From: Butyrivibrio sp. AC2005
Lineage (GTDB): Bacteria; Bacillota; Clostridia; Lachnospirales; Lachnospiraceae
NCBI RefSeq assembly: GCF_000424145.1
Contig: NZ_AUJI01000015.1
Span: forward strand, 1-64,000
Reading direction: 5' to 3'
DNA length: 64,000 nt
Below the pieces are notes generated by a model. The model did no database searches and was not told the DNA's origin. It was given only the letters and a program-made list of their open reading frames with translations. A program made the translations under genes and the position numbers. Positions 1 to 64,000 of this stretch are shown in pieces. Within the stretch, counting starts at the first letter, position 1, and each line of letters starts with the position of its first letter.

Positions 1-31
1 CCTGTATTTTGACCATTAACTATTAAATTCC

Positions 32-56
32 GAGGTTTCTGCGGAGCAGAAACTTC
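32..56. repeat. 11-bp inverted repeat (hairpin)
   Basis: Positions 32-42 pair with 46-56 (one G-T pair) around a 3-base loop. There is no clear T-run on either side, so it is at best a weak terminator for whatever lies left of the window. The rest of 1-352 has no gene-like reading frame apart from the tandem repeats listed next. Confidence 0.4.
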
Positions 57-257
57 CATTTCATAATAAAAAAGCCGGAGTTCTGCGTAGTTGGATGACT
101 TTCATACCTACTCTCTTAGGGGTGGAATTCACTAACTCTTAACAGGACAATGTGAACTCGACTTCTGATTGTCATACGCATTTTTCCGACTTTTGTGCTA
201 TTATAGCCGTAAATGTGGATAAAATCCATCATTTTTGTAAAAAGAAAACTCCACCCC

Positions 258-317
258 GTGGAATTTACTCCTACAAGGTGGAATTTACTCTTACAAAGTG
301 GAATTAACTATTACAAG
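258..317. repeat. Three tandem 20-bp repeats, possible IS terminus
   Basis: Three copies of GTGGAATTTACTCCTACAAG or close variants begin at 258, 278 and 298, exactly 20 bp apart. A diverged copy (GTGGAATTCACT) begins at 122. Several short repeats at an end are known for IS21-family elements, where they bind the transposase. No transposase gene is in view, so this may be the end of an element extending left of the window or a remnant. The repeats sit just downstream of the fumarase beta-subunit gene. Confidence 0.4.
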
Positions 318-352
318 TCACCTAAATAATATTCATTATAAAAATTGGCCTT

Positions 353-904
353 TTATTCAAGACAGTATTCTTTTATAGCAGTATCATACAGATTGTTTCC
401 CTGACTATCAATAACAACTATGGCAGGAAAGTCCTTTACTTCCAGTTTTCTAATTGCCTCTGTGCCAAGATCATCATACGCTATAACTTCAGATTTGATT
501 ATAGCTTTTGAAAGAAGCGCTCCTGCTCCTCCGATTGCAGCAAGGTATACCGCTCCGTTTCTTTTAATTGCTTCTATAACCTCATTTGATCTTTTGCCTT
601 TACCAACCATTCCTCTGAGTCCCATATCAAGCAGCCGGGGAGCATATTTATCCATACGACTTGCCGTAGTCGGTCCGGCAGATCCGATAGGCCTTCCTTC
701 CCTTGCTGGAGACGGTCCCATGTAATATATAATATTTCCTTCCATGTTGAGCGGAAGTTCTTCACCCTTATCAAGAGCCTCATTCATTCTCTTGTGAGCT
801 GCGTCTCTGGCTGTATATATTATTCCTGTAATATATACCATATCTCCACTTCGTAAAGACTTTGCGGTATCCAAATCTAATGGTGCTACAATTTTTCTTT
901 CCAT
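353..904 (-). CDS. Fumarate hydratase class I, beta subunit
   Basis: 183 residues, the usual length of the separate C-terminal subunit of [4Fe-4S] class I fumarase/tartrate dehydratase. It completes the active site that interconverts fumarate and malate with the alpha subunit, whose gene lies 107 bp upstream. Visible family motifs are ARDAAHKR (about 32-39), GPTTASRMD (77-85), GKGKRS (101-106) and GGAGALL (125-131). AAGGA stands 9 nt before the ATG. Last gene of the minus-strand run that starts at the Tad locus. Tartrate dehydratase cannot be excluded from sequence alone. Confidence 0.9.
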   Translation of the reverse strand: MERKIVAPLDLDTAKSLRSGDMVYITGIIYTARDAAHKRMNEALDKGEELPLNMEGNIIYYMGPSPAREGRPIGSAGPTTASRMDKYAPRLLDMGLRGMVGKGKRSNEVIEAIKRNGAVYLAAIGGAGALLSKAIIKSEVIAYDDLGTEAIRKLEVKDFPAIVVIDSQGNNLYDTAIKEYCLE

Positions 905-1011
905 AAATTAGCGTCCTTATAACTCCATATTATATAGAAGTATCCCAATTTACTTTTCTAAAAATATAATACTTTCTTCTATATATAGTATATTTTCTAA
1001 TTTTCTATCCT

Positions 1012-1854
1012 TTATAATACAACATTTCGATGTCTGTTTACATGGCAGCATATATTAACCGCTACAGGTAATCCTGCAATATGTGTGGGATAAGTATTTA
1101 TATTTACAGCAAGTGCAGTAACTGTTCCTCCGAGTCCGCCCGGTCCGATTCCGCTCTTGTTTATTTTATCAAGAATTTCTTTTTCCATTTCCATCACATA
1201 AGGTATTTCTGAATGCTCACCAACTTTTCTTGTAAGTGCCTCCTTGGCCATAAGCGCGCTCTTCTCAAAGGTTCCGCCTATACCAACTCCCACTACCATT
1301 GGAGGACACGCGTTCGGACCTGCGTCCTTCACAGCCTGAATAATTGCATTCTTTACGCCTTCTTCACCATCTGCAGGTTTAAGCATAAATACTCTGCTCA
1401 TATTTTCACTGCCAAATCCTTTAGGTGCTATAGTGATTTCAACCTTGTCTCCGGGCACAATATTATAATGAATAACTGCAGGTGTGTTGTCTCCGGTATT
1501 CTCCCTGATAAGAGGATCCTTTACTACAGATTTTCTCAGATACCCTTCTATATATCCCTGTCTTACCCCTTCGTTTATGGCATCTGTCAGAAGTCCGCCC
1601 TCAAAATGTACATCCTGCCCGATATCGACAAAAAACACTGCCATTCCGGTGTCCTGGCATATGGGTATCTGTTCCTCCCCTGCTATTTTGAGATTTTCCT
1701 CCAGCTGCTCAAATATACGTTTTCCAAGTTCCGACTTCTCATTTTCCCTACCATTTTTAATAGCTTCTATCATGTCTGGAGATAGCCGGTAATTTGCGTC
1801 AATGCATAACTCTTTTACAGCAGTTGTTATTTCTGATACGTTAATAGTTCTCAA
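1012..1854 (-). CDS. Fumarate hydratase class I, alpha subunit
   Basis: 280 residues, the iron-sulfur N-terminal subunit of class I fumarase. Candidate cluster ligands are Cys66 in ICQDTG, Cys183 in NACPP and Cys269/270 near the end, matching the three-cysteine pattern of the family. The gene starts with TTG; GGAGG lies 6-7 nt upstream and no better start is in frame. With the beta subunit it forms the oxygen-sensitive enzyme used by anaerobes in the reductive or oxidative TCA branch. It follows the HIT gene by 44 bp. Confidence 0.9.
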
Positions 1855-1898
1855 AACATTCCTCCGAAATCGACAGTGTTCATTTTGTGTTACATTTC

Positions 1899-2306
1899 TT
1901 ATTTTAATAAATCACAAAGATCTTTTAACTCTTCTGCAGATGGCTCTGTAGGATTCCATAATATATGCTGTCCATCGTTTTCATATCTCGGAATTATATG
2001 AAGATGGAAGTGATGAACTGTCTGTCCTGCTGCCGCACCATTATTCTGAACGAGATTCACTCCATCTGCGGAAAGTTTATTCTTTAATGATTCTGCAAGT
2101 TTCTTTGCAAGTTTCATTGCATCAGCCGCAACATCCTCGGGAAGCTCAAATAAATCGGCATAATGATCCTTAGGCAAGATGAGACAATGACCCTTTGTAG
2201 CCGGTCCGTTATCCAGTATTACATTAAATTTGTCATCCTCATAAATTGAATTAGTGGGGATTTCTCCGTTGGCGAGTTTACAGAAAATGCAATTTGAATC
2301 TTTCAT
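1899..2306 (-). CDS. HIT-family nucleotide-binding hydrolase
   Basis: 135 residues from the ATG at 2306; an ATG two codons earlier sits directly on the GGAGGA ribosome site, so the later one is favoured. The histidine triad is in VHHFHLHIIP (His 99, 101, 103), and a CxxC near the N-terminus (CIFC) is typical of Hint-like HIT proteins that bind zinc. Such proteins hydrolyse adenosine 5'-phosphoramidates or related nucleotides. Its start overlaps the end of the rhomboid gene by 4 bp, so the two are translationally coupled. Confidence 0.9.
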   Translation of the reverse strand: MKDSNCIFCKLANGEIPTNSIYEDDKFNVILDNGPATKGHCLILPKDHYADLFELPEDVAADAMKLAKKLAESLKNKLSADGVNLVQNNGAAAGQTVHHFHLHIIPRYENDGQHILWNPTEPSAEELKDLCDLLK

Positions 2307-2971
2307 AACCATTCCTCCATAGTATAATTTTTTCTTCCTGCTATTGTAATAAACAGGGTTATCAGAATTCCTCCGATAAGCCCTCCTATATGGGCTGCAT
2401 TATCAATATTATCAGCAGTAAAGCCGCTATAAACTGAAAGAGCTATCATAAGTCCCAGTCTCAGCATGAGATTAGAACCTTTTCTGAGTTTTTTCCTTCC
2501 AAAAAAGACAATTACGACAACAGCACCTACCACGCCAAATACCGCACCGCTAGCTCCTATGGCAGGGATAAATTGTCCGGTAAGGCAGTCATAATAGGTG
2601 CTTACAAGATTTCCTGCTATACCTGATAAAAAATACAAAATTACATATGGTATATGACCTATATCATGTTCCACGTTTGCACCTACAAAAAACAATGCAA
2701 GCATATTGCTAAATAAATGTTCCAGGTCACTGTGCAAAAACATGGAGGTAATAATCCTGTAATAGTCTAAACCTGCTACCAGCAGATCACTTCTGTGATC
2801 ATACTTAGCAACAAAAGTATTACCTGCTGCCAGGCTATATATAAATATAACGATATTCAGTATAATAATTATCGTATTTATATATGATGTCTTTAAAATA
2901 GAAATCTGTTTATTCCAAAAGGCTTCTGTTATTTCTCTTTCTTCATCATTCTCTGATCTGTTCAAAATCAC
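2303..2971 (-). CDS. Rhomboid-family intramembrane serine protease
   Basis: 222 residues, about six membrane segments. The catalytic Ser141 lies in GASG (139-142) and the partner His194 in AAHIGG. The HSDLEHLFSNM segment (80-90) before the next membrane helix is typical of rhomboids. The N-terminal ~30 residues are charged and cytoplasmic. GTG start in the overlap GTGA with the stop of the upstream flavodoxin gene (4 bp), which indicates coupling. The substrate is unknown. Confidence 0.88.
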   Translation of the reverse strand: MILNRSENDEEREITEAFWNKQISILKTSYINTIIIILNIVIFIYSLAAGNTFVAKYDHRSDLLVAGLDYYRIITSMFLHSDLEHLFSNMLALFFVGANVEHDIGHIPYVILYFLSGIAGNLVSTYYDCLTGQFIPAIGASGAVFGVVGAVVVIVFFGRKKLRKGSNLMLRLGLMIALSVYSGFTADNIDNAAHIGGLIGGILITLFITIAGRKNYTMEEWL

Positions 2972-3969
2972 TTAAATTCAAACAGCTGGTCCATACTTCT
3001 AAGCAGTTTGAAATCTCCCTTCATCTTGAGATTACCTTCCATGAAGGCTCTCTGGAATGTCAGTCTTCCGGAAACAATCTGTTCAAGAATTGTAGTGTTC
3101 ATCGAAACATGCACACTGCATTCCGATGCTTCACCCAGTTTACAGTCAATGTTCTGGTTGTCTATCTTAATCATTATGTTTTTATCTTTTACCTGATCAA
3201 GAAGAGACACCTGATAAATTGCATGTATTCCTGCTACAGGTTTGAAGTGTTTCTTAAACCCGCCTACGAAATCAGCAGCATGCTCTGCGGCATGGTCTTT
3301 CTCCATCTTATCCCTGAAAATGCTGCTGAGTTCCTGTATATCCTCTTTCTGCTTCTGAACATATTCCTGATTAGAAACATAATGGGACAGCTGCTCCGTC
3401 TCCTGGGGGGTAAGATCTGTAATCTTTGTTATGGAAACACGGTTCTTTACTGCCTGATTGCTGGTAGGAAGAGACTCCATCTTCTGATTCATATTACGAT
3501 AGATATTCTCAGCCTTTTTCTCAATAAGATTCTGGTAGTTCTCATTTCTCTCAAAGGTAGATGTATCCGCAATATATCCGCAAATACCATCAAGTGGAAT
3601 TCCCCCAAGTATTTCCCATGCAGAAGCAAGTTCCATCATCCCTTCACGCTCGCCGTGAGTAGTGGACATTACTATGGGCGCCATATATAAGCGGGAAAGT
3701 TTCTCTTTGTCACCATATAACCAGCAGGCATCCAGAAACTGGTGCATATATCCACCGACACCAAACCATTCGACAGTTGATGCCAGTATAATTCCGTCTG
3801 CGTTTTTTATTGTTCCGGGAAGAGCAGTGATTCCGTTTTTATGTTCAAAAAGATTAAACTGTTCCACCTGCACATTAAGTTCTTTAAAGACTTCCGTCAT
3901 TTTGGAAAGGACCAGAAGTGTGGGGTCGTCAATAATTCCTCTTCCCCCGTAGTAAATATTGATTTTCAT
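2968..3969 (-). CDS. Flavodoxin-like oxidoreductase with SCP2-like C-terminal domain
   Basis: 333 residues. Residues 1 to about 150 look like an NADPH-dependent FMN reductase/flavodoxin fold (start MKINIYYGG, then the GIILASTVEWFG segment). The last ~110 residues resemble the SCP2 sterol-carrier fold, a hydrophobic-ligand pocket (HAIYQVSLLD, then alternating strands and SGRLTFQRAFMEGNLKMKGD). The middle is charged and helical. The reaction is unknown; a flavin reductase acting on a lipid-like ligand is inference. First gene after the 63-bp gap from the FHA gene. Confidence 0.65.
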   Translation of the reverse strand: MKINIYYGGRGIIDDPTLLVLSKMTEVFKELNVQVEQFNLFEHKNGITALPGTIKNADGIILASTVEWFGVGGYMHQFLDACWLYGDKEKLSRLYMAPIVMSTTHGEREGMMELASAWEILGGIPLDGICGYIADTSTFERNENYQNLIEKKAENIYRNMNQKMESLPTSNQAVKNRVSITKITDLTPQETEQLSHYVSNQEYVQKQKEDIQELSSIFRDKMEKDHAAEHAADFVGGFKKHFKPVAGIHAIYQVSLLDQVKDKNIMIKIDNQNIDCKLGEASECSVHVSMNTTILEQIVSGRLTFQRAFMEGNLKMKGDFKLLRSMDQLFEFK

Positions 3970-4032
3970 ACCGCACTCTCCATGTGAAATTCAACCAAAC
4001 TAATGCTTATTATAACATAATTCTCATATGTT

Positions 4033-5391
4033 TTAGCGGTATGCATATACACATTTTCCAAATGAAATCTCATCATCTTCTTTAAGAGATATTTCTTCAT
4101 TTGGCATAAGTCTTTTTCCGTTTACATAGGTACCATTTGTTGAGTTAAGATCCTGTATCCACAAATCATCGGAGTTGTTTGGTCTGTATATTTTGGCATG
4201 CATCCTGGATACGCTTTTGTCATTCACAATAATATCAGCACATGATGCAAGTTTTCCTATTACTGCCGGAAGGTTTCCCAAATCAATATTGGGCTGATTT
4301 GTACCTTCCGCCGCATAGAGCTTATGTAGTCTTCCATTAAAATCAAGCGTTAATAAAACCGTTTCTTCACTCTCATCTTCCACGGCTATATCATCCATAT
4401 ATTTTTTAACTGTTTCTTTTCCTTTTCCGTATGTAGCATCATAGGAAATCACATTCTCTTTAATGGTACTTAATGATTCCTCTACACTTTCCTCATCTTC
4501 ATCATCTATCTCTTTTTTTGTTTTTGTAAATGCCTTATCGTTTTTCCTAATCTGAATAAGAAAACATGTAAGGGACATCATCGTTGATACCATAAATACT
4601 GCTATATCGAGAAGACTTTCTTCATATGTAAGTACATAGGCGTATCTAAGGTACACAAGAGCTGCGGCTACAATCGCAAACAGCATAGCCAGGAGGAAGT
4701 GAGTTCCTATAGGAAGCTTTATCTTAATCTTTTTCTCTGAAGTTTTCTCATTTTCCTTTTCATCCGGTTCTTCATCTTCATTGTATTCATGGTCATAAAA
4801 TCCTTGTGTCTTTGGCATCGGCATCTCATCAATTACAAATGTGTCCTTTTCTTCTTTTCTCTCCTCTGCTACAACGCTCTCCAGAAATGTAAAATCTATT
4901 CCACTTCCATCATAGAAAGAATCCAAAAGTTTATAGATCAGTTTGACACCTTTCTCATCTTCCATATCAACATAATCCATTAGACTTTCCACAAATGCCT
5001 GGTCAGCATTTTCCTCATGACAAGGATCATAGATAAATAAAAATCTGCCAGTTGAGAGTTCTTCAAAAATTCCATCGGGAGATAAAAGGATATGACAGGG
5101 GTCCAGCAGATAGTCTCCAAGATGCTTAGCTGTATAGGACAGTCCCTCAAATAAATTCAGCAATATTTCAAAGGACATTTTTTTCCTTCCGTATCTGTTC
5201 TTCAGGCTTTGCTTTGAATCTATCTCATAATACAAATAGTGAGATTCATCCATATTCCTTAAGGAAAATGGCAAAAGACCATCTATTCTGTTATTTTCAA
5301 GCATCTTATACTGGAAAAGATTTTCTTCACTTACCTCTGTACTCATTATCAGGTAATTATGCTTTGCATCCTTATAATACTGAATCTCCAT
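4033..5391 (-). CDS. FHA-domain membrane protein with DUF6382-like N-terminus
   Basis: 452 residues. The first ~165 resemble the DUF6382 region found at Clostridial Tad loci. Residues ~230-280 form two membrane segments. A C-terminal FHA phosphothreonine-binding domain (about 365-452) shows SRMHAKIY and DLNSTNGTYVNGKRL. The layout suggests a cytoplasmic FHA domain that reads Ser/Thr phosphorylation, tied to pilus assembly. It starts 3 bp after the TadE-like gene, so it belongs to the tad operon. Confidence 0.8.
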   Translation of the reverse strand: MEIQYYKDAKHNYLIMSTEVSEENLFQYKMLENNRIDGLLPFSLRNMDESHYLYYEIDSKQSLKNRYGRKKMSFEILLNLFEGLSYTAKHLGDYLLDPCHILLSPDGIFEELSTGRFLFIYDPCHEENADQAFVESLMDYVDMEDEKGVKLIYKLLDSFYDGSGIDFTFLESVVAEERKEEKDTFVIDEMPMPKTQGFYDHEYNEDEEPDEKENEKTSEKKIKIKLPIGTHFLLAMLFAIVAAALVYLRYAYVLTYEESLLDIAVFMVSTMMSLTCFLIQIRKNDKAFTKTKKEIDDEDEESVEESLSTIKENVISYDATYGKGKETVKKYMDDIAVEDESEETVLLTLDFNGRLHKLYAAEGTNQPNIDLGNLPAVIGKLASCADIIVNDKSVSRMHAKIYRPNNSDDLWIQDLNSTNGTYVNGKRLMPNEEISLKEDDEISFGKCVYAYR

Positions 5392-5394
5392 CTA

Positions 5395-5877
5395 TCATTC
5401 CCTTTCTCTTTTCACATGATTTTCCAAAATATCCTTCGTTCTTTTTATGCGTCTTAAGGTCTTTGAATTATTATGAAGCTTTAGGTTAGCCAGAGCCTCT
5501 GATTCCCACAAATCAGGAATTCGGGTGAAATACCCGTAAAGTGCCCGATGATTAGTTGTTATCTTTCCTTCTACGGTTATTTCTTTTCCGCTCTGCCAGG
5601 CTTCTATTTCCGGCTCGCTGCTGCCAAAGTATTTTCCTTCTGTCTTCTCTGTGGCATGATCCGTTACGTATTCAGCCGGTGTTCCATATCCTTGCTGTTC
5701 GTATAAAAGTGCTGCCCTGAATCCCAGAATATAAACATCCTGAGACAGCAGACATCTTCCGTAAACTAAAAACGCCATATAAATAATCAGAACAATTCCG
5801 AAAACTGCTGACGGAATTACAAGCGCAGCTTCAACAGTCATATATGCATCTATTGTTATTCTTTTAAGTGAAGGCAA
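5395..5877 (-). CDS. TadE-like pseudopilin
   Basis: 160 residues. After a short basic leader it has the TadE/F signature YMTVEAALVIPSAVF and one hydrophobic helix (about 12-38), then a soluble domain. TadE-like minor pilins are cleaved by the A24 peptidase and prime or stabilise Flp pili. The start is TTG, overlapping the upstream peptidase gene by 14 bp, with a GGAGTGGGGGT-type ribosome site upstream. Confidence 0.8.
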   Translation of the reverse strand: MPSLKRITIDAYMTVEAALVIPSAVFGIVLIIYMAFLVYGRCLLSQDVYILGFRAALLYEQQGYGTPAEYVTDHATEKTEGKYFGSSEPEIEAWQSGKEITVEGKITTNHRALYGYFTRIPDLWESEALANLKLHNNSKTLRRIKRTKDILENHVKRERE

Positions 5878-6319
5878 AGCACATTACCCCCACTCCTGCT
5901 GTTAAAAATGGTATAAATGCCAAGGTACTTTTGCCATTTACTTTCTTCAATATGAGAAGCACGGCTCCAACTATTGCAGAAAGCGTAAATCCGATCAGAA
6001 CTGCAAGAAGTATATCTGTCATTCCCATAAGCGGACCAAGCGAAAGTACCATAAGTCCATCTCCCATTCCGACTCCCTGCCTTGAAATAAAACAAATAGC
6101 CACAAGCAGTATCCCCGGAACAAAGGATAAAAAAAGTTCCTTTATTTCGCCATTTCCAATTGTCAGCTGGCATATCCAATAGCAAAAGGACAGTATCATC
6201 TGTACAAAGGGAATTGTGATCGGTATCTTCTTATTTTTTAAATCAAATATTGCTGCACAAAAAAGCATAAGCACAGCAATAGCCTTAAATACTAATTCCA
6301 TTTCATATGTATTTTTCAT
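5864..6319 (-). CDS. A24 prepilin peptidase (second copy of the locus)
   Basis: 151 residues, about five membrane helices. Both catalytic aspartates of the A24 aspartic peptidases are visible: Asp in AAIFDLKNKKIP and Asp in GMGDGL. The N-methyltransferase domain of type IV pilin PilD is absent, as in CpaA/TadV. It would cleave Flp1 pilin or the TadE-like proteins. A second intact A24 gene opens the operon at 13.9 kb. Confidence 0.82.
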   Translation of the reverse strand: MKNTYEMELVFKAIAVLMLFCAAIFDLKNKKIPITIPFVQMILSFCYWICQLTIGNGEIKELFLSFVPGILLVAICFISRQGVGMGDGLMVLSLGPLMGMTDILLAVLIGFTLSAIVGAVLLILKKVNGKSTLAFIPFLTAGVGVMCFAFT

Positions 6320-6352
6320 ATTATCCGGTATTTCCTTTTCCTCTCTTCTTAT

Positions 6353-7246
6353 TTAATTTGCACATTCTTTACATGGACTTCTCCCCGCAGCCTCTGAAAG
6401 TCTCACGGTTCGTATGGTCCTTTTTATTCCACTGCAATTTCTATCGCTGTGATATTTATTTCCATAATTTGTAATATAGACAGTTTGTCCTGCCCGTTTT
6501 CCACAGTACTCACAGGGGTAAAACTTTCCTCTGTCCTTATTTCTCTTTGAAGATACTTCCTTTTTTGAAACAGACTTTACCGAAAGTTTAAGGTGAGAAC
6601 AATCAAGACTCTTATGATATGCTGTTCCATGTTCTGTTATATAAACAAGTTCATCCTCTTCTTCATTTTCTTCTCCCACACTTCCTCTTACGTCATAGCC
6701 TGTAAATGCGTGTCCGTAAAATCTTCCCTCGACCGGAAATTCCTTAAATGCCGAGATTCCAAAGAGAGGGTGCACTTTATATGTAGCAATTATGTCTATG
6801 ATATCCGAATCGGTTTCAAAAAGTGTCTGAGCAAAGCTAAGTCCTGAGGCGCCATTGCAAATCGGACTGTGATCCAGGCGGTCTTCTCCGAGATAATTCT
6901 TAACCATTCTGCTCGCCATAGCGGCGTTAACTGCGCCCGCTACAATATCTTTGTCACTTTCTCCTCCGCCATACCCCAAAAATGATTTCGTGGCAGCTTT
7001 GTTTATCATTATCTGGCTGCCTGCTTGATGAAGGGCTGCTTCTAAGTCGCATTGGAGTTTTAGGATGTCAAAGATACATAGAAGATTTACAAAAAAGAAT
7101 AAGAATATGGGGAGCACTATTGATGCCTCAACTGTCACAGAAGCAGCCAGCGACAGCCTTTTTCTATATGCCCGAAGAAGCATTTTTTCCTTTGAATCAG
7201 ATATTGACTTGGAATTCTCCGAACGTTTTTCCATTATTTTTTCCAT
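6353..7246 (-). CDS. TadE-like protein with C-terminal Cys/His repeats
   Basis: 297 residues from 7246, or 276 from an ATG at 7183 that has a better ribosome site (AAAGGA). A TadE-type segment (AASVTVEASIVLPIFLFFF) is followed by an extracytoplasmic domain. The last ~90 residues hold two copies of the pattern VYIT-x-G-x-x-YH-x4-C followed by PC-x2-C (Tyr-His and Cys in each), a probable metal-binding module. Probably a minor pilin that presents this module outside the cell. Confidence 0.7.
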   Translation of the reverse strand: MEKIMEKRSENSKSISDSKEKMLLRAYRKRLSLAASVTVEASIVLPIFLFFFVNLLCIFDILKLQCDLEAALHQAGSQIMINKAATKSFLGYGGGESDKDIVAGAVNAAMASRMVKNYLGEDRLDHSPICNGASGLSFAQTLFETDSDIIDIIATYKVHPLFGISAFKEFPVEGRFYGHAFTGYDVRGSVGEENEEEDELVYITEHGTAYHKSLDCSHLKLSVKSVSKKEVSSKRNKDRGKFYPCEYCGKRAGQTVYITNYGNKYHSDRNCSGIKRTIRTVRLSEAAGRSPCKECAN

Positions 7247-7314
7247 ATATTTATTTATTTCTTTTCCTATTTATTTTTTAATTAGCGAAAAAGGCCATCG
7301 CTGGCTACTTCTGT

Positions 7315-8793
7315 TTATTCAAACATTTCATAGCCATAGACACGCTCAATCTCTATTCTTTTGTTGTAAGCTCCATTGATATCAAACTGTGCACACAGGC
7401 AATCAACACAATTGTCTATTCTAAATCCCGCGTTTCCTTCGGTTTTTCTTATATTCATCTCAATTATGTCCATAAGTCTTTGGGTTTTCTTATCTTTATG
7501 TTCCATAAAAATAAGCATTTTAAGATAGTCCTCATAGCTAAGGCCCGTACCTCCACCATTTTTCAGGTGGTCTCTGAATTCAAGCATATTCTCTATTGAA
7601 AGATTCCAGGTATCACCAGTTTTTAAAATAGGGACTTTACCGCCACTTAGAAGGATCCTTAAGTCAGATATGGTCTCTGCAAAAGTCCAGGCAAATATTA
7701 TTGCCATCTTTATAACCTCCTGGAGTTCGGGAAGCGTGAGAAGTACTGAAGCCGTAAGTGCCAGTGCTTCTGCCTCTGCAAGCTTTGCTTCATCCGTAAT
7801 AATGTAAGCAAAATTTGCAGCCTCTTTCCAAAGAAATAGTTTTTCAACAACTTTTTCCAGATTCGCGTAATCACTATCTTTTCCTGCATAGATATACTCA
7901 AGTTCATACTTAAGTCTGCTATCATCCTTCTCAAGTCCGTAACATCCGCATTTTTCATGTAGATATTTCTCAAACAAAAGTGTAGGGCCAACTCCGGTAT
8001 CCTCAGTTTCATCAAGTCCTGTTCCTTTATTAAGCGAGCGGTTAGACGCATACTGTGAGGAGTCTATGGCTGCAGCAGATATTTCGTTTATATCCGGAGC
8101 TGCCAGTGAAAGAATGCCTATACTTTTCTGGGCTGTTACCTGGCCTGCAGGGTTATCGGCATAATATGTTTCATTTTCCCCATTTCCGTCAGTATCTGCA
8201 TAATGGGGCTTTGACAACTCTGTTTCATTACTGTTTGCATTCCTCTCAACGTCGGTATCATCAAAACCATAGCTCTTTAGTTCATCGACATTATCCTGAA
8301 TACTGCCTATTGCAGCTTCGACCGGATCAGCTTCCATGTATTTAAGGATCTGTCGTCTTAGTACAGCCCCTCCGCTGTCTGAAGCAATCGAATATCCTGT
8401 AATGTTCACTTGTGACAGTTTAGCAGGCATAAGTGTAGTTCTTCCTGTCAGCTTTCCAATTGTAGTCATTTCGAAATTTTTGGAAAAATAATCAGACAGA
8501 TGCTCTCTTGTTTTTATAATTGAACCTGTATTTGCCCCATAAGCAGTGTCTATAAAAAGAAGTCCGTATTTATCAAATAGTTCTCTATTATATTCTCCAA
8601 GTACAGAGTTCATGGCTATATCGACTGCAAGCTCTGATTTCATCTTTACCGCACCGATTCTTGCACCCTGTAGGAGTGCAAGAATAAGCGCCAGGATTAT
8701 GGTCAATGACAGCGACAGATACACGGTCATATAGGCGTTAGCCTGTAACCTTCGCCGCATCACTGTTAATTGTTTTAAAGATCTCGGTAACAA
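7315..8793 (-). CDS. DUF5702-like Tad-locus protein
   Basis: 492 residues. It starts with a TadE-like leader and helix (QANAYMTVYLSLSLTIILALILALL), followed by a long soluble domain, as in DUF5702 proteins of Clostridial tad loci. The TTG start at 8793 lies inside the pilin gene (56-bp overlap). AAGGAG stands 10 nt upstream of it, whereas the in-frame ATG at 8760 has no ribosome site. Function unknown; a minor pilus or envelope component is likely. Confidence 0.72.
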   Translation of the reverse strand: MLPRSLKQLTVMRRRLQANAYMTVYLSLSLTIILALILALLQGARIGAVKMKSELAVDIAMNSVLGEYNRELFDKYGLLFIDTAYGANTGSIIKTREHLSDYFSKNFEMTTIGKLTGRTTLMPAKLSQVNITGYSIASDSGGAVLRRQILKYMEADPVEAAIGSIQDNVDELKSYGFDDTDVERNANSNETELSKPHYADTDGNGENETYYADNPAGQVTAQKSIGILSLAAPDINEISAAAIDSSQYASNRSLNKGTGLDETEDTGVGPTLLFEKYLHEKCGCYGLEKDDSRLKYELEYIYAGKDSDYANLEKVVEKLFLWKEAANFAYIITDEAKLAEAEALALTASVLLTLPELQEVIKMAIIFAWTFAETISDLRILLSGGKVPILKTGDTWNLSIENMLEFRDHLKNGGGTGLSYEDYLKMLIFMEHKDKKTQRLMDIIEMNIRKTEGNAGFRIDNCVDCLCAQFDINGAYNKRIEIERVYGYEMFE

Positions 8794-8980
8794 GTCCGTC
8801 TATCTCCTTTTTGAAAACTATGACAAGTCCAATGAGAACAACGATAATAAGAATTATCTCCACTGTTCCCATTCCTGTTTCATCACTAATGACCTCTTTA
8901 ATCTTTTCCTTAGTGCAATAGGCCATGTCTCTTGCTCGTGCCACCAGTAAGGAAGCACCTTTTAACATTGTTTCTTTCAT
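8738..8980 (-). CDS. Flp1-type type IVb pilin
   Basis: 80 residues. The pattern ETGMGTVEIILIIVVLIGLVIVFKK fits Flp1-like prepilins: a Gly cleavage site, Glu at about position 5 of the mature protein and one hydrophobic helix. The leader is long (~40 residues), as often in Firmicutes Flp1. It is the probable major subunit of the Tad fibre. Position between tadC and the TadE-like genes supports this. GGAGG precedes the ATG. Confidence 0.85.
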   Translation of the reverse strand: MKETMLKGASLLVARARDMAYCTKEKIKEVISDETGMGTVEIILIIVVLIGLVIVFKKEIDGLVTEIFKTINSDAAKVTG

Positions 8981-9036
8981 TTTTCCTCCTTGTAATAAAA
9001 ATTTATATAAGTAACACCTTTTGGTGATTACCGCTA

Positions 9037-10521
9037 TCAGAAAGAGAGGTATGCCGGTACCATAATGACAACCATTACAATAAGAAGCATCATTACCATA
9101 GGAACCAGAAGTTTTGTTCCCGCTTCCTCACCGAGCTTTCTGGCATATGACATCCTCTCTGCAGTCGCCTTATCCGATTCCTCACGTAGAAGTGCCATCA
9201 TTTCAGAATTTCCTTTTTTCAGATTTTGCGACAAAAGTGTCACAAGTCTCGCATACTGCTGACATCCACATCGGATTCCAAGTCTCTCATATACACTCAT
9301 TTCAGGGACTCCGCTTTCAAGCTCCCTACAGCTCTTTGTTATCTCTTCATATAAGAAGCTCTTTTTACCACCTTCCCCGATCTGGGTTTTATACTCTCTT
9401 GAAAACTTCATAAGTATTGCTCTTACAGACATTCCACTTCCCATGTACAGAACCAGACGCGAAACAAATGCCGGATACTCCAAAATCATCTGTCTTCTCC
9501 TGTCCTCAACCTTCTTTGTCAGATCCTTGTCTCCAAGAGCAAAAATAGAAATGGCAGCAACAATAGAAACCAGTAATATCACAAGACTGTTGTCATCATT
9601 TTTCTCTTTCCAAAAAAGTACTACTCCATCCGCCTCGACAGGCAGTGAAAACTTATCCTGTGTCCTTGTAGTTTCTTCTGTTTCCGCAAGAGACCCGTTT
9701 ATTTCCTGATACAGGATTTCATCCTGGGTAAAGTCCCTGGGGATGACAGTTAAATTAAATACATGCTCCCATTCATATTCTTTGTATTTTATATTTGCTG
9801 TGAGCATGACCTTTTCACCCTGAAAAGAAATATCATCGTTACCTGTCCTGCCATCAGAGCGCAAAGCATCGATATTATCCGATTTCCAGGATATTTCAAA
9901 CGGGAAACCTTTTATCGAATCCGGAAGATACATTTTTTCCTTTATATGACTTAAATCTGTGTTTTCTCCCAAAATCACATTAGAAAGCTCACCTATCAGG
10001 GACTTATACATCTGTTCTACTTCTTCCTTCGAATATTCGATTTCACTTACATTCAGCGAGAAGTCTCCTATGCTCTCACCTGTTTCGTCCATGGCAACAA
10101 GGCGTGCCTGCTTTTCTCCTTTACCGTAAGTACTTCTTATTATTTCGCCATTGTTATTCAGATTTGATTCTCTACCGGATGAATATCCTGCCAGAAGTGC
10201 CAGCAGCGATCCCATAAAAACAAGAATCAACATGGTGCATATTTTCTTTATGTAATACGATGAGAGTTTTTTATTTATATCTCCCTCATAATCCAGTTTT
10301 ATCAGGTTATCTTTTACATGCCTTCTTCCCGGAGATCTCAGAAAAAATCTGTTTTTCTTAAGGAATCTTCTATAAATGTATGAAGCTGTTTTCATAAACA
10401 GTTTTTCTATTCCCGATGGTGGTTCTTCCTTATTTTCCGGAATGCTCTCCTCTGCAGCAAGAAGTGCCAGAAGCATCATGTATAAAGGAATTACCATATA
10501 TAATACGTATAGGTATTTCAT
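9037..10521 (-). CDS. tadC: TadC-like platform protein with Ig-like insertion
   Basis: 494 residues, far longer than usual TadC (~300). The C-terminal ~170 residues are the type II secretion F domain (YPAFVSRLVLYMGSGMSVR, ending in a hydrophobic helix). Between an N-terminal membrane segment (about 95-120) and the F-domain helix lies an extracytoplasmic part of ~190 residues with an atrophied bacterial Ig-like pattern (ISWKSDN, then TANIKYKEYEWEHVFNLTVIPRDF). It pairs with TadB as inner-membrane platform. Confidence 0.78.
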   Translation of the reverse strand: MKYLYVLYMVIPLYMMLLALLAAEESIPENKEEPPSGIEKLFMKTASYIYRRFLKKNRFFLRSPGRRHVKDNLIKLDYEGDINKKLSSYYIKKICTMLILVFMGSLLALLAGYSSGRESNLNNNGEIIRSTYGKGEKQARLVAMDETGESIGDFSLNVSEIEYSKEEVEQMYKSLIGELSNVILGENTDLSHIKEKMYLPDSIKGFPFEISWKSDNIDALRSDGRTGNDDISFQGEKVMLTANIKYKEYEWEHVFNLTVIPRDFTQDEILYQEINGSLAETEETTRTQDKFSLPVEADGVVLFWKEKNDDNSLVILLVSIVAAISIFALGDKDLTKKVEDRRRQMILEYPAFVSRLVLYMGSGMSVRAILMKFSREYKTQIGEGGKKSFLYEEITKSCRELESGVPEMSVYERLGIRCGCQQYARLVTLLSQNLKKGNSEMMALLREESDKATAERMSYARKLGEEAGTKLLVPMVMMLLIVMVVIMVPAYLSF

Positions 10522-10533
10522 GTAAAACTCCGT

Positions 10534-11298
10534 CTAAATTTCAATATCTATTATTTTTTGCATGATAATGTAGGCTGCAACGTATACTATTAAACATATA
10601 GTCATTACTGTTATACCGAGTACATTTCCGTACAATGGATCAAAAAAACCCGGATTTGTTATGCCAACATAAGTCATTATTCCGAACGGAACCACTTCCA
10701 TTATCTGTGCTTCCATTCTTTTTGCTGCTATCAGGACATCTATCTCATTTTCAACTTCCATTCTTTTTCCAATGACATCTATGCATCTTTCGATAGTATC
10801 CGTCATATTTCCGCCACTTCTCTTTGCCACTGCAAAAACGCCTGCAAATTCCTCAATATCCTTATTTTTACTGCGTTTCCCAAGCTCTCTTATCATGTTT
10901 TCTATGGTGACATTATTCTTTATTCCCTGCTCAATGCGCCAAAGCTCAGCACATATCGGTGCACTCTTTCCATAGAGAATATTCATGTCATGTATAGCCT
11001 CTGAAAAGGAGTTTTCGATGGAATAACCCGCTTTCTGGGCAGCCAAAACAGACATCATCGCATCCTTGAACTGTATTCCAAGATCGTGATTATCCTTCTT
11101 TTGCTTTCTTTCTTTTTGTATGACAAACCATGGGATTGACAGCGGAAACATCAGAATTGATGCAATAAAGCTGCCATAAAAGAGCTTACCTATTATGAAA
11201 AGAATAAGAATGTTTCTTCCTATTAGAGGAATATCAAATGCAGTTACATGCAGGTCCAAAACCCGCCGCTTCCAGCTTTGATACACATTCAAGCTCAT
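10534..11298 (-). CDS. tadB: TadB-like platform protein
   Basis: 254 residues, type II secretion F-domain membrane protein with two N-terminal and two C-terminal hydrophobic segments. The central motif runs from KDAMMSVLAAQKAGYSIENS to ERCIDVIGKRMEVENEIDVL. It overlaps the end of the ATPase gene by 65 bp, and the start is supported by GGAGGT 6 nt before the ATG. It forms the inner-membrane platform on which the TadA ATPase acts. Confidence 0.85.
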   Translation of the reverse strand: MSLNVYQSWKRRVLDLHVTAFDIPLIGRNILILFIIGKLFYGSFIASILMFPLSIPWFVIQKERKQKKDNHDLGIQFKDAMMSVLAAQKAGYSIENSFSEAIHDMNILYGKSAPICAELWRIEQGIKNNVTIENMIRELGKRSKNKDIEEFAGVFAVAKRSGGNMTDTIERCIDVIGKRMEVENEIDVLIAAKRMEAQIMEVVPFGIMTYVGITNPGFFDPLYGNVLGITVMTICLIVYVAAYIIMQKIIDIEI

Positions 11299-12475
11299 TT
11301 TCGCACCTCCATTCTCCGATTATTTTTCCGGATTCGTCTGTGCCTGTCTCATGAAATTTGTATAATGTCCGAATCTCTATTTCACCTGTCATGTCATTTA
11401 TCCTTCCTGTTAATTCACACACCTCAAGAACTTTTCTTGTCTTATCTCTTAGCCTTCCCAGCTGAACTATAATATCTATTCCTGATGCTATCTGTCCTCT
11501 GACTGCTGATAACGGAATATCCATTCCCATCAAAAACATTGTTTCAAGTCTTGAGAGCATATCCTTAGCACTGTTGGCATGTCCTGTAGACATCGAGATA
11601 TGTCCTGTATTCATAGCCTGCAGCATATCTACACACTCATCTCCTCTGACCTCACCGACGACAATTCTGTCGGGTCTCATTCTTAGTGAAGACTTAATAA
11701 GGTCACGGATTGTTATTTCTTTACAGCCCTCTACATTTGCATTTCTTGTTTCCATTCTCACAATATTCGGTACATGTCTTATCTGTAATTCTGCATTATC
11801 TTCGATTGTGATAACTCTCTCATCCTTCGGAATACTGTCTGACAATGCATTAAGAAATGTTGTTTTTCCCGAGCCTGTTCCACCGGAAATAAAGATATTA
11901 TATCCGGCCTTTACCAATGTCTGTAAAAAGGCTGCCAGATCTTTTTCAATTGAACCGATACTTATAAGTTTATCAATGGTTATAGGATTATCAGGAAATC
12001 GTCTTATGGTAATTATCGGGCCATTTAGCGCCACCGGTGCCAGTACTACATTTACTCGTGATCCGTTTTCCAGCCTGGCATCAACTATTGGGGAGGCTTC
12101 ATTTACAACTCTGTTGCACTTACTTACTATCTGCTGTATCACATCCTCCAGTTTCCCGGGTGATTCGAATTTCATTTCGTGTCTGAAAAGTCTTCCGTCT
12201 TTTTCAACGAAAATATGATCTGTTCCGTTTACCATGATCTCCGTAACCTTCGGATCATCAACAAGGAGCTGCAAAACATCCAGCTTTCTTATGGAATAAA
12301 ACAGTTCCTGGCGAAGTCTTATTTTTTCTTCAAGAGAAATTTTTTTATTTTTACAGCACAGTAGAATTCCCTTATCAATTCTTTCAAACATCTCTTCATC
12401 ATCTACATCTCTTGTAAAATCCATGCCTTCAAGAATTGTCTCTCTGATTTTTATTTTGAGTTCATCATGCTTCAA
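11234..12475 (-). CDS. tadA: CpaF/TadA pilus-assembly ATPase
   Basis: 413 residues, the secretion ATPase that powers Flp pilus extrusion (and retraction in the CpaF family). Walker A GGTGSGKTT at 198-206, Asp box ITIEDNAELQ (223-232), Walker B RIVVGEVRGDE (270-280) and His box MNTGHISMSTGHANS. The N-terminal domain carries VDARLENGSRVNVVLAP. It overlaps both neighbours, marking a tight operon. Confidence 0.95.
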   Translation of the reverse strand: MKHDELKIKIRETILEGMDFTRDVDDEEMFERIDKGILLCCKNKKISLEEKIRLRQELFYSIRKLDVLQLLVDDPKVTEIMVNGTDHIFVEKDGRLFRHEMKFESPGKLEDVIQQIVSKCNRVVNEASPIVDARLENGSRVNVVLAPVALNGPIITIRRFPDNPITIDKLISIGSIEKDLAAFLQTLVKAGYNIFISGGTGSGKTTFLNALSDSIPKDERVITIEDNAELQIRHVPNIVRMETRNANVEGCKEITIRDLIKSSLRMRPDRIVVGEVRGDECVDMLQAMNTGHISMSTGHANSAKDMLSRLETMFLMGMDIPLSAVRGQIASGIDIIVQLGRLRDKTRKVLEVCELTGRINDMTGEIEIRTLYKFHETGTDESGKIIGEWRCENELECVSKLEAAGFGPACNCI

Positions 12476-13424
12476 GGCAATGTTCCTCCGTTCTGCTTAT
12501 TCTATGAAGTCTTTTCATATCAAAGCCATCATCCCTTTTCAGTTCTTCAAGGAAAAGATTTGTCCTCATGTTTACCTTGTAGTCATCATCCCAGAGCATA
12601 TAGATTTCATCACATAAATGAATCATTCCGAACAAGTCACGAACGCCTTCGGAAATATCCAGTATGATATTATCGTATCCGTTTCTGCCCTCTATCTGAT
12701 TTATTAGCTTTTCATACTCCTTTGCACTGATCATTCTGCTTTGGCAGGCAGAATTTGAAGCAGGTATGAAATCCAATCCGTTATCATGTTTAAGAATTCT
12801 TTCAAAATAGATTCCGAATTTGTCACCTGCACATTCTGCAAAGTACATAAGATCTATAAGAGTTTCTTCCCATGCTTCATTACGTATTACTCCATTTGTG
12901 CAGAGTGGGTCTGTATTGATATAGATTGTATTTCCTTCGGATGAGAGATTTCTTGCATATGCAATTGCCTCCCTGGTCTGATTATTATTAAGTGCCGGAG
13001 TATAAAAGCCAATGACCTTAACTTTTTTCCCCGCCTCATTCTCTTTTCCCTTTACTACTATTCCGGGCATATCAAGACACATTCCCAATATTGCATCAGT
13101 AATCTTTTCACTCTTCTGATACTTATCTGTATATCTCGTGTCCCGATGCTGAGCTCCATATTCTGAGCCTTCCTCAGCAAGGCATTTCTCCTTTTCTCTA
13201 AGGACAAGTACATGTTCAAATCCGTTTAGCTTTTCCTTTTCGAACAGAGTCTGAGAAATCAGCAGCAAAACATTTTTCCCTTTCTCTGTAAATCCCATAA
13301 GTCTTTCAGCATCTGTTATTTCATAGATATCAAAAGGAATACTGAGGTTATCTCTTATATAGCTGTCTAATTTTTTACAATAGTTTTTATCGTTGTCACA
13401 TATTATCAGAATGTTTTTGTTCAT
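12465..13424 (-). CDS. TadZ/CpaE-like protein
   Basis: 319 residues from the ATG at 13424. A longer frame to 13451 would overlap the peptidase gene, but AAGGA lies 7 nt before the inner ATG. An N-terminal receiver-like half is followed by a MinD/ParA-like half (IGFYTPALNNNQTREAIAYA, YDNIILDISEG) in which no lysine-bearing deviant Walker A is visible. TadZ localises the Tad apparatus to the pole. Its place between the peptidase and ATPase genes supports the call. Confidence 0.75.
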   Translation of the reverse strand: MNKNILIICDNDKNYCKKLDSYIRDNLSIPFDIYEITDAERLMGFTEKGKNVLLLISQTLFEKEKLNGFEHVLVLREKEKCLAEEGSEYGAQHRDTRYTDKYQKSEKITDAILGMCLDMPGIVVKGKENEAGKKVKVIGFYTPALNNNQTREAIAYARNLSSEGNTIYINTDPLCTNGVIRNEAWEETLIDLMYFAECAGDKFGIYFERILKHDNGLDFIPASNSACQSRMISAKEYEKLINQIEGRNGYDNIILDISEGVRDLFGMIHLCDEIYMLWDDDYKVNMRTNLFLEELKRDDGFDMKRLHRISRTEEHCLEA

Positions 13425-13441
13425 AATCATTTCCTTATATC

Positions 13442-13873
13442 TTACATACAAATCAGCGCACTGCTTCTTGTTACCAGAATGATACTAATCATTATCGGGA
13501 CCGCAAAATGAATTGTCTGTTTTGGCTCTCCCGTAATTATGATTTTTATTATTCCCATAAAAGCTCCGATGACGAAGGAACCCAACAAGCATCCGATCAT
13601 CTCTCCCATCGGAAGAAATATAGATATTACGGTAAAAAGTTTCAAATCTCCTCCGCCTATTCCTTTTACAAGATAAACAGGTAAAAGTATCATCGTGATC
13701 AGCGCAGCTTGTATAATTATTTCTGTTAAGGATCTGCCTGTTTCCTTTCCTGCGAAACAGTTAATCATTCCTGCCAGCCCTCCAAGCAATAACCATTTGT
13801 TAAATATTTTGTTTTTCAATATATCTGTAATTGCCGATCCTGCTGTCAGGCAATATAAAATCGAAAGTGTCAT
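13442..13873 (-). CDS. A24 prepilin peptidase (CpaA/TadV type)
   Basis: 143 residues, about five hydrophobic helices. Catalytic aspartates lie in SAITDILKNKIFN and GIGGGDLKL, the GxGD class of aspartic proteases. It would process the Flp1 pilin and the TadE-like proteins. First gene of the Tad operon; AAAGG stands 7 nt before the start. It is preceded by a structured, apparently regulated leader. Confidence 0.88.
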   Translation of the reverse strand: MTLSILYCLTAGSAITDILKNKIFNKWLLLGGLAGMINCFAGKETGRSLTEIIIQAALITMILLPVYLVKGIGGGDLKLFTVISIFLPMGEMIGCLLGSFVIGAFMGIIKIIITGEPKQTIHFAVPIMISIILVTRSSALICM

Positions 13874-13898
13874 TCATTTTCCTTTCTTTGAGATTTAT

Positions 13899-14013
13899 AA
13901 ATATGCCGGCGTTATTGCGAATGCAAAGGAATTGTATCGGGAAAGCGAATGCCGCCGCCGGCATATTTAGTTTTTAATTGCTGATTCGTTGCCGGTTCCA
14001 TTTCCGTGCAACG
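13899..14013 (-). promoter_or_regulatory. Structured 5' leader of the tad operon
   Basis: Between the candidate promoter and the first tad gene lie a 6-bp hairpin (13987-13992 with 14008-14013) and a perfect 12-bp inverted repeat (13899-13910 with 13957-13968), enclosing ~46 nt in which GCGAATGC occurs twice. No known riboswitch motif was recognised. With the promoter and the fliS terminator this accounts for the gene-free stretch 13874-14225. Confidence 0.45.
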
Positions 14014-14019
14014 CAGACG

Positions 14020-14048
14020 ATATTATCAAAACCTTTTTGATCGCACAA
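14020..14048 (-). promoter_or_regulatory. Candidate tad promoter with palindrome in the spacer
   Basis: On the minus strand TTGTGC (14048-14043) and TAATAT (14025-14020) are 17 bp apart. A perfect 7-bp inverted repeat (14025-14031 with 35-41, loop of 3) fills the spacer, the usual place for a repressor site. The call rests on pattern only; both hexamers are imperfect. Confidence 0.4.
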
Positions 14049-14126
14049 CCCCACTAAATACCGCGTTTTTTTATTTCGATTTTTTTCTTAAGGATTTCTT
14101 ATTTTCATATTTCAAACTAATAAATA

Positions 14127-14163
14127 AGCCGAACAGAATCATTAAAAAGTGATCTGTCCGGCT
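14127..14163 (-). terminator. Terminator hairpin after fliS
   Basis: Stem 14127-14137 with 14153-14163 (AGCCG/CGGCT outer arm, one mismatch). On the minus strand it is followed by an A/T-rich stretch with few consecutive T. It lies 63 bp after the fliS stop and separates the flagellin block from the tad promoter. Confidence 0.55.
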
Positions 14164-14225
14164 ATTTGTATTAATATAGGAAGAAATATTTTCAGTATCT
14201 AAAATATTAAGGTTTTATTAAATTT

Positions 14226-14702
14226 TCAAGCTCTATATCCTCGTGATACCAAATTGTCAGTAATACTCTCCTTTAGCAGTCCTTTTCCATAAGTTAATCC
14301 TACATATACTTTAGGTACATTAGTCATAATGGCTTCATCATCATTCATCTTTTCAAGCTGAATATATGCTGAGTGCAATGACTGAAATGTTCTGCACACA
14401 TGCTCCAGCTCTTCATAACGGTTTCTGACTTGTGCTATAAGGAGCTGTCTCTTCTCAAAAAGATATAGTGCCAGAAGGTTTTTACCCAGTTCATATTGCA
14501 CATTAAGTGAATGAATCAGTTCATCAATGCAGTTCATGGCTTTTTTTAATCCCTCTGCATAGGCCTCCTTATCACTATTTTGGAGTGCATCCCTTGCTTC
14601 AGCTACATAATCAAGAACCATTTCATAAAGTATTGTGATCATTTGGGTCTTGTTGGCCATGGTTATTCTTCTTGTATACGCCTGTATTTTATCCTGTGTC
14701 AT
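14226..14702 (-). CDS. fliS: Flagellar chaperone FliS
   Basis: 158 residues, a helical FliS-like protein. The RRITMANKTQMITILYEMVLDYV segment matches the helix that grips the flagellin C-terminus. FliS keeps flagellin unpolymerised in the cytoplasm until export. The gene follows flagellin by 26 bp, the expected partner. It is slightly longer than typical FliS (~130), with a C-terminal tail. Confidence 0.88.
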   Translation of the reverse strand: MTQDKIQAYTRRITMANKTQMITILYEMVLDYVAEARDALQNSDKEAYAEGLKKAMNCIDELIHSLNVQYELGKNLLALYLFEKRQLLIAQVRNRYEELEHVCRTFQSLHSAYIQLEKMNDDEAIMTNVPKVYVGLTYGKGLLKESITDNLVSRGYRA

Positions 14703-14728
14703 ATGCGATACCTCTTATTACCGATCGG

Positions 14729-16444
14729 TTACTGTAGGAGCTGTAATACCTGCTGAGGTCTTTCATTAGCCTGCGCAAGCATGCTCGTTCCTGCCTGAGA
14801 CAGAACCTGCTGAGTTGAATATACTGTCATTTCATCGGCCATATCTACATCCATTATTCTGGAATAAGCGGCTGTCATGTTCTCACTTGTAACTCCAATA
14901 TTGCTGACGGTGTGATCAAGTCTGTTCTGATATGCTCCAAGCCTGCTTCGTATGTCGGAGATCTTCTGAATAGCATTGCCAATGTCCTCAATTGCGCGGT
15001 CTGCACCAGAGTGTGGAGCTTCAATTGCTCTCTTATTACCATTTTCCATTATCTCCGCTACCTTATTCTCGTATTCCGTCCTGGCGGCAGCTATCTTCTC
15101 TAACTTCTCGTCAGCACTAAGACTGGTATCATTTTCTATATCGTTCTTTTTATTCGTATATCGCTTGTTGGCTTCTACTATTTTTCTGGCGTCATCTGCG
15201 TTAATAAAAACAAATGACGAACCTGTTTCTTGTATTTCCTGAATCTCTTGCTCGTAAGCGGCCTTAGCTTCGGCTAATTTCTGACTCTTTTCCAGTTCAG
15301 AAAGACCGGGATCATTATTTATTTCTTCTTCCCTTTTCTTGTATTTTTCCTCAGCTTCAACAAGTTTCCTTTCATATACTTTATTTAATATGTTATCTGA
15401 AGTAATGTCCTCGTTATACCTATCCTCCTTGACCTTATCTGTAAGTGGATCATAGTATAGCGCATCCATTACAGCCTTTTTATCATCGGCACTCATAGAA
15501 GAATTATTTATATAATGTGCGGCATCAATAAGGTCATCTTTATAGGTCCTGCTGACATCAACATATGCGATTCCAAGATTGGTCAAGGTCACCTTTGGAA
15601 TTCTGATATCCAGAGTCTGTCCTTCATTAGCTCCAACCTGCATAGTCATGGCACCTTTTCTCGTAAGATCCATATCTATCCTGGTTCCATCCAGATTCTC
15701 ATTAATCTTTATCTGAATTTCCTTGCCATCTCTGGTTGCAAGCTTAACAAGATCACCATCCACAGTCACTTCGGCCTCATACATATAATCAATTTCTTTT
15801 TCTCTACCCTGTGACATGGTTATTCTCTTAACAGTAATTTTAGCTGTATCAGTCTTGTACCCATACTCATCTAAAAGAGTTACATCTCCGGTATTCTTAT
15901 CGTATTCACAGCGAAGTTGGTCTTTGGGGATATAGTATTTTCCGGCATCAATCTCATCACTATAACTGTTTATGGTAACATCGGGATCCGTATCGCTATC
16001 AACAGTAGCATATCCCCTATAGTCGAAGGTGCCATCCAGAAGGTTTTGTCCATTAAACTCTGTTGCCTCTGCAATTCTTGTGACTTCGTCTTTGAGCTGA
16101 GTAATCTCTTCCTGGATTATCTTAAGATCTGAATCACTGTTTGTTCCATTTGCAGCCTGAATAGCAAGCTCACTCATTCTTTGAAGGATATCGTGAACCT
16201 CAGTAAGAGTTCCGTCTGCAGTCTGAATAACTGATATGGCATCACCGGAGTTGCCCTTTGCAACTCCAAGACTTTTTATCTGCGCGTTCATTCGTCTGGA
16301 GATAGCAAGTCCTGAAGGGTTGTCCTTCGCATTTGCTATCTTCAGACCACTGGAAAGTCTCTCAATAGATTCCGCAAGCTTGTTGTCATTTGCAACAAGT
16401 GCATTGTTCGCTATCATTGCTGAAATATTATAGTTTACCTGCAT
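14729..16444 (-). CDS. hag: Flagellin with two central insertions
   Basis: 571 residues. Conserved D0/D1 ends: residues 1-140 (MQVNYNISAMIANNAL, LSSGLKIANAKDNPSGLAIS) and 480-571 (ADRAIEDIGNAI, RLGAYQNRLDHTVSN, QVLSQAGTSMLAQAN). Residues ~140-265 form a β-rich D2-like part. A further ~175 residues (about 305-480) are inserted after the MQVGANEGQ/LGIAYVDV segment. This part holds two 49-residue charged helical repeats (360-408 and 421-469). CGGAGG precedes the start. fliS follows. Confidence 0.95.
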   Translation of the reverse strand: MQVNYNISAMIANNALVANDNKLAESIERLSSGLKIANAKDNPSGLAISRRMNAQIKSLGVAKGNSGDAISVIQTADGTLTEVHDILQRMSELAIQAANGTNSDSDLKIIQEEITQLKDEVTRIAEATEFNGQNLLDGTFDYRGYATVDSDTDPDVTINSYSDEIDAGKYYIPKDQLRCEYDKNTGDVTLLDEYGYKTDTAKITVKRITMSQGREKEIDYMYEAEVTVDGDLVKLATRDGKEIQIKINENLDGTRIDMDLTRKGAMTMQVGANEGQTLDIRIPKVTLTNLGIAYVDVSRTYKDDLIDAAHYINNSSMSADDKKAVMDALYYDPLTDKVKEDRYNEDITSDNILNKVYERKLVEAEEKYKKREEEINNDPGLSELEKSQKLAEAKAAYEQEIQEIQETGSSFVFINADDARKIVEANKRYTNKKNDIENDTSLSADEKLEKIAAARTEYENKVAEIMENGNKRAIEAPHSGADRAIEDIGNAIQKISDIRSRLGAYQNRLDHTVSNIGVTSENMTAAYSRIMDVDMADEMTVYSTQQVLSQAGTSMLAQANERPQQVLQLLQ

Positions 16445-16467
16445 GATGACCTCCGATCTCTTTATGC

Positions 16468-19400
16468 CTAAACTGATTGTACAAAAATCTCTGCCATCCT
16501 TAGCAATGTGCGATTTTCGAAAACTCCATTTTCCGATCCTGCTATCGCAGAACCTGCTTCCTGTCTGCGATAGAAGATGCCAATATCTGTACTTTTTACT
16601 TCCAAATCAGGCTCATTTTCTTTTAGCCTGTTAACAAATCTCTCTCTTACTTCCGACATATACTCAGCAAGTTCACTGTTATTTGGATACGATGCTGCTA
16701 ATGCCCCTTTTACTGTTCTGTCATTTATTGTCATTGCCATGGATATATGTCCATAGTCCTGTGTTTCAAGCTCTGCCTCCATCTTTTTTCCGTCTGTGAG
16801 GCTTTCCCTTAATGTCACATGCATGGATACCAGTCTTCCATCTACTTCTACAGGTATTTCAAAACTGTTTTGCCTTGCAAGTCCTGCTGCCACAGAGAGC
16901 TGTTTCTTCATGAGATGAATTGACCTGACATCAATATATGTATCCGCTTCGTAGGTTAGCATTTCATCAAGCTGCCTTGCCAATTCCTCAATGTTTTCCT
17001 CGTAAGAGCTTTCATAATCATCTTCATCTATCAGATCTTCCAGCATTTTTTGTCTTGTTTCCTTAAAGGCCAGCTTTGCTATCTTTTCCGCACGATCCCA
17101 GACAGATACTTCGCGACCTTTTCTTCCTGCTTTAAGATTTAAATATGCCTGGACGTTTTCAATATTTGCTTCTATACCGAATCTACTCAATTCTTCGGTT
17201 GCTTCACCGGAAATCTGAGTTCTGGCAAACTTTCTGATATTATCTGCTTTCTCACTTATATATTGATTTTCAGTTTTTATGCTTTCTTCAGTTTCTCTTA
17301 CTTCCTCAAGCTTTTCTGCCAGTTCATCAAGAAGCATTTCTTCGTTTGCATTTGCCTCGTGAAGCTTCTCCGGCTCCAGATTGTCATATACGACATCAGC
17401 CTTTTCACTGTAATAGACAAATGCTGATTCTATTTGTGATGAAATTGAGCGCGAGCCTGTATCAACTGCTTCTAATCCGCCAAAGCCATCATCTACCTTA
17501 ACGTCTATTCCTCTTTTGCTTACTTTTGCTGTCCTTGTAGCCTGAAGGAGATTTTCTATTGTCATCTCAGCTCCTGTTTCAAGAACATTTCCGATAGCTG
17601 CGTTATCTGTTACCTTCAAAGTGTGGAAAAGTCTGTATATTCCTATGTATGATTCTCTCTCTTCAGGTGTTATTTCGGCATTTTTCTCAAGTTTATAAAG
17701 GAATTTGGCATACTTTTCTTCCTGCTTTGATGAGTCCTTATCCTGCCTTGATAGTTCACTTCCAAGTTCGTCCAGAGTCATCTTTAGAGGATTATGTCCA
17801 TCCCTTATCATATTTAGCACAGCGCCAGGTTTTAGTTTTGATACTACAATTAAAAGCTTTTCATCGACCGTTCTTACACGCTCGATATTTTCTTCTGAAA
17901 TTTCCATCCGGTTATATCCCAGAATTCTTGCTGCTCTTTTATTTTGTTCATTCGCCTCTAATCCGGCATCTTTAAGCAACTCATCAATATTTCTGAAAGC
18001 TTTTTTAATGTTATCTCCCAGATCTGCTCTTACCTCAGTTCCAACTGCCTCATAGGTTGCACCGGCTTGCTCATATTTATGTTTTAAATTTTTTCCTGTT
18101 TCATAGATACTCTCAAAGTCTTCTGCTCTTACATTTTCTATTTGTCCTATGAAGGCAACAGGAAAGCTTTTAATCTCTGAAACTTTTTGTGTTGTCTCTT
18201 CAAACAATAAATATTTTTCAGAATTATCTTCCTTAAAAAGGTCTTTGCTGAGAGCCTCTATTTCATTTTTTAATGCTTCAATTACATCACTTATTGGCTT
18301 TGTTTCCAGCTTAAAGCCCTTATCAATTAAACGCAGATTAGCAGAAACCGTCATGGACAGCCTGATTTCCTCCAGCTGTTTTCTTGCTGTCAGAGCCTGT
18401 TTTTGCTGCTCAGCATTTAGCGGTAATATTTCACCTGTGGTATGATCTGCTTTTTTTGTATACTCACCCGCATCAATTATCTTTTGTGCTTTGTCCAGAT
18501 TATCAATATTGACCACCTTTGCTTCGCCTATTACCTTCTCTATTGATTCAAAACTGAGGTGGTCTACTTTTTCTGCAATCTCAATTGCTTTCTCAATATT
18601 ATTTTCCTGCTCGTCTGTATATCCTGATACTCCGGAATTCTTGTTAGAAATAGCTGTCGCTGCAGAGCTAACGATTTCCTTCTCACTCATTGGTAAAGGC
18701 AGCGCTTTTATCTCCATGACTTTCTGAATATTTTCTCTTGTAAGCGGAATAGAATCCTCTATCATCCATCTTGAACTGTCCAGTACTTCTTCATCCGACG
18801 GATCATATCCTGCGTCCTTAATTATTCTCTCAGCCTGATCTTTTACAGTTTCCCAATCAAGTCTGTCTGCCTTCTGGGCATAATATCCCTCTGTCTCAAG
18901 TGCTATAAATGTTCCGCCATTTCTATCCTGTCCGTTTGTTGCATGCTCTGCCATATATATGTTTTCCATGGTTGGCTGCAAATCATTTAATGTCATGTAT
19001 TTAACCGCACCATCGCTTACCTCTGTAATATCGGACATTTTTTCTACAGCAGTCATTACTTCTTTTACATTCTCTGCAGTAACAGGGATATCCTTTTCAT
19101 GAAAAGAATTTGCAATATCATTTGCAAGCCCCCTGCTGCCCGTTATTGCTGTGAGCTGTTCCATGGAAATGTCATCTGTATAACCTATTATTTCGGTTCC
19201 TGACATAGCAAGTGTAGCCTTAATCTTATCAAGGATAGTAACCGTTTCTTCCGGATCCATTTCTGAAAAATCAAAGCCATCTGCTGCCGCTTTTGTAAAA
19301 TCCTCCGAAGACATATTATTTGCCATAAGCGACATATAATTATGACGTACCGCTGCATCAGTATTTTGTGCTTCAGCCATTACATCACTTTTTGTCCTTG

Positions 19401-19575
19401 CTGATCCCTGGTACGCCTGATTATTAAGGCCACTATTAAAAGTTGCTGCTACTGCACCTTTTACCGTAATGCCCTTAATGTTATCAGTAGTATGTATTTG
19501 TCCTGCTTCCATGCCCTTTCTCGATGTTTCCAAGTCGGATTCCATTCCGTTAATTGCCTGAAAGTTCACGTTCAT
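16468..19575 (-). CDS. DUF6240-like protein with FliK-like C-terminus
   Basis: 1035 residues from the ATG at 19575 (GGAG 6 nt upstream); GTG and ATG codons at 19587 and 19581 are alternatives. Repeated helical blocks of the type LTEENIQKVMEI and MTIENLLQATRTA recur through the protein. The last ~150 residues (EIPVEVDGRLVSMHVTLRE, DYGHISMAMTINDRTVKGAL, SELAEYMSEVRERFVNRL) resemble the FliK hook-length-control C-terminal domain. It ends 24 bp before flagellin, so a flagellar role is likely. Confidence 0.65.
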   Translation of the reverse strand: MNVNFQAINGMESDLETSRKGMEAGQIHTTDNIKGITVKGAVAATFNSGLNNQAYQGSARTKSDVMAEAQNTDAAVRHNYMSLMANNMSSEDFTKAAADGFDFSEMDPEETVTILDKIKATLAMSGTEIIGYTDDISMEQLTAITGSRGLANDIANSFHEKDIPVTAENVKEVMTAVEKMSDITEVSDGAVKYMTLNDLQPTMENIYMAEHATNGQDRNGGTFIALETEGYYAQKADRLDWETVKDQAERIIKDAGYDPSDEEVLDSSRWMIEDSIPLTRENIQKVMEIKALPLPMSEKEIVSSAATAISNKNSGVSGYTDEQENNIEKAIEIAEKVDHLSFESIEKVIGEAKVVNIDNLDKAQKIIDAGEYTKKADHTTGEILPLNAEQQKQALTARKQLEEIRLSMTVSANLRLIDKGFKLETKPISDVIEALKNEIEALSKDLFKEDNSEKYLLFEETTQKVSEIKSFPVAFIGQIENVRAEDFESIYETGKNLKHKYEQAGATYEAVGTEVRADLGDNIKKAFRNIDELLKDAGLEANEQNKRAARILGYNRMEISEENIERVRTVDEKLLIVVSKLKPGAVLNMIRDGHNPLKMTLDELGSELSRQDKDSSKQEEKYAKFLYKLEKNAEITPEERESYIGIYRLFHTLKVTDNAAIGNVLETGAEMTIENLLQATRTAKVSKRGIDVKVDDGFGGLEAVDTGSRSISSQIESAFVYYSEKADVVYDNLEPEKLHEANANEEMLLDELAEKLEEVRETEESIKTENQYISEKADNIRKFARTQISGEATEELSRFGIEANIENVQAYLNLKAGRKGREVSVWDRAEKIAKLAFKETRQKMLEDLIDEDDYESSYEENIEELARQLDEMLTYEADTYIDVRSIHLMKKQLSVAAGLARQNSFEIPVEVDGRLVSMHVTLRESLTDGKKMEAELETQDYGHISMAMTINDRTVKGALAASYPNNSELAEYMSEVRERFVNRLKENEPDLEVKSTDIGIFYRRQEAGSAIAGSENGVFENRTLLRMAEIFVQSV

Positions 19576-19600
19576 ATGCATCTCCACATATTATGAAAAA

Positions 19601-19640
19601 ATAAAGGTGACAAACATTAGCTATGTTTATCACCTTTTAT
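19601..19640 (-). terminator. Strong terminator after glgB
   Basis: A long hairpin (ATAAAGGTGACAAACAT paired with ATGTTTATCACCTTTTAT, one mismatch, loop of 5). On the minus strand it runs straight into a T-run (complement of 19590-19600). It lies between glgB and the start of the DUF6240-like gene. Confidence 0.8.
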
Positions 19641-19673
19641 TTCGGATTATTCTTATTGATTCTTTATGCCGGT

Positions 19674-21692
19674 TTATTTAGCCTTTTTTGATGCTGTTTT
19701 CTTTACAGTCTTTGCAGCCGGTTTAGTATTTTCCTTTTTTGTCACAGTTTTTTTCTCTTCTGCCTTTTTTTCTTCCTTCTTATCCTCTGTGTTCTGGAAT
19801 ACGAAAACCTCTGCTCCGTATGGTGGAAGTGTCATCGTAATACTGTAGTCCTTATAATCGCATAAGCCCGGCTCAGCCTTTATACTCTCCGGAATACCTG
19901 TGCCACAGCCGGAATACTTTTTATCTGCACTGTCCAAAATGTGCTTGTATGTTCCTGCAAACGGAACTCCTACCTTATAATTCTGCACCTCCATAGGTGT
20001 AAAGTTAATGACAAATAATATGTTATCCTTGCCATTAGCTGCTCTTCTATAGAAGCTATAGATACTATGGTCAGCATCATCAGCATTAATCCACTCGAAT
20101 CCGCCCCAGTCATTATCTACCTCATAGAGAGCAGGATACTTTCTGTAAATTTGAAGAAGATCTCGAACATAGTCCTTAAGTCCTCTGTTCAAATCCTCCT
20201 GGAGAAGGAACCAGTCAAGTTCTCTCTTTTCACTCCATTCTCTCTCCTGACCGAAGTCCTGACCCATGAAAAGAAGTTTCTTTCCGCTGTGTCCAAACAT
20301 AAAAGTATATCCGGCACGGAGATTTGCATATTTATCTACCTTATATCCGGGCATCTTCTCAACCATTGAGCATTTAAGGTGTACTACCTCGTCATGTGAC
20401 AATGGAAGGATATAGTTTTCAGCATTGTTATAGCTCATGGCAAAGGTCATCATATGGTGAGCGCCTTTTCTGAAATAGGGATCCAGCTTCATGTATTCGC
20501 AAAAATCATGCATCCATCCCATATTCCACTTAAAGCTGAAATTAAGTCCATCATCTTCAACAGGAGCTGTAATCCTGGGCCATGCGGTTGATTCCTCCGC
20601 AATCATCATAACGTCGGGATATGTACCTCTGATCACACTGTTGAGATGTTTAAAGAACTCAATAGCCTCATAGTTCTTATTTCCGCCATCCTTATTAGGA
20701 ACCCACTGTCCGTCTCTTTTTCCGTAATCAAGATAGAGCATGGATGCCACCGCATCAACTCGAAGTCCGTCAATATGGAACTCCTTAATCCAGAAAAGAG
20801 CATTTGCTATAAGGAAATTCTTAACTTCATTTTTTGCAAGATTAAAGATTTTGGTACCCCAATCCGGGTGTTCCCCCTTACGCGGATCCGGATCCTCATA
20901 TATACATGTACCATCAAAGCATCCAAGTCCAAATTCATCAGGACAGAAATGCGCAGGAACCCAGTCAAGAATTACTCCGATATTATTCTTATGAAGCAGA
21001 TTCACCAGATACATAAAGTCTGTAGGTTCACCATAACGGGATGTGGGAGCATAATATCCGGTAACCTGGTATCCCCAAGATCCATCAAAGGGATGCTCTG
21101 CAATACCTATAAGCTCAATATGTGTATACTTCATCTCCTTAAGATACTCTACAACTCTGTCAGCAAATTCTCTATAGCTGTAGAAGCCATCCTCTGTTCC
21201 ATCCGGATGCTTCATCCATGATCCGATATGGCATTCATATATTGCTATGGGCTGCTTATTTAAATCCTTGCCCTTTTTATTATCGTACCACTTGCTGTCG
21301 TTCCACTTGAACTTGGACAAGTCTGTTGTTCTGGAAGCATTACCGGGTCTTAATTCCGCATAATTTGCATACGGGTCTGCCTTGTATAGTTTTCTTCCAT
21401 CAGGTGTATATATCAGATATTTGTATAGCTCGCCAGTACCCACTCCCGGAATAAAGAGCTGATATATACCCATATTGCCGATTCTTTCCATAGGGTACAT
21501 ATCTTCATCCCATCCGTTGAAAGAACCTACCACATGTACAGCTGCCGCATTTGGTGCCCATACGGCAAAGAACATGCCTTTTACTCCGTTTTCCTCGGAT
21601 ACATGTGCTCCTAATTTTTTATAAATATCATAGTGAGTTCCCTGTCCGAACAAGTACTCATCTGCTTCTGAAATAAAAACTGTCTGGCCCAT
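19674..21692 (-). CDS. glgB: 1,4-α-glucan branching enzyme with basic tail
   Basis: 672 residues, GH13 branching enzyme that makes α-1,6 branches in glycogen. N-terminal CBM48-like region (FFAVWAPNAAAVHVVGSFNGW), then the barrel with nucleophile Asp313 (GLRVDAVASML), acid Glu366 (MIAEEST) and Asp434 (LSHDEVVH). The last ~35 residues form a Lys/Glu/Ala tail like histone H1, beyond the normal end of the enzyme. No other glycogen gene is nearby. Confidence 0.95.
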   Translation of the reverse strand: MGQTVFISEADEYLFGQGTHYDIYKKLGAHVSEENGVKGMFFAVWAPNAAAVHVVGSFNGWDEDMYPMERIGNMGIYQLFIPGVGTGELYKYLIYTPDGRKLYKADPYANYAELRPGNASRTTDLSKFKWNDSKWYDNKKGKDLNKQPIAIYECHIGSWMKHPDGTEDGFYSYREFADRVVEYLKEMKYTHIELIGIAEHPFDGSWGYQVTGYYAPTSRYGEPTDFMYLVNLLHKNNIGVILDWVPAHFCPDEFGLGCFDGTCIYEDPDPRKGEHPDWGTKIFNLAKNEVKNFLIANALFWIKEFHIDGLRVDAVASMLYLDYGKRDGQWVPNKDGGNKNYEAIEFFKHLNSVIRGTYPDVMMIAEESTAWPRITAPVEDDGLNFSFKWNMGWMHDFCEYMKLDPYFRKGAHHMMTFAMSYNNAENYILPLSHDEVVHLKCSMVEKMPGYKVDKYANLRAGYTFMFGHSGKKLLFMGQDFGQEREWSEKRELDWFLLQEDLNRGLKDYVRDLLQIYRKYPALYEVDNDWGGFEWINADDADHSIYSFYRRAANGKDNILFVINFTPMEVQNYKVGVPFAGTYKHILDSADKKYSGCGTGIPESIKAEPGLCDYKDYSITMTLPPYGAEVFVFQNTEDKKEEKKAEEKKTVTKKENTKPAAKTVKKTASKKAK

Positions 21693-21748
21693 AAATTATC
21701 CCCTTCTAGAAAATTTTTAATGTAGTTACATTATAGCACAACAAGTAC

Positions 21749-24700
21749 TCAATGCAGGAAATCCTTCTCTCTTAAAATAATCATATCTTCTTTGTCAAAG
21801 CGTTTTCGAAGCAGAACATCAAAATAATGTCCTATAGAGTGCTTATCAGCATAATAGATGGCATCATCTACCATCTCCTTAACTTCGGATACTGTGACTT
21901 CATGATCAAGTGTCTGTCTCTCTGATATTTTTTGATGAAGTGCAAGTATTCCCAGATTATCGATGACATGCTCTTTTTCAAGTGCATACTGCTCAGCATA
22001 AGCAACAAGGGAATCGTCATCCAGTGCTTCTATATCAACGCGAACATTGAAACACTTATTCATATCAGGATACTTATCAAGAAGTCTGTCTATGTCATCC
22101 TTGGTATCCTCAATAACAACTATGTAGCCCTTATTTTCACTCTGAAGCTGTTTAAGAAGTGTCTTAACCGTATCCTCCTTAAGATCAGCTGCCCGTCTTA
22201 TGATCAGTGCACCGTTGACTATTTTATCCAGGATAGAGCTTACAGAACTCTTGTTAAGTTTCATAGCTGTAATCATTGCTACTTTTCCTGAAAAATTAGA
22301 ATCTGTAGCCTGCACAGCCTTTATGAGGCCTTTTGCAAGATTAACTGTTCCGGCACCTTCCTCACCTGTAACAATGGCATTATTTGTATATGCTGCCATG
22401 CTCAGGTTATCAATAGCTCTTATGATCTGCTTTCTTGATTTTTTATAATGAATGTATGGTCCAAAGAGTCCCTTCTCCTCGGGAGTCATAACGCGGACTC
22501 TCTGTTCAAGTCCTGCATCCTCTGTATCGTCCTCGGACTCTTCCGGCTCTGCATTCACTTCAATTTTTTTCTTTTCCAGCGACTCTTGCTTTTCTACCGG
22601 TACTTGTTCAACAACTTCACTATTGGTATCTGTTTCAGACTCATTTACTATTTCCTCTTCAGATACTTTCTCATCCAGAGTTTCTGTTTCTAAAGCTTCT
22701 GGGATAGGACTATCTTCTACCGGAGTCTCTTCTACCGGAGTCTCTTCTACCGGAATATGCTCAACCTTAAGTTCCCTTACTCCAACTGCCTCTGTTATTG
22801 CTTTTTCAATCTCCTCAGATGAAATTTCTGTGGTTTCACCAAGGTCTACATCTGCGGCAATTTTTTCTTCTTCAGCATCTTCCTCCGGATAAGGCTCCTC
22901 CTTCATCAGGGCTTCCTCAAGATCTTCTCCGGTAATCTGAACTATAGAGGTAGTATTCTGAAGATCGTCTACTGTCTTGATTTCCTGAGAAAGTTCCTCA
23001 GGCTCAGGAGCTGGCTCCTTCGTTGTTATAACCGGTTCCTGAAAAGCCTCTTGTGCTATTACAACCGGTTCCTGTGCTGTTATAGCAGGCTCCTGTGTTA
23101 TTACAACCGGTTCTTGGTCTTCTACAATTGGTTCTTCTGCCTCAGGAGTTATGATTTCTTCCTGTATTTCAGGAGCTGGTTCGGGAACGCTGGTTGTTTT
23201 GGGAATTGCATCCTCAGCTATAAGTGCATCCTTAAGGTTCTCATCAAAATCCTTAAACAGTTCGCCTGTCTCTGATGCCATAAGTTTCTTGACATTTTTA
23301 TACTGTTTTTCCTGCTGGGCTTTTTTATAATCCTCCCAGTCGCTCATGAACTCATTAATACTGATCTGTCCGGTAATCTGACGCTCAACCTGTTTTGCAT
23401 CATCTATGGCAATACTTATCTGCCCGTCAGTCTCCTGAGAGAGCATCCTGTCAAAATGACTGTTACTGTTTATCTGATATCTTACATTAGGTCTTATTAC
23501 TGCACCCGGAACTTCATCCTGTAAAGGTTCGTCCATGAAAACCACTCCCTTATACATGGTGTGATCATTCATCGTGGTCGCAGCAATATTAGCAGCGATT
23601 TCCTTATCCTTTAGTTCATCTTCCAGAGGCTTCTTTGTTGTTTCCGGAATAGGAGGAATTTCCTGTGTTTCAGCTACTTTTTTAACTGACTCTGCATTCC
23701 ATATTTTTGTTTCGAACAGATTCTGTCCTTCCGGTTTGCTGTAAAGTGTCTCCGCAAGCTCTTTATCTTCTGTTTCCGGTTCCTCAGAAGTATCTGCAGT
23801 TTCTTCGTTTACAATATCCTCTCTCTTATCCTCAAAGAAAAGCTCAGACATAGAAGGTCCTTTTATGTCTTCGGTAGTGTCAAACATATCACCTGTATCA
23901 AGGCTCTCTGTCTCATCACCTTCTTTTATAACCTGAGGTCCTCTGGCATCTGCAAACAGTGCTGCTTCCGGACTCTTTGTCAGAACTTCCTTTAGGTTTT
24001 CAGCTATTTCCTTCTGTAAATCGACTGTATTATAAGTATCTACATTAACCGTAGGTACAGTATATGGTTCAGGTATCTCCTGCTCATATGCCTGCTGTGA
24101 TACCTTAGGCTCTTCATATGTCTGCTGCACAGGAATATCCTGCACCGGTGCTTCATATACAGGGGCATCCTGTATTGCCGTCTCTGCAGCTGGCTGTTCA
24201 TAAGCAGAATTATCATATACCGGTTCCTGTGGAACCTGATCATAGCTTACATTATTCTGGTAGCTTTCCTGATATGATGGCTGATACTCTGCCTGTGCGT
24301 TTAATTGTTCCTCTGTTATCTCAGGAAGTTCTCTGGTCGGAGCTTTTTTTCCATCCACAACATCTTTTCCGGGAACATTATCCTGTATAGGAGCATACAA
24401 GTTACCACTTATCTCTGCCTTATATTTTGCATATACTGCCTTCTGTTCAGCGGAAAGAGGCTCGTGCAGGGCCTTTAATTCCAGAGCCTTTATGACATAT
24501 CGGCCCTCACGCATGTAAAGGAAAAGCTCATCACACTCCTCGATACATTCAGTTGTTAGACCAACCCTGTGATAAAGATAAGCAAGTTCATATGCCCACT
24601 TTTCGTTATAATCATGCTTTTTGTACTCTTCAAGTACTGCTATGCGCTCTTCAAGGCTGACCTCCTGAGCCTCATAGAGTTTATACTGGAGAATATATCT

Positions 24701-25027
24701 GGCTGTATTTCTGGGAGCAAGTCTTACAAATTCCTTATAATACTCAACTGCCTGAACAAATTCTCCCATTGCTATAGCAAGCTCACAAAGAGAGTAGACT
24801 ATTTCCCTTCTCGTAGGACTTCTGTCATACGCAAGAAGCAAAATATCTCTGCTCTCCTCAAGTCTTCTGTTAACTTTATAAAGATCACTGATGGCACAAA
24901 GCATACCGACACTCTTAACTCTCTTCCAGTCAATTGTGTCGGCAATTTTTACTGCATCTGCAAAGCGCTGCGCTCTAATCAGCGATTTAATCTCTTCTGC
25001 CCGAATTTTATATTCTGTTTTATCCAA
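21749..25027 (-). CDS. TPR protein with disordered middle and degenerate AAA+ domain
   Basis: 1092 residues. Residues 1-205 are TPR-like helical repeats. About 215-830 is acidic, Pro/Glu-rich and repetitive (runs of QEPVVI and VEETP). About 860-1092 resembles a CbxX/CfqX-type AAA+ domain, but the P-loop position reads GEEGAGTV (888-895) without the Lys-Thr/Ser, and the Walker B position reads [12 protein letters not shown] hydrolysis is therefore doubtful. Divergent from rsmA; function unknown. Confidence 0.7.
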
Positions 25028-25223
25028 AATATTGTCCTCTAAAACTTTTTCATACTACATCTAGTGAAATTTTAGCATAGCGTTCTTTTTATGTCAAAAA
25101 TGTTACATCAAAATTCCGCATATTTTCGCGGTTTTCCCGAAGTTTTTATTCATGCGCTGTCAAAAATATATTAAAATATATATGTCGAGCCTTACAGGCT
25201 TAATATTTAAGGAGAAATTTTAT

Positions 25224-26093
25224 ATGCCAACACTAGGATGTCCATCAGGCACAAAAGCCGTTATAGAAAAATATAATCTAAGTATTCAGAAAAAATTCGG
25301 TCAGAACTTTCTGATAGATGACTCTGTATTGTCAAAAACTGTAGAAGCAGCAGGTGTTACAAAAAATGATACTGTTCTGGAAATCGGGCCGGGTATTGGC
25401 ACCATGACCCAGTATATTGCAGAAAGTGCAGGAAAAGTTATTGCTGTCGAGATTGACAGAATGCTGATTCCAATTCTTGCCGACACCTTATCTGATTACA
25501 ATAATGTAAAAGTAATTAATGACGATATTCTGAAGGTTGATATTGAGAAAATTGTCCAGGAAGAAAATAATGGAAAACCGGTCAAGGTTGTAGCAAACCT
25601 TCCATATTACATCACTACACCTATATTAATGAGGCTTCTTGAGAGTGAACTTCCCATAGAAAGCATAACTGTCATGGTTCAAAAGGAAGTTGCCGACAGA
25701 ATGGCAGAAAAGCCCGGATCCAAGGATTACGGTGCTCTGTCTCTTGCTATTCAGTACTATACTGAGCCAACACTCGTTCAGATAGTACCACCCGGATGTT
25801 TTATCCCACAACCAGGCGTTGATTCCGCTGTAATTCATCTGCAGTGTCATAAAGAGCCGCCTGTGAACACAGCTGACTCTAAGTTTATGTTTTCAATAAT
25901 CCGTGCCGCATTCGCCCAGAGAAGGAAAACTCTCTCCAACGGTGTTGCTAACGGAAATCTGGGTTTATCAAGAGATCAGGTTGTCTCCGCACTTGAAAAG
26001 CTTTCTTTAAATCCTTCTATAAGAGGTGAAAAGCTTTCCCTTCAGGAGTTTGCAGATCTTTCTGATTTATTATATAAAGAACTAAATAAATAA
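25224..26093 (+). CDS. rsmA: 16S rRNA dimethyladenosine transferase RsmA (KsgA)
   Basis: 289 residues from the ATG at 25224, with AAGGAG 8 nt upstream; a longer frame to 25152 lacks a ribosome site. Dimethylates the two adjacent adenines of helix 45 in 16S rRNA. SAM motif VLEIGPGIGTMTQYIAE and catalytic NLPYYITTPI are visible. First gene of a two-gene plus-strand unit with tatD (12-bp gap), a common pairing in Firmicutes. Confidence 0.96.
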   Translation: MPTLGCPSGTKAVIEKYNLSIQKKFGQNFLIDDSVLSKTVEAAGVTKNDTVLEIGPGIGTMTQYIAESAGKVIAVEIDRMLIPILADTLSDYNNVKVINDDILKVDIEKIVQEENNGKPVKVVANLPYYITTPILMRLLESELPIESITVMVQKEVADRMAEKPGSKDYGALSLAIQYYTEPTLVQIVPPGCFIPQPGVDSAVIHLQCHKEPPVNTADSKFMFSIIRAAFAQRRKTLSNGVANGNLGLSRDQVVSALEKLSLNPSIRGEKLSLQEFADLSDLLYKELNK

Positions 26094-26105
26094 TTTTTTG
26101 GAGTT

Positions 26106-26873
26106 ATGATGATTTTTGAAACACACGCGCATTTTGACGATGAAGCTTTTGATAAAGACAGAGATTCACTTCTCTCTTCAATGCAGCAAAACGGAATAGG
26201 TACTATAGTTAATGCTACTGCTTCAAGAAAAACTGTTGAACAATCAATAGAATTAACAAAAAAATATCCCTTTATATATACTACAATCGGTGTTCATCCA
26301 AGTGATTGTGATGAAATGGATGATGATGAGCTTAAATGGCTTGAGGAAATGTGTTCTTACGACAAAGCTGTAGCAGTTGGCGAGATCGGTCTTGATTATC
26401 ACTATGACGAACCCTCCAAAGAGATCCAGAAAAAATGGTTCGAAGCACAGATAGAAATGGCCAGACGAGTAAAGCTTCCCTTGATCATTCACTCAAGAGA
26501 TGCGGCTAAGGATACTCTTGATATAATGAAGGCTCTCAGATCCGAAGAAATAGGTGGTGATATCCACTGTTTCTCTTATTCAGTTGAGATAGCAAGAGAA
26601 TACCTTAATATGGGTTTTTATATTGGAGTTGGTGGTGTTATCACTTTCAAAAACGGAAAAAAACTAAGGGAGGTTGTTGAATATGCCCCGATTGATCAAA
26701 TCGTAATCGAGACAGACTCACCTTACCTGGCACCTGAACCCTACAGAGGAAAAAGGAACTCCTCTTTAAACCTTCCCCTTGTTGCTCAGAGAATTGCTGA
26801 ACTAAAAGGGTTAACAACTGAAGAGGTTATTGAGATTACCGAAGCAAATGCAAGAAAACTGTACAATCTATAA
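26106..26873 (+). CDS. TatD-family metal-dependent hydrolase
   Basis: 255 residues. Metal ligands of the TatD amidohydrolase barrel are visible: THAHFDD (His7, His9), VGEIGLDYHY (Glu), IIHSRDA (His), DIHCFSYS (His) and ETDSPYLAPEPYRGKRN (Asp). Members act as 3'-5' DNases or related hydrolases. It follows rsmA by 12 bp. Confidence 0.93.
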   Translation: MMIFETHAHFDDEAFDKDRDSLLSSMQQNGIGTIVNATASRKTVEQSIELTKKYPFIYTTIGVHPSDCDEMDDDELKWLEEMCSYDKAVAVGEIGLDYHYDEPSKEIQKKWFEAQIEMARRVKLPLIIHSRDAAKDTLDIMKALRSEEIGGDIHCFSYSVEIAREYLNMGFYIGVGGVITFKNGKKLREVVEYAPIDQIVIETDSPYLAPEPYRGKRNSSLNLPLVAQRIAELKGLTTEEVIEITEANARKLYNL

Positions 26874-26891
26874 AAAGAAATAGTATATAAA

Positions 26892-26934
26892 AACGGGTTG
26901 TGTCTAAATCAATAAACACGACCCGTTGCTTTTA
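26892..26934. terminator. Bidirectional terminator tatD/nrdG
   Basis: 12-bp stem (26892-26903 with 26916-26927, one G-T pair). Followed by TTTT on the plus strand (after tatD) and by a T-run on the minus strand (after nrdG). The two genes converge here. Confidence 0.8.
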
Positions 26935-27462
26935 TTCTCCATATTTACTAAGAACCACTGCTCCGCTTTCTCTTGTGGCAGGAACATCTATTACTCTCTG
27001 GTTGGAAGAACCTCTGAATCTTAATGAAATATTTTTAAGATCTATTTTAAATTCACCATCGACAAGAACATCAATCATTGAAAGAATAAAATCAGTGTCA
27101 TCGCTATGACATCTTTTGTTGTTCTTATCATTAAGTTCTTCCCATAAATACCCGGAATAAATCCATATAGTTTTATCAGGAAGCTCTTTCTTTACTCTCT
27201 CAATAAATGGTCTCAAAGCCTTCTGATTAATTATTTCCATAGGCTCTCCCCCAAGGATTGTAAGTCCGGTTACATAATCAGGCTTAAGAGATTCTATTAT
27301 CATGTCCTGAATATCTTCAGTAAAAGGACTGCCAAAATTAAAGTCCCATGTTTCTTCATTAAAGCACCCTTTACAGTGATGAGTACACCCGGACACAAAT
27401 AATGAAGTTCTAACCCCTGTTCCATTTGCTATATCTGTCGTTTTTATTTCCGCATAATTCAT
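26932..27462 (-). CDS. nrdG: Anaerobic RNR-activating protein NrdG
   Basis: 176 residues from the ATG at 27462; an ATG two codons upstream abuts the AGAGGAA site and is less likely. Radical SAM activase with C-x3-C-x2-C in SGCTHHCKGCFNE (Cys 26, 30, 33) and the TILGGEPM segment. It makes the glycyl radical on NrdD. Downstream of nrdD, with a hairpin between them. Confidence 0.95.
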   Translation of the reverse strand: MNYAEIKTTDIANGTGVRTSLFVSGCTHHCKGCFNEETWDFNFGSPFTEDIQDMIIESLKPDYVTGLTILGGEPMEIINQKALRPFIERVKKELPDKTIWIYSGYLWEELNDKNNKRCHSDDTDFILSMIDVLVDGEFKIDLKNISLRFRGSSNQRVIDVPATRESGAVVLSKYGE

Positions 27463-27501
27463 TATCATTTCCTCTTTAGGATTCTTTACAAATGGTCAAA
27501 A

Positions 27502-27526
27502 AGGAGCTACCTTTCAGATAGCTCCT
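27502..27526 (-). terminator. Attenuator-like hairpin between nrdD and nrdG
   Basis: 8-bp stem (27502-27509 with 27519-27526) followed on the minus strand by TTTTT. Lies between the nrdD stop and the nrdG start, so part of the transcripts may end here and lower nrdG expression. Confidence 0.65.
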
Positions 27527-27563
27527 CCCCACTATATTTCTACCTTTTCAATCCTCCCAAATA

Positions 27564-29780
27564 TCAAAGGTGTAATACTCTTTCTTTTATTTCCTGTGTT
27601 CTACCCTGATTCCAGTACTGAGTTCCGATATAGCCGCATGTACGTCTTGCAACATTCATCTTTGACTGATCAGTGTTACCGCAGTTAGGGCATTTCCAGA
27701 TCAGCTTGCCATCAACGTCATTCTCTATCTGAATCTCTCCGTTGTAACCGCAGCACTGGCAGTAATCGCTCTTTGTATTGAGCTCTGCATACATAATATT
27801 TTCATAAATATACTGCATTACAGAAAGAACTGCCTCTATATTGTTATTCATATTCGGAACTTCAACATAGCTTATCGCACCACCCGGTGAAAGGGCCTGG
27901 AATTCAGATTCAAACTTAAGCTTTGTAAATGCATCAATCTTCTCAGTTACATGGACATGATAACTGTTAGTAATGTAATTCTTATCAGTTACGCCATCAA
28001 TTATTCCAAAACGCTTCTGAAGTGCTCTTGCAAATTTGTAGGTTGTGGACTCAAGAGGAGTTCCGTATAAACTAAAGGAAATATTGGTTTCCTTTCTCCA
28101 CTTCGCACACTTATCATTCATGAACTGCATAACACGAAGAGCAAAGTCCTTACCATCGGGATCAGTATGTGTAACACCCTTCATGAATTTTGTACACTCA
28201 CAAAGTCCCGCATATCCAAGAGAAATTGTTGAATAGTTTCCGTAAAGGAGTGCATCAATTGTCTCACCCTTTTTAAGCCTTGCAAGCGCACCATTCTGCC
28301 AAAGAATAGGTGCAACATCTGAAGGTGTTCCAAGAAGACGATTATGTCTGCACATTAATGCCTTTTTACAAAGCTCTGTGCGTTCCTCCATAATTTCCCA
28401 GAACTTCTCCTCGTCTCCGCCTGAAGAGCAGGCAGCATCAACAAGATTTATTGTAACAACACCCTGGTTGAAACGTCCGTAATATTTGTGCTCTCCCTCT
28501 GCATAGTTCTGAGCCTTGGATATATTACCCTTGTTGCAAAGTCCCTCAGCATTATCTTCGCTGTCAACAGTAAGGAAGCTTCTGCAACCCATGCAGGGAT
28601 AAACATCACCTGATTTGTATTCCTTCATCTTTTTAGCTGAAATATAATCAGGAACCATTCTCTTAGCGGTACATTTTGCAGCCAGCTGAGTGAGATACCA
28701 GTAACGTGTTCCTTCCTTGATGTTATCTTCATCAAGAACATATATAAGCTTAGGGAATGCAGGAGTTATGTAAACACCTTTCTCGTTCTTAACACCGACA
28801 ATTCTCTGCTTAAGCATCTCTTCAATAACAAGAGCAAGATCATCTCTAAGCTGTCCCTCAGGAACCTCATCCAGATACATAAATACAGTAATGAAAGGAG
28901 CCTGTCCGTTAGTTGTCATTAATGTGATGACCTGATACTGAATAACCTGAACACCACGCTCGATTTCCTTGCGAACGCGCATCTCAGCAATTTCCCTGAT
29001 CTGCTCATCTGTTGCTTCCATATTTGCATCTATGAATTCCTGACGAACTTCTCTTCTAAACTTCTGTCTGCTTACATCAACAAAAGGAACAAGATGTGAA
29101 AGAGTTATACTCTGTCCCCCATACTGAGAACTTGCTATCTGGGCAATTGCCTGTGTAGCGATATTGCAGGCTGTTGAAAAGCTCTTGGGACGCTCGATCA
29201 TAGTCTCCGAAATAACTGTTCCGTTCTGAAGCATATCCTCAAGATTCACTAGACAGCAGTTGTGCATGTGCTGTGCAAAATAATCGGAATCGTGGAAATG
29301 AATAATTCCATCCTTATGAGCCTTAACAACATCCTCAGGAAGAAGGAATCTACGTGTGATATCACGGCTCACTTCCCCTGCCATATAATCTCTCTGAACG
29401 CTGTTAACTGTGGGATTCTTATTGGAATTTTCCTGCTTAACCTCCTCGTTACTGCACTCAATAAGAGACATAATCTGCTCATCTGTAGTATTGGATTTAC
29501 GAACAAGCGCATGGCGATAACGATAGGTTATATATTTACGGGCAACCTCAAACTTCCCGGACTCCATGAGGCCATCCTCAACCATGTCCTGGATTTCTTC
29601 TACATTTGCTGCTCTGGTAAGCTTTCCGCATTTCTCTTCTACCTTAGCACCAATGCTTTTGATCTGATCTTCAGACAAGCTCTGCTCCGGAGTCACTTCT
29701 TTATTTGCCTTCTCGATGGCTGCTAAAATCTTTGTGCCATCAAAAGTAACTTCTTTTCCGCTTCTCTTAATAATCTTCAC
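27564..29780 (-). CDS. nrdD: Anaerobic ribonucleoside-triphosphate reductase NrdD
   Basis: 738 residues, class III ribonucleotide reductase that makes dNTPs under anoxia. N-terminal ATP cone (MKIIKRSGKEVTFDGTKI), C-terminal four-Cys zinc site (CQCCGYN and CPNCGN) and glycyl-radical motif RRTCGYIG near residues 712-719. GTG start with AGGGGG upstream. Possible NrdR boxes lie 62-109 nt before the start. Confidence 0.97.
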   Translation of the reverse strand: MKIIKRSGKEVTFDGTKILAAIEKANKEVTPEQSLSEDQIKSIGAKVEEKCGKLTRAANVEEIQDMVEDGLMESGKFEVARKYITYRYRHALVRKSNTTDEQIMSLIECSNEEVKQENSNKNPTVNSVQRDYMAGEVSRDITRRFLLPEDVVKAHKDGIIHFHDSDYFAQHMHNCCLVNLEDMLQNGTVISETMIERPKSFSTACNIATQAIAQIASSQYGGQSITLSHLVPFVDVSRQKFRREVRQEFIDANMEATDEQIREIAEMRVRKEIERGVQVIQYQVITLMTTNGQAPFITVFMYLDEVPEGQLRDDLALVIEEMLKQRIVGVKNEKGVYITPAFPKLIYVLDEDNIKEGTRYWYLTQLAAKCTAKRMVPDYISAKKMKEYKSGDVYPCMGCRSFLTVDSEDNAEGLCNKGNISKAQNYAEGEHKYYGRFNQGVVTINLVDAACSSGGDEEKFWEIMEERTELCKKALMCRHNRLLGTPSDVAPILWQNGALARLKKGETIDALLYGNYSTISLGYAGLCECTKFMKGVTHTDPDGKDFALRVMQFMNDKCAKWRKETNISFSLYGTPLESTTYKFARALQKRFGIIDGVTDKNYITNSYHVHVTEKIDAFTKLKFESEFQALSPGGAISYVEVPNMNNNIEAVLSVMQYIYENIMYAELNTKSDYCQCCGYNGEIQIENDVDGKLIWKCPNCGNTDQSKMNVARRTCGYIGTQYWNQGRTQEIKERVLHL

Positions 29781-29841
29781 TGGTTAACCCCCTGGAAATA
29801 TCTTCACAAATTTATTTTTTTAGAAAAATAATAGCCACCCG

Positions 29842-29889
29842 AAACTATATCTTGTGGCTATATATAAACTATAATACATTATATTGTAT
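29842..29889 (-). promoter_or_regulatory. Candidate NrdR box pair upstream of nrdD
   Basis: Two imperfect 16-bp palindromes, 29842-29857 (AAACTATATCTTGTGG) and 29874-29889 (ATACATTATATTGTAT), have centres 32 bp apart, near three helical turns, as NrdR box pairs do. They resemble the consensus ACACWATATATWGTGT only partly. TTGATT/TATAGT promoter-like hexamers overlap the distal box on the minus strand. Confidence 0.4.
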
Positions 29890-29910
29890 AAATCAAGTAA
29901 CAATTTATCG

Positions 29911-30744
29911 TTATCTATAATTTCTTACAAATTCAAGCCTGTTCAGCATTCTAAGGTATTTTGACAACCTTATGTTATCCGTTATTTCGTCTCCTGACTC
30001 GTAGTATGCGGTCTTGAATCCAACCACAATATCTTGTGGTTCATCAAATCTTATACCACTATCGGGTTCATTTTTCATCTGAAGCCCAAGGACTTCTCCC
30101 AGGTGATGAACTGTTCCATAGTTTCCATCTATTAGGTGTATCTTCTCTCCAAGAATCTCTCTGTACATAGGCTTAAAATAATTGAAATGTGTGCACCCAA
30201 GAACAAGAGAACTGTATTTATCTTCTGTTACATCAAAGGTTTTAAATCTTTCACTTATATATTTTTTTACGTCATCGCTGTCATATTCTTCTCTCTCTGC
30301 ATAACGTACAAGCTCAGGCATCTCCAAAAGATCTGCCCGATGCTGTATATCAACTCTTGTGAGAAGTCTGGCAAGCTTTTTTTCTCTGATTGTGACCGGT
30401 GTTGCCATAACAAGAACCCTTTTGTTTTCATCACATGGCTCCTCTATGGCAGGTTTTACTGCCGGTTCCATACCTAAAATAGGAAGATCATACTTTTCTC
30501 TCATCTTTGCCACAGCAACACTTGTAGCTGTATTACATGCTATTACTATTGCATCGACCTTCTTTTCTATAAGAAAATTTACAATCTCATCAACGAATCC
30601 CAAAATCTCTGTTTCTGACTTCGTTCCATATGGTACATGCTTTATATCCGCATAAAAAATATATTCCTGATCCGGAAATCTGTGATAAGCCTCATTTAAA
30701 ACAGATAATCCGCCTATACCGGAATCAAAAATTCCTATTCGCAT
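29911..30744 (-). CDS. murI: Glutamate racemase MurI
   Basis: 277 residues. Supplies D-glutamate for peptidoglycan. The two catalytic cysteines are in VIACNTATSVA and LGCTHFNYF; the N-terminal IGIFDSGIGGLSVL is typical. It is divergent from the 150-residue hypothetical gene (31-bp gap). Confidence 0.95.
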   Translation of the reverse strand: MRIGIFDSGIGGLSVLNEAYHRFPDQEYIFYADIKHVPYGTKSETEILGFVDEIVNFLIEKKVDAIVIACNTATSVAVAKMREKYDLPILGMEPAVKPAIEEPCDENKRVLVMATPVTIREKKLARLLTRVDIQHRADLLEMPELVRYAEREEYDSDDVKKYISERFKTFDVTEDKYSSLVLGCTHFNYFKPMYREILGEKIHLIDGNYGTVHHLGEVLGLQMKNEPDSGIRFDEPQDIVVGFKTAYYESGDEITDNIRLSKYLRMLNRLEFVRNYR

Positions 30745-30775
30745 ATCGTCCCTCGTTGTTGTATCATTATTAATT

Positions 30776-31228
30776 ATGAAAGAATCATTTACACTTGAAT
30801 TACAAAAACTTTATGATGACTCACACGTAAGTCCTCTTGTCCAGGAAGTTTGTGAGTACTATGCATCGGGGCTTGACTACGAGGATGGATCTTATATGGA
30901 AGAAATTGAACCCCGTGAGATCTTTGAGCCCGTTTATACCCTCTTTTTGTTACAAAACAGAGAGGGTAGCCTGTATGAATTATCCTACATTCACAAAAAA
31001 TATCCCCATCTGTTCACAAGCGTTGAACAACTCTATGAGGATATACTTATTCATATGGATGTAAATGCCCTGGAGACAGAAAATGCAAAGAAGCTTTCAG
31101 AAGCTCTTAATAGCAAAACCACCTCTGAGGAAATATTTACGAAAATAAATTCTTTATGTGCTCAAAACGATGATATTTCCGATGCTCTTGATGCCTTCTG
31201 TTCATGGATTCATAATTTCTACTCCTGA
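30776..31228 (+). CDS. Hypothetical acidic helical protein
   Basis: 150 residues, not recognised. It is acidic and mostly helical, with no membrane segment or signal. Starts 31 bp from divergent murI, without a clear ribosome site, and its end overlaps the convergent SH3-protein gene by 10 bp. The long open frame and codon use like its neighbours support it being real. Confidence 0.55.
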   Translation: MKESFTLELQKLYDDSHVSPLVQEVCEYYASGLDYEDGSYMEEIEPREIFEPVYTLFLLQNREGSLYELSYIHKKYPHLFTSVEQLYEDILIHMDVNALETENAKKLSEALNSKTTSEEIFTKINSLCAQNDDISDALDAFCSWIHNFYS

Positions 31229-32025
31229 ACCGTAGCATACTTCATCACGCAGAATAAAAGCTGATCCTCATATTTTATCTGTGCCCATTCGCCATCGTCA
31301 CTGACACATACTCTGTCAAGTACTGTTCCTTTTGGCACCTGAACAACTATAAAATCATCACTGGCAGTACTTGGTGTATTTCTTAAGTTAAGATCAGCTG
31401 TGGTAACAATTTTATCATCGGTCCTTGTATAGCCTGCAAGTTCACCCACAACTGTTTCTGTCTGCACCTCTTCATCCGGTTCAGGCTTTAAATATCTGTC
31501 ATAAACCTTGGACTTTAATATCATTCCGATAAGCACCAAAATGATGATTCCTGTAATAATAGAAGAAATCCTTACTATTATAAGAGGAATAATTTCGTTC
31601 TCTTCCTCATCATAATCATCTTCAGCAGATACTTTCCTCTTTTTTTCTTTAACTACTTCCTTACGATGCTTTTTCCTTATAGGTTTTTGCTTTTCTTTTT
31701 TAGACTTTTTATTTTCTCTTTTAGGCTCAGGACGTCTTCTCTCCCTGATCAGAGGCTTAGGCTCCTCTTTTTTGTCTTCATCCTCATCCAATGCAGGCTC
31801 TTCTACATGAAAATCCTCATCAAGGTAAAACTCATCCGAGTCCTCGCTAAGCATTTCTCTTTCTCTGTCCATTGCCTCATGCTGAGTTCTGTAATACTCT
31901 TCCCTCTCATCCGCACTTAGAAAATCAAGCGGATCCTGGATTTCTATATTTATCTCTTCTGTAGCCTGTTCATCTGTTTTTACTTTTTTTCTGTAGTCGT
32001 TAAAATTTCTGATATTGTCCGACAT
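31219..32025 (-). CDS. Single-pass membrane protein with C-terminal SH3b-like domain
   Basis: 268 residues from the ATG at 32025 (GGAGGAG upstream). A long charged cytoplasmic N-terminus (runs of Lys/Arg/Glu at about 75-140), one membrane helix (about 150-170), then an outside bacterial SH3 domain (DLNLRNTPSTASDDFIVVQV, GEWAQIKYEDQLLF). Such domains bind peptidoglycan or envelope ligands. The partner is unknown. Confidence 0.72.
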   Translation of the reverse strand: MSDNIRNFNDYRKKVKTDEQATEEINIEIQDPLDFLSADEREEYYRTQHEAMDREREMLSEDSDEFYLDEDFHVEEPALDEDEDKKEEPKPLIRERRRPEPKRENKKSKKEKQKPIRKKHRKEVVKEKKRKVSAEDDYDEEENEIIPLIIVRISSIITGIIILVLIGMILKSKVYDRYLKPEPDEEVQTETVVGELAGYTRTDDKIVTTADLNLRNTPSTASDDFIVVQVPKGTVLDRVCVSDDGEWAQIKYEDQLLFCVMKYATVQE

Positions 32026-32097
32026 GACTTCTCCTCCGGGAAATCCCTTGGTCAACATCTCCCCCAAATAAATAACCAATTCTTTTAAATAAAAATA

Positions 32098-32126
32098 GCT
32101 CGGGCAGACAAGCAGCCTACCCGAAC
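32098..32126 (-). terminator. Terminator after trxA
   Basis: 10-bp stem (32098-32107 with 32117-32126, including G-T pairs). It is followed on the minus strand by TATTTTTATTTAA, 34 bp beyond the trxA stop. Confidence 0.75.
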
Positions 32127-32159
32127 TCTATATTATCACATATTCAGATTTAATAAAAA

Positions 32160-32483
32160 TCATGAAACAACCTTGTCGATCATGCTCTGCAGCTTTGACT
32201 TACTCTGAGCTCCGACAGCCTGATCGACCAGCTCTCCGTCCTTAATAAAAGCAAACATAGGAATGGACATAACACCATATTTCTGAGCAATCTCAGGCTG
32301 TTCATCCACGTTTATTTTGCCAACCTTAAGCTCTCCGTCGTACTCCTTGGCAAACTCGTCAATCATAGGAGCCATCATCTTGCAAGGTCCACACCAGTCA
32401 GCCATAAAATCGATAAGAACCGGAAGCTTACTGTTGAGAACTTCTTCCTCAAAGTTGTCTGTTGTAAATGTGTACTCAGCCAT
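32160..32483 (-). CDS. trxA: Thioredoxin
   Basis: 107 residues, a standard thioredoxin with the WCGPCK active site in FMADWCGPCKMMAP and the cis-proline region VMSIPMF. Reduces protein disulfides in the cytoplasm. Monocistronic or after trmB; a terminator follows. Confidence 0.96.
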   Translation of the reverse strand: MAEYTFTTDNFEEEVLNSKLPVLIDFMADWCGPCKMMAPMIDEFAKEYDGELKVGKINVDEQPEIAQKYGVMSIPMFAFIKDGELVDQAVGAQSKSKLQSMIDKVVS

Positions 32484-32538
32484 TGTCCACCTCTTTCCGC
32501 GATAAGAAATATCGCTTTGCTTAAATTAATGTAAAACC

Positions 32539-33177
32539 CTACCGCTTAATAATATATTTGAAGATTGGATTTCCCTTAGCGGAAAACTTCTCCTCATATT
32601 CAGTCATAATATTACCTTCATTCATGGATGAATCATTATGAAGATCATAGGTAACAGCTTCTGCATGCCATCCTGCAGTATTAAGCTCCATTAATGAAAA
32701 ATCAAAAAGGTCCCTGTTGTCTGTCTTAAATTCCAACTGCCCGTCTTTTTTTAGTATCTGATCATATCTGTTAAGAAAACTGCTGGATGTCAGCCTTCTC
32801 TGAGCATGTCTCTCCTTTGGCCATGGATCTGAAAAATTGAGATATATTCTGTCTACCTCTTCCTTTTCAAACACCTCCGTTATTATCTCAGCTTCCATTC
32901 GAATAAATCTGACATTAGTCAGTTCAAGCTCTGTCTGCTTCTGCACAGCCCTTAAAAGAACGCTTGAGTATTTCTCGATTCCAACGTAATTTACATCCGG
33001 ATTGACTGCCGCCATATCCATAATAAATCTTCCTTTTCCGGTTCCAACCTCTATTCTGATGGGATTGTCATTTCCGAAAACATCCTTCCATTTTCCCTTA
33101 TTTTCCTCGGGATTATCAATTGTGAAGGAGCTCTCTGCAATCCTCTCTCTGGCCCCGGCAATATTTCTAAGCCGCAT
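32539..33177 (-). CDS. trmB: tRNA (guanine-N7-)-methyltransferase TrmB
   Basis: 212 residues from the ATG at 33177 (MRLRNIAGARERI, AAAGG upstream). A GTG at 33228 would add 17 residues but lacks a ribosome site, and 212 fits the family. SAM site IRIEVGTGKGRFIMDMA; family motif NFSDPWPKERHAQRRLT. Makes m7G46 in tRNA. Confidence 0.93.
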   Translation of the reverse strand: MRLRNIAGARERIAESSFTIDNPEENKGKWKDVFGNDNPIRIEVGTGKGRFIMDMAAVNPDVNYVGIEKYSSVLLRAVQKQTELELTNVRFIRMEAEIITEVFEKEEVDRIYLNFSDPWPKERHAQRRLTSSSFLNRYDQILKKDGQLEFKTDNRDLFDFSLMELNTAGWHAEAVTYDLHNDSSMNEGNIMTEYEEKFSAKGNPIFKYIIKR

Positions 33178-33317
33178 ATATAAATCATTACCTTTCAATG
33201 TATAAATTAATTGTACACCAATAGCCACTTATTGAAAAGATTTTGCAGCTTTGTCTTTGGTTTTATATACTTTTAGTGTATCATAAATTAGCAGAATGTT
33301 GCTATAAGGAGTTTTTT

Positions 33318-34742
33318 ATGAAACACAGATATTTTGTGGAAAAATTGAACAGAGCAGCTTTCATATTCTCAATTATTGCTATTTTATCGACTACTTCTGT
33401 TTTATGCCATGCAGAGACTGACATGGAAAGTGCAGCAGCCTCAAGAAAAGAGCTTCCAATACAGAGTAATGAGATACCAGGATGGCCCGAGGGTCCGCAG
33501 ATTGGTGCAGAAGCTGCTATTCTTATGGACGTTAATACAGGAACCATCCTATATGAAAAGAACATACATGAGGAATTATATCCTGCAAGTACCACAAAGA
33601 TAATGACCTGTCTTTTGGCAGTTGAAAATGCAAGTCTTGATGACAGAGTTGATTTCTCATATGATGCAATTCATTCAGTGCCTGCAGATGGTTCCAAAAT
33701 CGGTATGGATGCTGGTGAATATCTCTCCCTTGAAGAATGTCTCTACGGTATCATGGTCGGAAGTGCCAATGAAGTTTCAAACGCAGTCGCTGAGCATGTA
33801 AGCGGTTCAATAGATGCCTTTATAGATTTAATGAATGAAAAAGCGCAGTCTCTTGGTTGTACCAATACTCACTTTGCCAATGCTAACGGACTTCAAGACT
33901 CAAATCACTATACCAGCGCATATGATCTTGCTCTGATTGCTTCCGAGTTTTTCTCAAATGAACTACTATGCAGAGTGGGAAATACACCACGATATCATTT
34001 TGAGCCAAGTGCAGGTCAGCCGGATGACTTTTATTTAAATAATAAGCATAAGCTTATCACAGGTGAAATCCCTTATGAAGGAATAATCGGAGGAAAGACA
34101 GGATATACCGATCTTGCAAGAGAAACCCTTGTAACCTGCGCAGAAAGAGGAGGCATGAAGCTGGTTTGCGTCGTATTTATGGAGGAATCCCCGGCTCAGT
34201 TTACAGATACTGTCACTCTTTTTGATTATGGATTCAATAATTTTAAAACAGTAAATATAAAGAGTGAAGAAACAGGATACATTCCGAAGGATAACTCCTT
34301 CTTTTCTTCTGATAAGGATATTTTTTCATCACAGAGTTCATTTTTGGAGTTTTCCAAGTCAGATTATGCAATACTACCTGTAAACGCATCCCTGTCTGAT
34401 ACAACCTCCACAGTCTCATATGATGAGGATTCGGAAAATACCGGACATATTGCCACCATAAATTATTCCTTCAATGGCGTTCCGGTTGGTTCGGGACATG
34501 TTATCATATCCCAAAACTCTTCCGTATCACTTGATAATGCTTCAGACATATCGGATAAAATGATATATATAAATATCAAGCTCATATTAATAGTGTTATC
34601 TATTGCAGGAGGTGCATTGATATTCATAATCTATCTTACCTCGCTCATAGGTGCATATAGTACCGGGGTAAGCAGAGAAGACAGAAAGAGACTTAACAGA
34701 CGAAAAAAAGAAGCAAAGAAAAGAAGCGGACCAAGATTATAA
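33318..34742 (+). CDS. D-alanyl-D-alanine carboxypeptidase (DacF-like)
   Basis: 474 residues from the ATG at 33318 (AAGGAG 6 nt upstream). Exported serine peptidase (S11) that trims the terminal D-Ala from peptidoglycan stems. Signal helix at the N-terminus, STTK (Ser91-Lys94), SAN (149-151) and KTG (260-262), a second domain and a C-terminal membrane helix with a basic cytoplasmic tail. Confidence 0.92.
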   Translation: MKHRYFVEKLNRAAFIFSIIAILSTTSVLCHAETDMESAAASRKELPIQSNEIPGWPEGPQIGAEAAILMDVNTGTILYEKNIHEELYPASTTKIMTCLLAVENASLDDRVDFSYDAIHSVPADGSKIGMDAGEYLSLEECLYGIMVGSANEVSNAVAEHVSGSIDAFIDLMNEKAQSLGCTNTHFANANGLQDSNHYTSAYDLALIASEFFSNELLCRVGNTPRYHFEPSAGQPDDFYLNNKHKLITGEIPYEGIIGGKTGYTDLARETLVTCAERGGMKLVCVVFMEESPAQFTDTVTLFDYGFNNFKTVNIKSEETGYIPKDNSFFSSDKDIFSSQSSFLEFSKSDYAILPVNASLSDTTSTVSYDEDSENTGHIATINYSFNGVPVGSGHVIISQNSSVSLDNASDISDKMIYINIKLILIVLSIAGGALIFIIYLTSLIGAYSTGVSREDRKRLNRRKKEAKKRSGPRL

Positions 34743-34753
34743 AATACGTTAAA

Positions 34754-34788
34754 AAAAAGCGGGCTGATCATCATTCAGTCCGCTTTTT
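34754..34788. terminator. Bidirectional terminator
   Basis: 14-bp stem (34754-34767 with 34775-34788, one G-T pair) with A-run before and T-run after. It serves the carboxypeptidase gene on plus and overlaps the stop codon of the exonuclease gene on minus. Confidence 0.8.
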
Positions 34789-35730
34789 CTTATGATCACC
34801 GAGCCTGTTAAAGCTCTTTTTTTCTGATTTAGCTTTCATTTCCTCCATCTCTTTATCAGAGATAAATTTGAGTGTTTTTACAGCATAATACTTTTGGCTC
34901 TCTGCTTTCTTAAGTCTGACCTTTGCTTTCATGAATCCATGCTCTTTACACAGGGAAACACTATAGAAATGTTTTCCGTTATTTGAAAACCATTTTACCT
35001 TCCTCTTTATTGGTTTATTGCAAAGGTAACATTTTGTTCCCATTACTTCAGGGTCTGAGAGTAATTCTTCCTTTGTCCTGAACTCCCTGGAAATATACTT
35101 TGCATAATGTTCAAAAATAATATGTACTTCCTGATCCTTTGTCTTAGGAGTTACATAATTGTCAAAAGAGTAATTGTAGAAAACCTTACGGCTCAGTTCG
35201 CAAAAAATTCTTGCTGTATAATCCGCATCTGATAAAGCTCTGTGAAAAACTGAGTCCTTGTTCATTCCAAGACTCTCTGTAGCATGCTCCAAAGACCTTC
35301 TCATTTTACCGTCTTCATACTGAATACTGAATAATTTCTGTACATCGTAAAAAGGAAGAGGTCTGTCTGACAGGAGAGGTATATCATAAAAGTCCATATT
35401 CCTTTGCAGCTCGGTAAGGTCCAATGGTCCCCATGTACAAAAGGTAGGTTCCTCACCACACCATTTAAGGAAATCAGTGATCACCGTTATAAAATCATCA
35501 CCGCTCTGTAAATCATCCATAGAGATGTGAATCAAATCCTCTGTTATCTTGTGCATCTTCTTATAAACCTGAGGACGCACAAGCCGACTGAATTCTCCTG
35601 TTCTGTTCCTGTTTTCATCAAGACGGACTGCCCCGATTTCGATTATTTCAAAGGGGAGAGCTTTTCCGTTTTTCTCTTTTACAGTCTTACCCTGATTCCA
35701 TTCCAAATCAAAAACAATATAATTTCCCAT
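34771..35730 (-). CDS. DEDD-family 3'-5' exonuclease-like protein
   Basis: 319 residues. N-terminal exonuclease fold with the metal-binding FDLEWNQ (Asp8, Glu10), TWGPLDLTELQRN and HRALSDADYTARIF, as in KapD/ERI-1-like DEDDh enzymes. The C-terminal ~130 residues hold a CYLCNKPI pair and a basic Lys-rich tail, perhaps for nucleic-acid binding. Last gene of the secreted-protein run, 6 bp after the protease gene. Confidence 0.78.
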   Translation of the reverse strand: MGNYIVFDLEWNQGKTVKEKNGKALPFEIIEIGAVRLDENRNRTGEFSRLVRPQVYKKMHKITEDLIHISMDDLQSGDDFITVITDFLKWCGEEPTFCTWGPLDLTELQRNMDFYDIPLLSDRPLPFYDVQKLFSIQYEDGKMRRSLEHATESLGMNKDSVFHRALSDADYTARIFCELSRKVFYNYSFDNYVTPKTKDQEVHIIFEHYAKYISREFRTKEELLSDPEVMGTKCYLCNKPIKRKVKWFSNNGKHFYSVSLCKEHGFMKAKVRLKKAESQKYYAVKTLKFISDKEMEEMKAKSEKKSFNRLGDHKKKRTE

Positions 35731-35736
35731 TAAGGT

Positions 35737-38244
35737 TTAATACTCCCTGGCAGGTGTCCAATATTCCTGCCCATAAATATCTGTGAATTTGAAAGTAATA
35801 AGCACTTTTCCGTCTCCTACAGAAGTATTGGAAATATGCATATCCTCCATTTTTCCGTCCAGAGTCATTGTCTCACCAAGGTGATATTTATCCTGAAACT
35901 TCTGACTATAATCATAGAAATCACATAAGAAATCTATCTTATCACCATCCTGAAGCTCTGTAAGATTTTTAGCGACGGTATCTGTCTCACCTTCAACATA
36001 ATCATAGCATACACCTGCTACGTATCCATTCTCATTTTCTGAATCAAATACCAGAATAAGGTTGGCTCTGACACCATTTATGTCACAGGGAACTCTTCCC
36101 ATTATTGCATAGCTTTCGGAATCACCCTGAGTATCTATTCTATAGTATGCCACAGGCTGCCCATTAATAGAAATCCATGTCCTGTCTGAAGGTGCAACAG
36201 GATTTCCATCACTATCTATATCGTAAGAATTATCAAGTCCCAGATCAATATAGCCTGTGCCATCATCATAAAACAAGTTTACATCCAGATCCTGAATTAG
36301 GTCCCACTGATCAGAAGACATCTGAATAACATCAGCGCCTTCTGCATTGGTTGTCCACATGAGATTGGACATGTCAAAGCTGTTCTCTGATACATAATCA
36401 GCCATTGTCTGAGCATCAATTCCTTTTCCAAAGAAAGAAGAATTGGATGCATCCAGGCCGGAAACTCCGGTTACTCCACTGGACATCATAGTTCCAAGAA
36501 GCTGTACCAAAACATCAGATCCTGATATTGTCTGACCTGAACTTCCCGTATCTCCGAATAAGCTTCCGGCAGGTGACATTGTTCCACCCGAAGCAACCTG
36601 TCCTGCAACCTCCATTGAAGCAAATTTCTGAATGCAGTCCGTATAGCTGTCATCCATCCCGATTGCTTCATATGTGCTTACCATATTGTCAACTTTGGAA
36701 GTCTTTTTATACGGGAAGTATATGGAAAGTCCATATGCATTTGTCATATTCTGACTGATTTTATTGTATTTAACGCACCCCTTTAAAGCCTCTGCAAGCT
36801 CTTTTCCATCATCAGTTCTCATATTTGTAGCAAGATGAATCAGGTCAACCTGATCTATTTTGGATGAAGCTGCAAATTCTCTGGCCTCTGATCTTGCGTT
36901 TGCAACTGTCTTATAATCCTTTTCGGAAATCTTTTCAGATGTATCCGTTGCAAAAGACTTAAGCTCTGCAGGCACAGTATTCTGAATCTCTGCAAGATCA
37001 ACAAGTGAAAGTGTAGTCTTTTGTCCTCTGCAGGTTCTTGCACATACATCCGTGTAGGTATCAATGATCATTTTAGCAAGCTCAGGGGTTTCCATCGAAG
37101 GATTCTTGGAGTATGCATTTAGCCAGTCTGTATAGAACCAGCCCACACCAGGCTCAGTTTCCTCGGAAGCTATCATATAATCTGCATAATTAGCAGCAAC
37201 CAGAGCTGTTTCCACTGTAGCCATCAGGCATGCATCAAAACCTATAAAGTCATAGCTTATTCCACTATCCTTAAGGGCTTTATTTATTTCAGAAAGATCC
37301 ATTGATCCTTCTCTTGCAAATTTTTCATCATATCCGTAGCCGCTTACGGATCCGCCACCATGATCCCAAAAAATCAGATCATATCTGTTAGCAGGAAAAT
37401 TATTTGCTGTCCACTTGATAAATTCCGAAAGATTCTCAGGCTTTGTCATGGGAGTCTCACCAAGGTTATCCCTTAAAAGTGCAAGTCCTCCCTTTTTCAC
37501 CTGATAAATCTGATTAGTCTTACTGGAAATTACATTATTTTGCCACTGCTTACACCCACCGGTATAAACAATAATATTTATATTATCGTTAAGATCAGCA
37601 GACATCATCTCCTGAAGATCTCTGGTGGCCATCTGACTTTTTGACTCAAGATCGGTTCCGCACATATAAACCATAATAGTGGTTTTATCTGAACCATCTC
37701 CAATTATCTGAGTCCTTTTATCTCTTGAACCGGCAGCAACTTCCTTATTAAGCACTCCTGTATTTGGAGTATCGCTCCATTCACTGCTCGCCTGACCATA
37801 GTATCCGGTCCCGCCGCCAAGCAGAGTTCCAAGGAGTGACCCCATTCCCGGAATATCACCCTGACTACCTGTACCTGCAGTTCCCTGATTGCCTGAGGTA
37901 TTTGATATATCTGAGTTCTGATTTGATGCAGTATTCTGATTTAAGGAATCACCGTTATTTTGCTGTGTGTATGAACTGTCATCTCCGGAGAAACCTCCCA
38001 TAAGGCTTCCAATCCCTCCGCCTCCTCCGAGCAGCAGAATTGCAATTACCACAATTATCGAAAGAGGACTTATACCTCCACTTCTCTTCGGTCCACCTCC
38101 TCCGGTAGTACCATTTCCGCCTGACTTTCCGGAATAGCCGTCACTTGAACCTACAGGACCTCCTCCAAGTCCCTCTCCTCTCTTATGAACACCTGCTCCG
38201 CCATCTTCAATATTCTTTTTTCTTCGTATTGGCTGATCTGCCAT
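35737..38244 (-). CDS. Clostripain-type (C11) cysteine protease, membrane-anchored
   Basis: 835 residues. Gly/Ser-rich cytoplasmic start, one membrane helix (about 58-72), a Gly/Gln/Asn-rich linker to ~180, then the C11 domain with catalytic His295 (FWDHGGG) and Cys339 (GFDACLMA). C11 proteases cleave after Arg. The C-terminal ~300 residues are an unrecognised β-rich domain. Probably cell-surface. Confidence 0.85.
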   Translation of the reverse strand: MADQPIRRKKNIEDGGAGVHKRGEGLGGGPVGSSDGYSGKSGGNGTTGGGGPKRSGGISPLSIIVVIAILLLGGGGGIGSLMGGFSGDDSSYTQQNNGDSLNQNTASNQNSDISNTSGNQGTAGTGSQGDIPGMGSLLGTLLGGGTGYYGQASSEWSDTPNTGVLNKEVAAGSRDKRTQIIGDGSDKTTIMVYMCGTDLESKSQMATRDLQEMMSADLNDNINIIVYTGGCKQWQNNVISSKTNQIYQVKKGGLALLRDNLGETPMTKPENLSEFIKWTANNFPANRYDLIFWDHGGGSVSGYGYDEKFAREGSMDLSEINKALKDSGISYDFIGFDACLMATVETALVAANYADYMIASEETEPGVGWFYTDWLNAYSKNPSMETPELAKMIIDTYTDVCARTCRGQKTTLSLVDLAEIQNTVPAELKSFATDTSEKISEKDYKTVANARSEAREFAASSKIDQVDLIHLATNMRTDDGKELAEALKGCVKYNKISQNMTNAYGLSIYFPYKKTSKVDNMVSTYEAIGMDDSYTDCIQKFASMEVAGQVASGGTMSPAGSLFGDTGSSGQTISGSDVLVQLLGTMMSSGVTGVSGLDASNSSFFGKGIDAQTMADYVSENSFDMSNLMWTTNAEGADVIQMSSDQWDLIQDLDVNLFYDDGTGYIDLGLDNSYDIDSDGNPVAPSDRTWISINGQPVAYYRIDTQGDSESYAIMGRVPCDINGVRANLILVFDSENENGYVAGVCYDYVEGETDTVAKNLTELQDGDKIDFLCDFYDYSQKFQDKYHLGETMTLDGKMEDMHISNTSVGDGKVLITFKFTDIYGQEYWTPAREY

Positions 38245-38269
38245 GACTTCCCCTCTCCTTTTTCATATA

Positions 38270-39379
38270 TCAAAAATCTGCTGTATATATTTTCATTCCG
38301 AAATTATCGCAAATATACAGTCTTCTGCCCTGAATGCATATTCCTATCGGTGAAACCAGCTCTGCTTCCGGAATTCTTGTATCCCTTATTTCAAGTGTGC
38401 TCACCTGTCCGTCTTTTACAAGTCGTACTGCTCCGTTTACAGTATCGGCAACAAATACACTGCCATCAGTAGTGACTGTTAATCCCTTTGGTGATGAAAA
38501 AGTCGCATCAGTATATACTCCATCCGAAAAGCCCTCTTCACCGCTTCCTGCTACAAGCTCAACATCAGCACTGCTCTTTTTTGAACTTACATCTTCTGTA
38601 CTAATCCTGATTATTCGATTTTTCCCGGTCTCAGCTATGTATAAGAATCCCGAATTATAGCTTAATCCCATTGGACTATCCAATCCGTCCAGTAATGTTG
38701 ACACCGTTCCATCTTCCGAAACTACCTTAATGGAATCCGAATGCGTATCTGCAACAAAAAGATTTCCTGCTCCATCAGATGCTATTCCTGTAGGATAATT
38801 ATATTCATCTGTTCCATTTACAGAATAGACAGTATCAACCCTATTATCATTTATCAGTCTTATTGCGTTATTTTCAGTATCGGTTACAGCTATCCCATTA
38901 AGAAAAGGCGCTACTGACCAGGGAAGCTTAAACAATGCTTCATTGGCAGGTGCATCATTGTAACCACCCTGGGGCTTATCATATATATCTCTTGAACTAT
39001 CTGCCCCGGCAAATACTTCAGTCGTATCCTCAGATATTTTCCATACACTTTTTGCATAAGAATCTGTGATGTAAAGACATCCATCAGCATAGCAAATTCC
39101 GCAGGGTTCAATTGTGTCCGGAAGAGCGGATAAATCGAATTCAATAGTTGCTTCATCGGATATTATTCCATCCAAACTGATTTGCTCATTTCCTGTATCC
39201 GGAAAGGCTGACGTGTCATACATGCTTTCTTCGGATTCTCCGCTATTTTCTTCTGCTGCTTTCTCTCCGCTTTTTTCCTTAAAAAGGCCACAGGCAACCA
39301 TCGAAACTGTAAAAGCTGTTATAATCAGAACAATTACAAGCAGAACCCACTTCAAGCCGTTTTTATTTTTCTTATTCAT
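38270..39379 (-). CDS. NHL-repeat β-propeller protein, exported
   Basis: 369 residues. An N-terminal hydrophobic helix ends in MVACG, a borderline lipobox. Several NHL-type blades follow (PTGIASDGAGNLFVADTHSD, PMGLSYNSGFLYIAETGKNR, PKGLTVTTDGSVFVADTVNG). NHL propellers bind protein or carbohydrate; the ligand here is unknown. Gap of 25 bp to the clostripain gene. Confidence 0.8.
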   Translation of the reverse strand: MNKKNKNGLKWVLLVIVLIITAFTVSMVACGLFKEKSGEKAAEENSGESEESMYDTSAFPDTGNEQISLDGIISDEATIEFDLSALPDTIEPCGICYADGCLYITDSYAKSVWKISEDTTEVFAGADSSRDIYDKPQGGYNDAPANEALFKLPWSVAPFLNGIAVTDTENNAIRLINDNRVDTVYSVNGTDEYNYPTGIASDGAGNLFVADTHSDSIKVVSEDGTVSTLLDGLDSPMGLSYNSGFLYIAETGKNRIIRISTEDVSSKKSSADVELVAGSGEEGFSDGVYTDATFSSPKGLTVTTDGSVFVADTVNGAVRLVKDGQVSTLEIRDTRIPEAELVSPIGICIQGRRLYICDNFGMKIYTADF

Positions 39380-39493
39380 TGCATCCCCCTCGTACTTTTT
39401 TCAAACTATATACATGCAAAATGAATACCGTATCAGCTTATTTTTATAATCTGACTATCTTTATTATAGCTGAAAATACGCCTTTTTGCCCAC

Positions 39494-40936
39494 TTAATCT
39501 CGCCAATATGAACTTACTTCCTTTATCTCATGGCTCCTTAACTTTATGCCATCGTAGGTGTGTTCTACAAAAAATATTGCCTCTGCACCAATTCTTGTAT
39601 CAGCACTTCTTCCCTGATCAGCCCTGAAGTTACCCAGTGAATAATATACCAGGGTACTTTCTCCATTCTGTCTGTTAATTATTTCCGTATCCTGAACAAC
39701 ATGAGGATGAGTTCCTATAACTACATCTGCATTTGCATCCGAAAAAAGCTGCGCCATTTTCTTTTGTTTATCACTGATTTTCTTTTTATACTCATCTCCC
39801 CAATGGACAAAAACAACGACAAAATCAGCTTCTTTCTTTGCCTTTTTTATATCCTCCATCACCTTTTTCTTTTCATTTTCAGTCCCTGGTAAATAGTGAA
39901 CAGCATATGGATATTTTAAAGATACGTCTATGTCATTTGTTCCATAGGTGTAGGAAAACAGTGCAAATCTGATTCCGTTTTTACTGATTATTTCATAAGG
40001 TCTGTATTCTTTATCTTTGCTGTTTTGTATGCCTAAGCAGATAATTCCGTTTTCATTATAAAAATCTGTTGTTACATCTATTCCATATATGCCTTTATCT
40101 AATGCATGATTATTCCCGCAAACAGCTATATCAAAGCCGGCATCCTTTATTGCCTTTCCAACAGCAATAGGTGATCCAAAGCTTGGATAATCCGATACTG
40201 CTTTCTTTTTATCAACAAGAATTGTCTCTGCCGCAATAGCAGCAATGTCAGCAGATTCTATTTCTTTTTTAAAGGGTTCATATAAAAAGTTGTAGGTGCC
40301 ACCTTCCTTTGCATCTGCATATTCATAAATATTTTTATGAATAATATTGTCTCCAAAAGCTATAAATTTGACTTGGTTATCTATGTTTTTAAGCCCAAAG
40401 GATTCCCAAACCCAAAGTGTGCAATTTCCATCGGTATCCTCTTGAAGCAAAATAGCATTATCCTTTTCCATAAGCTTTATTCTTGTGACTAATCTGCCTA
40501 TGTCAGAAGCACACCACTTTTCCTGAAGGTCTTTATCCTTTATGTCATATATGAAAATGTGTTGGGAATACTCTTCTTCATCACTTGTTATCCAAAAAGG
40601 TTTCTTCCTTCCATATCTTCCTATTTTCCATAAAAGAAGAATTACTTCTTCATCTCCATTTCTGTCTATATCAGAAACTAAAACGTCCTGAACAAGATAA
40701 TCCTTACTGCTCTCCCACATATCATGATTACTGCCATCTTTCATGACTAATCTTTTTTTTGACAGCACAAAAGATACACCTGAATCTGATTTTATTTTCT
40801 TTTCCTGCCATGATATCCAGGAAGGAGGATCAGTTTCATCAGACTTAGCTGCTTTTACAATATTTATATTCAGAATTATGGAAATGGCTGCCACTATAAT
40901 AAGCAGCAGCCATTTTGTTTTTGATATTTTTGGCAT
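39494..40936 (-). CDS. CapA-like metallophosphatase-fold protein, exported
   Basis: 480 residues. N-terminal signal helix, a ~170-residue unrecognised region, then the CapA/PgsA fold. Metal-site motifs are IAFGDNIIHKN, AAIAAETILV (usual N.E), VCGNNHALDKG, FVHWGDEY and IGTHPHVVQD. Homologues act in poly-γ-glutamate capsule making. No other capsule gene is nearby, so that role is unproven. 8 bp after the DUF3160-like gene. Confidence 0.82.
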   Translation of the reverse strand: MPKISKTKWLLLIIVAAISIILNINIVKAAKSDETDPPSWISWQEKKIKSDSGVSFVLSKKRLVMKDGSNHDMWESSKDYLVQDVLVSDIDRNGDEEVILLLWKIGRYGRKKPFWITSDEEEYSQHIFIYDIKDKDLQEKWCASDIGRLVTRIKLMEKDNAILLQEDTDGNCTLWVWESFGLKNIDNQVKFIAFGDNIIHKNIYEYADAKEGGTYNFLYEPFKKEIESADIAAIAAETILVDKKKAVSDYPSFGSPIAVGKAIKDAGFDIAVCGNNHALDKGIYGIDVTTDFYNENGIICLGIQNSKDKEYRPYEIISKNGIRFALFSYTYGTNDIDVSLKYPYAVHYLPGTENEKKKVMEDIKKAKKEADFVVVFVHWGDEYKKKISDKQKKMAQLFSDANADVVIGTHPHVVQDTEIINRQNGESTLVYYSLGNFRADQGRSADTRIGAEAIFFVEHTYDGIKLRSHEIKEVSSYWRD

Positions 40937-40944
40937 ATTTTTGT

Positions 40945-43362
40945 TTACTGTTTACTTAATACCCGGTAGCTTGTTGTCCATTGTGGCTTATCCGGTGCCC
41001 CTTCTGATTCAACCCAGTTCCAATCATCATCCAGATATCCTCCTGAGAGAACATTTCTCCACTCGGAATCAGTCATTCTCTCTGAAATCGGAACTTTAAA
41101 CTGATAGAAACTATATACGCTGCCACTTCCAACATGAAGTTCCCCATCTATAGGGAATACAACATAAATTCTGTCCGCCTTTCCTGATCCGACCTCAAGG
41201 ACCTCTCCATTAGGATCCGTAGCAATATCCGCTACTACAGGACATGGTGCCTGGTAGCTGTAGGATATTGATTCTTCACTATCCTTATTAACTTCGAGCC
41301 AGAAATGTTCAAGGTTTCCACCATAAGTTCTTATGAATTCATAATCGTCATCACTTAAGGATTCATTTTTAAGTTCCTTTTCTGAAATCTCTATAAGTCT
41401 TGTTGCAATTTCTGACAGCAGATCAAGGTTCTTTTTATCATCGGAATCGATCATGCCAAAGCTATCTAAGCCTTCCTTTGTCTTATTTGATAAAAATACA
41501 AATCTGCTGTAGATTACAGGTTCAGGATCTACATATCCTCTGTCATCCGGAATTTCTTCATCACCGGGTCCACCCATCTCTGCCATTACTTGCTTTGCAT
41601 AAAGGATGGTATCATGCTTTAATTCCGCATAAGAACCGGCAAAGGTTTCAAGATCCTTCTTTTCCCATTCATCTGATTTCATGTATGAAGGATATCCATC
41701 GCCTTTTTTCTCAAACAACGGTCTTAATGTATTGAGCCATCCTGAATAAAGACTGACATTCCATATTGCAGGATCATCGCCACCAAAGATTTTTTGTAAT
41801 ACAGTGAGGTTATCGGTATAGTTTTTATAGTTTGTGTCTCCCTGCTCTTCAAGTATTGAAAATGCAGTCTCGGAGCCTAGTGCTGCTGCCGTATCCAAAG
41901 TGTCGGGAAGATATCTCTTTTCTCCCTTATCATTTTCATCAACATAGCGGTATACAAGTCTCTGCATGATAGCCGCATCTACTGTAAATCTCTGTCCCAT
42001 AAATCTATAGGAAGGAATAACCGCTTCTTCTGTTTCATCCACCGGAATAGAATTAATTTTGGGAGGATCAAGTTTTTTAGCAGATGCCACTACTTTTTCA
42101 AATAAGGAATCATCCGCTGCCAATTCAGAAGCGGTAGGAATTTTACCATAGCTATCCTCAATTATCTGTGAAAAAATGCTGTATCCGGGATCATCTGAAG
42201 TTCCTGCAAAGAAGCTTGTAATATCATATATACTCTTCCAATCATCAGGTTTTTCAGAGATAGCAAGTGTTATCAGAGATGCACATCTTACAGCATCTTC
42301 GTCTTGAAGCTCAAAAGGAATTCTTCCATACCACATCATGGCACGGAAATATTTTTCGAGCTTTTCATCACCCTCATAGTAGCCTCTGGGTTTATACTGG
42401 GTATAATCCTCATTTTGTCCGGAAACAGAACAAACATCTATTCCTTCAGCTTTCATTATCTTATTAACTTCAGCTTCTGCGGTCTCTGTAAGCTCCTTAT
42501 TATCTATTGGAGCCTTTACCGAATCATCCTGAAGAATAGAACCAATATAGAAGAATATTAAATTATTAAGTGCTGCTTTTTCAAAATCGGTACCTTTTAA
42601 TTCTTCGTACTGCGCCGCAGATTTTTCAAGCATATATGCGCTTAGATCTGCAAGCTTATCCGTAAGATAATTTGTCTCTGTTTTTTTCATAAGATATGAA
42701 AAGTAAAGATGATAGGTGTGCATAAGAGAATCAACTGTTATGAAATTAGGAAAATACTCATATCTGTTGTCCTCATATACATCAAAAAATTCATCATTTT
42801 GTGAATCTCTTACCGCAAACATATTATCAATAAGAGATTGTCTGAAATCTTTGACAGGATTATATTCGCTTTCATTTTCAGGATTAAACAGATAATCAAA
42901 TTTCTTGTCGTATACTACGTTTGAAAAATCATCATTTACTTTGTAGTCAGGTATGCTTGGAACAAGATTTTCATCATAATATATCTCTTCTTTATCACCA
43001 AGAAGGGAAACATTCAAAATTGTGCCTTCTTCTGAGTTTTCAGAGAGATTCTCCTCCTGTTCCACTTTAGTTTCATTTTCTTTTTCTTCTTTATCTGTTT
43101 CTGTCTCTTCTTCAGCTGTTTCTGTCTGAGTATCTTTTGAGTCTTCACCAGTTTCTTCTGATGCATTATCTGAAGCATTTTCAGCCTCAGCTGCTGCTTC
43201 TTCTGTTTCCTTTTGTTCCTCAGATTTTTCTTCTGCTTTTTCTTCAGTTGTAGTAGAGTTCTCAGTCGATGCACTATTGCTGCCTGTAGTATTACTATTT
43301 GCAGCACAGCCTGAAATTACTATTGATAAGGTGAGAATTACAGATATTATTTTCTTCTTCAT
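40945..43362 (-). CDS. DUF3160-like lipoprotein
   Basis: 805 residues. Lipoprotein signal (LSIVISGCAAN), then a Glu/Thr-rich low-complexity linker (about 25-120), then a large mostly helical domain of the DUF3160 type with YFPNFITVDSLMHTYHLYFS and LRPLFEKKGDGYP. It heads a unit with CapA-, NHL- and clostripain-like genes that may all act at the cell surface. Function unknown. Confidence 0.78.
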   Translation of the reverse strand: MKKKIISVILTLSIVISGCAANSNTTGSNSASTENSTTTEEKAEEKSEEQKETEEAAAEAENASDNASEETGEDSKDTQTETAEEETETDKEEKENETKVEQEENLSENSEEGTILNVSLLGDKEEIYYDENLVPSIPDYKVNDDFSNVVYDKKFDYLFNPENESEYNPVKDFRQSLIDNMFAVRDSQNDEFFDVYEDNRYEYFPNFITVDSLMHTYHLYFSYLMKKTETNYLTDKLADLSAYMLEKSAAQYEELKGTDFEKAALNNLIFFYIGSILQDDSVKAPIDNKELTETAEAEVNKIMKAEGIDVCSVSGQNEDYTQYKPRGYYEGDEKLEKYFRAMMWYGRIPFELQDEDAVRCASLITLAISEKPDDWKSIYDITSFFAGTSDDPGYSIFSQIIEDSYGKIPTASELAADDSLFEKVVASAKKLDPPKINSIPVDETEEAVIPSYRFMGQRFTVDAAIMQRLVYRYVDENDKGEKRYLPDTLDTAAALGSETAFSILEEQGDTNYKNYTDNLTVLQKIFGGDDPAIWNVSLYSGWLNTLRPLFEKKGDGYPSYMKSDEWEKKDLETFAGSYAELKHDTILYAKQVMAEMGGPGDEEIPDDRGYVDPEPVIYSRFVFLSNKTKEGLDSFGMIDSDDKKNLDLLSEIATRLIEISEKELKNESLSDDDYEFIRTYGGNLEHFWLEVNKDSEESISYSYQAPCPVVADIATDPNGEVLEVGSGKADRIYVVFPIDGELHVGSGSVYSFYQFKVPISERMTDSEWRNVLSGGYLDDDWNWVESEGAPDKPQWTTSYRVLSKQ

Positions 43363-43503
43363 AATTGTTCCCCCGATTTAATGCAAACAGTATGATATTT
43401 CGTATTTGTGATAACCATAAAAAGTATATCATAATTTCACTATATCTTTTCCAGTTTATATAAAATTAATAACTTAAACACATAGTAATAGGTTGAGCTA
43501 TAA

Positions 43504-44391
43504 CTACAAATCGAATAGACTCATTTGGGTAAATTTGTCCGGCATTTCCTGTAAAAATCCAAAGCATTCATCAGGCGTTGATAAGAGTCCGTTTTCTTTA
43601 CAAATATTTTGAAATATCCCTCTCAACTCTTTTGCATTAGGGCTTGGAAGCTCATATGCATTTCCATATTGCCTGATGTATTTTTCTTTCATACCCGGAA
43701 AAAACCTATCAAGAGCTGCATAATAATATTCTCTGTCACCTTCCCTAAGCGTAAGTCCCATACCAAAATCAATAATTCCCCTTACACCGGTTCTTACACA
43801 TTCATTTAAAATAGAGGTTATATTTCCCTTTGTATCATTGATAAAAGGTAGTATCGGTGTCAGCCATACAACTGTTGGAATACCTTTTTCCTGCATTATT
43901 TCCAAAACCTCAATACGCCGTTTTGTATTACAGACATTAGGTTCAATTATTCCGCACAGATCATCATCATAGGTTGTAAGAGTTATCTGCACAACGCATT
44001 TTGTATTACGGTTAATTTCTGAAAGCAAATCTATATCCCGAAGAATTAAATCTGATTTTGTCTGGATTGCTACACCAAAACCATACTTCAATATTATTTC
44101 CAGGCAACACCTTGTCAGCTGAAGTTCCTTCTCACAATGCATATATGGATCAGACATAGACCCTGTTCCGATCATGCACTTTTTTCTTTTTGATTTCAGT
44201 GCCATTTCAAGAAGTTCAGGGGCATTTTGTTTCACTTCAATGTCTTCAAAGGAATGTGTGAACTGATAGCATTTACTCCTGCTGTCACAATAAATACAGC
44301 CGTGAGTACATCCCCGGTATATGTTCATCCCATAATATCCGCCTTTACCTGACAGAATACTTTTGGCATTGGTATAATGCATCTTTTTCAC
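43504..44391 (-). CDS. SPL-family radical SAM protein
   Basis: 295 residues. Cluster motif C-x3-C-x2-C in YRGCTHGCIYCDSRS (Cys 28, 32, 35), GTGSMSDPYMHCE and TKSDLILRD are typical of the spore photoproduct lyase-like Rv2578c branch. The reaction is unknown. Real spore photoproduct lyase is unlikely without its extra domain. Confidence 0.82.
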   Translation of the reverse strand: MKKMHYTNAKSILSGKGGYYGMNIYRGCTHGCIYCDSRSKCYQFTHSFEDIEVKQNAPELLEMALKSKRKKCMIGTGSMSDPYMHCEKELQLTRCCLEIILKYGFGVAIQTKSDLILRDIDLLSEINRNTKCVVQITLTTYDDDLCGIIEPNVCNTKRRIEVLEIMQEKGIPTVVWLTPILPFINDTKGNITSILNECVRTGVRGIIDFGMGLTLREGDREYYYAALDRFFPGMKEKYIRQYGNAYELPSPNAKELRGIFQNICKENGLLSTPDECFGFLQEMPDKFTQMSLFDL

Positions 44392-44440
44392 CTTTCAAAA
44401 ATTTTTTATGAAACTTTTCATTTCATACATTACGGGTCAG

Positions 44441-44908
44441 CTAATTCTTTTCGAAATGTATAATATCCATGATATCGCTTATCTTATCAATCCTTCCAGT
44501 TCTTTTGTATCCAAGTTTTTCATATAGATGAATGTTTCCTTCCTCCTGCAGGATAGTTTCAAGTTTCCAGTTATCAATACCATAAATCTGTTCAGCTTCT
44601 ATAATGGCCTGTTTTGCATATCCTTTGTTTCTAAATTCCGGCATAATCCAGATTGGAGAGATGCGTTTCCTGCTACCATCCTTTTTATCAATAATCCTAA
44701 TGCCACCTATATTATTTTTATCAGCTACAATGAAATAATATGTAGTTCCATCAGACTCATATTTCTGAAGAATTCTCTCATAGCTCTCTGCTGCCGGGTT
44801 AATATCATAATCATGATATTTTTCCAAGATTTCTTTAAATCCCTCCACCTGCATCTCCCAGAGATTATGCATATCTTCTTTTCCGGCTTTCCTAAGTTTC
44901 ACACTCAT
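44441..44908 (-). CDS. GNAT-family N-acetyltransferase
   Basis: 155 residues with the GNAT pattern: acetyl-CoA loop PEFRNKGYAKQAI and the C-terminal LYEKLGYKRTGR segment. Substrate unknown. Lies between the radical SAM and methyltransferase genes on the same strand. Confidence 0.85.
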   Translation of the reverse strand: MSVKLRKAGKEDMHNLWEMQVEGFKEILEKYHDYDINPAAESYERILQKYESDGTTYYFIVADKNNIGGIRIIDKKDGSRKRISPIWIMPEFRNKGYAKQAIIEAEQIYGIDNWKLETILQEEGNIHLYEKLGYKRTGRIDKISDIMDIIHFEKN

Positions 44909-44935
44909 TATACTTTTCCCCCATTGTTGAATTCA

Positions 44936-45754
44936 TCAATTTTTAAATAGTATCTGAACTATATGATTGGAATATCCTATAAGATCAGGTCTTTCTGCAG
45001 TTGCAATAAGATACTTAATCCATTCTTTATAGGAGTCTTCTGACATGTTGTTTACAGAATCTCTAATAATCTGTGACAAACCATCCTGGGAAAATCTTGG
45101 ACCTCTGGTAATGGGCAGTTCTTGAAGTGCTTTGTTTATCACTTCATCAACATCGGAAATTGTATCCAAAACTCTGGATGATCCTGTATTTTCAGTGACG
45201 ATTCCTGTTTCTCTTTCATAGCCTATTGTTTTAATTTCTTCTGCAGGATTTTCACTTTGAAATATATATTCTATAAGCCCGGCATCCTGAAGACAGAAGG
45301 CAACAAAAATCGGAGCACCTTTCCTGGCAACTCTCACAGCTTCTCTTATAGCTTTTATCCTATCCTCAATATTATGAATATGGTAAACGGGACCAAGTTC
45401 AAGTACTAAATCATAAGAGTCATCTTCAAATTCCGATAAATCCAGGGCATCTGCTTTACCAACTTTTACCTTGTCAGAATCCTTAAAAACTTCATTCATT
45501 CTGTCAATATGTGTTGGATGAAGATCCAAAGCATCTACAAAATACCCTTCATCAGCAAGTGCAGCAGAATAAGCACCTGCCCCTGCACCAACATCGATAA
45601 TATTAGCATTTTTCCTAAGATACTTATGAATATAGTGCATGGTTACAATATATTCAGTTTCATTAGCCTTTGTGAAAAATAATCTTTTTTCTTCAAATCC
45701 ACTTGCGTATTGTTCCTGAAATAACTTTTCCAAATATTTTTTATCATAACTCAT
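44936..45754 (-). CDS. SAM-dependent methyltransferase
   Basis: 272 residues from the ATG at 45754 (AGGAGG 8 nt upstream). Class I fold with IIDVGAGAGAYSAALADEGY, DALDL, YDLVLELGPVYHI and a post-motif region. The substrate (small molecule or other) cannot be told. A terminator-like hairpin and a structured leader sit just before the ribosome site. Confidence 0.85.
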   Translation of the reverse strand: MSYDKKYLEKLFQEQYASGFEEKRLFFTKANETEYIVTMHYIHKYLRKNANIIDVGAGAGAYSAALADEGYFVDALDLHPTHIDRMNEVFKDSDKVKVGKADALDLSEFEDDSYDLVLELGPVYHIHNIEDRIKAIREAVRVARKGAPIFVAFCLQDAGLIEYIFQSENPAEEIKTIGYERETGIVTENTGSSRVLDTISDVDEVINKALQELPITRGPRFSQDGLSQIIRDSVNNMSEDSYKEWIKYLIATAERPDLIGYSNHIVQILFKN

Positions 45755-45781
45755 TTTCACACCCTCCTGATTATTCCATAA

Positions 45782-45823
45782 GAAAAAGCACATCGGTCAG
45801 CTGAAAAAATCTGTCCGGTGTGC
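45782..45823 (-). terminator. Terminator-like hairpin in the methyltransferase leader
   Basis: 13-nt arms (45788-45800 and 45811-45823, two mismatches) followed on the minus strand by TTTTTCTT, 27 nt before the start codon. Upstream, 45850-45890 contains further pairable arms (CACAG/CTGTG and GATA/TATC). It could be a transcription attenuator or the terminator of a lost upstream gene. The rest of 45900-46125 shows only a small palindrome at 45931-45946. Confidence 0.45.
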
Positions 45824-46125
45824 CTAAAAAAAATCTAAACCTATAAAACCACACAGACAGATAAGACCTATCGGCTTACAGCTGTGCGACTTCGCTACTG
45901 CTATAAGCAAATATGCCTATACATCATCTCCATGTAGTTGTACATGTAACGCTGGTTCATGTGTTTTCCTCTTTTGGTTTTATTGCGATTAATGATATAA
46001 GGCAGTGTGTGGCATGTCAACTATAAAAATGCAGCCTGAGTTATTCTAAAAAAATTTGTAGTCAAAATTTACTATACCTGTATTTTTAAAAATTTTAAGC
46101 ACCAGCAAATAAAAAGTTAATCATT

Positions 46126-46461
46126 TTATCGCTGAAAGTTTTTCAAAAAGTTATTCCAAAAAAATCCGTACTCTTCATTTCTTGCAAAAACAAAAGCGTA
46201 ATGAGAATTTCTTTTTTCATGTTTTAAAAACTGAAAATATTCCTGCTGATAAGGTACTGAAAAAGTGTGATTTTCATAGATGACTATCAACGGAAGATCT
46301 GAAAAATCCACTTCATCATATTTTATCTGCTTAATATTTTCATCAGTAATAAGTCTTAAAGGAATTCTTACAAGCTCCGACATGAAGTACACTGAATAGT
46401 CAGGAACCTCTTCATCTATGATGATATCAACAGATGTAATTTTATCAAATAGAAAGAATAA
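46126..46461 (-). pseudogene. 5'-truncated hypothetical gene remnant
   Basis: A GTG or ATG frame of 85-88 residues ends at 46126, but the same frame is open upstream to 46461 with plausible coding sequence (FDKITSVDIIIDEEVPDYSV) and no start with a ribosome site. It looks like the C-terminal part of a gene whose 5' end is gone. The family was not recognised. It lies just outside the left end of the integrative element. Confidence 0.45.
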
Positions 46462-46514
46462 TTATAATTGAACTATACATAAATTAGCCGTCAAAATTAT
46501 GATAAAACAAAAGA

Positions 46515-46531
46515 AGCCTGTATTACAGACT
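46515..46531 (-). terminator. Terminator of the disrupted tRNA-Arg gene
   Basis: 7-bp stem (46515-46521 with 46525-46531, one G-T pair) followed on the minus strand by TCTTTTGTTTT, 15 bp beyond the tRNA 3' end. It is the original terminator, now cut off from its promoter by the inserted element. Confidence 0.6.
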
Positions 46532-46545
46532 CCTTAAAAATATAA

Positions 46546-46588
46546 CGTTCCCGATGTGATTCGAACACACGACCTTCCGCTTAGGAGG
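46546..46588 (-). pseudogene. 3' half of tRNA-Arg(CCU), left attachment site
   Basis: Minus strand. The sequence begins in the anticodon loop (CCTCCTAAGCGG, 46588-46577) and continues through variable region, T-arm (TTCGAAT loop) and acceptor CGGGAAC plus discriminator G (46546). Its acceptor arm pairs perfectly, allowing G-U, with GTTCTCG at 61966-61960, and GCGGA pairs with TCCGC there. The preceding bases at this end (GTTTT) cannot form the anticodon stem, so this copy is dead. Confidence 0.92.
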
Positions 46589-46645
46589 AAAACGCTCACA
46601 AAAAAAGGTAGAAAGGAAGCGGGTTCTCGTTCCACAATCTTGAGT

Positions 46646-46676
46646 GTCACCCACTTTGTCACCCACTTTTGGGTGA
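46646..46676. repeat. Left arm-type repeats of the element
   Basis: GTCACCCACT at 46646-46655 and again at 46658-46667, then an inverted GGGTGA at 46671. The same decamer flanks the right end, so these are the likely integrase arm-binding sites. Confidence 0.65.
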
Positions 46677-46706
46677 ACCTATATCTTCTATAATTATATA
46701 ATACTA

Positions 46707-46760
46707 TCCCACTGAAAATGATAAAAGATATAATTCTTTCTCTTATCAGCTTCAGTGGGA
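46707..46760. terminator. Hairpin after the XRE gene
   Basis: 10-bp perfect stem (46707-46716 with 46751-46760) with a second inner stem (TGATAA/TTATCA). T-rich on the plus side; A/T-rich on the minus side, where it would end the XRE transcript. Confidence 0.5.
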
Positions 46761-46814
46761 TTATATTTTTCCATAACAACCGGAAGACATAGTATTCAAA
46801 TACCTCCCGGAGCT

Positions 46815-47018
46815 TTATTTTGTCTTATCGTGCTTTATGATATCTTCGACTTCGCAATCAAGTATAAAACACAAAGTGTCTAGTGTCTCCGTGGAACAGG
46901 GCAGACCTTTTTTGAGCCGATGAATAGTATTTGCCGATATCCCTTGCTTGAATATCATGTTGTATTCTGTTATCCCTTTGCGCTTCATGGTCGCAAATAA
47001 TGGGTCATAAGATATCAA
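46815..47018 (-). CDS. XRE-family helix-turn-helix repressor
   Basis: 67 residues from a TTG at 47018 with AAGGGTGG upstream; a longer frame to 47099 would read through the operator. A small Cro/CI-like domain (MKRKGITEYNMIFKQGISANTIHRLKKGLPCSTETLDTLCFILDC) fills the protein, the usual size of this family. It probably represses itself through the palindrome at its promoter and may control the element. Confidence 0.8.
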   Translation of the reverse strand: MISYDPLFATMKRKGITEYNMIFKQGISANTIHRLKKGLPCSTETLDTLCFILDCEVEDIIKHDKTK

Positions 47019-47069
47019 GCACACCACCCTTTCTTCTGACAGAAAAAGTTTAGCATGCTTAACCTCTTG

Positions 47070-47105
47070 ACTATACTCAATATATTGAGTATAATCCAAA
47101 ATGTA
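47070..47105 (-). promoter_or_regulatory. XRE promoter with 22-bp perfect palindrome
   Basis: A perfect 22-bp palindrome (47072-47093, half-site TATACTCAATA) overlaps a minus-strand promoter: TTGGAT, 18-bp spacer, TATAGT. A second palindrome, TATGTATATACATA, lies at 47122-47135. The layout fits autorepression by the XRE protein. Confidence 0.65.
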
Positions 47106-47176
47106 GAAATCATTTTATGTATATGTATATACATAATTTAATCATTTTGTGATTATCTTATGGAGGGATATTTTCT

Positions 47177-47221
47177 ATGAATATTAAAAGGTCAAAGCAC
47201 AAATCAGTAACAAGCTTTTAG
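47177..47221 (+). other. 14-codon ORF and hairpin-rich intergenic region
   Basis: GGAGGG followed 9 nt later by an ATG opens a 14-codon frame (MNIKRSKHKSVTSF), either a leader peptide or the stub of a lost gene. From 47300 to 47400 the sequence is GC-richer than its surroundings and holds small hairpins (47349-47357 with 47360-47368, and GGCGC/GCGCC). Nothing else was seen in 47140-47520. Confidence 0.3.
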
Positions 47222-47520
47222 CCTTTCCTTTGCACTTTGCATGGTAACATTCTCAATTTTTACACGAACAACTATGTATACTAGAAAAGATCCACACCTG
47301 TGCTCCGCTCCAGGTGCGAAGAACAACTTCTTTATATGATATTTTTCTGATGCGTCCAAGGACGCATCTCCTGGCGCTAAACGCGCCCCGGCTCTGCCCC
47401 TGAAGCCAAATCAAGAAAGTTTGAATTAGTTTTGTATAGAGGGATTGGGAAAATGTTATGAATGTCGGTTATTCTTAGAGAAGAGCCCAAATAGTTAGTT
47501 TCATTATGGAGGGAACAACA

Positions 47521-48453
47521 ATGAACAATAAGAAACTGAATATCAAAAAAATCCTAATGTGCCTCGCCCTTGCACTGATGCTCACCGGAACCTGCGCAGT
47601 TACTATCCCGCAGTTCACCATGACAGCATCTGCCAAGGCAAAGATCAGCAAGAAAAAGATCGAAATCAAACCCGGAAAAACCAAAAAGATCAAGATGTCA
47701 GGCATAAAAGGTGCTTCTGTGAAATGGTCATCATCAAACAAAAAGGTGGCAACCGTTGACCAGAACGGCAAGGTAAAGGCAAAGAAAGCCGGACAAGCCA
47801 CCATAAAAGCAAAGGTTAACGGAAAGACCTATAAATGCAAGGTATGTGTCCTCTGCAAGAGCCACAAATATGAAGAAGAAACAAAAGGTACCCCCACAAA
47901 AGGAAATCCCGTGGATAAGGTGCTCAAATGCACAGTCTGTGGTCACGAAGAAAACCATGGCAAGAAATACTGGACACCATCAGAAGCAGAGATACAAGCA
48001 AGTCTTGCAGAACTGAGACAGCGTTACCCAGAAAGAACGCCACTAGTAAATATACCAGGATGTCAGCCTGCTACCTGCCAGGGATGGGTGGAACTCGTAC
48101 AGAATCATGTTTTCGGAAATCTTGAAGGCATGAGAAGAGTTTATAATTATGACCTTTCCAAACTAAAGGTAGGAGATGCTATTGTTTATCAAGCATGGCA
48201 AGCTTTACATATCGTCTTTGTTACAGAGGTGAACGGCAACGAAATCATGGCTACTGAAGGTAATCCTACAACACTTTGGGATACACAATACAGAATAATA
48301 TCAAATTCAACAATTATGCAATATAATCACTGTATACTATACAATGATGATGGTTCAATCAGCAAAGTGTGGAACGAAATTGATACTTTAAATGACCCCA
48401 CCAATTTTGAAGTACGCTATGTCGAAACCTACTTCGACAATCAGCCGGAATAA
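47521..48453 (+). CDS. Secreted Ig-like (BIG2) plus CHAP/NlpC-like cysteine amidase
   Basis: 310 residues from the ATG at 47521 (GGAGGG 8 nt upstream). Signal peptide to about residue 38 (TASAKAK), BIG2-type Ig domain about 40-110 (VKWSSSNKKVATVDQNGKVKAKKAG), a Cys-pair linker (CVLCKSH, CTVCGHE), then a papain-like domain with candidate Cys in PATCQGWVELVQ and His in ALHIVFVTEVNG. Likely acts on the cell wall, of the host or of a mating partner. Confidence 0.7.
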   Translation: MNNKKLNIKKILMCLALALMLTGTCAVTIPQFTMTASAKAKISKKKIEIKPGKTKKIKMSGIKGASVKWSSSNKKVATVDQNGKVKAKKAGQATIKAKVNGKTYKCKVCVLCKSHKYEEETKGTPTKGNPVDKVLKCTVCGHEENHGKKYWTPSEAEIQASLAELRQRYPERTPLVNIPGCQPATCQGWVELVQNHVFGNLEGMRRVYNYDLSKLKVGDAIVYQAWQALHIVFVTEVNGNEIMATEGNPTTLWDTQYRIISNSTIMQYNHCILYNDDGSISKVWNEIDTLNDPTNFEVRYVETYFDNQPE

Positions 48454-48474
48454 TCGTATTTTTAACTGATACAC

Positions 48475-48529
48475 AAGACACCACGCAAAGGAATCATATC
48501 CGGAAAATGCGTGGTGTCTTATTTTTTTT
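48475..48529 (+). terminator. Strong terminator after the secreted amidase-like gene
   Basis: 13-bp perfect stem (48475-48487 with 48508-48520) followed by ATTTTTTTT. Confidence 0.88.
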
Positions 48530-48653
48530 AGCGAACGACGCACCCAAAACCAATAAATACCGTATACCACGAGCTTTTACGGCTTTAAATGTGATGCGCT
48601 AACTATGATATAATATGTATAAATGTTAATGTTTCAGCATTTCAGGAGGTAAT

Positions 48654-48884
48654 ATGGGTTTTATCAACGAAAAGATAGCAATAGATTTTGAAATTCCAAA
48701 AGATATTATTCCTACAGTAGAAATCTGTGAAGAGTTAAGCAAGCAGAATAACTGGGGATATGATGAATATGCTGATTTTCTTATAGATAATTTATGCAAG
48801 GAAGCATATAGACAAGGTCACATAACCAAAAAGCAATGGGATGCACTCGCTGAGAGATATCTTTCATATCCGGAAGATAATTAG
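48654..48884 (+). CDS. Small acidic hypothetical protein
   Basis: 76 residues, not recognised; acidic and helical. AGGAGG 5 nt before the ATG and a TATAAT-like box ~40 bp upstream. It precedes the HipA-like fragment by 12 bp, so it may have been the partner protein of that kinase. Confidence 0.6.
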   Translation: MGFINEKIAIDFEIPKDIIPTVEICEELSKQNNWGYDEYADFLIDNLCKEAYRQGHITKKQWDALAERYLSYPEDN

Positions 48885-48896
48885 GAGGGTACGTTT

Positions 48897-49100
48897 ATGA
48901 TAGATATCATTGATTTTAACGGCGCTCCCAAAAGCGATCGAGATGGTACATATTGCGGAGCTGCCGGATCCAAAGATGGAATTATATATAATGATGAATA
49001 CTGGATTCTGAAATACCCAAAAAACACCCGGAGCTTTCAAAAACAGAAGCGATATACGTTATGCATATATTCCCGATTCTGTAAAGGAAATTCCTGCTGA
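48897..49100 (+). pseudogene. Truncated HipA/CtkA-like kinase N-terminus
   Basis: A frame of 67 codons. Residues 1 to about 47 (MIDIIDFNGAPK, CGAAGSKDGIIYNDEYWILK, YPKNTRS) match the start of HipA/CtkA-like kinases in Clostridia. After that the frame turns into unrelated residues and stops, where LRR sequence in another frame takes over (from 49051). Only the nucleotide-binding start remains; no catalytic residues are left. Confidence 0.6.
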
Positions 49101-49520
49101 CTGTTTCAAAAACTGCAAGAACCTTAAAGTCGTTGCATGGGGATCCAATGCACTCAAAGCTTATGAAAAAGATGATGTCTTTAAAAGAAGCTGTCCCATC
49201 ACTTCAAAGACCAAGAAACGCATAAGAAAAGGTGCTTTTTCCGGATGTAAAAACTGAAAGAGTTCCAGCTTTACGGAGCTTATGCTGAAATCAAAGTCGA
49301 CAAGAACGCTTTTAAGAAAGACAAAAAGCAGATTACAGTAAAGACTTATGAAAAAGGATCTTATGCCAAGAAATTCATCAAGAATATTTCAGTTAAAGGC
49401 AAAGCTAAAAAGGAAGCCAAGACCAAGTGGGGCGTTCCAATCAGAGACAGTTGGGATACGAACTCAACAAATGAGCCGATCAAAGGCAAATCCAAGAAGT
49501 CTTCGAAGAAAAAAAAATAA
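49051..49520 (+). pseudogene. Remnants of a BspA-like leucine-rich-repeat surface protein
   Basis: Frame 1 (49051-49257) reads IPDSVKEIPADCFKNCKNLK and KGAFSGCKN, typical LRR_5 repeats, then stops. Another frame reads VDKNAFKKDKKQITVKTYEK, KFIKNISVKGKAKK and a Lys-rich end, stopping at 49518-49520. At least one frameshift separates them, and the start is fused to the HipA fragment. Confidence 0.6.
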
Positions 49521-49528
49521 TTCTTACT

Positions 49529-49567
49529 AAAGACAAGGAAACGACAAGCGTTTCCTTGTCTTTTTTC
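49529..49567 (+). terminator. Strong terminator after the LRR remnant
   Basis: 15-bp perfect stem (49529-49543 with 49549-49563), 5-base loop, then a T-run to 49567. Confidence 0.88.
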
Positions 49568-49687
49568 TTTACTGAACGACTCTTATAATCAAGCATTTTA
49601 AGCCACAATCTGAAACAAAAACACCCCGGAGAGCTAAGATACACTCTTCGAGGTATTTTTGTTCTATATAGAATATTATGAATCATC

Positions 49688-49866
49688 TTTCAGTCAACAT
49701 ATCTGTCGCTTCTTTCACCGTTACACTCTTCGCAGAGAACCCTAAGATTTGAATCATCATCAGAACCACCCTGGCTGAAAGGTATGATGTGGTCAACTTC
49801 AAGCTTTGCAGTACCACCAGCTCCAGGACCTTTTACACCACAGCATTGTTTTCCTATTTTTCCTAA
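49688..49866 (-). pseudogene. HNH endonuclease C-terminal remnant
   Basis: On the minus strand the frame reads GKQCCGVKGPGAGGTAKLEV then DHIIPFSQGGSDDDSNLRVL and CEECNGERSDRYVD before a stop. That is an HNH nuclease core with the DHI His and the C-x2-C pair. It has no start of its own. It is in the same frame as the gene that stops at 49867, separated from it only by that TGA. Confidence 0.65.
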
Positions 49867-50373
49867 TCATAAGTATGGATTACTGTATTTATTATCCTCA
49901 ATTTTCCTTACATCTGGTGACCTGCTACACCTTTCCAAAATTATTTTTCCGTAGTCCATATCTATATCATGTAAAGCACATATCTTATCCAGTATTTCAC
50001 GCTCATCCGGCTTATGATCAAAATAAAGATCATAAGCCAACCCTTCTGAGTTATCATCCGCTGCATAAAGCCATCCTTGTGTATGCCAGATTCTTTTTCC
50101 TTCTTCATTTTCGAGTACATCTATATCATTCGTGAAGTTATCCATCCTTGCATATGCTACATCCCACCACATATCACCAGCAACCTCACTCCAGCTAAAA
50201 TCCTCTGAGACCTCATACCCATGTTCTTCTAAGAATTCTCTTGTCTTCGCTTCCTCAGCACGAACTTCATAGCCAAACTCATACGGAATATACTCTCTCA
50301 GATAACTACAAAACGGATAACTGAATGTTTCAACTACTTCATATCCTTCCTGTTCCAAATCCTTTATATCCAT
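49867..50373 (-). CDS. Hypothetical protein, perhaps N-terminal part of an HNH fusion
   Basis: 168 residues from the ATG at 50373 (AGAGGT 6 nt upstream). Acidic, rich in Trp and Tyr, with the segment WWDVAYARMDNFTNDIDVLE. Family not recognised. It ends SNPYL-stop, and an HNH domain follows in frame after the TGA, so it may be a broken fusion or simply a neighbour. Confidence 0.5.
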   Translation of the reverse strand: MDIKDLEQEGYEVVETFSYPFCSYLREYIPYEFGYEVRAEEAKTREFLEEHGYEVSEDFSWSEVAGDMWWDVAYARMDNFTNDIDVLENEEGKRIWHTQGWLYAADDNSEGLAYDLYFDHKPDEREILDKICALHDIDMDYGKIILERCSRSPDVRKIEDNKYSNPYL

Positions 50374-50429
50374 TAAAATACCTCTTTCCCCCGTCAAGCC
50401 GCTAGGTCAGCTACTATTTTATAATTTAC

Positions 50430-52343
50430 TTACTTCTTTATGAATACATTTTTATATGAAGCTTTGAAATTCGACATGCAAATCTTACTCTGGTCACACC
50501 CCCGATAATACGGATTTGCCCATGAGTAGAGCTCATATTCGACTATCATGAGCTCGGGTTCTTTATTGTCGTCTTTATTGATGGCAACACATCCTTCATT
50601 AAATACCCACTCATCACCATAGTTCTGAGCTATGTAATGCTTAACTTTATCAATGACACCGTGCTTACCGATGAGTTTTCCCGAAGGATTATTCTTCTGA
50701 CACCACTTTAAGTACAGCTCATAGATAAATGTCTGAGGAACCTTGTTCCACACGAGCTCGGGGAATATCTCCTCTACGAACTGCAGTACAGGGTCATTAA
50801 ACTCCTTATACTCAGCAAGGAGAACCTTACATGCATCCGGCTCAGGAAGCACATAATAATCGGGTATGTTCATGACCTTCCAAAGTACGTATTCCAATAC
50901 TTCCGGTCTGTGCAGATAATCTGACTTGATATAGGGTCTGTCTGATCCTCTAAATGTCTTCTCGAAAGGAACAAACAGCATTCTACGATATAGAGAATCT
51001 GTTTGATCTCCTGTTCTAGGCAAGCTGTTCACACATTCAACAATTAGACCTCGATACTTGTAGTTAATTATTGATTTGTTTTTTCTGTTTATGCCTACTT
51101 CATCATGAGTTATCAAAGCTTTAAGCTTTCCCATTTTCTGCGAGTAGCAATTCGTGTCGTTTTCGTCGGTAATGACTGCTGTGGCTCCAATTAGTGGCTC
51201 AAGCCCGAAGGTATCATTGAAATCGCTAATAGGGATACTTACATATGTTCCCACTCCACATAACTGCTTCATCAATTCACATAATGTACCCTTACCATTG
51301 CAACCAACTTGAGAATAAAACATAATCATCTTGTCAATTCTCAGATTCGGTCGAATTATTGCCCCAATCGTTTTCAATAATAAATCTACAATCTCAGGAT
51401 CATCAGATAAAGAGTTAATCCATTCATCAAAATTCCACACTACTCCATCAGGCATAACTATTTCAGGCGATTGCGAAAAACCTGCTTCTATATAGTTAAC
51501 CCTGCATTTTTGGGTGAAACAAATCTCTGGATCAAAGTTACTTAACTTTTTTGTTTGGTAATTAAGTATTCCATTGTTAACTGCAACAATATTTTCATCT
51601 TCACATGGCATTATCAAAGTTGCATTTGCATATAAAATGCTCTTTACTTCATCTACATCATGATCTGTACATGTATACTTAATTTGTTCAACCATTCCTC
51701 TTAGGCTTAAATCTATGTCAACATATATTCCTTCATCAGGACCGTTATCCTGATATACCATCAACATACATCTATCATCTCTTTTTCCAGTAAATGAAAC
51801 AATTCGTACGTGATAATACTGCAAAATTATTTTCGCGATAGCCTGATTAGGCAGCGGCTTTATGCGGAATTTTGAGGTAAGTATTTTGTTCACACGATTG
51901 ACTATCTTCTCTATCTCTTGGGCATATTTCTGATCCCATCCACTTGTCGCAACATGAACATAAGTTATTATTTCATTGATTGTTTGATTATATATATGGC
52001 GCTTCAGGCCATCTCTTAGCTGTTCAACTTTATATTGATTGGGCGGATTAGGCAATGATGCAAAAAAAGAATCCACCGCGCGTTGAATGCTTGATTCATC
52101 ATCACCTAATGGAGATAAATCAATTTGATTATTAACGTAAAGAAAAATTGGGGAGTTATTAATCTGAGTAATATCATCATCCGTTCCTAGATTAATATTT
52201 GCTTCAGATTCAGAGTTAAGACTTGGTAAAATCATATTGCTATTTCCTTTCAAATAAAGCGGAAGCTTCCATTTCCTGCTGTTGACAAGACTATAACAAC
52301 TTTCATTTTTATTGTCAATATGCACAATTATTCTTTCAGCCAT
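50430..52343 (-). CDS. P4/D5-type phage-plasmid helicase-primase
   Basis: 637 residues. The C-terminal half is a superfamily 3-like helicase with Walker A GCNGKGT (347-353; the usual NGKS/T reads NGKG), Walker B-like AVITDENDTN, and the family segment NYKYRGLIVECVNSLPRTGD and RRMLFVPFEKTF. The N-terminal half is unassigned. Such proteins open replication origins of satellites and integrated plasmids. The iteron-like region lies directly upstream. Confidence 0.85.
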   Translation of the reverse strand: MAERIIVHIDNKNESCYSLVNSRKWKLPLYLKGNSNMILPSLNSESEANINLGTDDDITQINNSPIFLYVNNQIDLSPLGDDESSIQRAVDSFFASLPNPPNQYKVEQLRDGLKRHIYNQTINEIITYVHVATSGWDQKYAQEIEKIVNRVNKILTSKFRIKPLPNQAIAKIILQYYHVRIVSFTGKRDDRCMLMVYQDNGPDEGIYVDIDLSLRGMVEQIKYTCTDHDVDEVKSILYANATLIMPCEDENIVAVNNGILNYQTKKLSNFDPEICFTQKCRVNYIEAGFSQSPEIVMPDGVVWNFDEWINSLSDDPEIVDLLLKTIGAIIRPNLRIDKMIMFYSQVGCNGKGTLCELMKQLCGVGTYVSIPISDFNDTFGLEPLIGATAVITDENDTNCYSQKMGKLKALITHDEVGINRKNKSIINYKYRGLIVECVNSLPRTGDQTDSLYRRMLFVPFEKTFRGSDRPYIKSDYLHRPEVLEYVLWKVMNIPDYYVLPEPDACKVLLAEYKEFNDPVLQFVEEIFPELVWNKVPQTFIYELYLKWCQKNNPSGKLIGKHGVIDKVKHYIAQNYGDEWVFNEGCVAINKDDNKEPELMIVEYELYSWANPYYRGCDQSKICMSNFKASYKNVFIKK

Positions 52344-53032
52344 ATATGGTTATTTGTGCATATTATATATATTGCACTAATTCTTATTTTTTATTTCACC
52401 GCGAATTAGTCACGTAGCACAAATGCGCCATATATGGCTATTCGTGCAATTTGCTTATTTAATTTCGGCTATTTCGGCGAATCTTTGTATATTATTTTTT
52501 TAATTTTTATAGAATCGCACACAAAAAGGAGCACATCAGCTATATATGCATCTGTACTTCTTCTCTTATATGATTTCACCAATATAATATTACTATATTG
52601 TTAATTTTTTGTCAATTGTTGAACTCCTAGAAATTCATATTTATTTTTTCTATATCTAAAAACCAGTAACCGTCTGGAAATTAAACATTTATAGAAAATA
52701 TAGAAATTTAATTTTAATAATTTCACATCAATCAATCTCCAATATATAATATTCAATCCTCTATCATATATAAATAAATTCTATAATTTCTATAATCCCT
52801 TCTAAACCGCGTAACCATGCGATTTATCTCTATAGAATTATTTTCTGTGAAATTCTATCATTTCTATAAATGCCCCGCTTTTTATACCAATAATGGAGAT
52901 TAGATGTAATTTTGGCTGTGATATTATTTTATCTTCGCTCCATTGTTCTATATGTCACGTTATCTGTTACGATTGTCTTAGGCAAAAATAGGCACTCCAC
53001 TTATACGGAGCGCCCTTATAATAATCAGTTAT
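52344..53032. other. AT-rich, iteron-like region, candidate replication origin
   Basis: No gene in 690 bp. Next to the helicase start lie two CCATATATGG-centred repeats, each followed by TATTYGTGCA, at 52340-52360 and 52432-52452. From 52646 to 52870 the motif TTTCTATA or its complement TATAGAAA recurs in a very AT-rich setting (around 52646, 52690, 52700, 52780, 52790, 52830, 52850, 52861). Repeats plus AT-rich DNA beside a replicative helicase fit an origin; this is inference. Confidence 0.5.
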
Positions 53033-53350
53033 TCAATTTGTTTTAAATGAAACAAAAGAAAGATCCTGCTCTTTTCCCTGATCCAAGATATTAAGAAGGC
53101 GGTATGCAGGACCCGTAGGATGAGTTCTCCCCAGTTCCCATGCTTCAACAGTCTTTTTTGATACACCCATATAACTTGCAAAAACAGTCTGTGTCATGCC
53201 AGCTTTATTTCGAATATTCTTTATCTCTTCATTAGTATACTTTGTGACAGGTGATATCATAAATGTCGTAGACTTAGCCTTACTAATTCCCTTTTCGAAA
53301 TCAATAGCCTGTTGCAAGCCTTCACATAAATCATCAAAAAGCGCACTCAT
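53033..53350 (-). CDS. HigA-type antitoxin (HTH)
   Basis: 105 residues from the ATG at 53350 (AGGAGG 7-8 nt upstream). The C-terminal half is a Cro/CI-like helix-turn-helix (IKNIRNKAGMTQTVFASYMGVSKKTVEAWE), the N-terminal part probably binds the toxin. Lies 5 bp downstream of the toxin gene; toxin-first order is typical of hig loci. Confidence 0.85.
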   Translation of the reverse strand: MSALFDDLCEGLQQAIDFEKGISKAKSTTFMISPVTKYTNEEIKNIRNKAGMTQTVFASYMGVSKKTVEAWELGRTHPTGPAYRLLNILDQGKEQDLSFVSFKTN

Positions 53351-53355
53351 AACTG

Positions 53356-53724
53356 TCACCTCCTATTCTTTCCAGCTTCTTCCTTTAAAGACTTCACCAG
53401 TTTTTTCAAGATGTTCTTTTCTTGTTTTGTTAGGTTTACCTGCTCGTCCTTGGTGAAAGCTGTGATAAGATAAATAACTTCATATTCCTCAAAATCAGTA
53501 TAACAAACGCGAACACTACCACTTTTTCCCCTGTTCTCCAATGGAAATCTCACTTTTCTGATACCACCAGTTCCTTCCATAACCGGTCCAGATTGCGGAT
53601 CCTTTAATAACATGATCTGCAAAGCTAAAAGCTCATCATCTCCAAGTCCAATCTCTTCCCATCTTTTTGAAAAAAGCGGTACTTCTATAAATGTTCTTAT
53701 TAAATCGTCTTCATAGTTTTTCAT
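53356..53724 (-). CDS. RelE/HigB-type toxin
   Basis: 122 residues, RelE-like fold of the HigB-2 kind: VMEGTGGIRKVRFPLENRGKSGSVRV and YEVIYLITAFTKDEQVNLTKQEK. Such toxins cut mRNA on the ribosome. With the antitoxin it may stabilise the element. Confidence 0.86.
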   Translation of the reverse strand: MKNYEDDLIRTFIEVPLFSKRWEEIGLGDDELLALQIMLLKDPQSGPVMEGTGGIRKVRFPLENRGKSGSVRVCYTDFEEYEVIYLITAFTKDEQVNLTKQEKNILKKLVKSLKEEAGKNRR

Positions 53725-53730
53725 GCTTTA

Positions 53731-53759
53731 ATTATACACCCTACAATGTAGGGTGTCAA
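53731..53759 (-). promoter_or_regulatory. higBA promoter with operator in the spacer
   Basis: Perfect -35 TTGACA (53759-53754) and -10 TATAAT (53736-53731) with 17-bp spacing. The spacer is a near-complete 21-bp palindrome (53736-53756, half-site ACACCCTACA, central A). This fits direct autorepression by the antitoxin. Confidence 0.85.
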
Positions 53760-53852
53760 TCTTGCAATCTATCTATTATTCTCTTACCTCAATTTATATC
53801 ATTTAGCAATATTTGAGTTTATAAAAAGTTAATGTCTCATAAATGAGAAGTC

Positions 53853-53870
53853 CAGTATTTATGCGGCTTT
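53853..53870. repeat. 18-bp repeat shared with the integrase leader
   Basis: CAGTATTTATGCGGCTTT here is found exactly, inverted, at 60127-60144. The rest of 53760-54090 is AT-rich without a convincing gene. Confidence 0.75.
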
Positions 53871-54104
53871 AGGCCATTGTTTTGTGCCTCAAAACAGGTT
53901 AAGGTGTACTTATAGGACATGTGCTGGATCACATTTTAGAACAGTGGCTGGAATCATATATATAACCCTGATGTTCCTTCATGAAGCATGTTACTATCGC
54001 CTACATAAATCGATTATAAAGGAACATCTCATCACTTATATATCTACTTTTAAAGCAGATAATTTCTTGGATATTGTAATTCAATTTTATGTGTTCCAGC
54101 ACTA

Positions 54105-54260
54105 GTTCCACACCGGAACGCCAAAAACGCCCGCAGCCCGCTCTGTTGCAGTGTAGTCGTGGCTCAAGGACCCGCGACTACACTGCAACATGCATAACTA
54201 TTCCAGAACGAGTACTGGAATGGTTACTAGCGCCTGCGGGCCTGGCGAACCGGAACAAGA
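54105..54260. other. GC-rich nested hairpins, oriT-like or structured RNA
   Basis: Centre: a 16-bp perfect inverted repeat (54144-54159 with 54175-54190; 19 bp with a G-T pair). Around it are GCCCGCAG/CTGCGGGC (54129-54136 with 54234-54241), GTTCC/GGAAC and TTCCAG/CTGGAA hairpins. GC content is far above the flanks. It stands just before the Replic_Relax-like and coupling-protein genes, where an oriT would be expected. Confidence 0.55.
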
Positions 54261-54302
54261 TCAATATACTTTTTACTCGATCATTTAAAGGAGTACCTCA
54301 AA

Positions 54303-55307
54303 ATGGAAAAAATAAAAAATGTAATTGTTACTGAATTGGATATCGAAATTCTAAAGTGTCTATATAAGATGATGTTTCTGACTGAGACCCATATTAGCGT
54401 TTTAGTAGGTGAGAACTTAGGGTACGTAAAAGGAAGGCTAAAAAAACTTTGTACTGCAGGTTTAATTACAAGAACCACTCCAAACGGTATAGCTGTCAAT
54501 TGTATAACTAAAGCAGGTATAGCTGAGTTGGGTTTACCATATAGAAATATAGTAAAACCAAAACTTGGAAGATACGAGCACAATCTTGGTGAAGCAGATG
54601 TTTACGTATGGCTATCTATGTGGAGACGTTTTCAAGATGGCACTGAACATAGCTGGATACCATTTGGAAGCATTGTAACTGAGCGCGATATAGCAGCTGT
54701 TAAAGGAATGCACATAACAGGACACCGGAAAGATGGGCAGCCTATTTATGTCTCTGATGATAAAGATATCCATATACCTGATGGATATATCATTAGAAAG
54801 GATTCTTTTGCAGCTATTGAATATGAACGTACTGCTAAATCAAGTAACGCAATACTTAAGTCAAATATTAGAGAAAATATGCGGAGATTTCATTTTCAAT
54901 ACTGGATATATGATGATCCTTATGTTGGTAAAATTCTTTATGATCAGCAAAAAGAACTTGGGAAAAACTTAATGGCCGTTTATGACATACGTCAGATTCG
55001 GAAAGATATTGATGCTTATAAAGACAGAATTCCCTCTATTATATCTCAAAAGACCGGCATCCCTCGTAAATCCTGCTTGGGAACCCTGCTAGATCCTATT
55101 CCTCTGAATAAACTTCCTCTTCGTCCGACTTTTCAAAACCAAGTTACTTTTGAGAGTAGAGATAACTCTGTGGAAATGGCGTCAAAGAATCAAATCATAA
55201 AATCTGCTCCTGATAATATCACACCTAATGTAGCTACTCAAAGAAATCCATCTGAACCTGTTCAGAACAGACCTTTCAATGTCAAATCCTTTTTTGAAAG
55301 GAGGTGA
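54303..55307 (+). CDS. Replic_Relax-like winged-helix protein
   Basis: 334 residues. N-terminal winged helix (about 10-75: EILKCLYKMMFLTETHISVL, LCTAGLITRTT), then a domain with HIPDGYIIRKDSFAAIEYER and TAKSS, the pattern I associate with replication-relaxation (PF13814-type) proteins of Gram-positive plasmids and integrative elements. Overlaps no gene; the coupling-protein gene starts 6 bp after it. It may bind or process the oriT/origin, which is inference. Confidence 0.65.
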   Translation: MEKIKNVIVTELDIEILKCLYKMMFLTETHISVLVGENLGYVKGRLKKLCTAGLITRTTPNGIAVNCITKAGIAELGLPYRNIVKPKLGRYEHNLGEADVYVWLSMWRRFQDGTEHSWIPFGSIVTERDIAAVKGMHITGHRKDGQPIYVSDDKDIHIPDGYIIRKDSFAAIEYERTAKSSNAILKSNIRENMRRFHFQYWIYDDPYVGKILYDQQKELGKNLMAVYDIRQIRKDIDAYKDRIPSIISQKTGIPRKSCLGTLLDPIPLNKLPLRPTFQNQVTFESRDNSVEMASKNQIIKSAPDNITPNVATQRNPSEPVQNRPFNVKSFFERR

Positions 55308-55313
55308 CAAACC

Positions 55314-56945
55314 ATGATAGGTTTATACTTATTAACACTTATAGCTTTAATAATATGTCCCATTTCCGTTATTTTTATTATTTCTGCTGTCATAGCTAAC
55401 CATACCATATTTCATCGGAGATACTGGGGATATCTTATCATAGCAAGTTCCAGTGCAATAATTTTTTACATAGGAGTTCGTATAAATTCGCCAGTCATTC
55501 CTTTAGTTAAGACTAGAGAAATCATAGCAACAGCCTTTCCTTTTCTTGGGTGGGAGTTTAAGAAGATTGATACAATATCATATATCCTCAGCGATTTTAG
55601 GACCCTAGGGGTTGCACTTGTACTTGAGTCGGTTTCTTTGTATCTAGCTACTCTAACTCCCGAGCGCATGATGATCAATGGAGAACGCCAACGAGAAAAG
55701 TCAAAAATGACTCTACAGCGTATAGATTATATTCCCAAGCGAAGCCAGGTCATCTTTGGCGTTTCTGGATCTGGGAAAAGCGCCTATATCGGAAAATCCA
55801 TTGAGGAAATTCTAAGTAAAAATCCAAGTTCTTTTGTTGTCATTGTTGACGGTAAAGGTAGCACAGAAAAGTACTCTCTATTCTACTCGTGTATGATAAT
55901 AGCAAAAAAGCTTGATAAAAGGCTGGTCGTAATAAATGGAACCTCCAATAACGAATTATCTGACTATGTCTATGATTTTCTCGAAGGAATAGAATCTACT
56001 GATGCCATGAAGGATATGGTCATGTCTCTACTTGATAATCCTTCTGTACAAGCTTCAGCCGGAAGCGAACACTATAAAGTCATAACCGAGAGATACATTC
56101 TTAAGATAATTGAGTTCATGCAAAGCCATGATATCGATGTGACACTTTTTAATCTTCTAAAGCTCCTTGATCCAGCAGATCTTAACGCTGTACTTGATCA
56201 AATGGATTTTGATTCATCAGAAAAAAAAGAGTTAAAAAGATTTGTTGATGATAGCTGGTCTGATGTTAGGGCAAATGTTGAAAAGTTAAAAATGTTTATG
56301 GATGGCCAGGGTAAAAAAATATTTACCGGAGAAGGAGAACGTATAAATTTACGGACTGCTTACTCTCAAAGGGATATAGTTCTTGTTCTTGCAGATGAGA
56401 TGTCGATGCCGGAGCTCGCTTCAAAACTTGTACAACTGGTAGCATACGACCTCCGCAACCTTATAGCAGGCAGGTTGACAGGCTCTATTGACATGAACGA
56501 TAAAATTTACAGTTACTGGGACGAATTTTCCGGCTACACATCTGCTACGAAAACACTGCAATCAATCTATGCCCGCGCACGAAGTGCTGATTGCATATGC
56601 AGTCTTGCTACGCAAAGCTGCTCAGACATCATCGGCCTTGGGGATGGCTGGTTTGAACGTATAATTGATACAGCTGATCGCTATGTAATTTTCAGACAGA
56701 ACTCTGCTGAAGCTGCTGAATCTGCGGCATCAATATTCGGTACAGAGCTTCATGTTACTGATACCGCACGTACAAGTGAGCTACAATCCACCGGTGAAGC
56801 ATCTAATACTGTAGATAGAAGTTTTATTGTGAGTCCTGATATGATTCGTAATCTTATGGTAAACAGAGGCTTCTTATTAGATAAAACAAAAAGACCTAAC
56901 CACCAGCTAAAGTACTTTAAGAATAAATTCGTAAAGGAGAACTGA
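55314..56945 (+). CDS. VirD4/TraG-like coupling ATPase
   Basis: 543 residues. Three N-terminal membrane segments, P-loop GVSGSGKS (149-156), Walker B-like IYSYWDEFSG, and the TraG/TraM-recognition tail (ARARSADCICSLATQSCSDI, RYVIFRQNSAEAAESAASIF). Coupling proteins bring relaxed DNA to a mating channel. None of the channel genes is in the window, so the element would borrow one from another plasmid or ICE. Confidence 0.82.
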   Translation: MIGLYLLTLIALIICPISVIFIISAVIANHTIFHRRYWGYLIIASSSAIIFYIGVRINSPVIPLVKTREIIATAFPFLGWEFKKIDTISYILSDFRTLGVALVLESVSLYLATLTPERMMINGERQREKSKMTLQRIDYIPKRSQVIFGVSGSGKSAYIGKSIEEILSKNPSSFVVIVDGKGSTEKYSLFYSCMIIAKKLDKRLVVINGTSNNELSDYVYDFLEGIESTDAMKDMVMSLLDNPSVQASAGSEHYKVITERYILKIIEFMQSHDIDVTLFNLLKLLDPADLNAVLDQMDFDSSEKKELKRFVDDSWSDVRANVEKLKMFMDGQGKKIFTGEGERINLRTAYSQRDIVLVLADEMSMPELASKLVQLVAYDLRNLIAGRLTGSIDMNDKIYSYWDEFSGYTSATKTLQSIYARARSADCICSLATQSCSDIIGLGDGWFERIIDTADRYVIFRQNSAEAAESAASIFGTELHVTDTARTSELQSTGEASNTVDRSFIVSPDMIRNLMVNRGFLLDKTKRPNHQLKYFKNKFVKEN

Positions 56946-56946
56946 C

Positions 56947-57426
56947 ATGAATACAGATAAAAATTTCGACATTATTTTGGACAATATGGAACTGGGATCA
57001 AAAGTTCTTCATGTGCCTTTTTCCAGAGATATAGTTGAATTTAAGGATAATCTTCCTTCATTTGAAGGTGGCTTTTTTAATCAAAAGACTAAAACTATCG
57101 AGGTTTCAATAAATCAAGATCTCTCTATTATGCTATTTAACGCAATACATGAGCTATGGCATTATGCTGCGGACTATAAAGGAATGTCAAAGAGTACATC
57201 TACAAAAGATCCTATCATGGATTATGACGAGATCATGGCTGATGCCTTTGCTCACACATTTTTGAGTTTCCTCTATATGGATCAAGATGCTCTGTACCTC
57301 CAGAACCTAAAACTAAAATACACACACGATAAGGGCGCTAGGAGAAAAGCCATTGATAAAATGTATTTTCTCTACTCTTTAAGGCTTTTCTTCTACTCTC
57401 ATTGTAGACATATCACTTCTTTATAG
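56947..57426 (+). CDS. ImmA/IrrE-like metallopeptidase
   Basis: 159 residues. Zinc motif HELWH (His68, Glu69, His72) with the third ligand likely in DEIMADAFAHTFL (Glu95). Related ImmA proteins of ICEs cut the element's repressor to switch on transfer. Gap of 1 bp to the coupling gene. The XRE protein of this element is a possible target, by analogy only. Confidence 0.75.
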   Translation: MNTDKNFDIILDNMELGSKVLHVPFSRDIVEFKDNLPSFEGGFFNQKTKTIEVSINQDLSIMLFNAIHELWHYAADYKGMSKSTSTKDPIMDYDEIMADAFAHTFLSFLYMDQDALYLQNLKLKYTHDKGARRKAIDKMYFLYSLRLFFYSHCRHITSL

Positions 57427-57921
57427 AAACTGATATTTCTCCTGCGGAGAAATCTTGAAAGCATTTGCGCCAAAAGACTCCCTGTGCCTGATGTGGTTCG
57501 GGCTTATCGCAGGGTTCTCCTGAATATTATACAGTTACCTGCTGCAAGCATCATTTCACATATGATTTCTCTGCTCTTCTTTGAAATTACCACAGAGATA
57601 TTTCATGCCGGATTTCCGCCCATGCGCCCGGAAAACATAACAGCAGGACACGGCTTCCATGTCCGCGGTTGTCATTAGTATTGTTAAGGTTGCTTCAATC
57701 TCCTTCTCTGAGCCGCTATATGCTCTATCCAATAATCACGGAAATCCTCACTTAATCAGTGTGCGCACATTCAGCTTTCTGCATCATACTTCGGACTTCC
57801 CATATTGCAAGGACAAGCGTTGTGCCGGCGGAGCGGCATCCTTGTCAATACGGTTGCCCTTCGTAGGCTGATACGACAAGCAGAATGGTCTGCGAACACA
57901 GTTTTAAGGAGGATTATAACC
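57427..57921. other. Gene-free stretch
   Basis: A hairpin ATTTCTCC/GGAGAAAT (57435-57442 with 57446-57453) follows the ImmA-like gene, without a T-run. The remainder holds only short frames with no ribosome site and no recognisable protein. A segment around 57800-57860 is GC-richer. It may be a decayed gene. Confidence 0.3.
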
Positions 57922-58218
57922 ATGATTATTGAAGTAACGAGCGTAAAGATAAGCGACACAGAGGTGGAGATTGAAGGTAACAACCTAGAAACAATCCTTG
58001 TAAATGACAACCTTTTTGAGGACATGGAATCAGATACATGCAAGTTTGTTTTTCCCAGAGCACATGAGGACGGCGGAATGCCTGCAATGAAGTATCTCTA
58101 TCGTGTGGTAACTTCACAGAAGAAGTGCAAGGACGAGAAATCATTTGGCGAAATGATTGAGAAGCTTGCATCAGGTAACTGCATCATATCCTTATCGGAG
58201 AACTTCCTTCAGCGATAA
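57922..58218 (+). CDS. Hypothetical 98-residue element protein
   Basis: Starts at the ATG at 57922 with AAGGAGG upstream. Begins MIIEVTSVKISDTEVEIEGN, acidic with mixed α/β character and no motif I know. A strong terminator follows directly, so it is the end of a transcript. Confidence 0.6.
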   Translation: MIIEVTSVKISDTEVEIEGNNLETILVNDNLFEDMESDTCKFVFPRAHEDGGMPAMKYLYRVVTSQKKCKDEKSFGEMIEKLASGNCIISLSENFLQR

Positions 58219-58230
58219 GCTCCAACCACG

Positions 58231-58258
58231 ACAGGCTCCTTCGGGAGTCTGTTTTTTT
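58231..58258 (+). terminator. UUCG-loop terminator
   Basis: ACAGGCTCC/GGAGTCTGT stem (58231-58239 with 58244-58252, one G-T pair) closed by TTCG and followed by seven T. Confidence 0.9.
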
Positions 58259-58626
58259 GCGCAAACGAAACTGAGAAAACCCCCGACACCCAGAGCAGAC
58301 CGTAAAAAACATCCGGTCATCCTTCCCCGGTTTTCTCAGACTCTTTCCCCGAGCTGATGGATAAGAGAGAAGAGTAATCCAAAAATAATGATCATGAAGT
58401 TGATTGTGGTGGGATGGATTCTTATATGCCCCACAGTACTTCTGATGAAGCATATAAGGAATCTCCTTACAAAGTGCATACGACAGCTTTGGCTTCACAC
58501 TAGCCGTCTAGGACAGAACCGGCAAGGGTATACGGAGCTGCATGCAGCCCTTGCAGAACCTGTCCCTCCCGGCTGGACGTGTGGCAAAGCAGTCGTATCA
58601 ATGCACCTTGAAAGGAGAATGAGCCT

Positions 58627-58668
58627 ATGTGCGTTTTTACATCAGAAGCCCTGTGGGGCAACAGATAA
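58627..58668 (+). other. 13-codon ORF upstream of the DUF5688-like gene
   Basis: AAAGGAG then ATG opens MCVFTSEALWGNR-stop, a possible leader peptide 43 nt before the next start. Nothing else was seen in 58259-58711; the long in-frame extension of the next gene to 58388 lacks a ribosome site and reads like non-coding sequence. Confidence 0.3.
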
Positions 58669-58711
58669 AAAAGAAAAAGATGATGATTATAAGAAAAAGG
58701 AGATTAACAAT

Positions 58712-59620
58712 ATGATGACAGTGAGTGTTGCGGATTTTACGGATTTCAAGAATGAGGTTGTAAGGAACATTATGGATTTCCTGCCGAAGGGATATGAGGA
58801 TTCCGAGATAAAACTAAATGATGTGGTAAAGAACAATGATAGAAAGCTCTGCGGACTGACAATCAAGAGAAAGGATGTAAACATGGCACCTACGATCTAT
58901 CTAGATGATTTTTATAAGGACTATGAGAACGGAAAGAGCATGGATAAGGTCCTTGAAGAGATTGCAGATGTGAGAGAAAGATTTGATGTAAAGGAAGATT
59001 ACGATGTCTCCTACATATCAGATTTTGACAGCTGCAAGGATAAGGTATTGCCAAGACTTGTAAGCGGAGAGATGAATACAGAACTTTTGGAAGACAGACC
59101 ACACCGGTTTGTTGATGATCTTGCAGTGATATATGCAATAGAGATTAACGATGAAATGAGCATTCCGGTGTCTAACAGAATACTGGATATGTGGGGGATC
59201 ACGGAAGAAGAACTTAATAAACAGGCAGTTTCAAATATCCCTGAGAAAGCTCCTAGCACGTTAATTTCTATTGGAGAAGTCCTTAAAAGAATGATGAATG
59301 CTGATGATGTAGATGACATGTTTCCCATAGATAATGCATTTTATGTACTCAGTAACCGACAGCAGAAATTTGGTGCAGCAGCGCTACTGGATTCAAAGAT
59401 GATGCAGTCAATTGTTGAAAGATTTGGAGAGTTCCATATCCTGATGTCAAGTGTGCATGAAGTCCTGATAATTCCAGCTGATTTAACGAGCGATAAAAGA
59501 GATCTGGAATTCATGGTAAAAGAGGTAAACCGCACAATCGTTAATCCAATAGACAGACTTTCAGACAACATATATACCTACTCTGCAGAAAAAGGACTCT
59601 GTAGAACACAAAAAGACTAG
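58712..59620 (+). CDS. DUF5688-like protein
   Basis: 302 residues from the ATG at 58712 (AAGGAG 9 nt upstream). Resembles DUF5688 proteins, common in Lachnospiraceae mobile elements: NIMDFLPKGYEDSEIKLNDV, APTIYLDDFYKDYENG, FHILMSSVHEVLIIP. Soluble, no signal or membrane segment. Function unknown. Confidence 0.7.
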   Translation: MMTVSVADFTDFKNEVVRNIMDFLPKGYEDSEIKLNDVVKNNDRKLCGLTIKRKDVNMAPTIYLDDFYKDYENGKSMDKVLEEIADVRERFDVKEDYDVSYISDFDSCKDKVLPRLVSGEMNTELLEDRPHRFVDDLAVIYAIEINDEMSIPVSNRILDMWGITEEELNKQAVSNIPEKAPSTLISIGEVLKRMMNADDVDDMFPIDNAFYVLSNRQQKFGAAALLDSKMMQSIVERFGEFHILMSSVHEVLIIPADLTSDKRDLEFMVKEVNRTIVNPIDRLSDNIYTYSAEKGLCRTQKD

Positions 59621-59656
59621 CTGAGGTATCGGCTAAACGGCCAGAAAGGAGATTTC

Positions 59657-59773
59657 ATGGATTTTTGGTATGACTTTTTTAAAGGATATTTCTACAGCCA
59701 TATTTTAAAAACAATATATTTGAATATATCTGAGAAAACAATAAATAAGTTGTCAAAAAAAAGATATTTATGA
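59657..59773 (+). CDS. Small aromatic-rich ORF (38 aa)
   Basis: AAAGGAG 6 nt before the ATG. Residues MDFWYDFFKGYFYSHILK then a basic end. An aromatic amphipathic helix is possible. Lies between the DUF5688-like and ArdC-like genes. Supported only by its ribosome site. Confidence 0.4.
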   Translation: MDFWYDFFKGYFYSHILKTIYLNISEKTINKLSKKRYL

Positions 59774-59793
59774 AGAAAGCAAGGTGATTGGTC

Positions 59794-60081
59794 ATGACAA
59801 ATAGGCAGATTATTGCAAAAGCTGCAATTGATCATGGGCTATATACTGATATGCAAGTTGTAGAGATGTTAGATAATAACGAAGACATTCCTTTACATAC
59901 ACTTCAAGGATGGAATTTGATAGGTTCAAAAAAAGGTGTCAAATATAGAATCCGTGAAGGCGAGTATGGTATCAAGTGTAAATTATGGAAAAAAAGAGTT
60001 GTTAAAAACTCTTCTCTAGAATTTTATCTAACAACATCTTACCTTTTTTCTGATAAGCAGATAGAATTAGTCACTGATTAA
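59794..60081 (+). CDS. Small ArdC-like N-terminal-domain protein
   Basis: 95 residues from the ATG at 59794 (AAGGTG 7 nt upstream). The segment HTLQGWNLIGSKKGVKYRIR, then EGEYGIKCKLWKK and TSYLFSDKQIEL resembles the ssDNA-binding/anti-restriction domain of ArdC-type proteins. The usual C-terminal peptidase is absent. Assignment by pattern only. Confidence 0.45.
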   Translation: MTNRQIIAKAAIDHGLYTDMQVVEMLDNNEDIPLHTLQGWNLIGSKKGVKYRIREGEYGIKCKLWKKRVVKNSSLEFYLTTSYLFSDKQIELVTD

Positions 60082-60110
60082 AATTGATTATAATTCTTTA
60101 TGATTTTTCT

Positions 60111-60144
60111 TAACCATATATGGCTGAAAGCCGCATAAATACTG
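60111..60144. repeat. Composite repeat linking integrase leader, helicase start and 53.85 kb
   Basis: 60111-60130 (inverted) equals CTTTCAGCCATATATGGTTA at 52333-52352, over the helicase start codon. 60127-60144 (inverted) equals 53853-53870. Both matches are exact and overlap by 4 bp here. Confidence 0.8.
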
Positions 60145-60153
60145 AGTTTTTCT

Positions 60154-60182
60154 GTTGACGATCTTTTTCTTATCCGGTATCA
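60154..60182 (+). promoter_or_regulatory. Promoter of the integrase leader
   Basis: TTGACG (60154-60159), 17-bp spacer, TATCAT (60177-60182). Transcription would start near 60190, about 290 nt before the integrase ATG. Confidence 0.7.
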
Positions 60183-60189
60183 TGAATGT

Positions 60190-60446
60190 AAAGTAAATTA
60201 CATATTTCATTCACGGAGAGGCCAAGACAGCAGGAAGATTCTTCTACTTACTTCCTGCATTGATGGGTGCACCGGACAGTAGAATGTGGGATGCCGTAAC
60301 CACAGATAAAAAGCGGATAGTCCAGACGCAAAGCTACATTTTATAGTTTATGGACGAAAAAAAGCGATCTCAGATAGGAGCGCGACGGGTGAATGCTTAC
60401 AACTCAGCTAAACTGCTGTTGTAAGTGTTCGCCCGCTTTTTATTTG
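60190..60446 (+). ncRNA. Structured leader RNA with terminator before the integrase
   Basis: Contains a hairpin GCAGGAAG/CTTCCTGC (60229-60258), a TCCA...TGGA arm around GACGCAAAGCTAC (60324-60336), and GCG..CTC/GAG..CGC (60364-60383). It ends with an 18-bp hairpin (60386-60403 with 60418-60435) and CTTTTTATTTG, a very strong terminator 35 nt before the integrase start. GACGCAAAGCYAC is a core piece of c-di-GMP-I (GEMM) riboswitches, but the upstream GEMM half is not clear. Confidence 0.6.
60386..60446 (+). terminator. Intrinsic terminator gating the integrase
   Basis: 18 paired bases (three G-U), 14-nt loop, then a T-rich run. No gene lies between the promoter and this terminator, so it acts as an attenuator. 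Confidence 0.85.
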
Positions 60447-60480
60447 CAGTAATTGATATATTACAAAGGGCATGGTTACT

Positions 60481-61719
60481 ATGGATAGATCAACTCAGTC
60501 TTTTACAATTTCAGAAATCACGCTATTATTAAGTAGTGGAACAATGGAACCCGCAATGGTACAAGATATGTTAACTGTTGCAAAAAAGAATTATGTTCTC
60601 TCAAGACATAGCCAAAGTATTGCTCCCATGCCCCATGCAAAAGGCAGAAAAAAAGGCATGTGGAAAACTTATGTCTATGTCGAAGGTAAAAGAAAGGAGT
60701 TTCTTGGGAAGGACGAGTTTGAACTATATGATAAACTTTATGATTACTACACTAAGATAGATAATGCCTCAAAAACTCTTATAAGTGTTTTTGAACAGCT
60801 GTGCTCATATAAGAAAACTGTCATGATGCGGAGCCAGAACACTATCGATGATGACCGCTCATTTTTCTCTAATGTATCTACAGAGCTTCAGACCTCAGCA
60901 ATTCAGGACATCACTGAAGATGATGTTCGTTATTGGATTGTTAACGATTTTGTTTTGAAGCATCCAAAAGTTTCACGTTTCAAAAAGACTCTACAGTTGC
61001 TAGACCAGGTTTTTGAGTATGGTCGACGTAAGAAGGCGTGTACTGAAAATCCCATGTCATATATTCCTATAAGCGATTATCTTAGATACTGTGATACTAG
61101 CAAAAAAACAGATGAAGAAAAAGCTTTTTCTGAGAATGAGCTAAGAAGGATTTCTGAAGATACTCAAAGTCAGCAGTCAAATCCCCGTGCTTTAATGGCA
61201 CTTCTTGCAATGGAGACTGGCTGCAGAGCAGGAGAACTTCCGGCAATTCATGTTGATGACATTAACGATGATTACATACATATCCATCGTCAGCAGCTTC
61301 GTGAATCTGACCCAGAAACAGGGAAAAATCGGATATATGAAGTTAGCTACACTAAGGACGAGCGTACTCACCCACATGACGGAAGATATATTCCCCTTAC
61401 AGACAAGGCAAAAGCTGTAATCAAAGCGGCACATAATATTCCGGGAAAATCTGTTTATCTGTTTCATGACCCTAATAGTGATGCCATGGTAACCAAGGAT
61501 AGTTATTCACACAATCTCCGGAAACGCTGTTTGAGACTTGGATGTGTACCAACCAACAACCATGCTTTCCGGATGGCATTCAATTCCAGGCTGATCAGAC
61601 TTGGCTTTAGTGCTGATGACAGAGCACTCATTCTTGGTCATGAAGTTCAGACAAATGAATCCCACTACTCGCTTACTGATAAGCGCAGACTTGATGAGAT
61701 AAAGTCTCGTCTAAAATAA
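60481..61719 (+). CDS. int: Tyrosine site-specific integrase
   Basis: 412 residues from the ATG at 60481 (AAGGG 10 nt upstream; an ATG at 60472 abuts the site). Tn916-type layout: small N-terminal arm-binding domain, SAM-like core-binding domain (about 95-190), catalytic domain with Arg249 (GCRAGEL), His361-x2-Arg364 (HAFRMAF), His387 (LGHEV) and Tyr396 (SHYSL). Probably recombines the CCTCCTAAGCGG cores. Confidence 0.95.
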   Translation: MDRSTQSFTISEITLLLSSGTMEPAMVQDMLTVAKKNYVLSRHSQSIAPMPHAKGRKKGMWKTYVYVEGKRKEFLGKDEFELYDKLYDYYTKIDNASKTLISVFEQLCSYKKTVMMRSQNTIDDDRSFFSNVSTELQTSAIQDITEDDVRYWIVNDFVLKHPKVSRFKKTLQLLDQVFEYGRRKKACTENPMSYIPISDYLRYCDTSKKTDEEKAFSENELRRISEDTQSQQSNPRALMALLAMETGCRAGELPAIHVDDINDDYIHIHRQQLRESDPETGKNRIYEVSYTKDERTHPHDGRYIPLTDKAKAVIKAAHNIPGKSVYLFHDPNSDAMVTKDSYSHNLRKRCLRLGCVPTNNHAFRMAFNSRLIRLGFSADDRALILGHEVQTNESHYSLTDKRRLDEIKSRLK

Positions 61720-61720
61720 A

Positions 61721-61744
61721 AAGAAGCCTTAATAATGGCTTCTT
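61721..61744. terminator. Bidirectional terminator int / tRNA-Arg
   Basis: AAGAAGCC/GGCTTCTT (61721-61728 with 61737-61744), T-run on both sides. It separates the convergent integrase and tRNA genes. Confidence 0.85.
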
Positions 61745-61748
61745 TTAG

Positions 61749-61822
61749 CGTCCACGAGAGGATTCGAACCTCCGACCTCTGGCTTAGGAGGCTAGCGCTC
61801 TATCCAGCTGAGCTACGTGGAC
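61749..61822 (-). tRNA. Intact tRNA-Arg(CCU) carried inside the element
   Basis: 74 nt, cloverleaf with perfect acceptor GTCCACG/CGTGGAC, D-arm GCTC/GAGC, T-arm GGAGG/CCTCT around TTCGAAT, and anticodon loop CTCCTAA (anticodon CCU, reads AGG). The anticodon stem has one A-C mismatch (CTAGC with GCCAG). CCA is not encoded. It differs from the interrupted target tRNA in acceptor, anticodon stem and T-arm, and lies between the integrase and the right arm sites. Confidence 0.95.
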
Positions 61823-61854
61823 TTATTTATGATAATGGATGTGATATAAAATCT

Positions 61855-61873
61855 GTCACCCACTGTCACCCAT
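61855..61873. repeat. Right arm-type repeats of the element
   Basis: GTCACCCACT at 61855-61864 followed directly by GTCACCCAT at 61865-61873, the same motif as at the left end. It lies 51 bp inside the right core. Confidence 0.65.
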
Positions 61874-61923
61874 ATGAAATTATTAAAAAAGCGTTAACCA
61901 TGCGGTTTGTAGCCCATTCACAC

Positions 61924-61966
61924 CCGCTTAGGAGGCGGACGCTCTATCCAGCTGAGCTACGAGAAC
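61924..61966 (-). pseudogene. 5' half of tRNA-Arg(CCU), right attachment site
   Basis: Minus strand from 61966: acceptor GTTCTCG, D-arm GCTCAGCTGGATAGAGC, anticodon arm TCCGC and loop with CCTCCTAAGCGG (61935-61924). After that the sequence is element DNA with no variable loop, T-arm or acceptor 3' strand. It forms a full tRNA only together with 46546-46588. Its promoter must lie in 61967-62025 and now points into the element. Confidence 0.92.
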
Positions 61967-62025
61967 AACTGTTATTCAACACCAAAATATCTTATCATAG
62001 GAAAAGTGCAAATTCAATATAATAA

Positions 62026-62919
62026 TCAATTTTCCGGGTAGTTAACATATCCCTGCATCCAAATATTTCCTTTAAATCTTCTTCCGGGAACAGGTTCTCC
62101 AAGAAGATCCTTTCTATTAATGCAGACATCGAATATCAGTTCATTGCAATTAATTGTCATGATTACCAATGTCTGTCCGGTTAAGCTATTAGTCTCCTCA
62201 TGACATTCCATAATTTCTCCCATAACAGAGTATTGATCACATTCAACACCAAATGGCATAAAGTAGTTATCCACAATTGTGTATATATCTGTGGTTTTAA
62301 TCTGCTTGGAAATAGCACTGTAAGTATCCATATCATCTATTGATAAAGATTCCATTGCTGATTCGTCACCTTTTCTGGCCTTATGCATCAGCTTTTCTCT
62401 CTCGCGGGTTCGCTTTCTTGCAAAGTTCTTATCACTATCTGACTTGGCAATTGGCATCACTACAGTCCCTTTAAGTGAAAGAGCTGATAATGTAAGTGAT
62501 GTTCCCTTTATTGGAAATCTGTTTTCATTTTGAATCTTTATATAAGGAATCATGTTCTGCAGATAAAAAATGATTGTCACCCCTACACGAAGATCATCAC
62601 ATACACCGGCATATGATTCCTTTGATGAATGTCTTGAAACTGTAATATCCTCCTCAGTTGTTACATTAGTACCTCTGATATAAGGATAATAATAATCATA
62701 TAGGAATTTGTCATTTTCATTAAATTCACCGCAAACACAAATTCCTATACTATCGGTGAAATCCTTGCAGAATTCTCCGATAAGCTTTTCTCCATCTTTA
62801 GTTACATAAGATCTTGAATCAGCCTGTTGGACAGTCATGGCAATAAGTTCTTGTATATCTTCTCTGCTTCTGAAATTTTCAAAACCAATAGCTCTTAAAT
62901 AATTATGCATGGATTTCAC
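62026..62919 (-). CDS. DUF3881-like protein
   Basis: 297 residues, resembling DUF3881 proteins of Lachnospiraceae (MHNYLRAIGFENFRSREDIQ, SYAGVCDDLRVGVTIIFYLQ). No signal or membrane segment; mixed α/β. Function unknown. It follows serS by 43 bp, apparently as a second gene of that unit. An ATG three codons in is an alternative start. Confidence 0.72.
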   Translation of the reverse strand: MKSMHNYLRAIGFENFRSREDIQELIAMTVQQADSRSYVTKDGEKLIGEFCKDFTDSIGICVCGEFNENDKFLYDYYYPYIRGTNVTTEEDITVSRHSSKESYAGVCDDLRVGVTIIFYLQNMIPYIKIQNENRFPIKGTSLTLSALSLKGTVVMPIAKSDSDKNFARKRTREREKLMHKARKGDESAMESLSIDDMDTYSAISKQIKTTDIYTIVDNYFMPFGVECDQYSVMGEIMECHEETNSLTGQTLVIMTINCNELIFDVCINRKDLLGEPVPGRRFKGNIWMQGYVNYPEN

Positions 62920-62962
62920 CTCCTTTCTTTATTTTCATTTTTTGCATTTTATATCTAAAAAA

Positions 62963-64000
62963 TTATTTTACCGGAATCATCTTTTCCTTGTTACCCATGT
63001 ATGGTCTAAGAGCAACTGGAATATTAACTGATCCGTCTTCGTTAAGATTGTTCTCAAGGAATGCAATAAGCATACGTGGAGGAGCAACTACTGTGTTATT
63101 AAGAGTATGAGCAAGATAGTTTCCGTCCTTACCCTTTATTCTGATCTTAAGTCTTCTTGCCTGTGCATCTCCAAGATTTGAGCAGCTTCCTACTTCGAAA
63201 TATTTTTTCTGTCTGGGTGACCATGCTTCAACATCACATGATTTACATTTAAGATCCGCAAGATCTCCGGAACAGCATTCCAAAGTACGAACAGGAATAT
63301 CAAGTGATCTGAATAAGTCAACTGTATTCTGCCAAAGCTTATCGTACCACATCTTGGATTCTTCAGGTTTACATACTACTATCATTTCCTGTTTTTCGAA
63401 CTGGTGTATTCTATAAACGCCACGCTCTTCTATACCATGTGCACCTTTTTCTTTACGGAAGCAAGGTGAATAGCTGGTAAGAGTCTGGGGAAGCTCTTCC
63501 TCCTGAATCTGCTGATCCTTGAACTTACCGATCATGGAATGCTCACTGGTACCGATAAGATAAAGATCCTCACCTTCAATCTTATACATCATTGCTTCCA
63601 TCTCAGGAAAGCTCATAACACCTTCAACAACATTACCATGAATCATGAAAGGAGGAACACAGTATGTAAATCCTCTGTCAATCATGAAATCTCTGGCATA
63701 TGAAATAACAGCTGAGTGAAGTCTTGCAATATCACCCATAAGATAATAAAAACCATTTCCTGCAACTCTTCTTGCTGCATCAAAATCGATTCCGTTAAAT
63801 CTTTCCATTATATCTGTGTGATAAGGAATCTCAAATTCAGGAACAAAAGGATCACCGAATTTTTCGATTTCAACATTTTCAGAATCATCTTTTCCAATCG
63901 GAACACTATCATCGATAATCTGAGGAATAACCATCATGATTTTCATCACTTTTTCATCAACTACTTTCTGGTTTTCCTCTAACTCAGCAAGTCTTTTTGC
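62963..64000 (-). CDS. serS: Serine-tRNA ligase (C-terminal part, cut by window edge)
   Basis: The frame is open to the window end, so the gene continues right; the GTG at 63949 is not the start. Residues before it (AKRLAELEENQKVVDEK) belong to the N-terminal coiled-coil arm that contacts tRNA-Ser. Class II motifs: motif 2 FRKEKGAHGIEERGVYRIHQ and motif 3-like NNTVVAPPRMLIAFLEN; serine-site TSEHSM. Confidence 0.95.
   Translation of the reverse strand, partial: AKRLAELEENQKVVDEKVMKIMMVIPQIIDDSVPIGKDDSENVEIEKFGDPFVPEFEIPYHTDIMERFNGIDFDAARRVAGNGFYYLMGDIARLHSAVISYARDFMIDRGFTYCVPPFMIHGNVVEGVMSFPEMEAMMYKIEGEDLYLIGTSEHSMIGKFKDQQIQEEELPQTLTSYSPCFRKEKGAHGIEERGVYRIHQFEKQEMIVVCKPEESKMWYDKLWQNTVDLFRSLDIPVRTLECCSGDLADLKCKSCDVEAWSPRQKKYFEVGSCSNLGDAQARRLKIRIKGKDGNYLAHTLNNTVVAPPRMLIAFLENNLNEDGSVNIPVALRPYMGNKEKMIPVK

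Follow-up and report, generated by a model that had tools for sequence, protein, structure and literature searches.

A nested hairpin block upstream of a predicted MOBC-type relaxase gene as the proposed oriT of an integrative mobilizable element in Butyrivibrio sp. AC2005

Results

The integrated element and its genes

The window, that is, the whole 64-kb stretch of Butyrivibrio sp. AC2005 DNA that was analysed, contains an integrated element with the following features.

46578-61935, no strand: integrated element, from core CGCTTAGGAGG to core (15,347 bp core to core)
50430-52343, minus strand: P4-family primase/helicase gene (TIGR01613 above cut-off), possibly for replication of the excised element
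53033-53724, minus strand: gene pair for an HTH antitoxin-like and a RelE-like toxin protein
54303-55307, plus strand: predicted MOBC-type relaxase gene, 334 aa (weak PF13814 match, invariant residues, predicted fold)
55314-56945, plus strand: VirD4/TraG-type coupling protein gene, 543 aa, after the relaxase gene (PF12696 above cut-off)
60472-61719, plus strand: tyrosine integrase gene (PF00589 above cut-off)
61748-61822, minus strand: the element's own tRNA-Arg (cct), intact, beside the integrase gene

Two pieces of a tRNA-Arg were found 15.3 kb apart, and ARAGORN recognised an intact tRNA-Arg (cct) in the joined flanks and no tRNA at either junction alone. The element interrupts this tRNA-Arg (CCU) in the anticodon region, with neither end keeping a tRNA. 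The tRNA-Arg (CCU) that the element itself carries differs in sequence from the split one and is apparently a replacement. A repeat of the 3' end of the intact tRNA-Arg was also considered as the attachment site and rejected, since an exact search gave nothing and permissive blastn only weak matches; the ends of the element proved to be the two halves of another tRNA-Arg.

With its integrase gene and defined ends, the element is classed from its sequence as a putative integrative mobilizable element. It is most likely mobilizable and not self-transferring, because no secretion-channel gene was recognised among the element proteins searched, which covered part of its ORFs. Possible helpers are VirB4-like genes elsewhere in the genome, which were above the cut-off on contigs 6 and 31 and below it on contig 11. 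A cluster of 5 TTTCTATA sites, out of 13 in the whole window, was found within 222 bp (52647-52868) upstream of the primase gene. The same stretch contains two copies of a 20-nt direct repeat, starting at 52776 and at 52850, and is a candidate replication origin of the excised element.

Structure of the hairpin block

Folding of the region 54080-54310 with DNA energies gave one nested unit at 54113-54253, which ends 49 bp before the ATG of the relaxase gene (54303). The parts of this block and the repeat adjoining it are as follows.

54113-54253, plus strand: nested hairpin block, proposed oriT core (DNA fold energies; layout kept upstream of relatives)
54113-54116/54250-54253 (4 bp) and 54119-54123/54243-54247 (5 bp): outermost stems of the block
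54129-54136 (5' arm) and 54234-54241 (3' arm), plus strand: 8-bp enclosing stem, GCCCGCAG/CTGCGGGC
54139-54142/54229-54232: 4-bp stem
54144-54190, plus strand: inner hairpin, stem 54144-54162/54172-54190 (19 bp) with a 9-nt loop
54156-54158, plus strand: inner-stem GTC that corresponds to the relatives' GGTC core; proposed nick region
54195-54226, plus strand: second hairpin beside the inner one, stem 54195-54206/54215-54226 (12 bp)
53921-54102, plus strand: weaker nested inverted repeat next to the block (strict score 25, one of two at this score)

The block contained 52 pairs, 50 of them Watson-Crick and 2 G-T, and its free energy was -54.9. Dinucleotide shuffles averaged -25.8 (sd 3.6), so that the z of the block was -8.1, and none of 200 shuffles was as good. 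When the fold energy was corrected for GC, the block ranked first among 2128 windows of 180 nt in the 64 kb. The GC content of the block was 58.9%, compared with 33.5% for the preceding 200 bp, 28.6% for the gap between the block and the gene, and 38.4% for the 64-kb window as a whole, and the value of the block was unmatched by any other 141-bp window sampled every 10 bp over the 64 kb. The block is not due to chance in this window. Its strict ungapped nested-repeat score was 27, the top of the window and narrowly above the two repeats at 25; the strength of the block lies in its bulged, multi-stem fold rather than in a strict ungapped repeat. The original prediction had described GC-rich nested hairpins in AT-rich DNA, with a 16-19-bp repeat inside an 8-bp arm pair and more hairpins, and this description was borne out by the fold energy and the GC contrast, as well as by the 19-bp inner stem, the enclosing arms and the 12-bp hairpin. 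The position that it gave, ~45 bp before the gene, also held, since the block stops 49 bp before the ATG.

In the region adjoining the block, five copies of CTGGA occurred in mixed orientation within 53880-54302, and a 19-nt repeat pair with 74% identity was present at 53910/53934. The longer pattern CTGGAWYR was not enriched across the window (17 found versus 18.9 expected). The repeat at 53921-54102, with the CTGGA copies, is a possible protein-binding part of the oriT.

The predicted relaxase

The relaxase scored 17.2 bits with Replic_Relax (PF13814), below the curated cut-off of 25.3 bits, and it is therefore named MOBC-type and not a member of the Pfam family; the relatives L034 and L029 exceeded this cut-off. 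PF13814 has been equated with the MobC relaxases in one survey (PMC5357655). An alignment of 12 rows, consisting of relatives and TraX of pAM373, contained only six invariant residues, namely L49, H93, D160, E173, E175, and K179. Of these, D160, E173, E175, and K179 correspond to the residues reportedly mutated in TraX, D152, E170, E172, and K176. Tyr181 of TraX, reportedly proposed as catalytic, is not known to be a family-defining MOBC residue, and no tyrosine was present at this position of the alignment in the product of 54303-55307. Among the columns past the winged helix, only that of W103 of this product had tyrosine in at least 6 of the 12 rows. According to PMC12857230 and PMC9299015, MOBC relaxases have no known covalent intermediate.

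The predicted N-terminal part, residues 8-78, matched a MarR-family chain with a Z of 13.1 and an rmsd of 1.4 over 71 aligned residues. When the C-terminal residues 82-250 were folded alone, 6 of the best 8 structural rows were restriction or nicking enzymes, which were PaqCI (Z 8.0 and 7.4), EcoT38I (7.6), R.BspD6I2 (7.5), BstEII (7.2), and the nicking enzyme Nt.BspD6I (7.0); the match was moderate, with the best Z of 8.0 near the aligner's 'common' level and RNA polymerase subunits listed too. The fold assignment was taken from this second structural aligner and its Z scores, not from Foldseek, which gave no match at E <= 0.001 for either model. Comparison of the relaxase profile A2 with the sequences of solved structures gave a best E of 0.52. 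The fold matches, together with the D/E-x-E/K pattern, suggest that the C-terminal domain is PD-(D/E)XK nuclease-like. According to the review PMC12857230, MOBC relaxases are PD-(D/E)XK-related and TraX contains a winged helix. The product of 54303-55307 thus looks like a MOBC-type relaxase, predicted from its models to combine a MarR-like winged helix with a PD-(D/E)XK-like domain.

Conservation of the nested layout among relatives

Close relatives of the relaxase were uncommon, with matches in 3 of 194 genomes, its own genome included and the other two weak. Looser searches extended these to plasmids of Streptococcus, Enterococcus, Carboxydocella, Sporomusa, Rothia, and Vibrio and to genomes of the same class; Streptomyces (partial) and a second Vibrio plasmid were also matched. 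The window relaxase gave no match in the phage collection, the viral contigs, or the genome contigs, the last searched with peptide patterns, and the L034 relaxase gave none in the viral contigs.

From 27 relaxase-profile matches, 23 loci were scored, after removal of L015, L078, and L079 (sisters of L014, L017, and L016, respectively) and of L027, a weak relaxase match without a coupling-gene match. A VirD4-type coupling gene was present in all 23. The strict nested inverted repeat was defined by an inner stem of at least 11 bp and an outer stem of at least 8 bp, at most 900 nt upstream of the relaxase gene, and 176 control upstream regions were drawn from the scored loci themselves. Among these loci, which are partly non-independent owing to related upstream DNA, a nested score of at least 23 was reached by 20 of 23 versus 23 of 176 controls, and a score of at least 30 by 16 of 23 versus 4 of 176. 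Grouping by upstream DNA (match E <= 0.001) gave 15 groups, with 13 scoring at least 23 and 12 at least 27. Similarity of the upstream DNA was confined to a few clusters, and the window's region was absent from the best 40 rows of the comparison, which implied that it is mainly the architecture rather than the letters that the loci have in common. A lack of conservation beside homologues of 54303-55307, which the original prediction had named as counting against it, was thus not what we found. In 14 of the 23 loci no window of the locus folded better than the best upstream one; in the other 9 the best fold was elsewhere. The distance from the block to the relaxase gene varied from 8 to >700 nt.

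The block was missing upstream of the relaxase gene in three of the 23 loci (L068, L069, and L077). L068 and L069 also had no strict nested repeat of at least 23 between the relaxase and coupling genes, and the best-folding window of L068 was at the end of its relaxase gene; L077, from Vibrio, had a strong 23-bp inverted repeat before the coupling gene instead. The score of L073 was weak (23, the 90th percentile of the controls). Six of the 11 loci (L067-L077) that were added once the hypothesis had been formed were clear, namely L067, L070, L071, L072, L075, and L076, with L071 and L072 related to each other, while L073 and L074 were weaker or distant and the remaining three were the negative ones above. 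L074 has a second strong nested inverted repeat at 9052-9195, ~2.8 kb upstream from its relaxase gene, with an inner stem of 20 bp that contains GGTC and an outer stem of 12 bp; this repeat may be the actual oriT of L074. The Replic_Relax loci L025, L026, and L028 had no relaxase-profile match and, by eye, no such block upstream, and coupling-profile matches were obtained in 3 of L025-L028.

The inner-stem core and the DNA-only search

GGTC was the commonest tetramer of the inner stems, found in 14 of 20 and missing from 6, against a shuffled mean of 2.7, and none of 5000 shuffles reached 14; this statistic is only a guide, because the choice of tetramer followed inspection of the stems, and there is some relatedness among the rows. 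The tip of the inner hairpin in the window, GGCT...ACCC, is like that of Clostridial relatives by eye. The cut in CloDF13, reportedly G/GTC, coincides with the GGTC of the inner stems. The block of the window carries AGTC (54155-54158), not GGTC, so that a cut between A54155 and G54156 is only a prediction, made by analogy.

A DNA hairpin pattern was built from the tip common to L029, L030, L034, and L067, with no protein information used. Scanning of the genome collection with this pattern gave 55 loci. In 12 of them the hairpin was followed, after 72-369 nt, by a MOBC-like relaxase gene on the same strand, and for 11 of the 12 a coupling gene was present within the stretch examined. Nine of the 12 were new, and L094, L120, and L128 were the already known L029, L034, and L030; according to the record titles, 11 came from Clostridia groups and 1 from Tenericutes. 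All 12 had strict nested scores, ranging from 25 to 51. No relaxase match was found in the other 43 pattern loci, including three Oscillospiraceae contigs (L114, L132, and L134); many of these 43 came from GC-rich groups, e.g. Actinobacteria, where the palindrome may have arisen by chance. The same pattern gave 5 loci in the viral contigs, 0 of them with a relaxase match.

The 12 aligned hairpins contained 24 doubly changed cells, and their covariation score was 0.347 versus 0.076 in shuffles (0 of 500 as high). The nine stem pairs not fixed by the pattern comprised 102 Watson-Crick, 0 G-T, and 6 unpaired cells. An RNA helix is expected to show G-U steps, and a DNA inverted repeat is not; a function at the DNA level is favoured, since the stem letters covary without G-T pairs.

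Discussion

The block at 54113-54253 is very probably the oriT of a MOBC-type integrative mobilizable element, and it might also serve as a rolling-circle start. The original prediction had offered an oriT or a single-strand origin, and our results support this proposal and favour its oriT half, because of the two-domain MOBC layout of the protein, the coupling gene that comes next, and the same nested layout in pAM373 and CloDF13.

In the mechanism that we propose, the element would be excised by its own integrase, and the relaxase would bind the block region through its predicted MarR-like winged helix. The nested repeats would extrude as hairpins or a cruciform and thereby expose the site, and the PD-(D/E)XK-like domain would nick in or beside the inner stem, near GTC 54156-54158, a placement suggested by the GGTC core of the relatives and the reported nick site of CloDF13. 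The extruded repeats may later mark the termination and closure of the transferred strand. The VirD4-type protein of the element would pass this strand to the channel of a co-resident conjugative element, a foreign channel being invoked because no recognised channel gene was among the element proteins searched. A more general model, which seems to us possible rather than probable, would have MOBC relaxases act as structure-guided nickases, with a restriction-enzyme-like fold and no conserved tyrosine after the catalytic residues, that recognise a nested, extruded cruciform whose core is G/GTC; the shape of the DNA and not its sequence would be kept across bacteria, either strand would be nickable, and the site would double as the replication origin in small plasmids.

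The block could also be mainly a replication origin, of the rolling-circle double-strand or the single-strand type, with the protein as initiator and with transfer secondary or absent. For the 5.6-kb plasmids of S. mutans, the homologue of the relaxase gene has been named Rep and that of the hairpin has been described as a double-strand origin (PMC3547324). Rolling-circle synthesis can start from relaxase nicking (PMC5704250), and 0 of the 5 genes listed for pUA140, in an incomplete table, are annotated as an initiator. We nevertheless regard this role as unlikely to be the main one, since the protein resembles a MOBC relaxase, all 23 scored loci have a coupling gene, the element's own primase with the clustered TTTCTATA repeats provides a better vegetative origin, and pSSP59 and pAM373 carry the block plus annotated replication genes.

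Control of the relaxase operon is a still weaker contender, whether at the level of RNA or of the winged helix. An RNA leader, attenuator, or terminator could be placed here, since a promoter upstream, if there is one, would make the block, 49 bp from the start codon, a part of the transcript, but this explanation is highly improbable: no intrinsic-terminator-like site was present in 53700-54400, where there was also no Rfam match at the gathering score, the free stem columns of the relatives contained no G-T pairs, and the block is found at very different distances from the gene, with the repeat of L077 before the coupling gene. The suggestion that the block is only a transcription terminator, raised in the original prediction as its possible undoing, therefore failed. 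The MarR-like fold of the N-terminal part and the location before the operon are also consistent with an operator that the winged helix binds purely for autoregulation, in which case the true oriT would be at another place in the element. We give this the smallest chance of all, since the blocks of like layout in pAM373 and CloDF13 are at reportedly mapped oriT or nick sites, and since a single short palindrome is usually enough for an operator, with no need of nested structures that span ~100-250 bp.

Returning to the oriT reading, large inverted repeats in MOBC oriTs are already known for single plasmids. In the literature searched, mostly outside subscription papers, no account was found of a conserved nested design with a common core across MOBC loci, and the design common to the relatives is a useful generalisation. 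The window block is a candidate oriT of a relaxase class about which little is known in Clostridia and their relatives, and the design gives a simple rule for finding transfer origins missed by sequence similarity: a nested inverted repeat, often with GGTC in its inner stem, before a relaxase and VirD4-type pair. The plasmid collection types L014, L016, L017, L075, and L076, all with the gene pair and the block, as 'non-mobilizable', and pAM373 and pCCELLA01 as mobilizable, MOBC. The mobility of plasmids may be under-called.

Comparison with known systems

The oriT of Enterococcus faecalis pAM373, reportedly mapped by Francia and Clewell in 2002, is, together with oriT2 of pAD1, among the known systems closest to the window block. 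At 14392-14533 of pAM373, an 18-bp outer arm surrounds a 26-bp inner stem. Like the window, pAM373 has a big nested inverted repeat in its transfer region and a TraG-type coupling gene nearby, and its TraX resembles the window relaxase in the D and E-x-E-xxx-K residues; it differs in sequence and in having the block ~600 nt before traX and the coupling gene on the opposite side, and the window relaxase differs in having no Tyr181 counterpart. pAM373 has been cited as an oriT with inverted repeats (PMC6414798). In pAD1, direct repeats bound by the relaxase are located 70-120 bp from the nick (PMC12857230), whereas TraX-type binding repeats as described there were not clearly found in the window.

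CloDF13, an E. coli plasmid, differs from the window in that its block is upstream of a coupling-type gene, and the profiles used barely detected its MobC and MobB regions (E 0.0008 and 0.28). Its reported nick motif was matched once, at 9752-9762. This site is enclosed by nested stems, as is the proposed one in the window, with the GTC core in a stem, and is upstream of the gene annotated for mobilization. Nick sites inside an inverted repeat have been published for pMET1 and HPI-ECOR31 (PMC2262945), in which the order oriT-mobB-mobC is like that of CloDF13.

Among the named plasmid records, the closest relaxase/coupling gene pair was that of pSt0 and its sister pST64987. Streptococcus pSt0 and pUA140 have the nested block immediately before the relaxase gene as in the window, and unlike the window element they are small plasmids. 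A GEBRO RNA (RF02988) was observed a few hundred nt upstream of the block in both of them (7528-7870 in L014, which is pSt0, and 5167-5510 in L016, which is pUA140), and none was found in the window at the gathering score; this RNA may be part of the replication or transfer origin of these two plasmids. The streptococcal IMEs with MobC and VirD4, of which the set of PMC5357655 includes just 2, have other hosts and another integrase, but like the element of the window they are integrated and carry their own relaxase and coupling protein (PMC5357655, PMC5704250).
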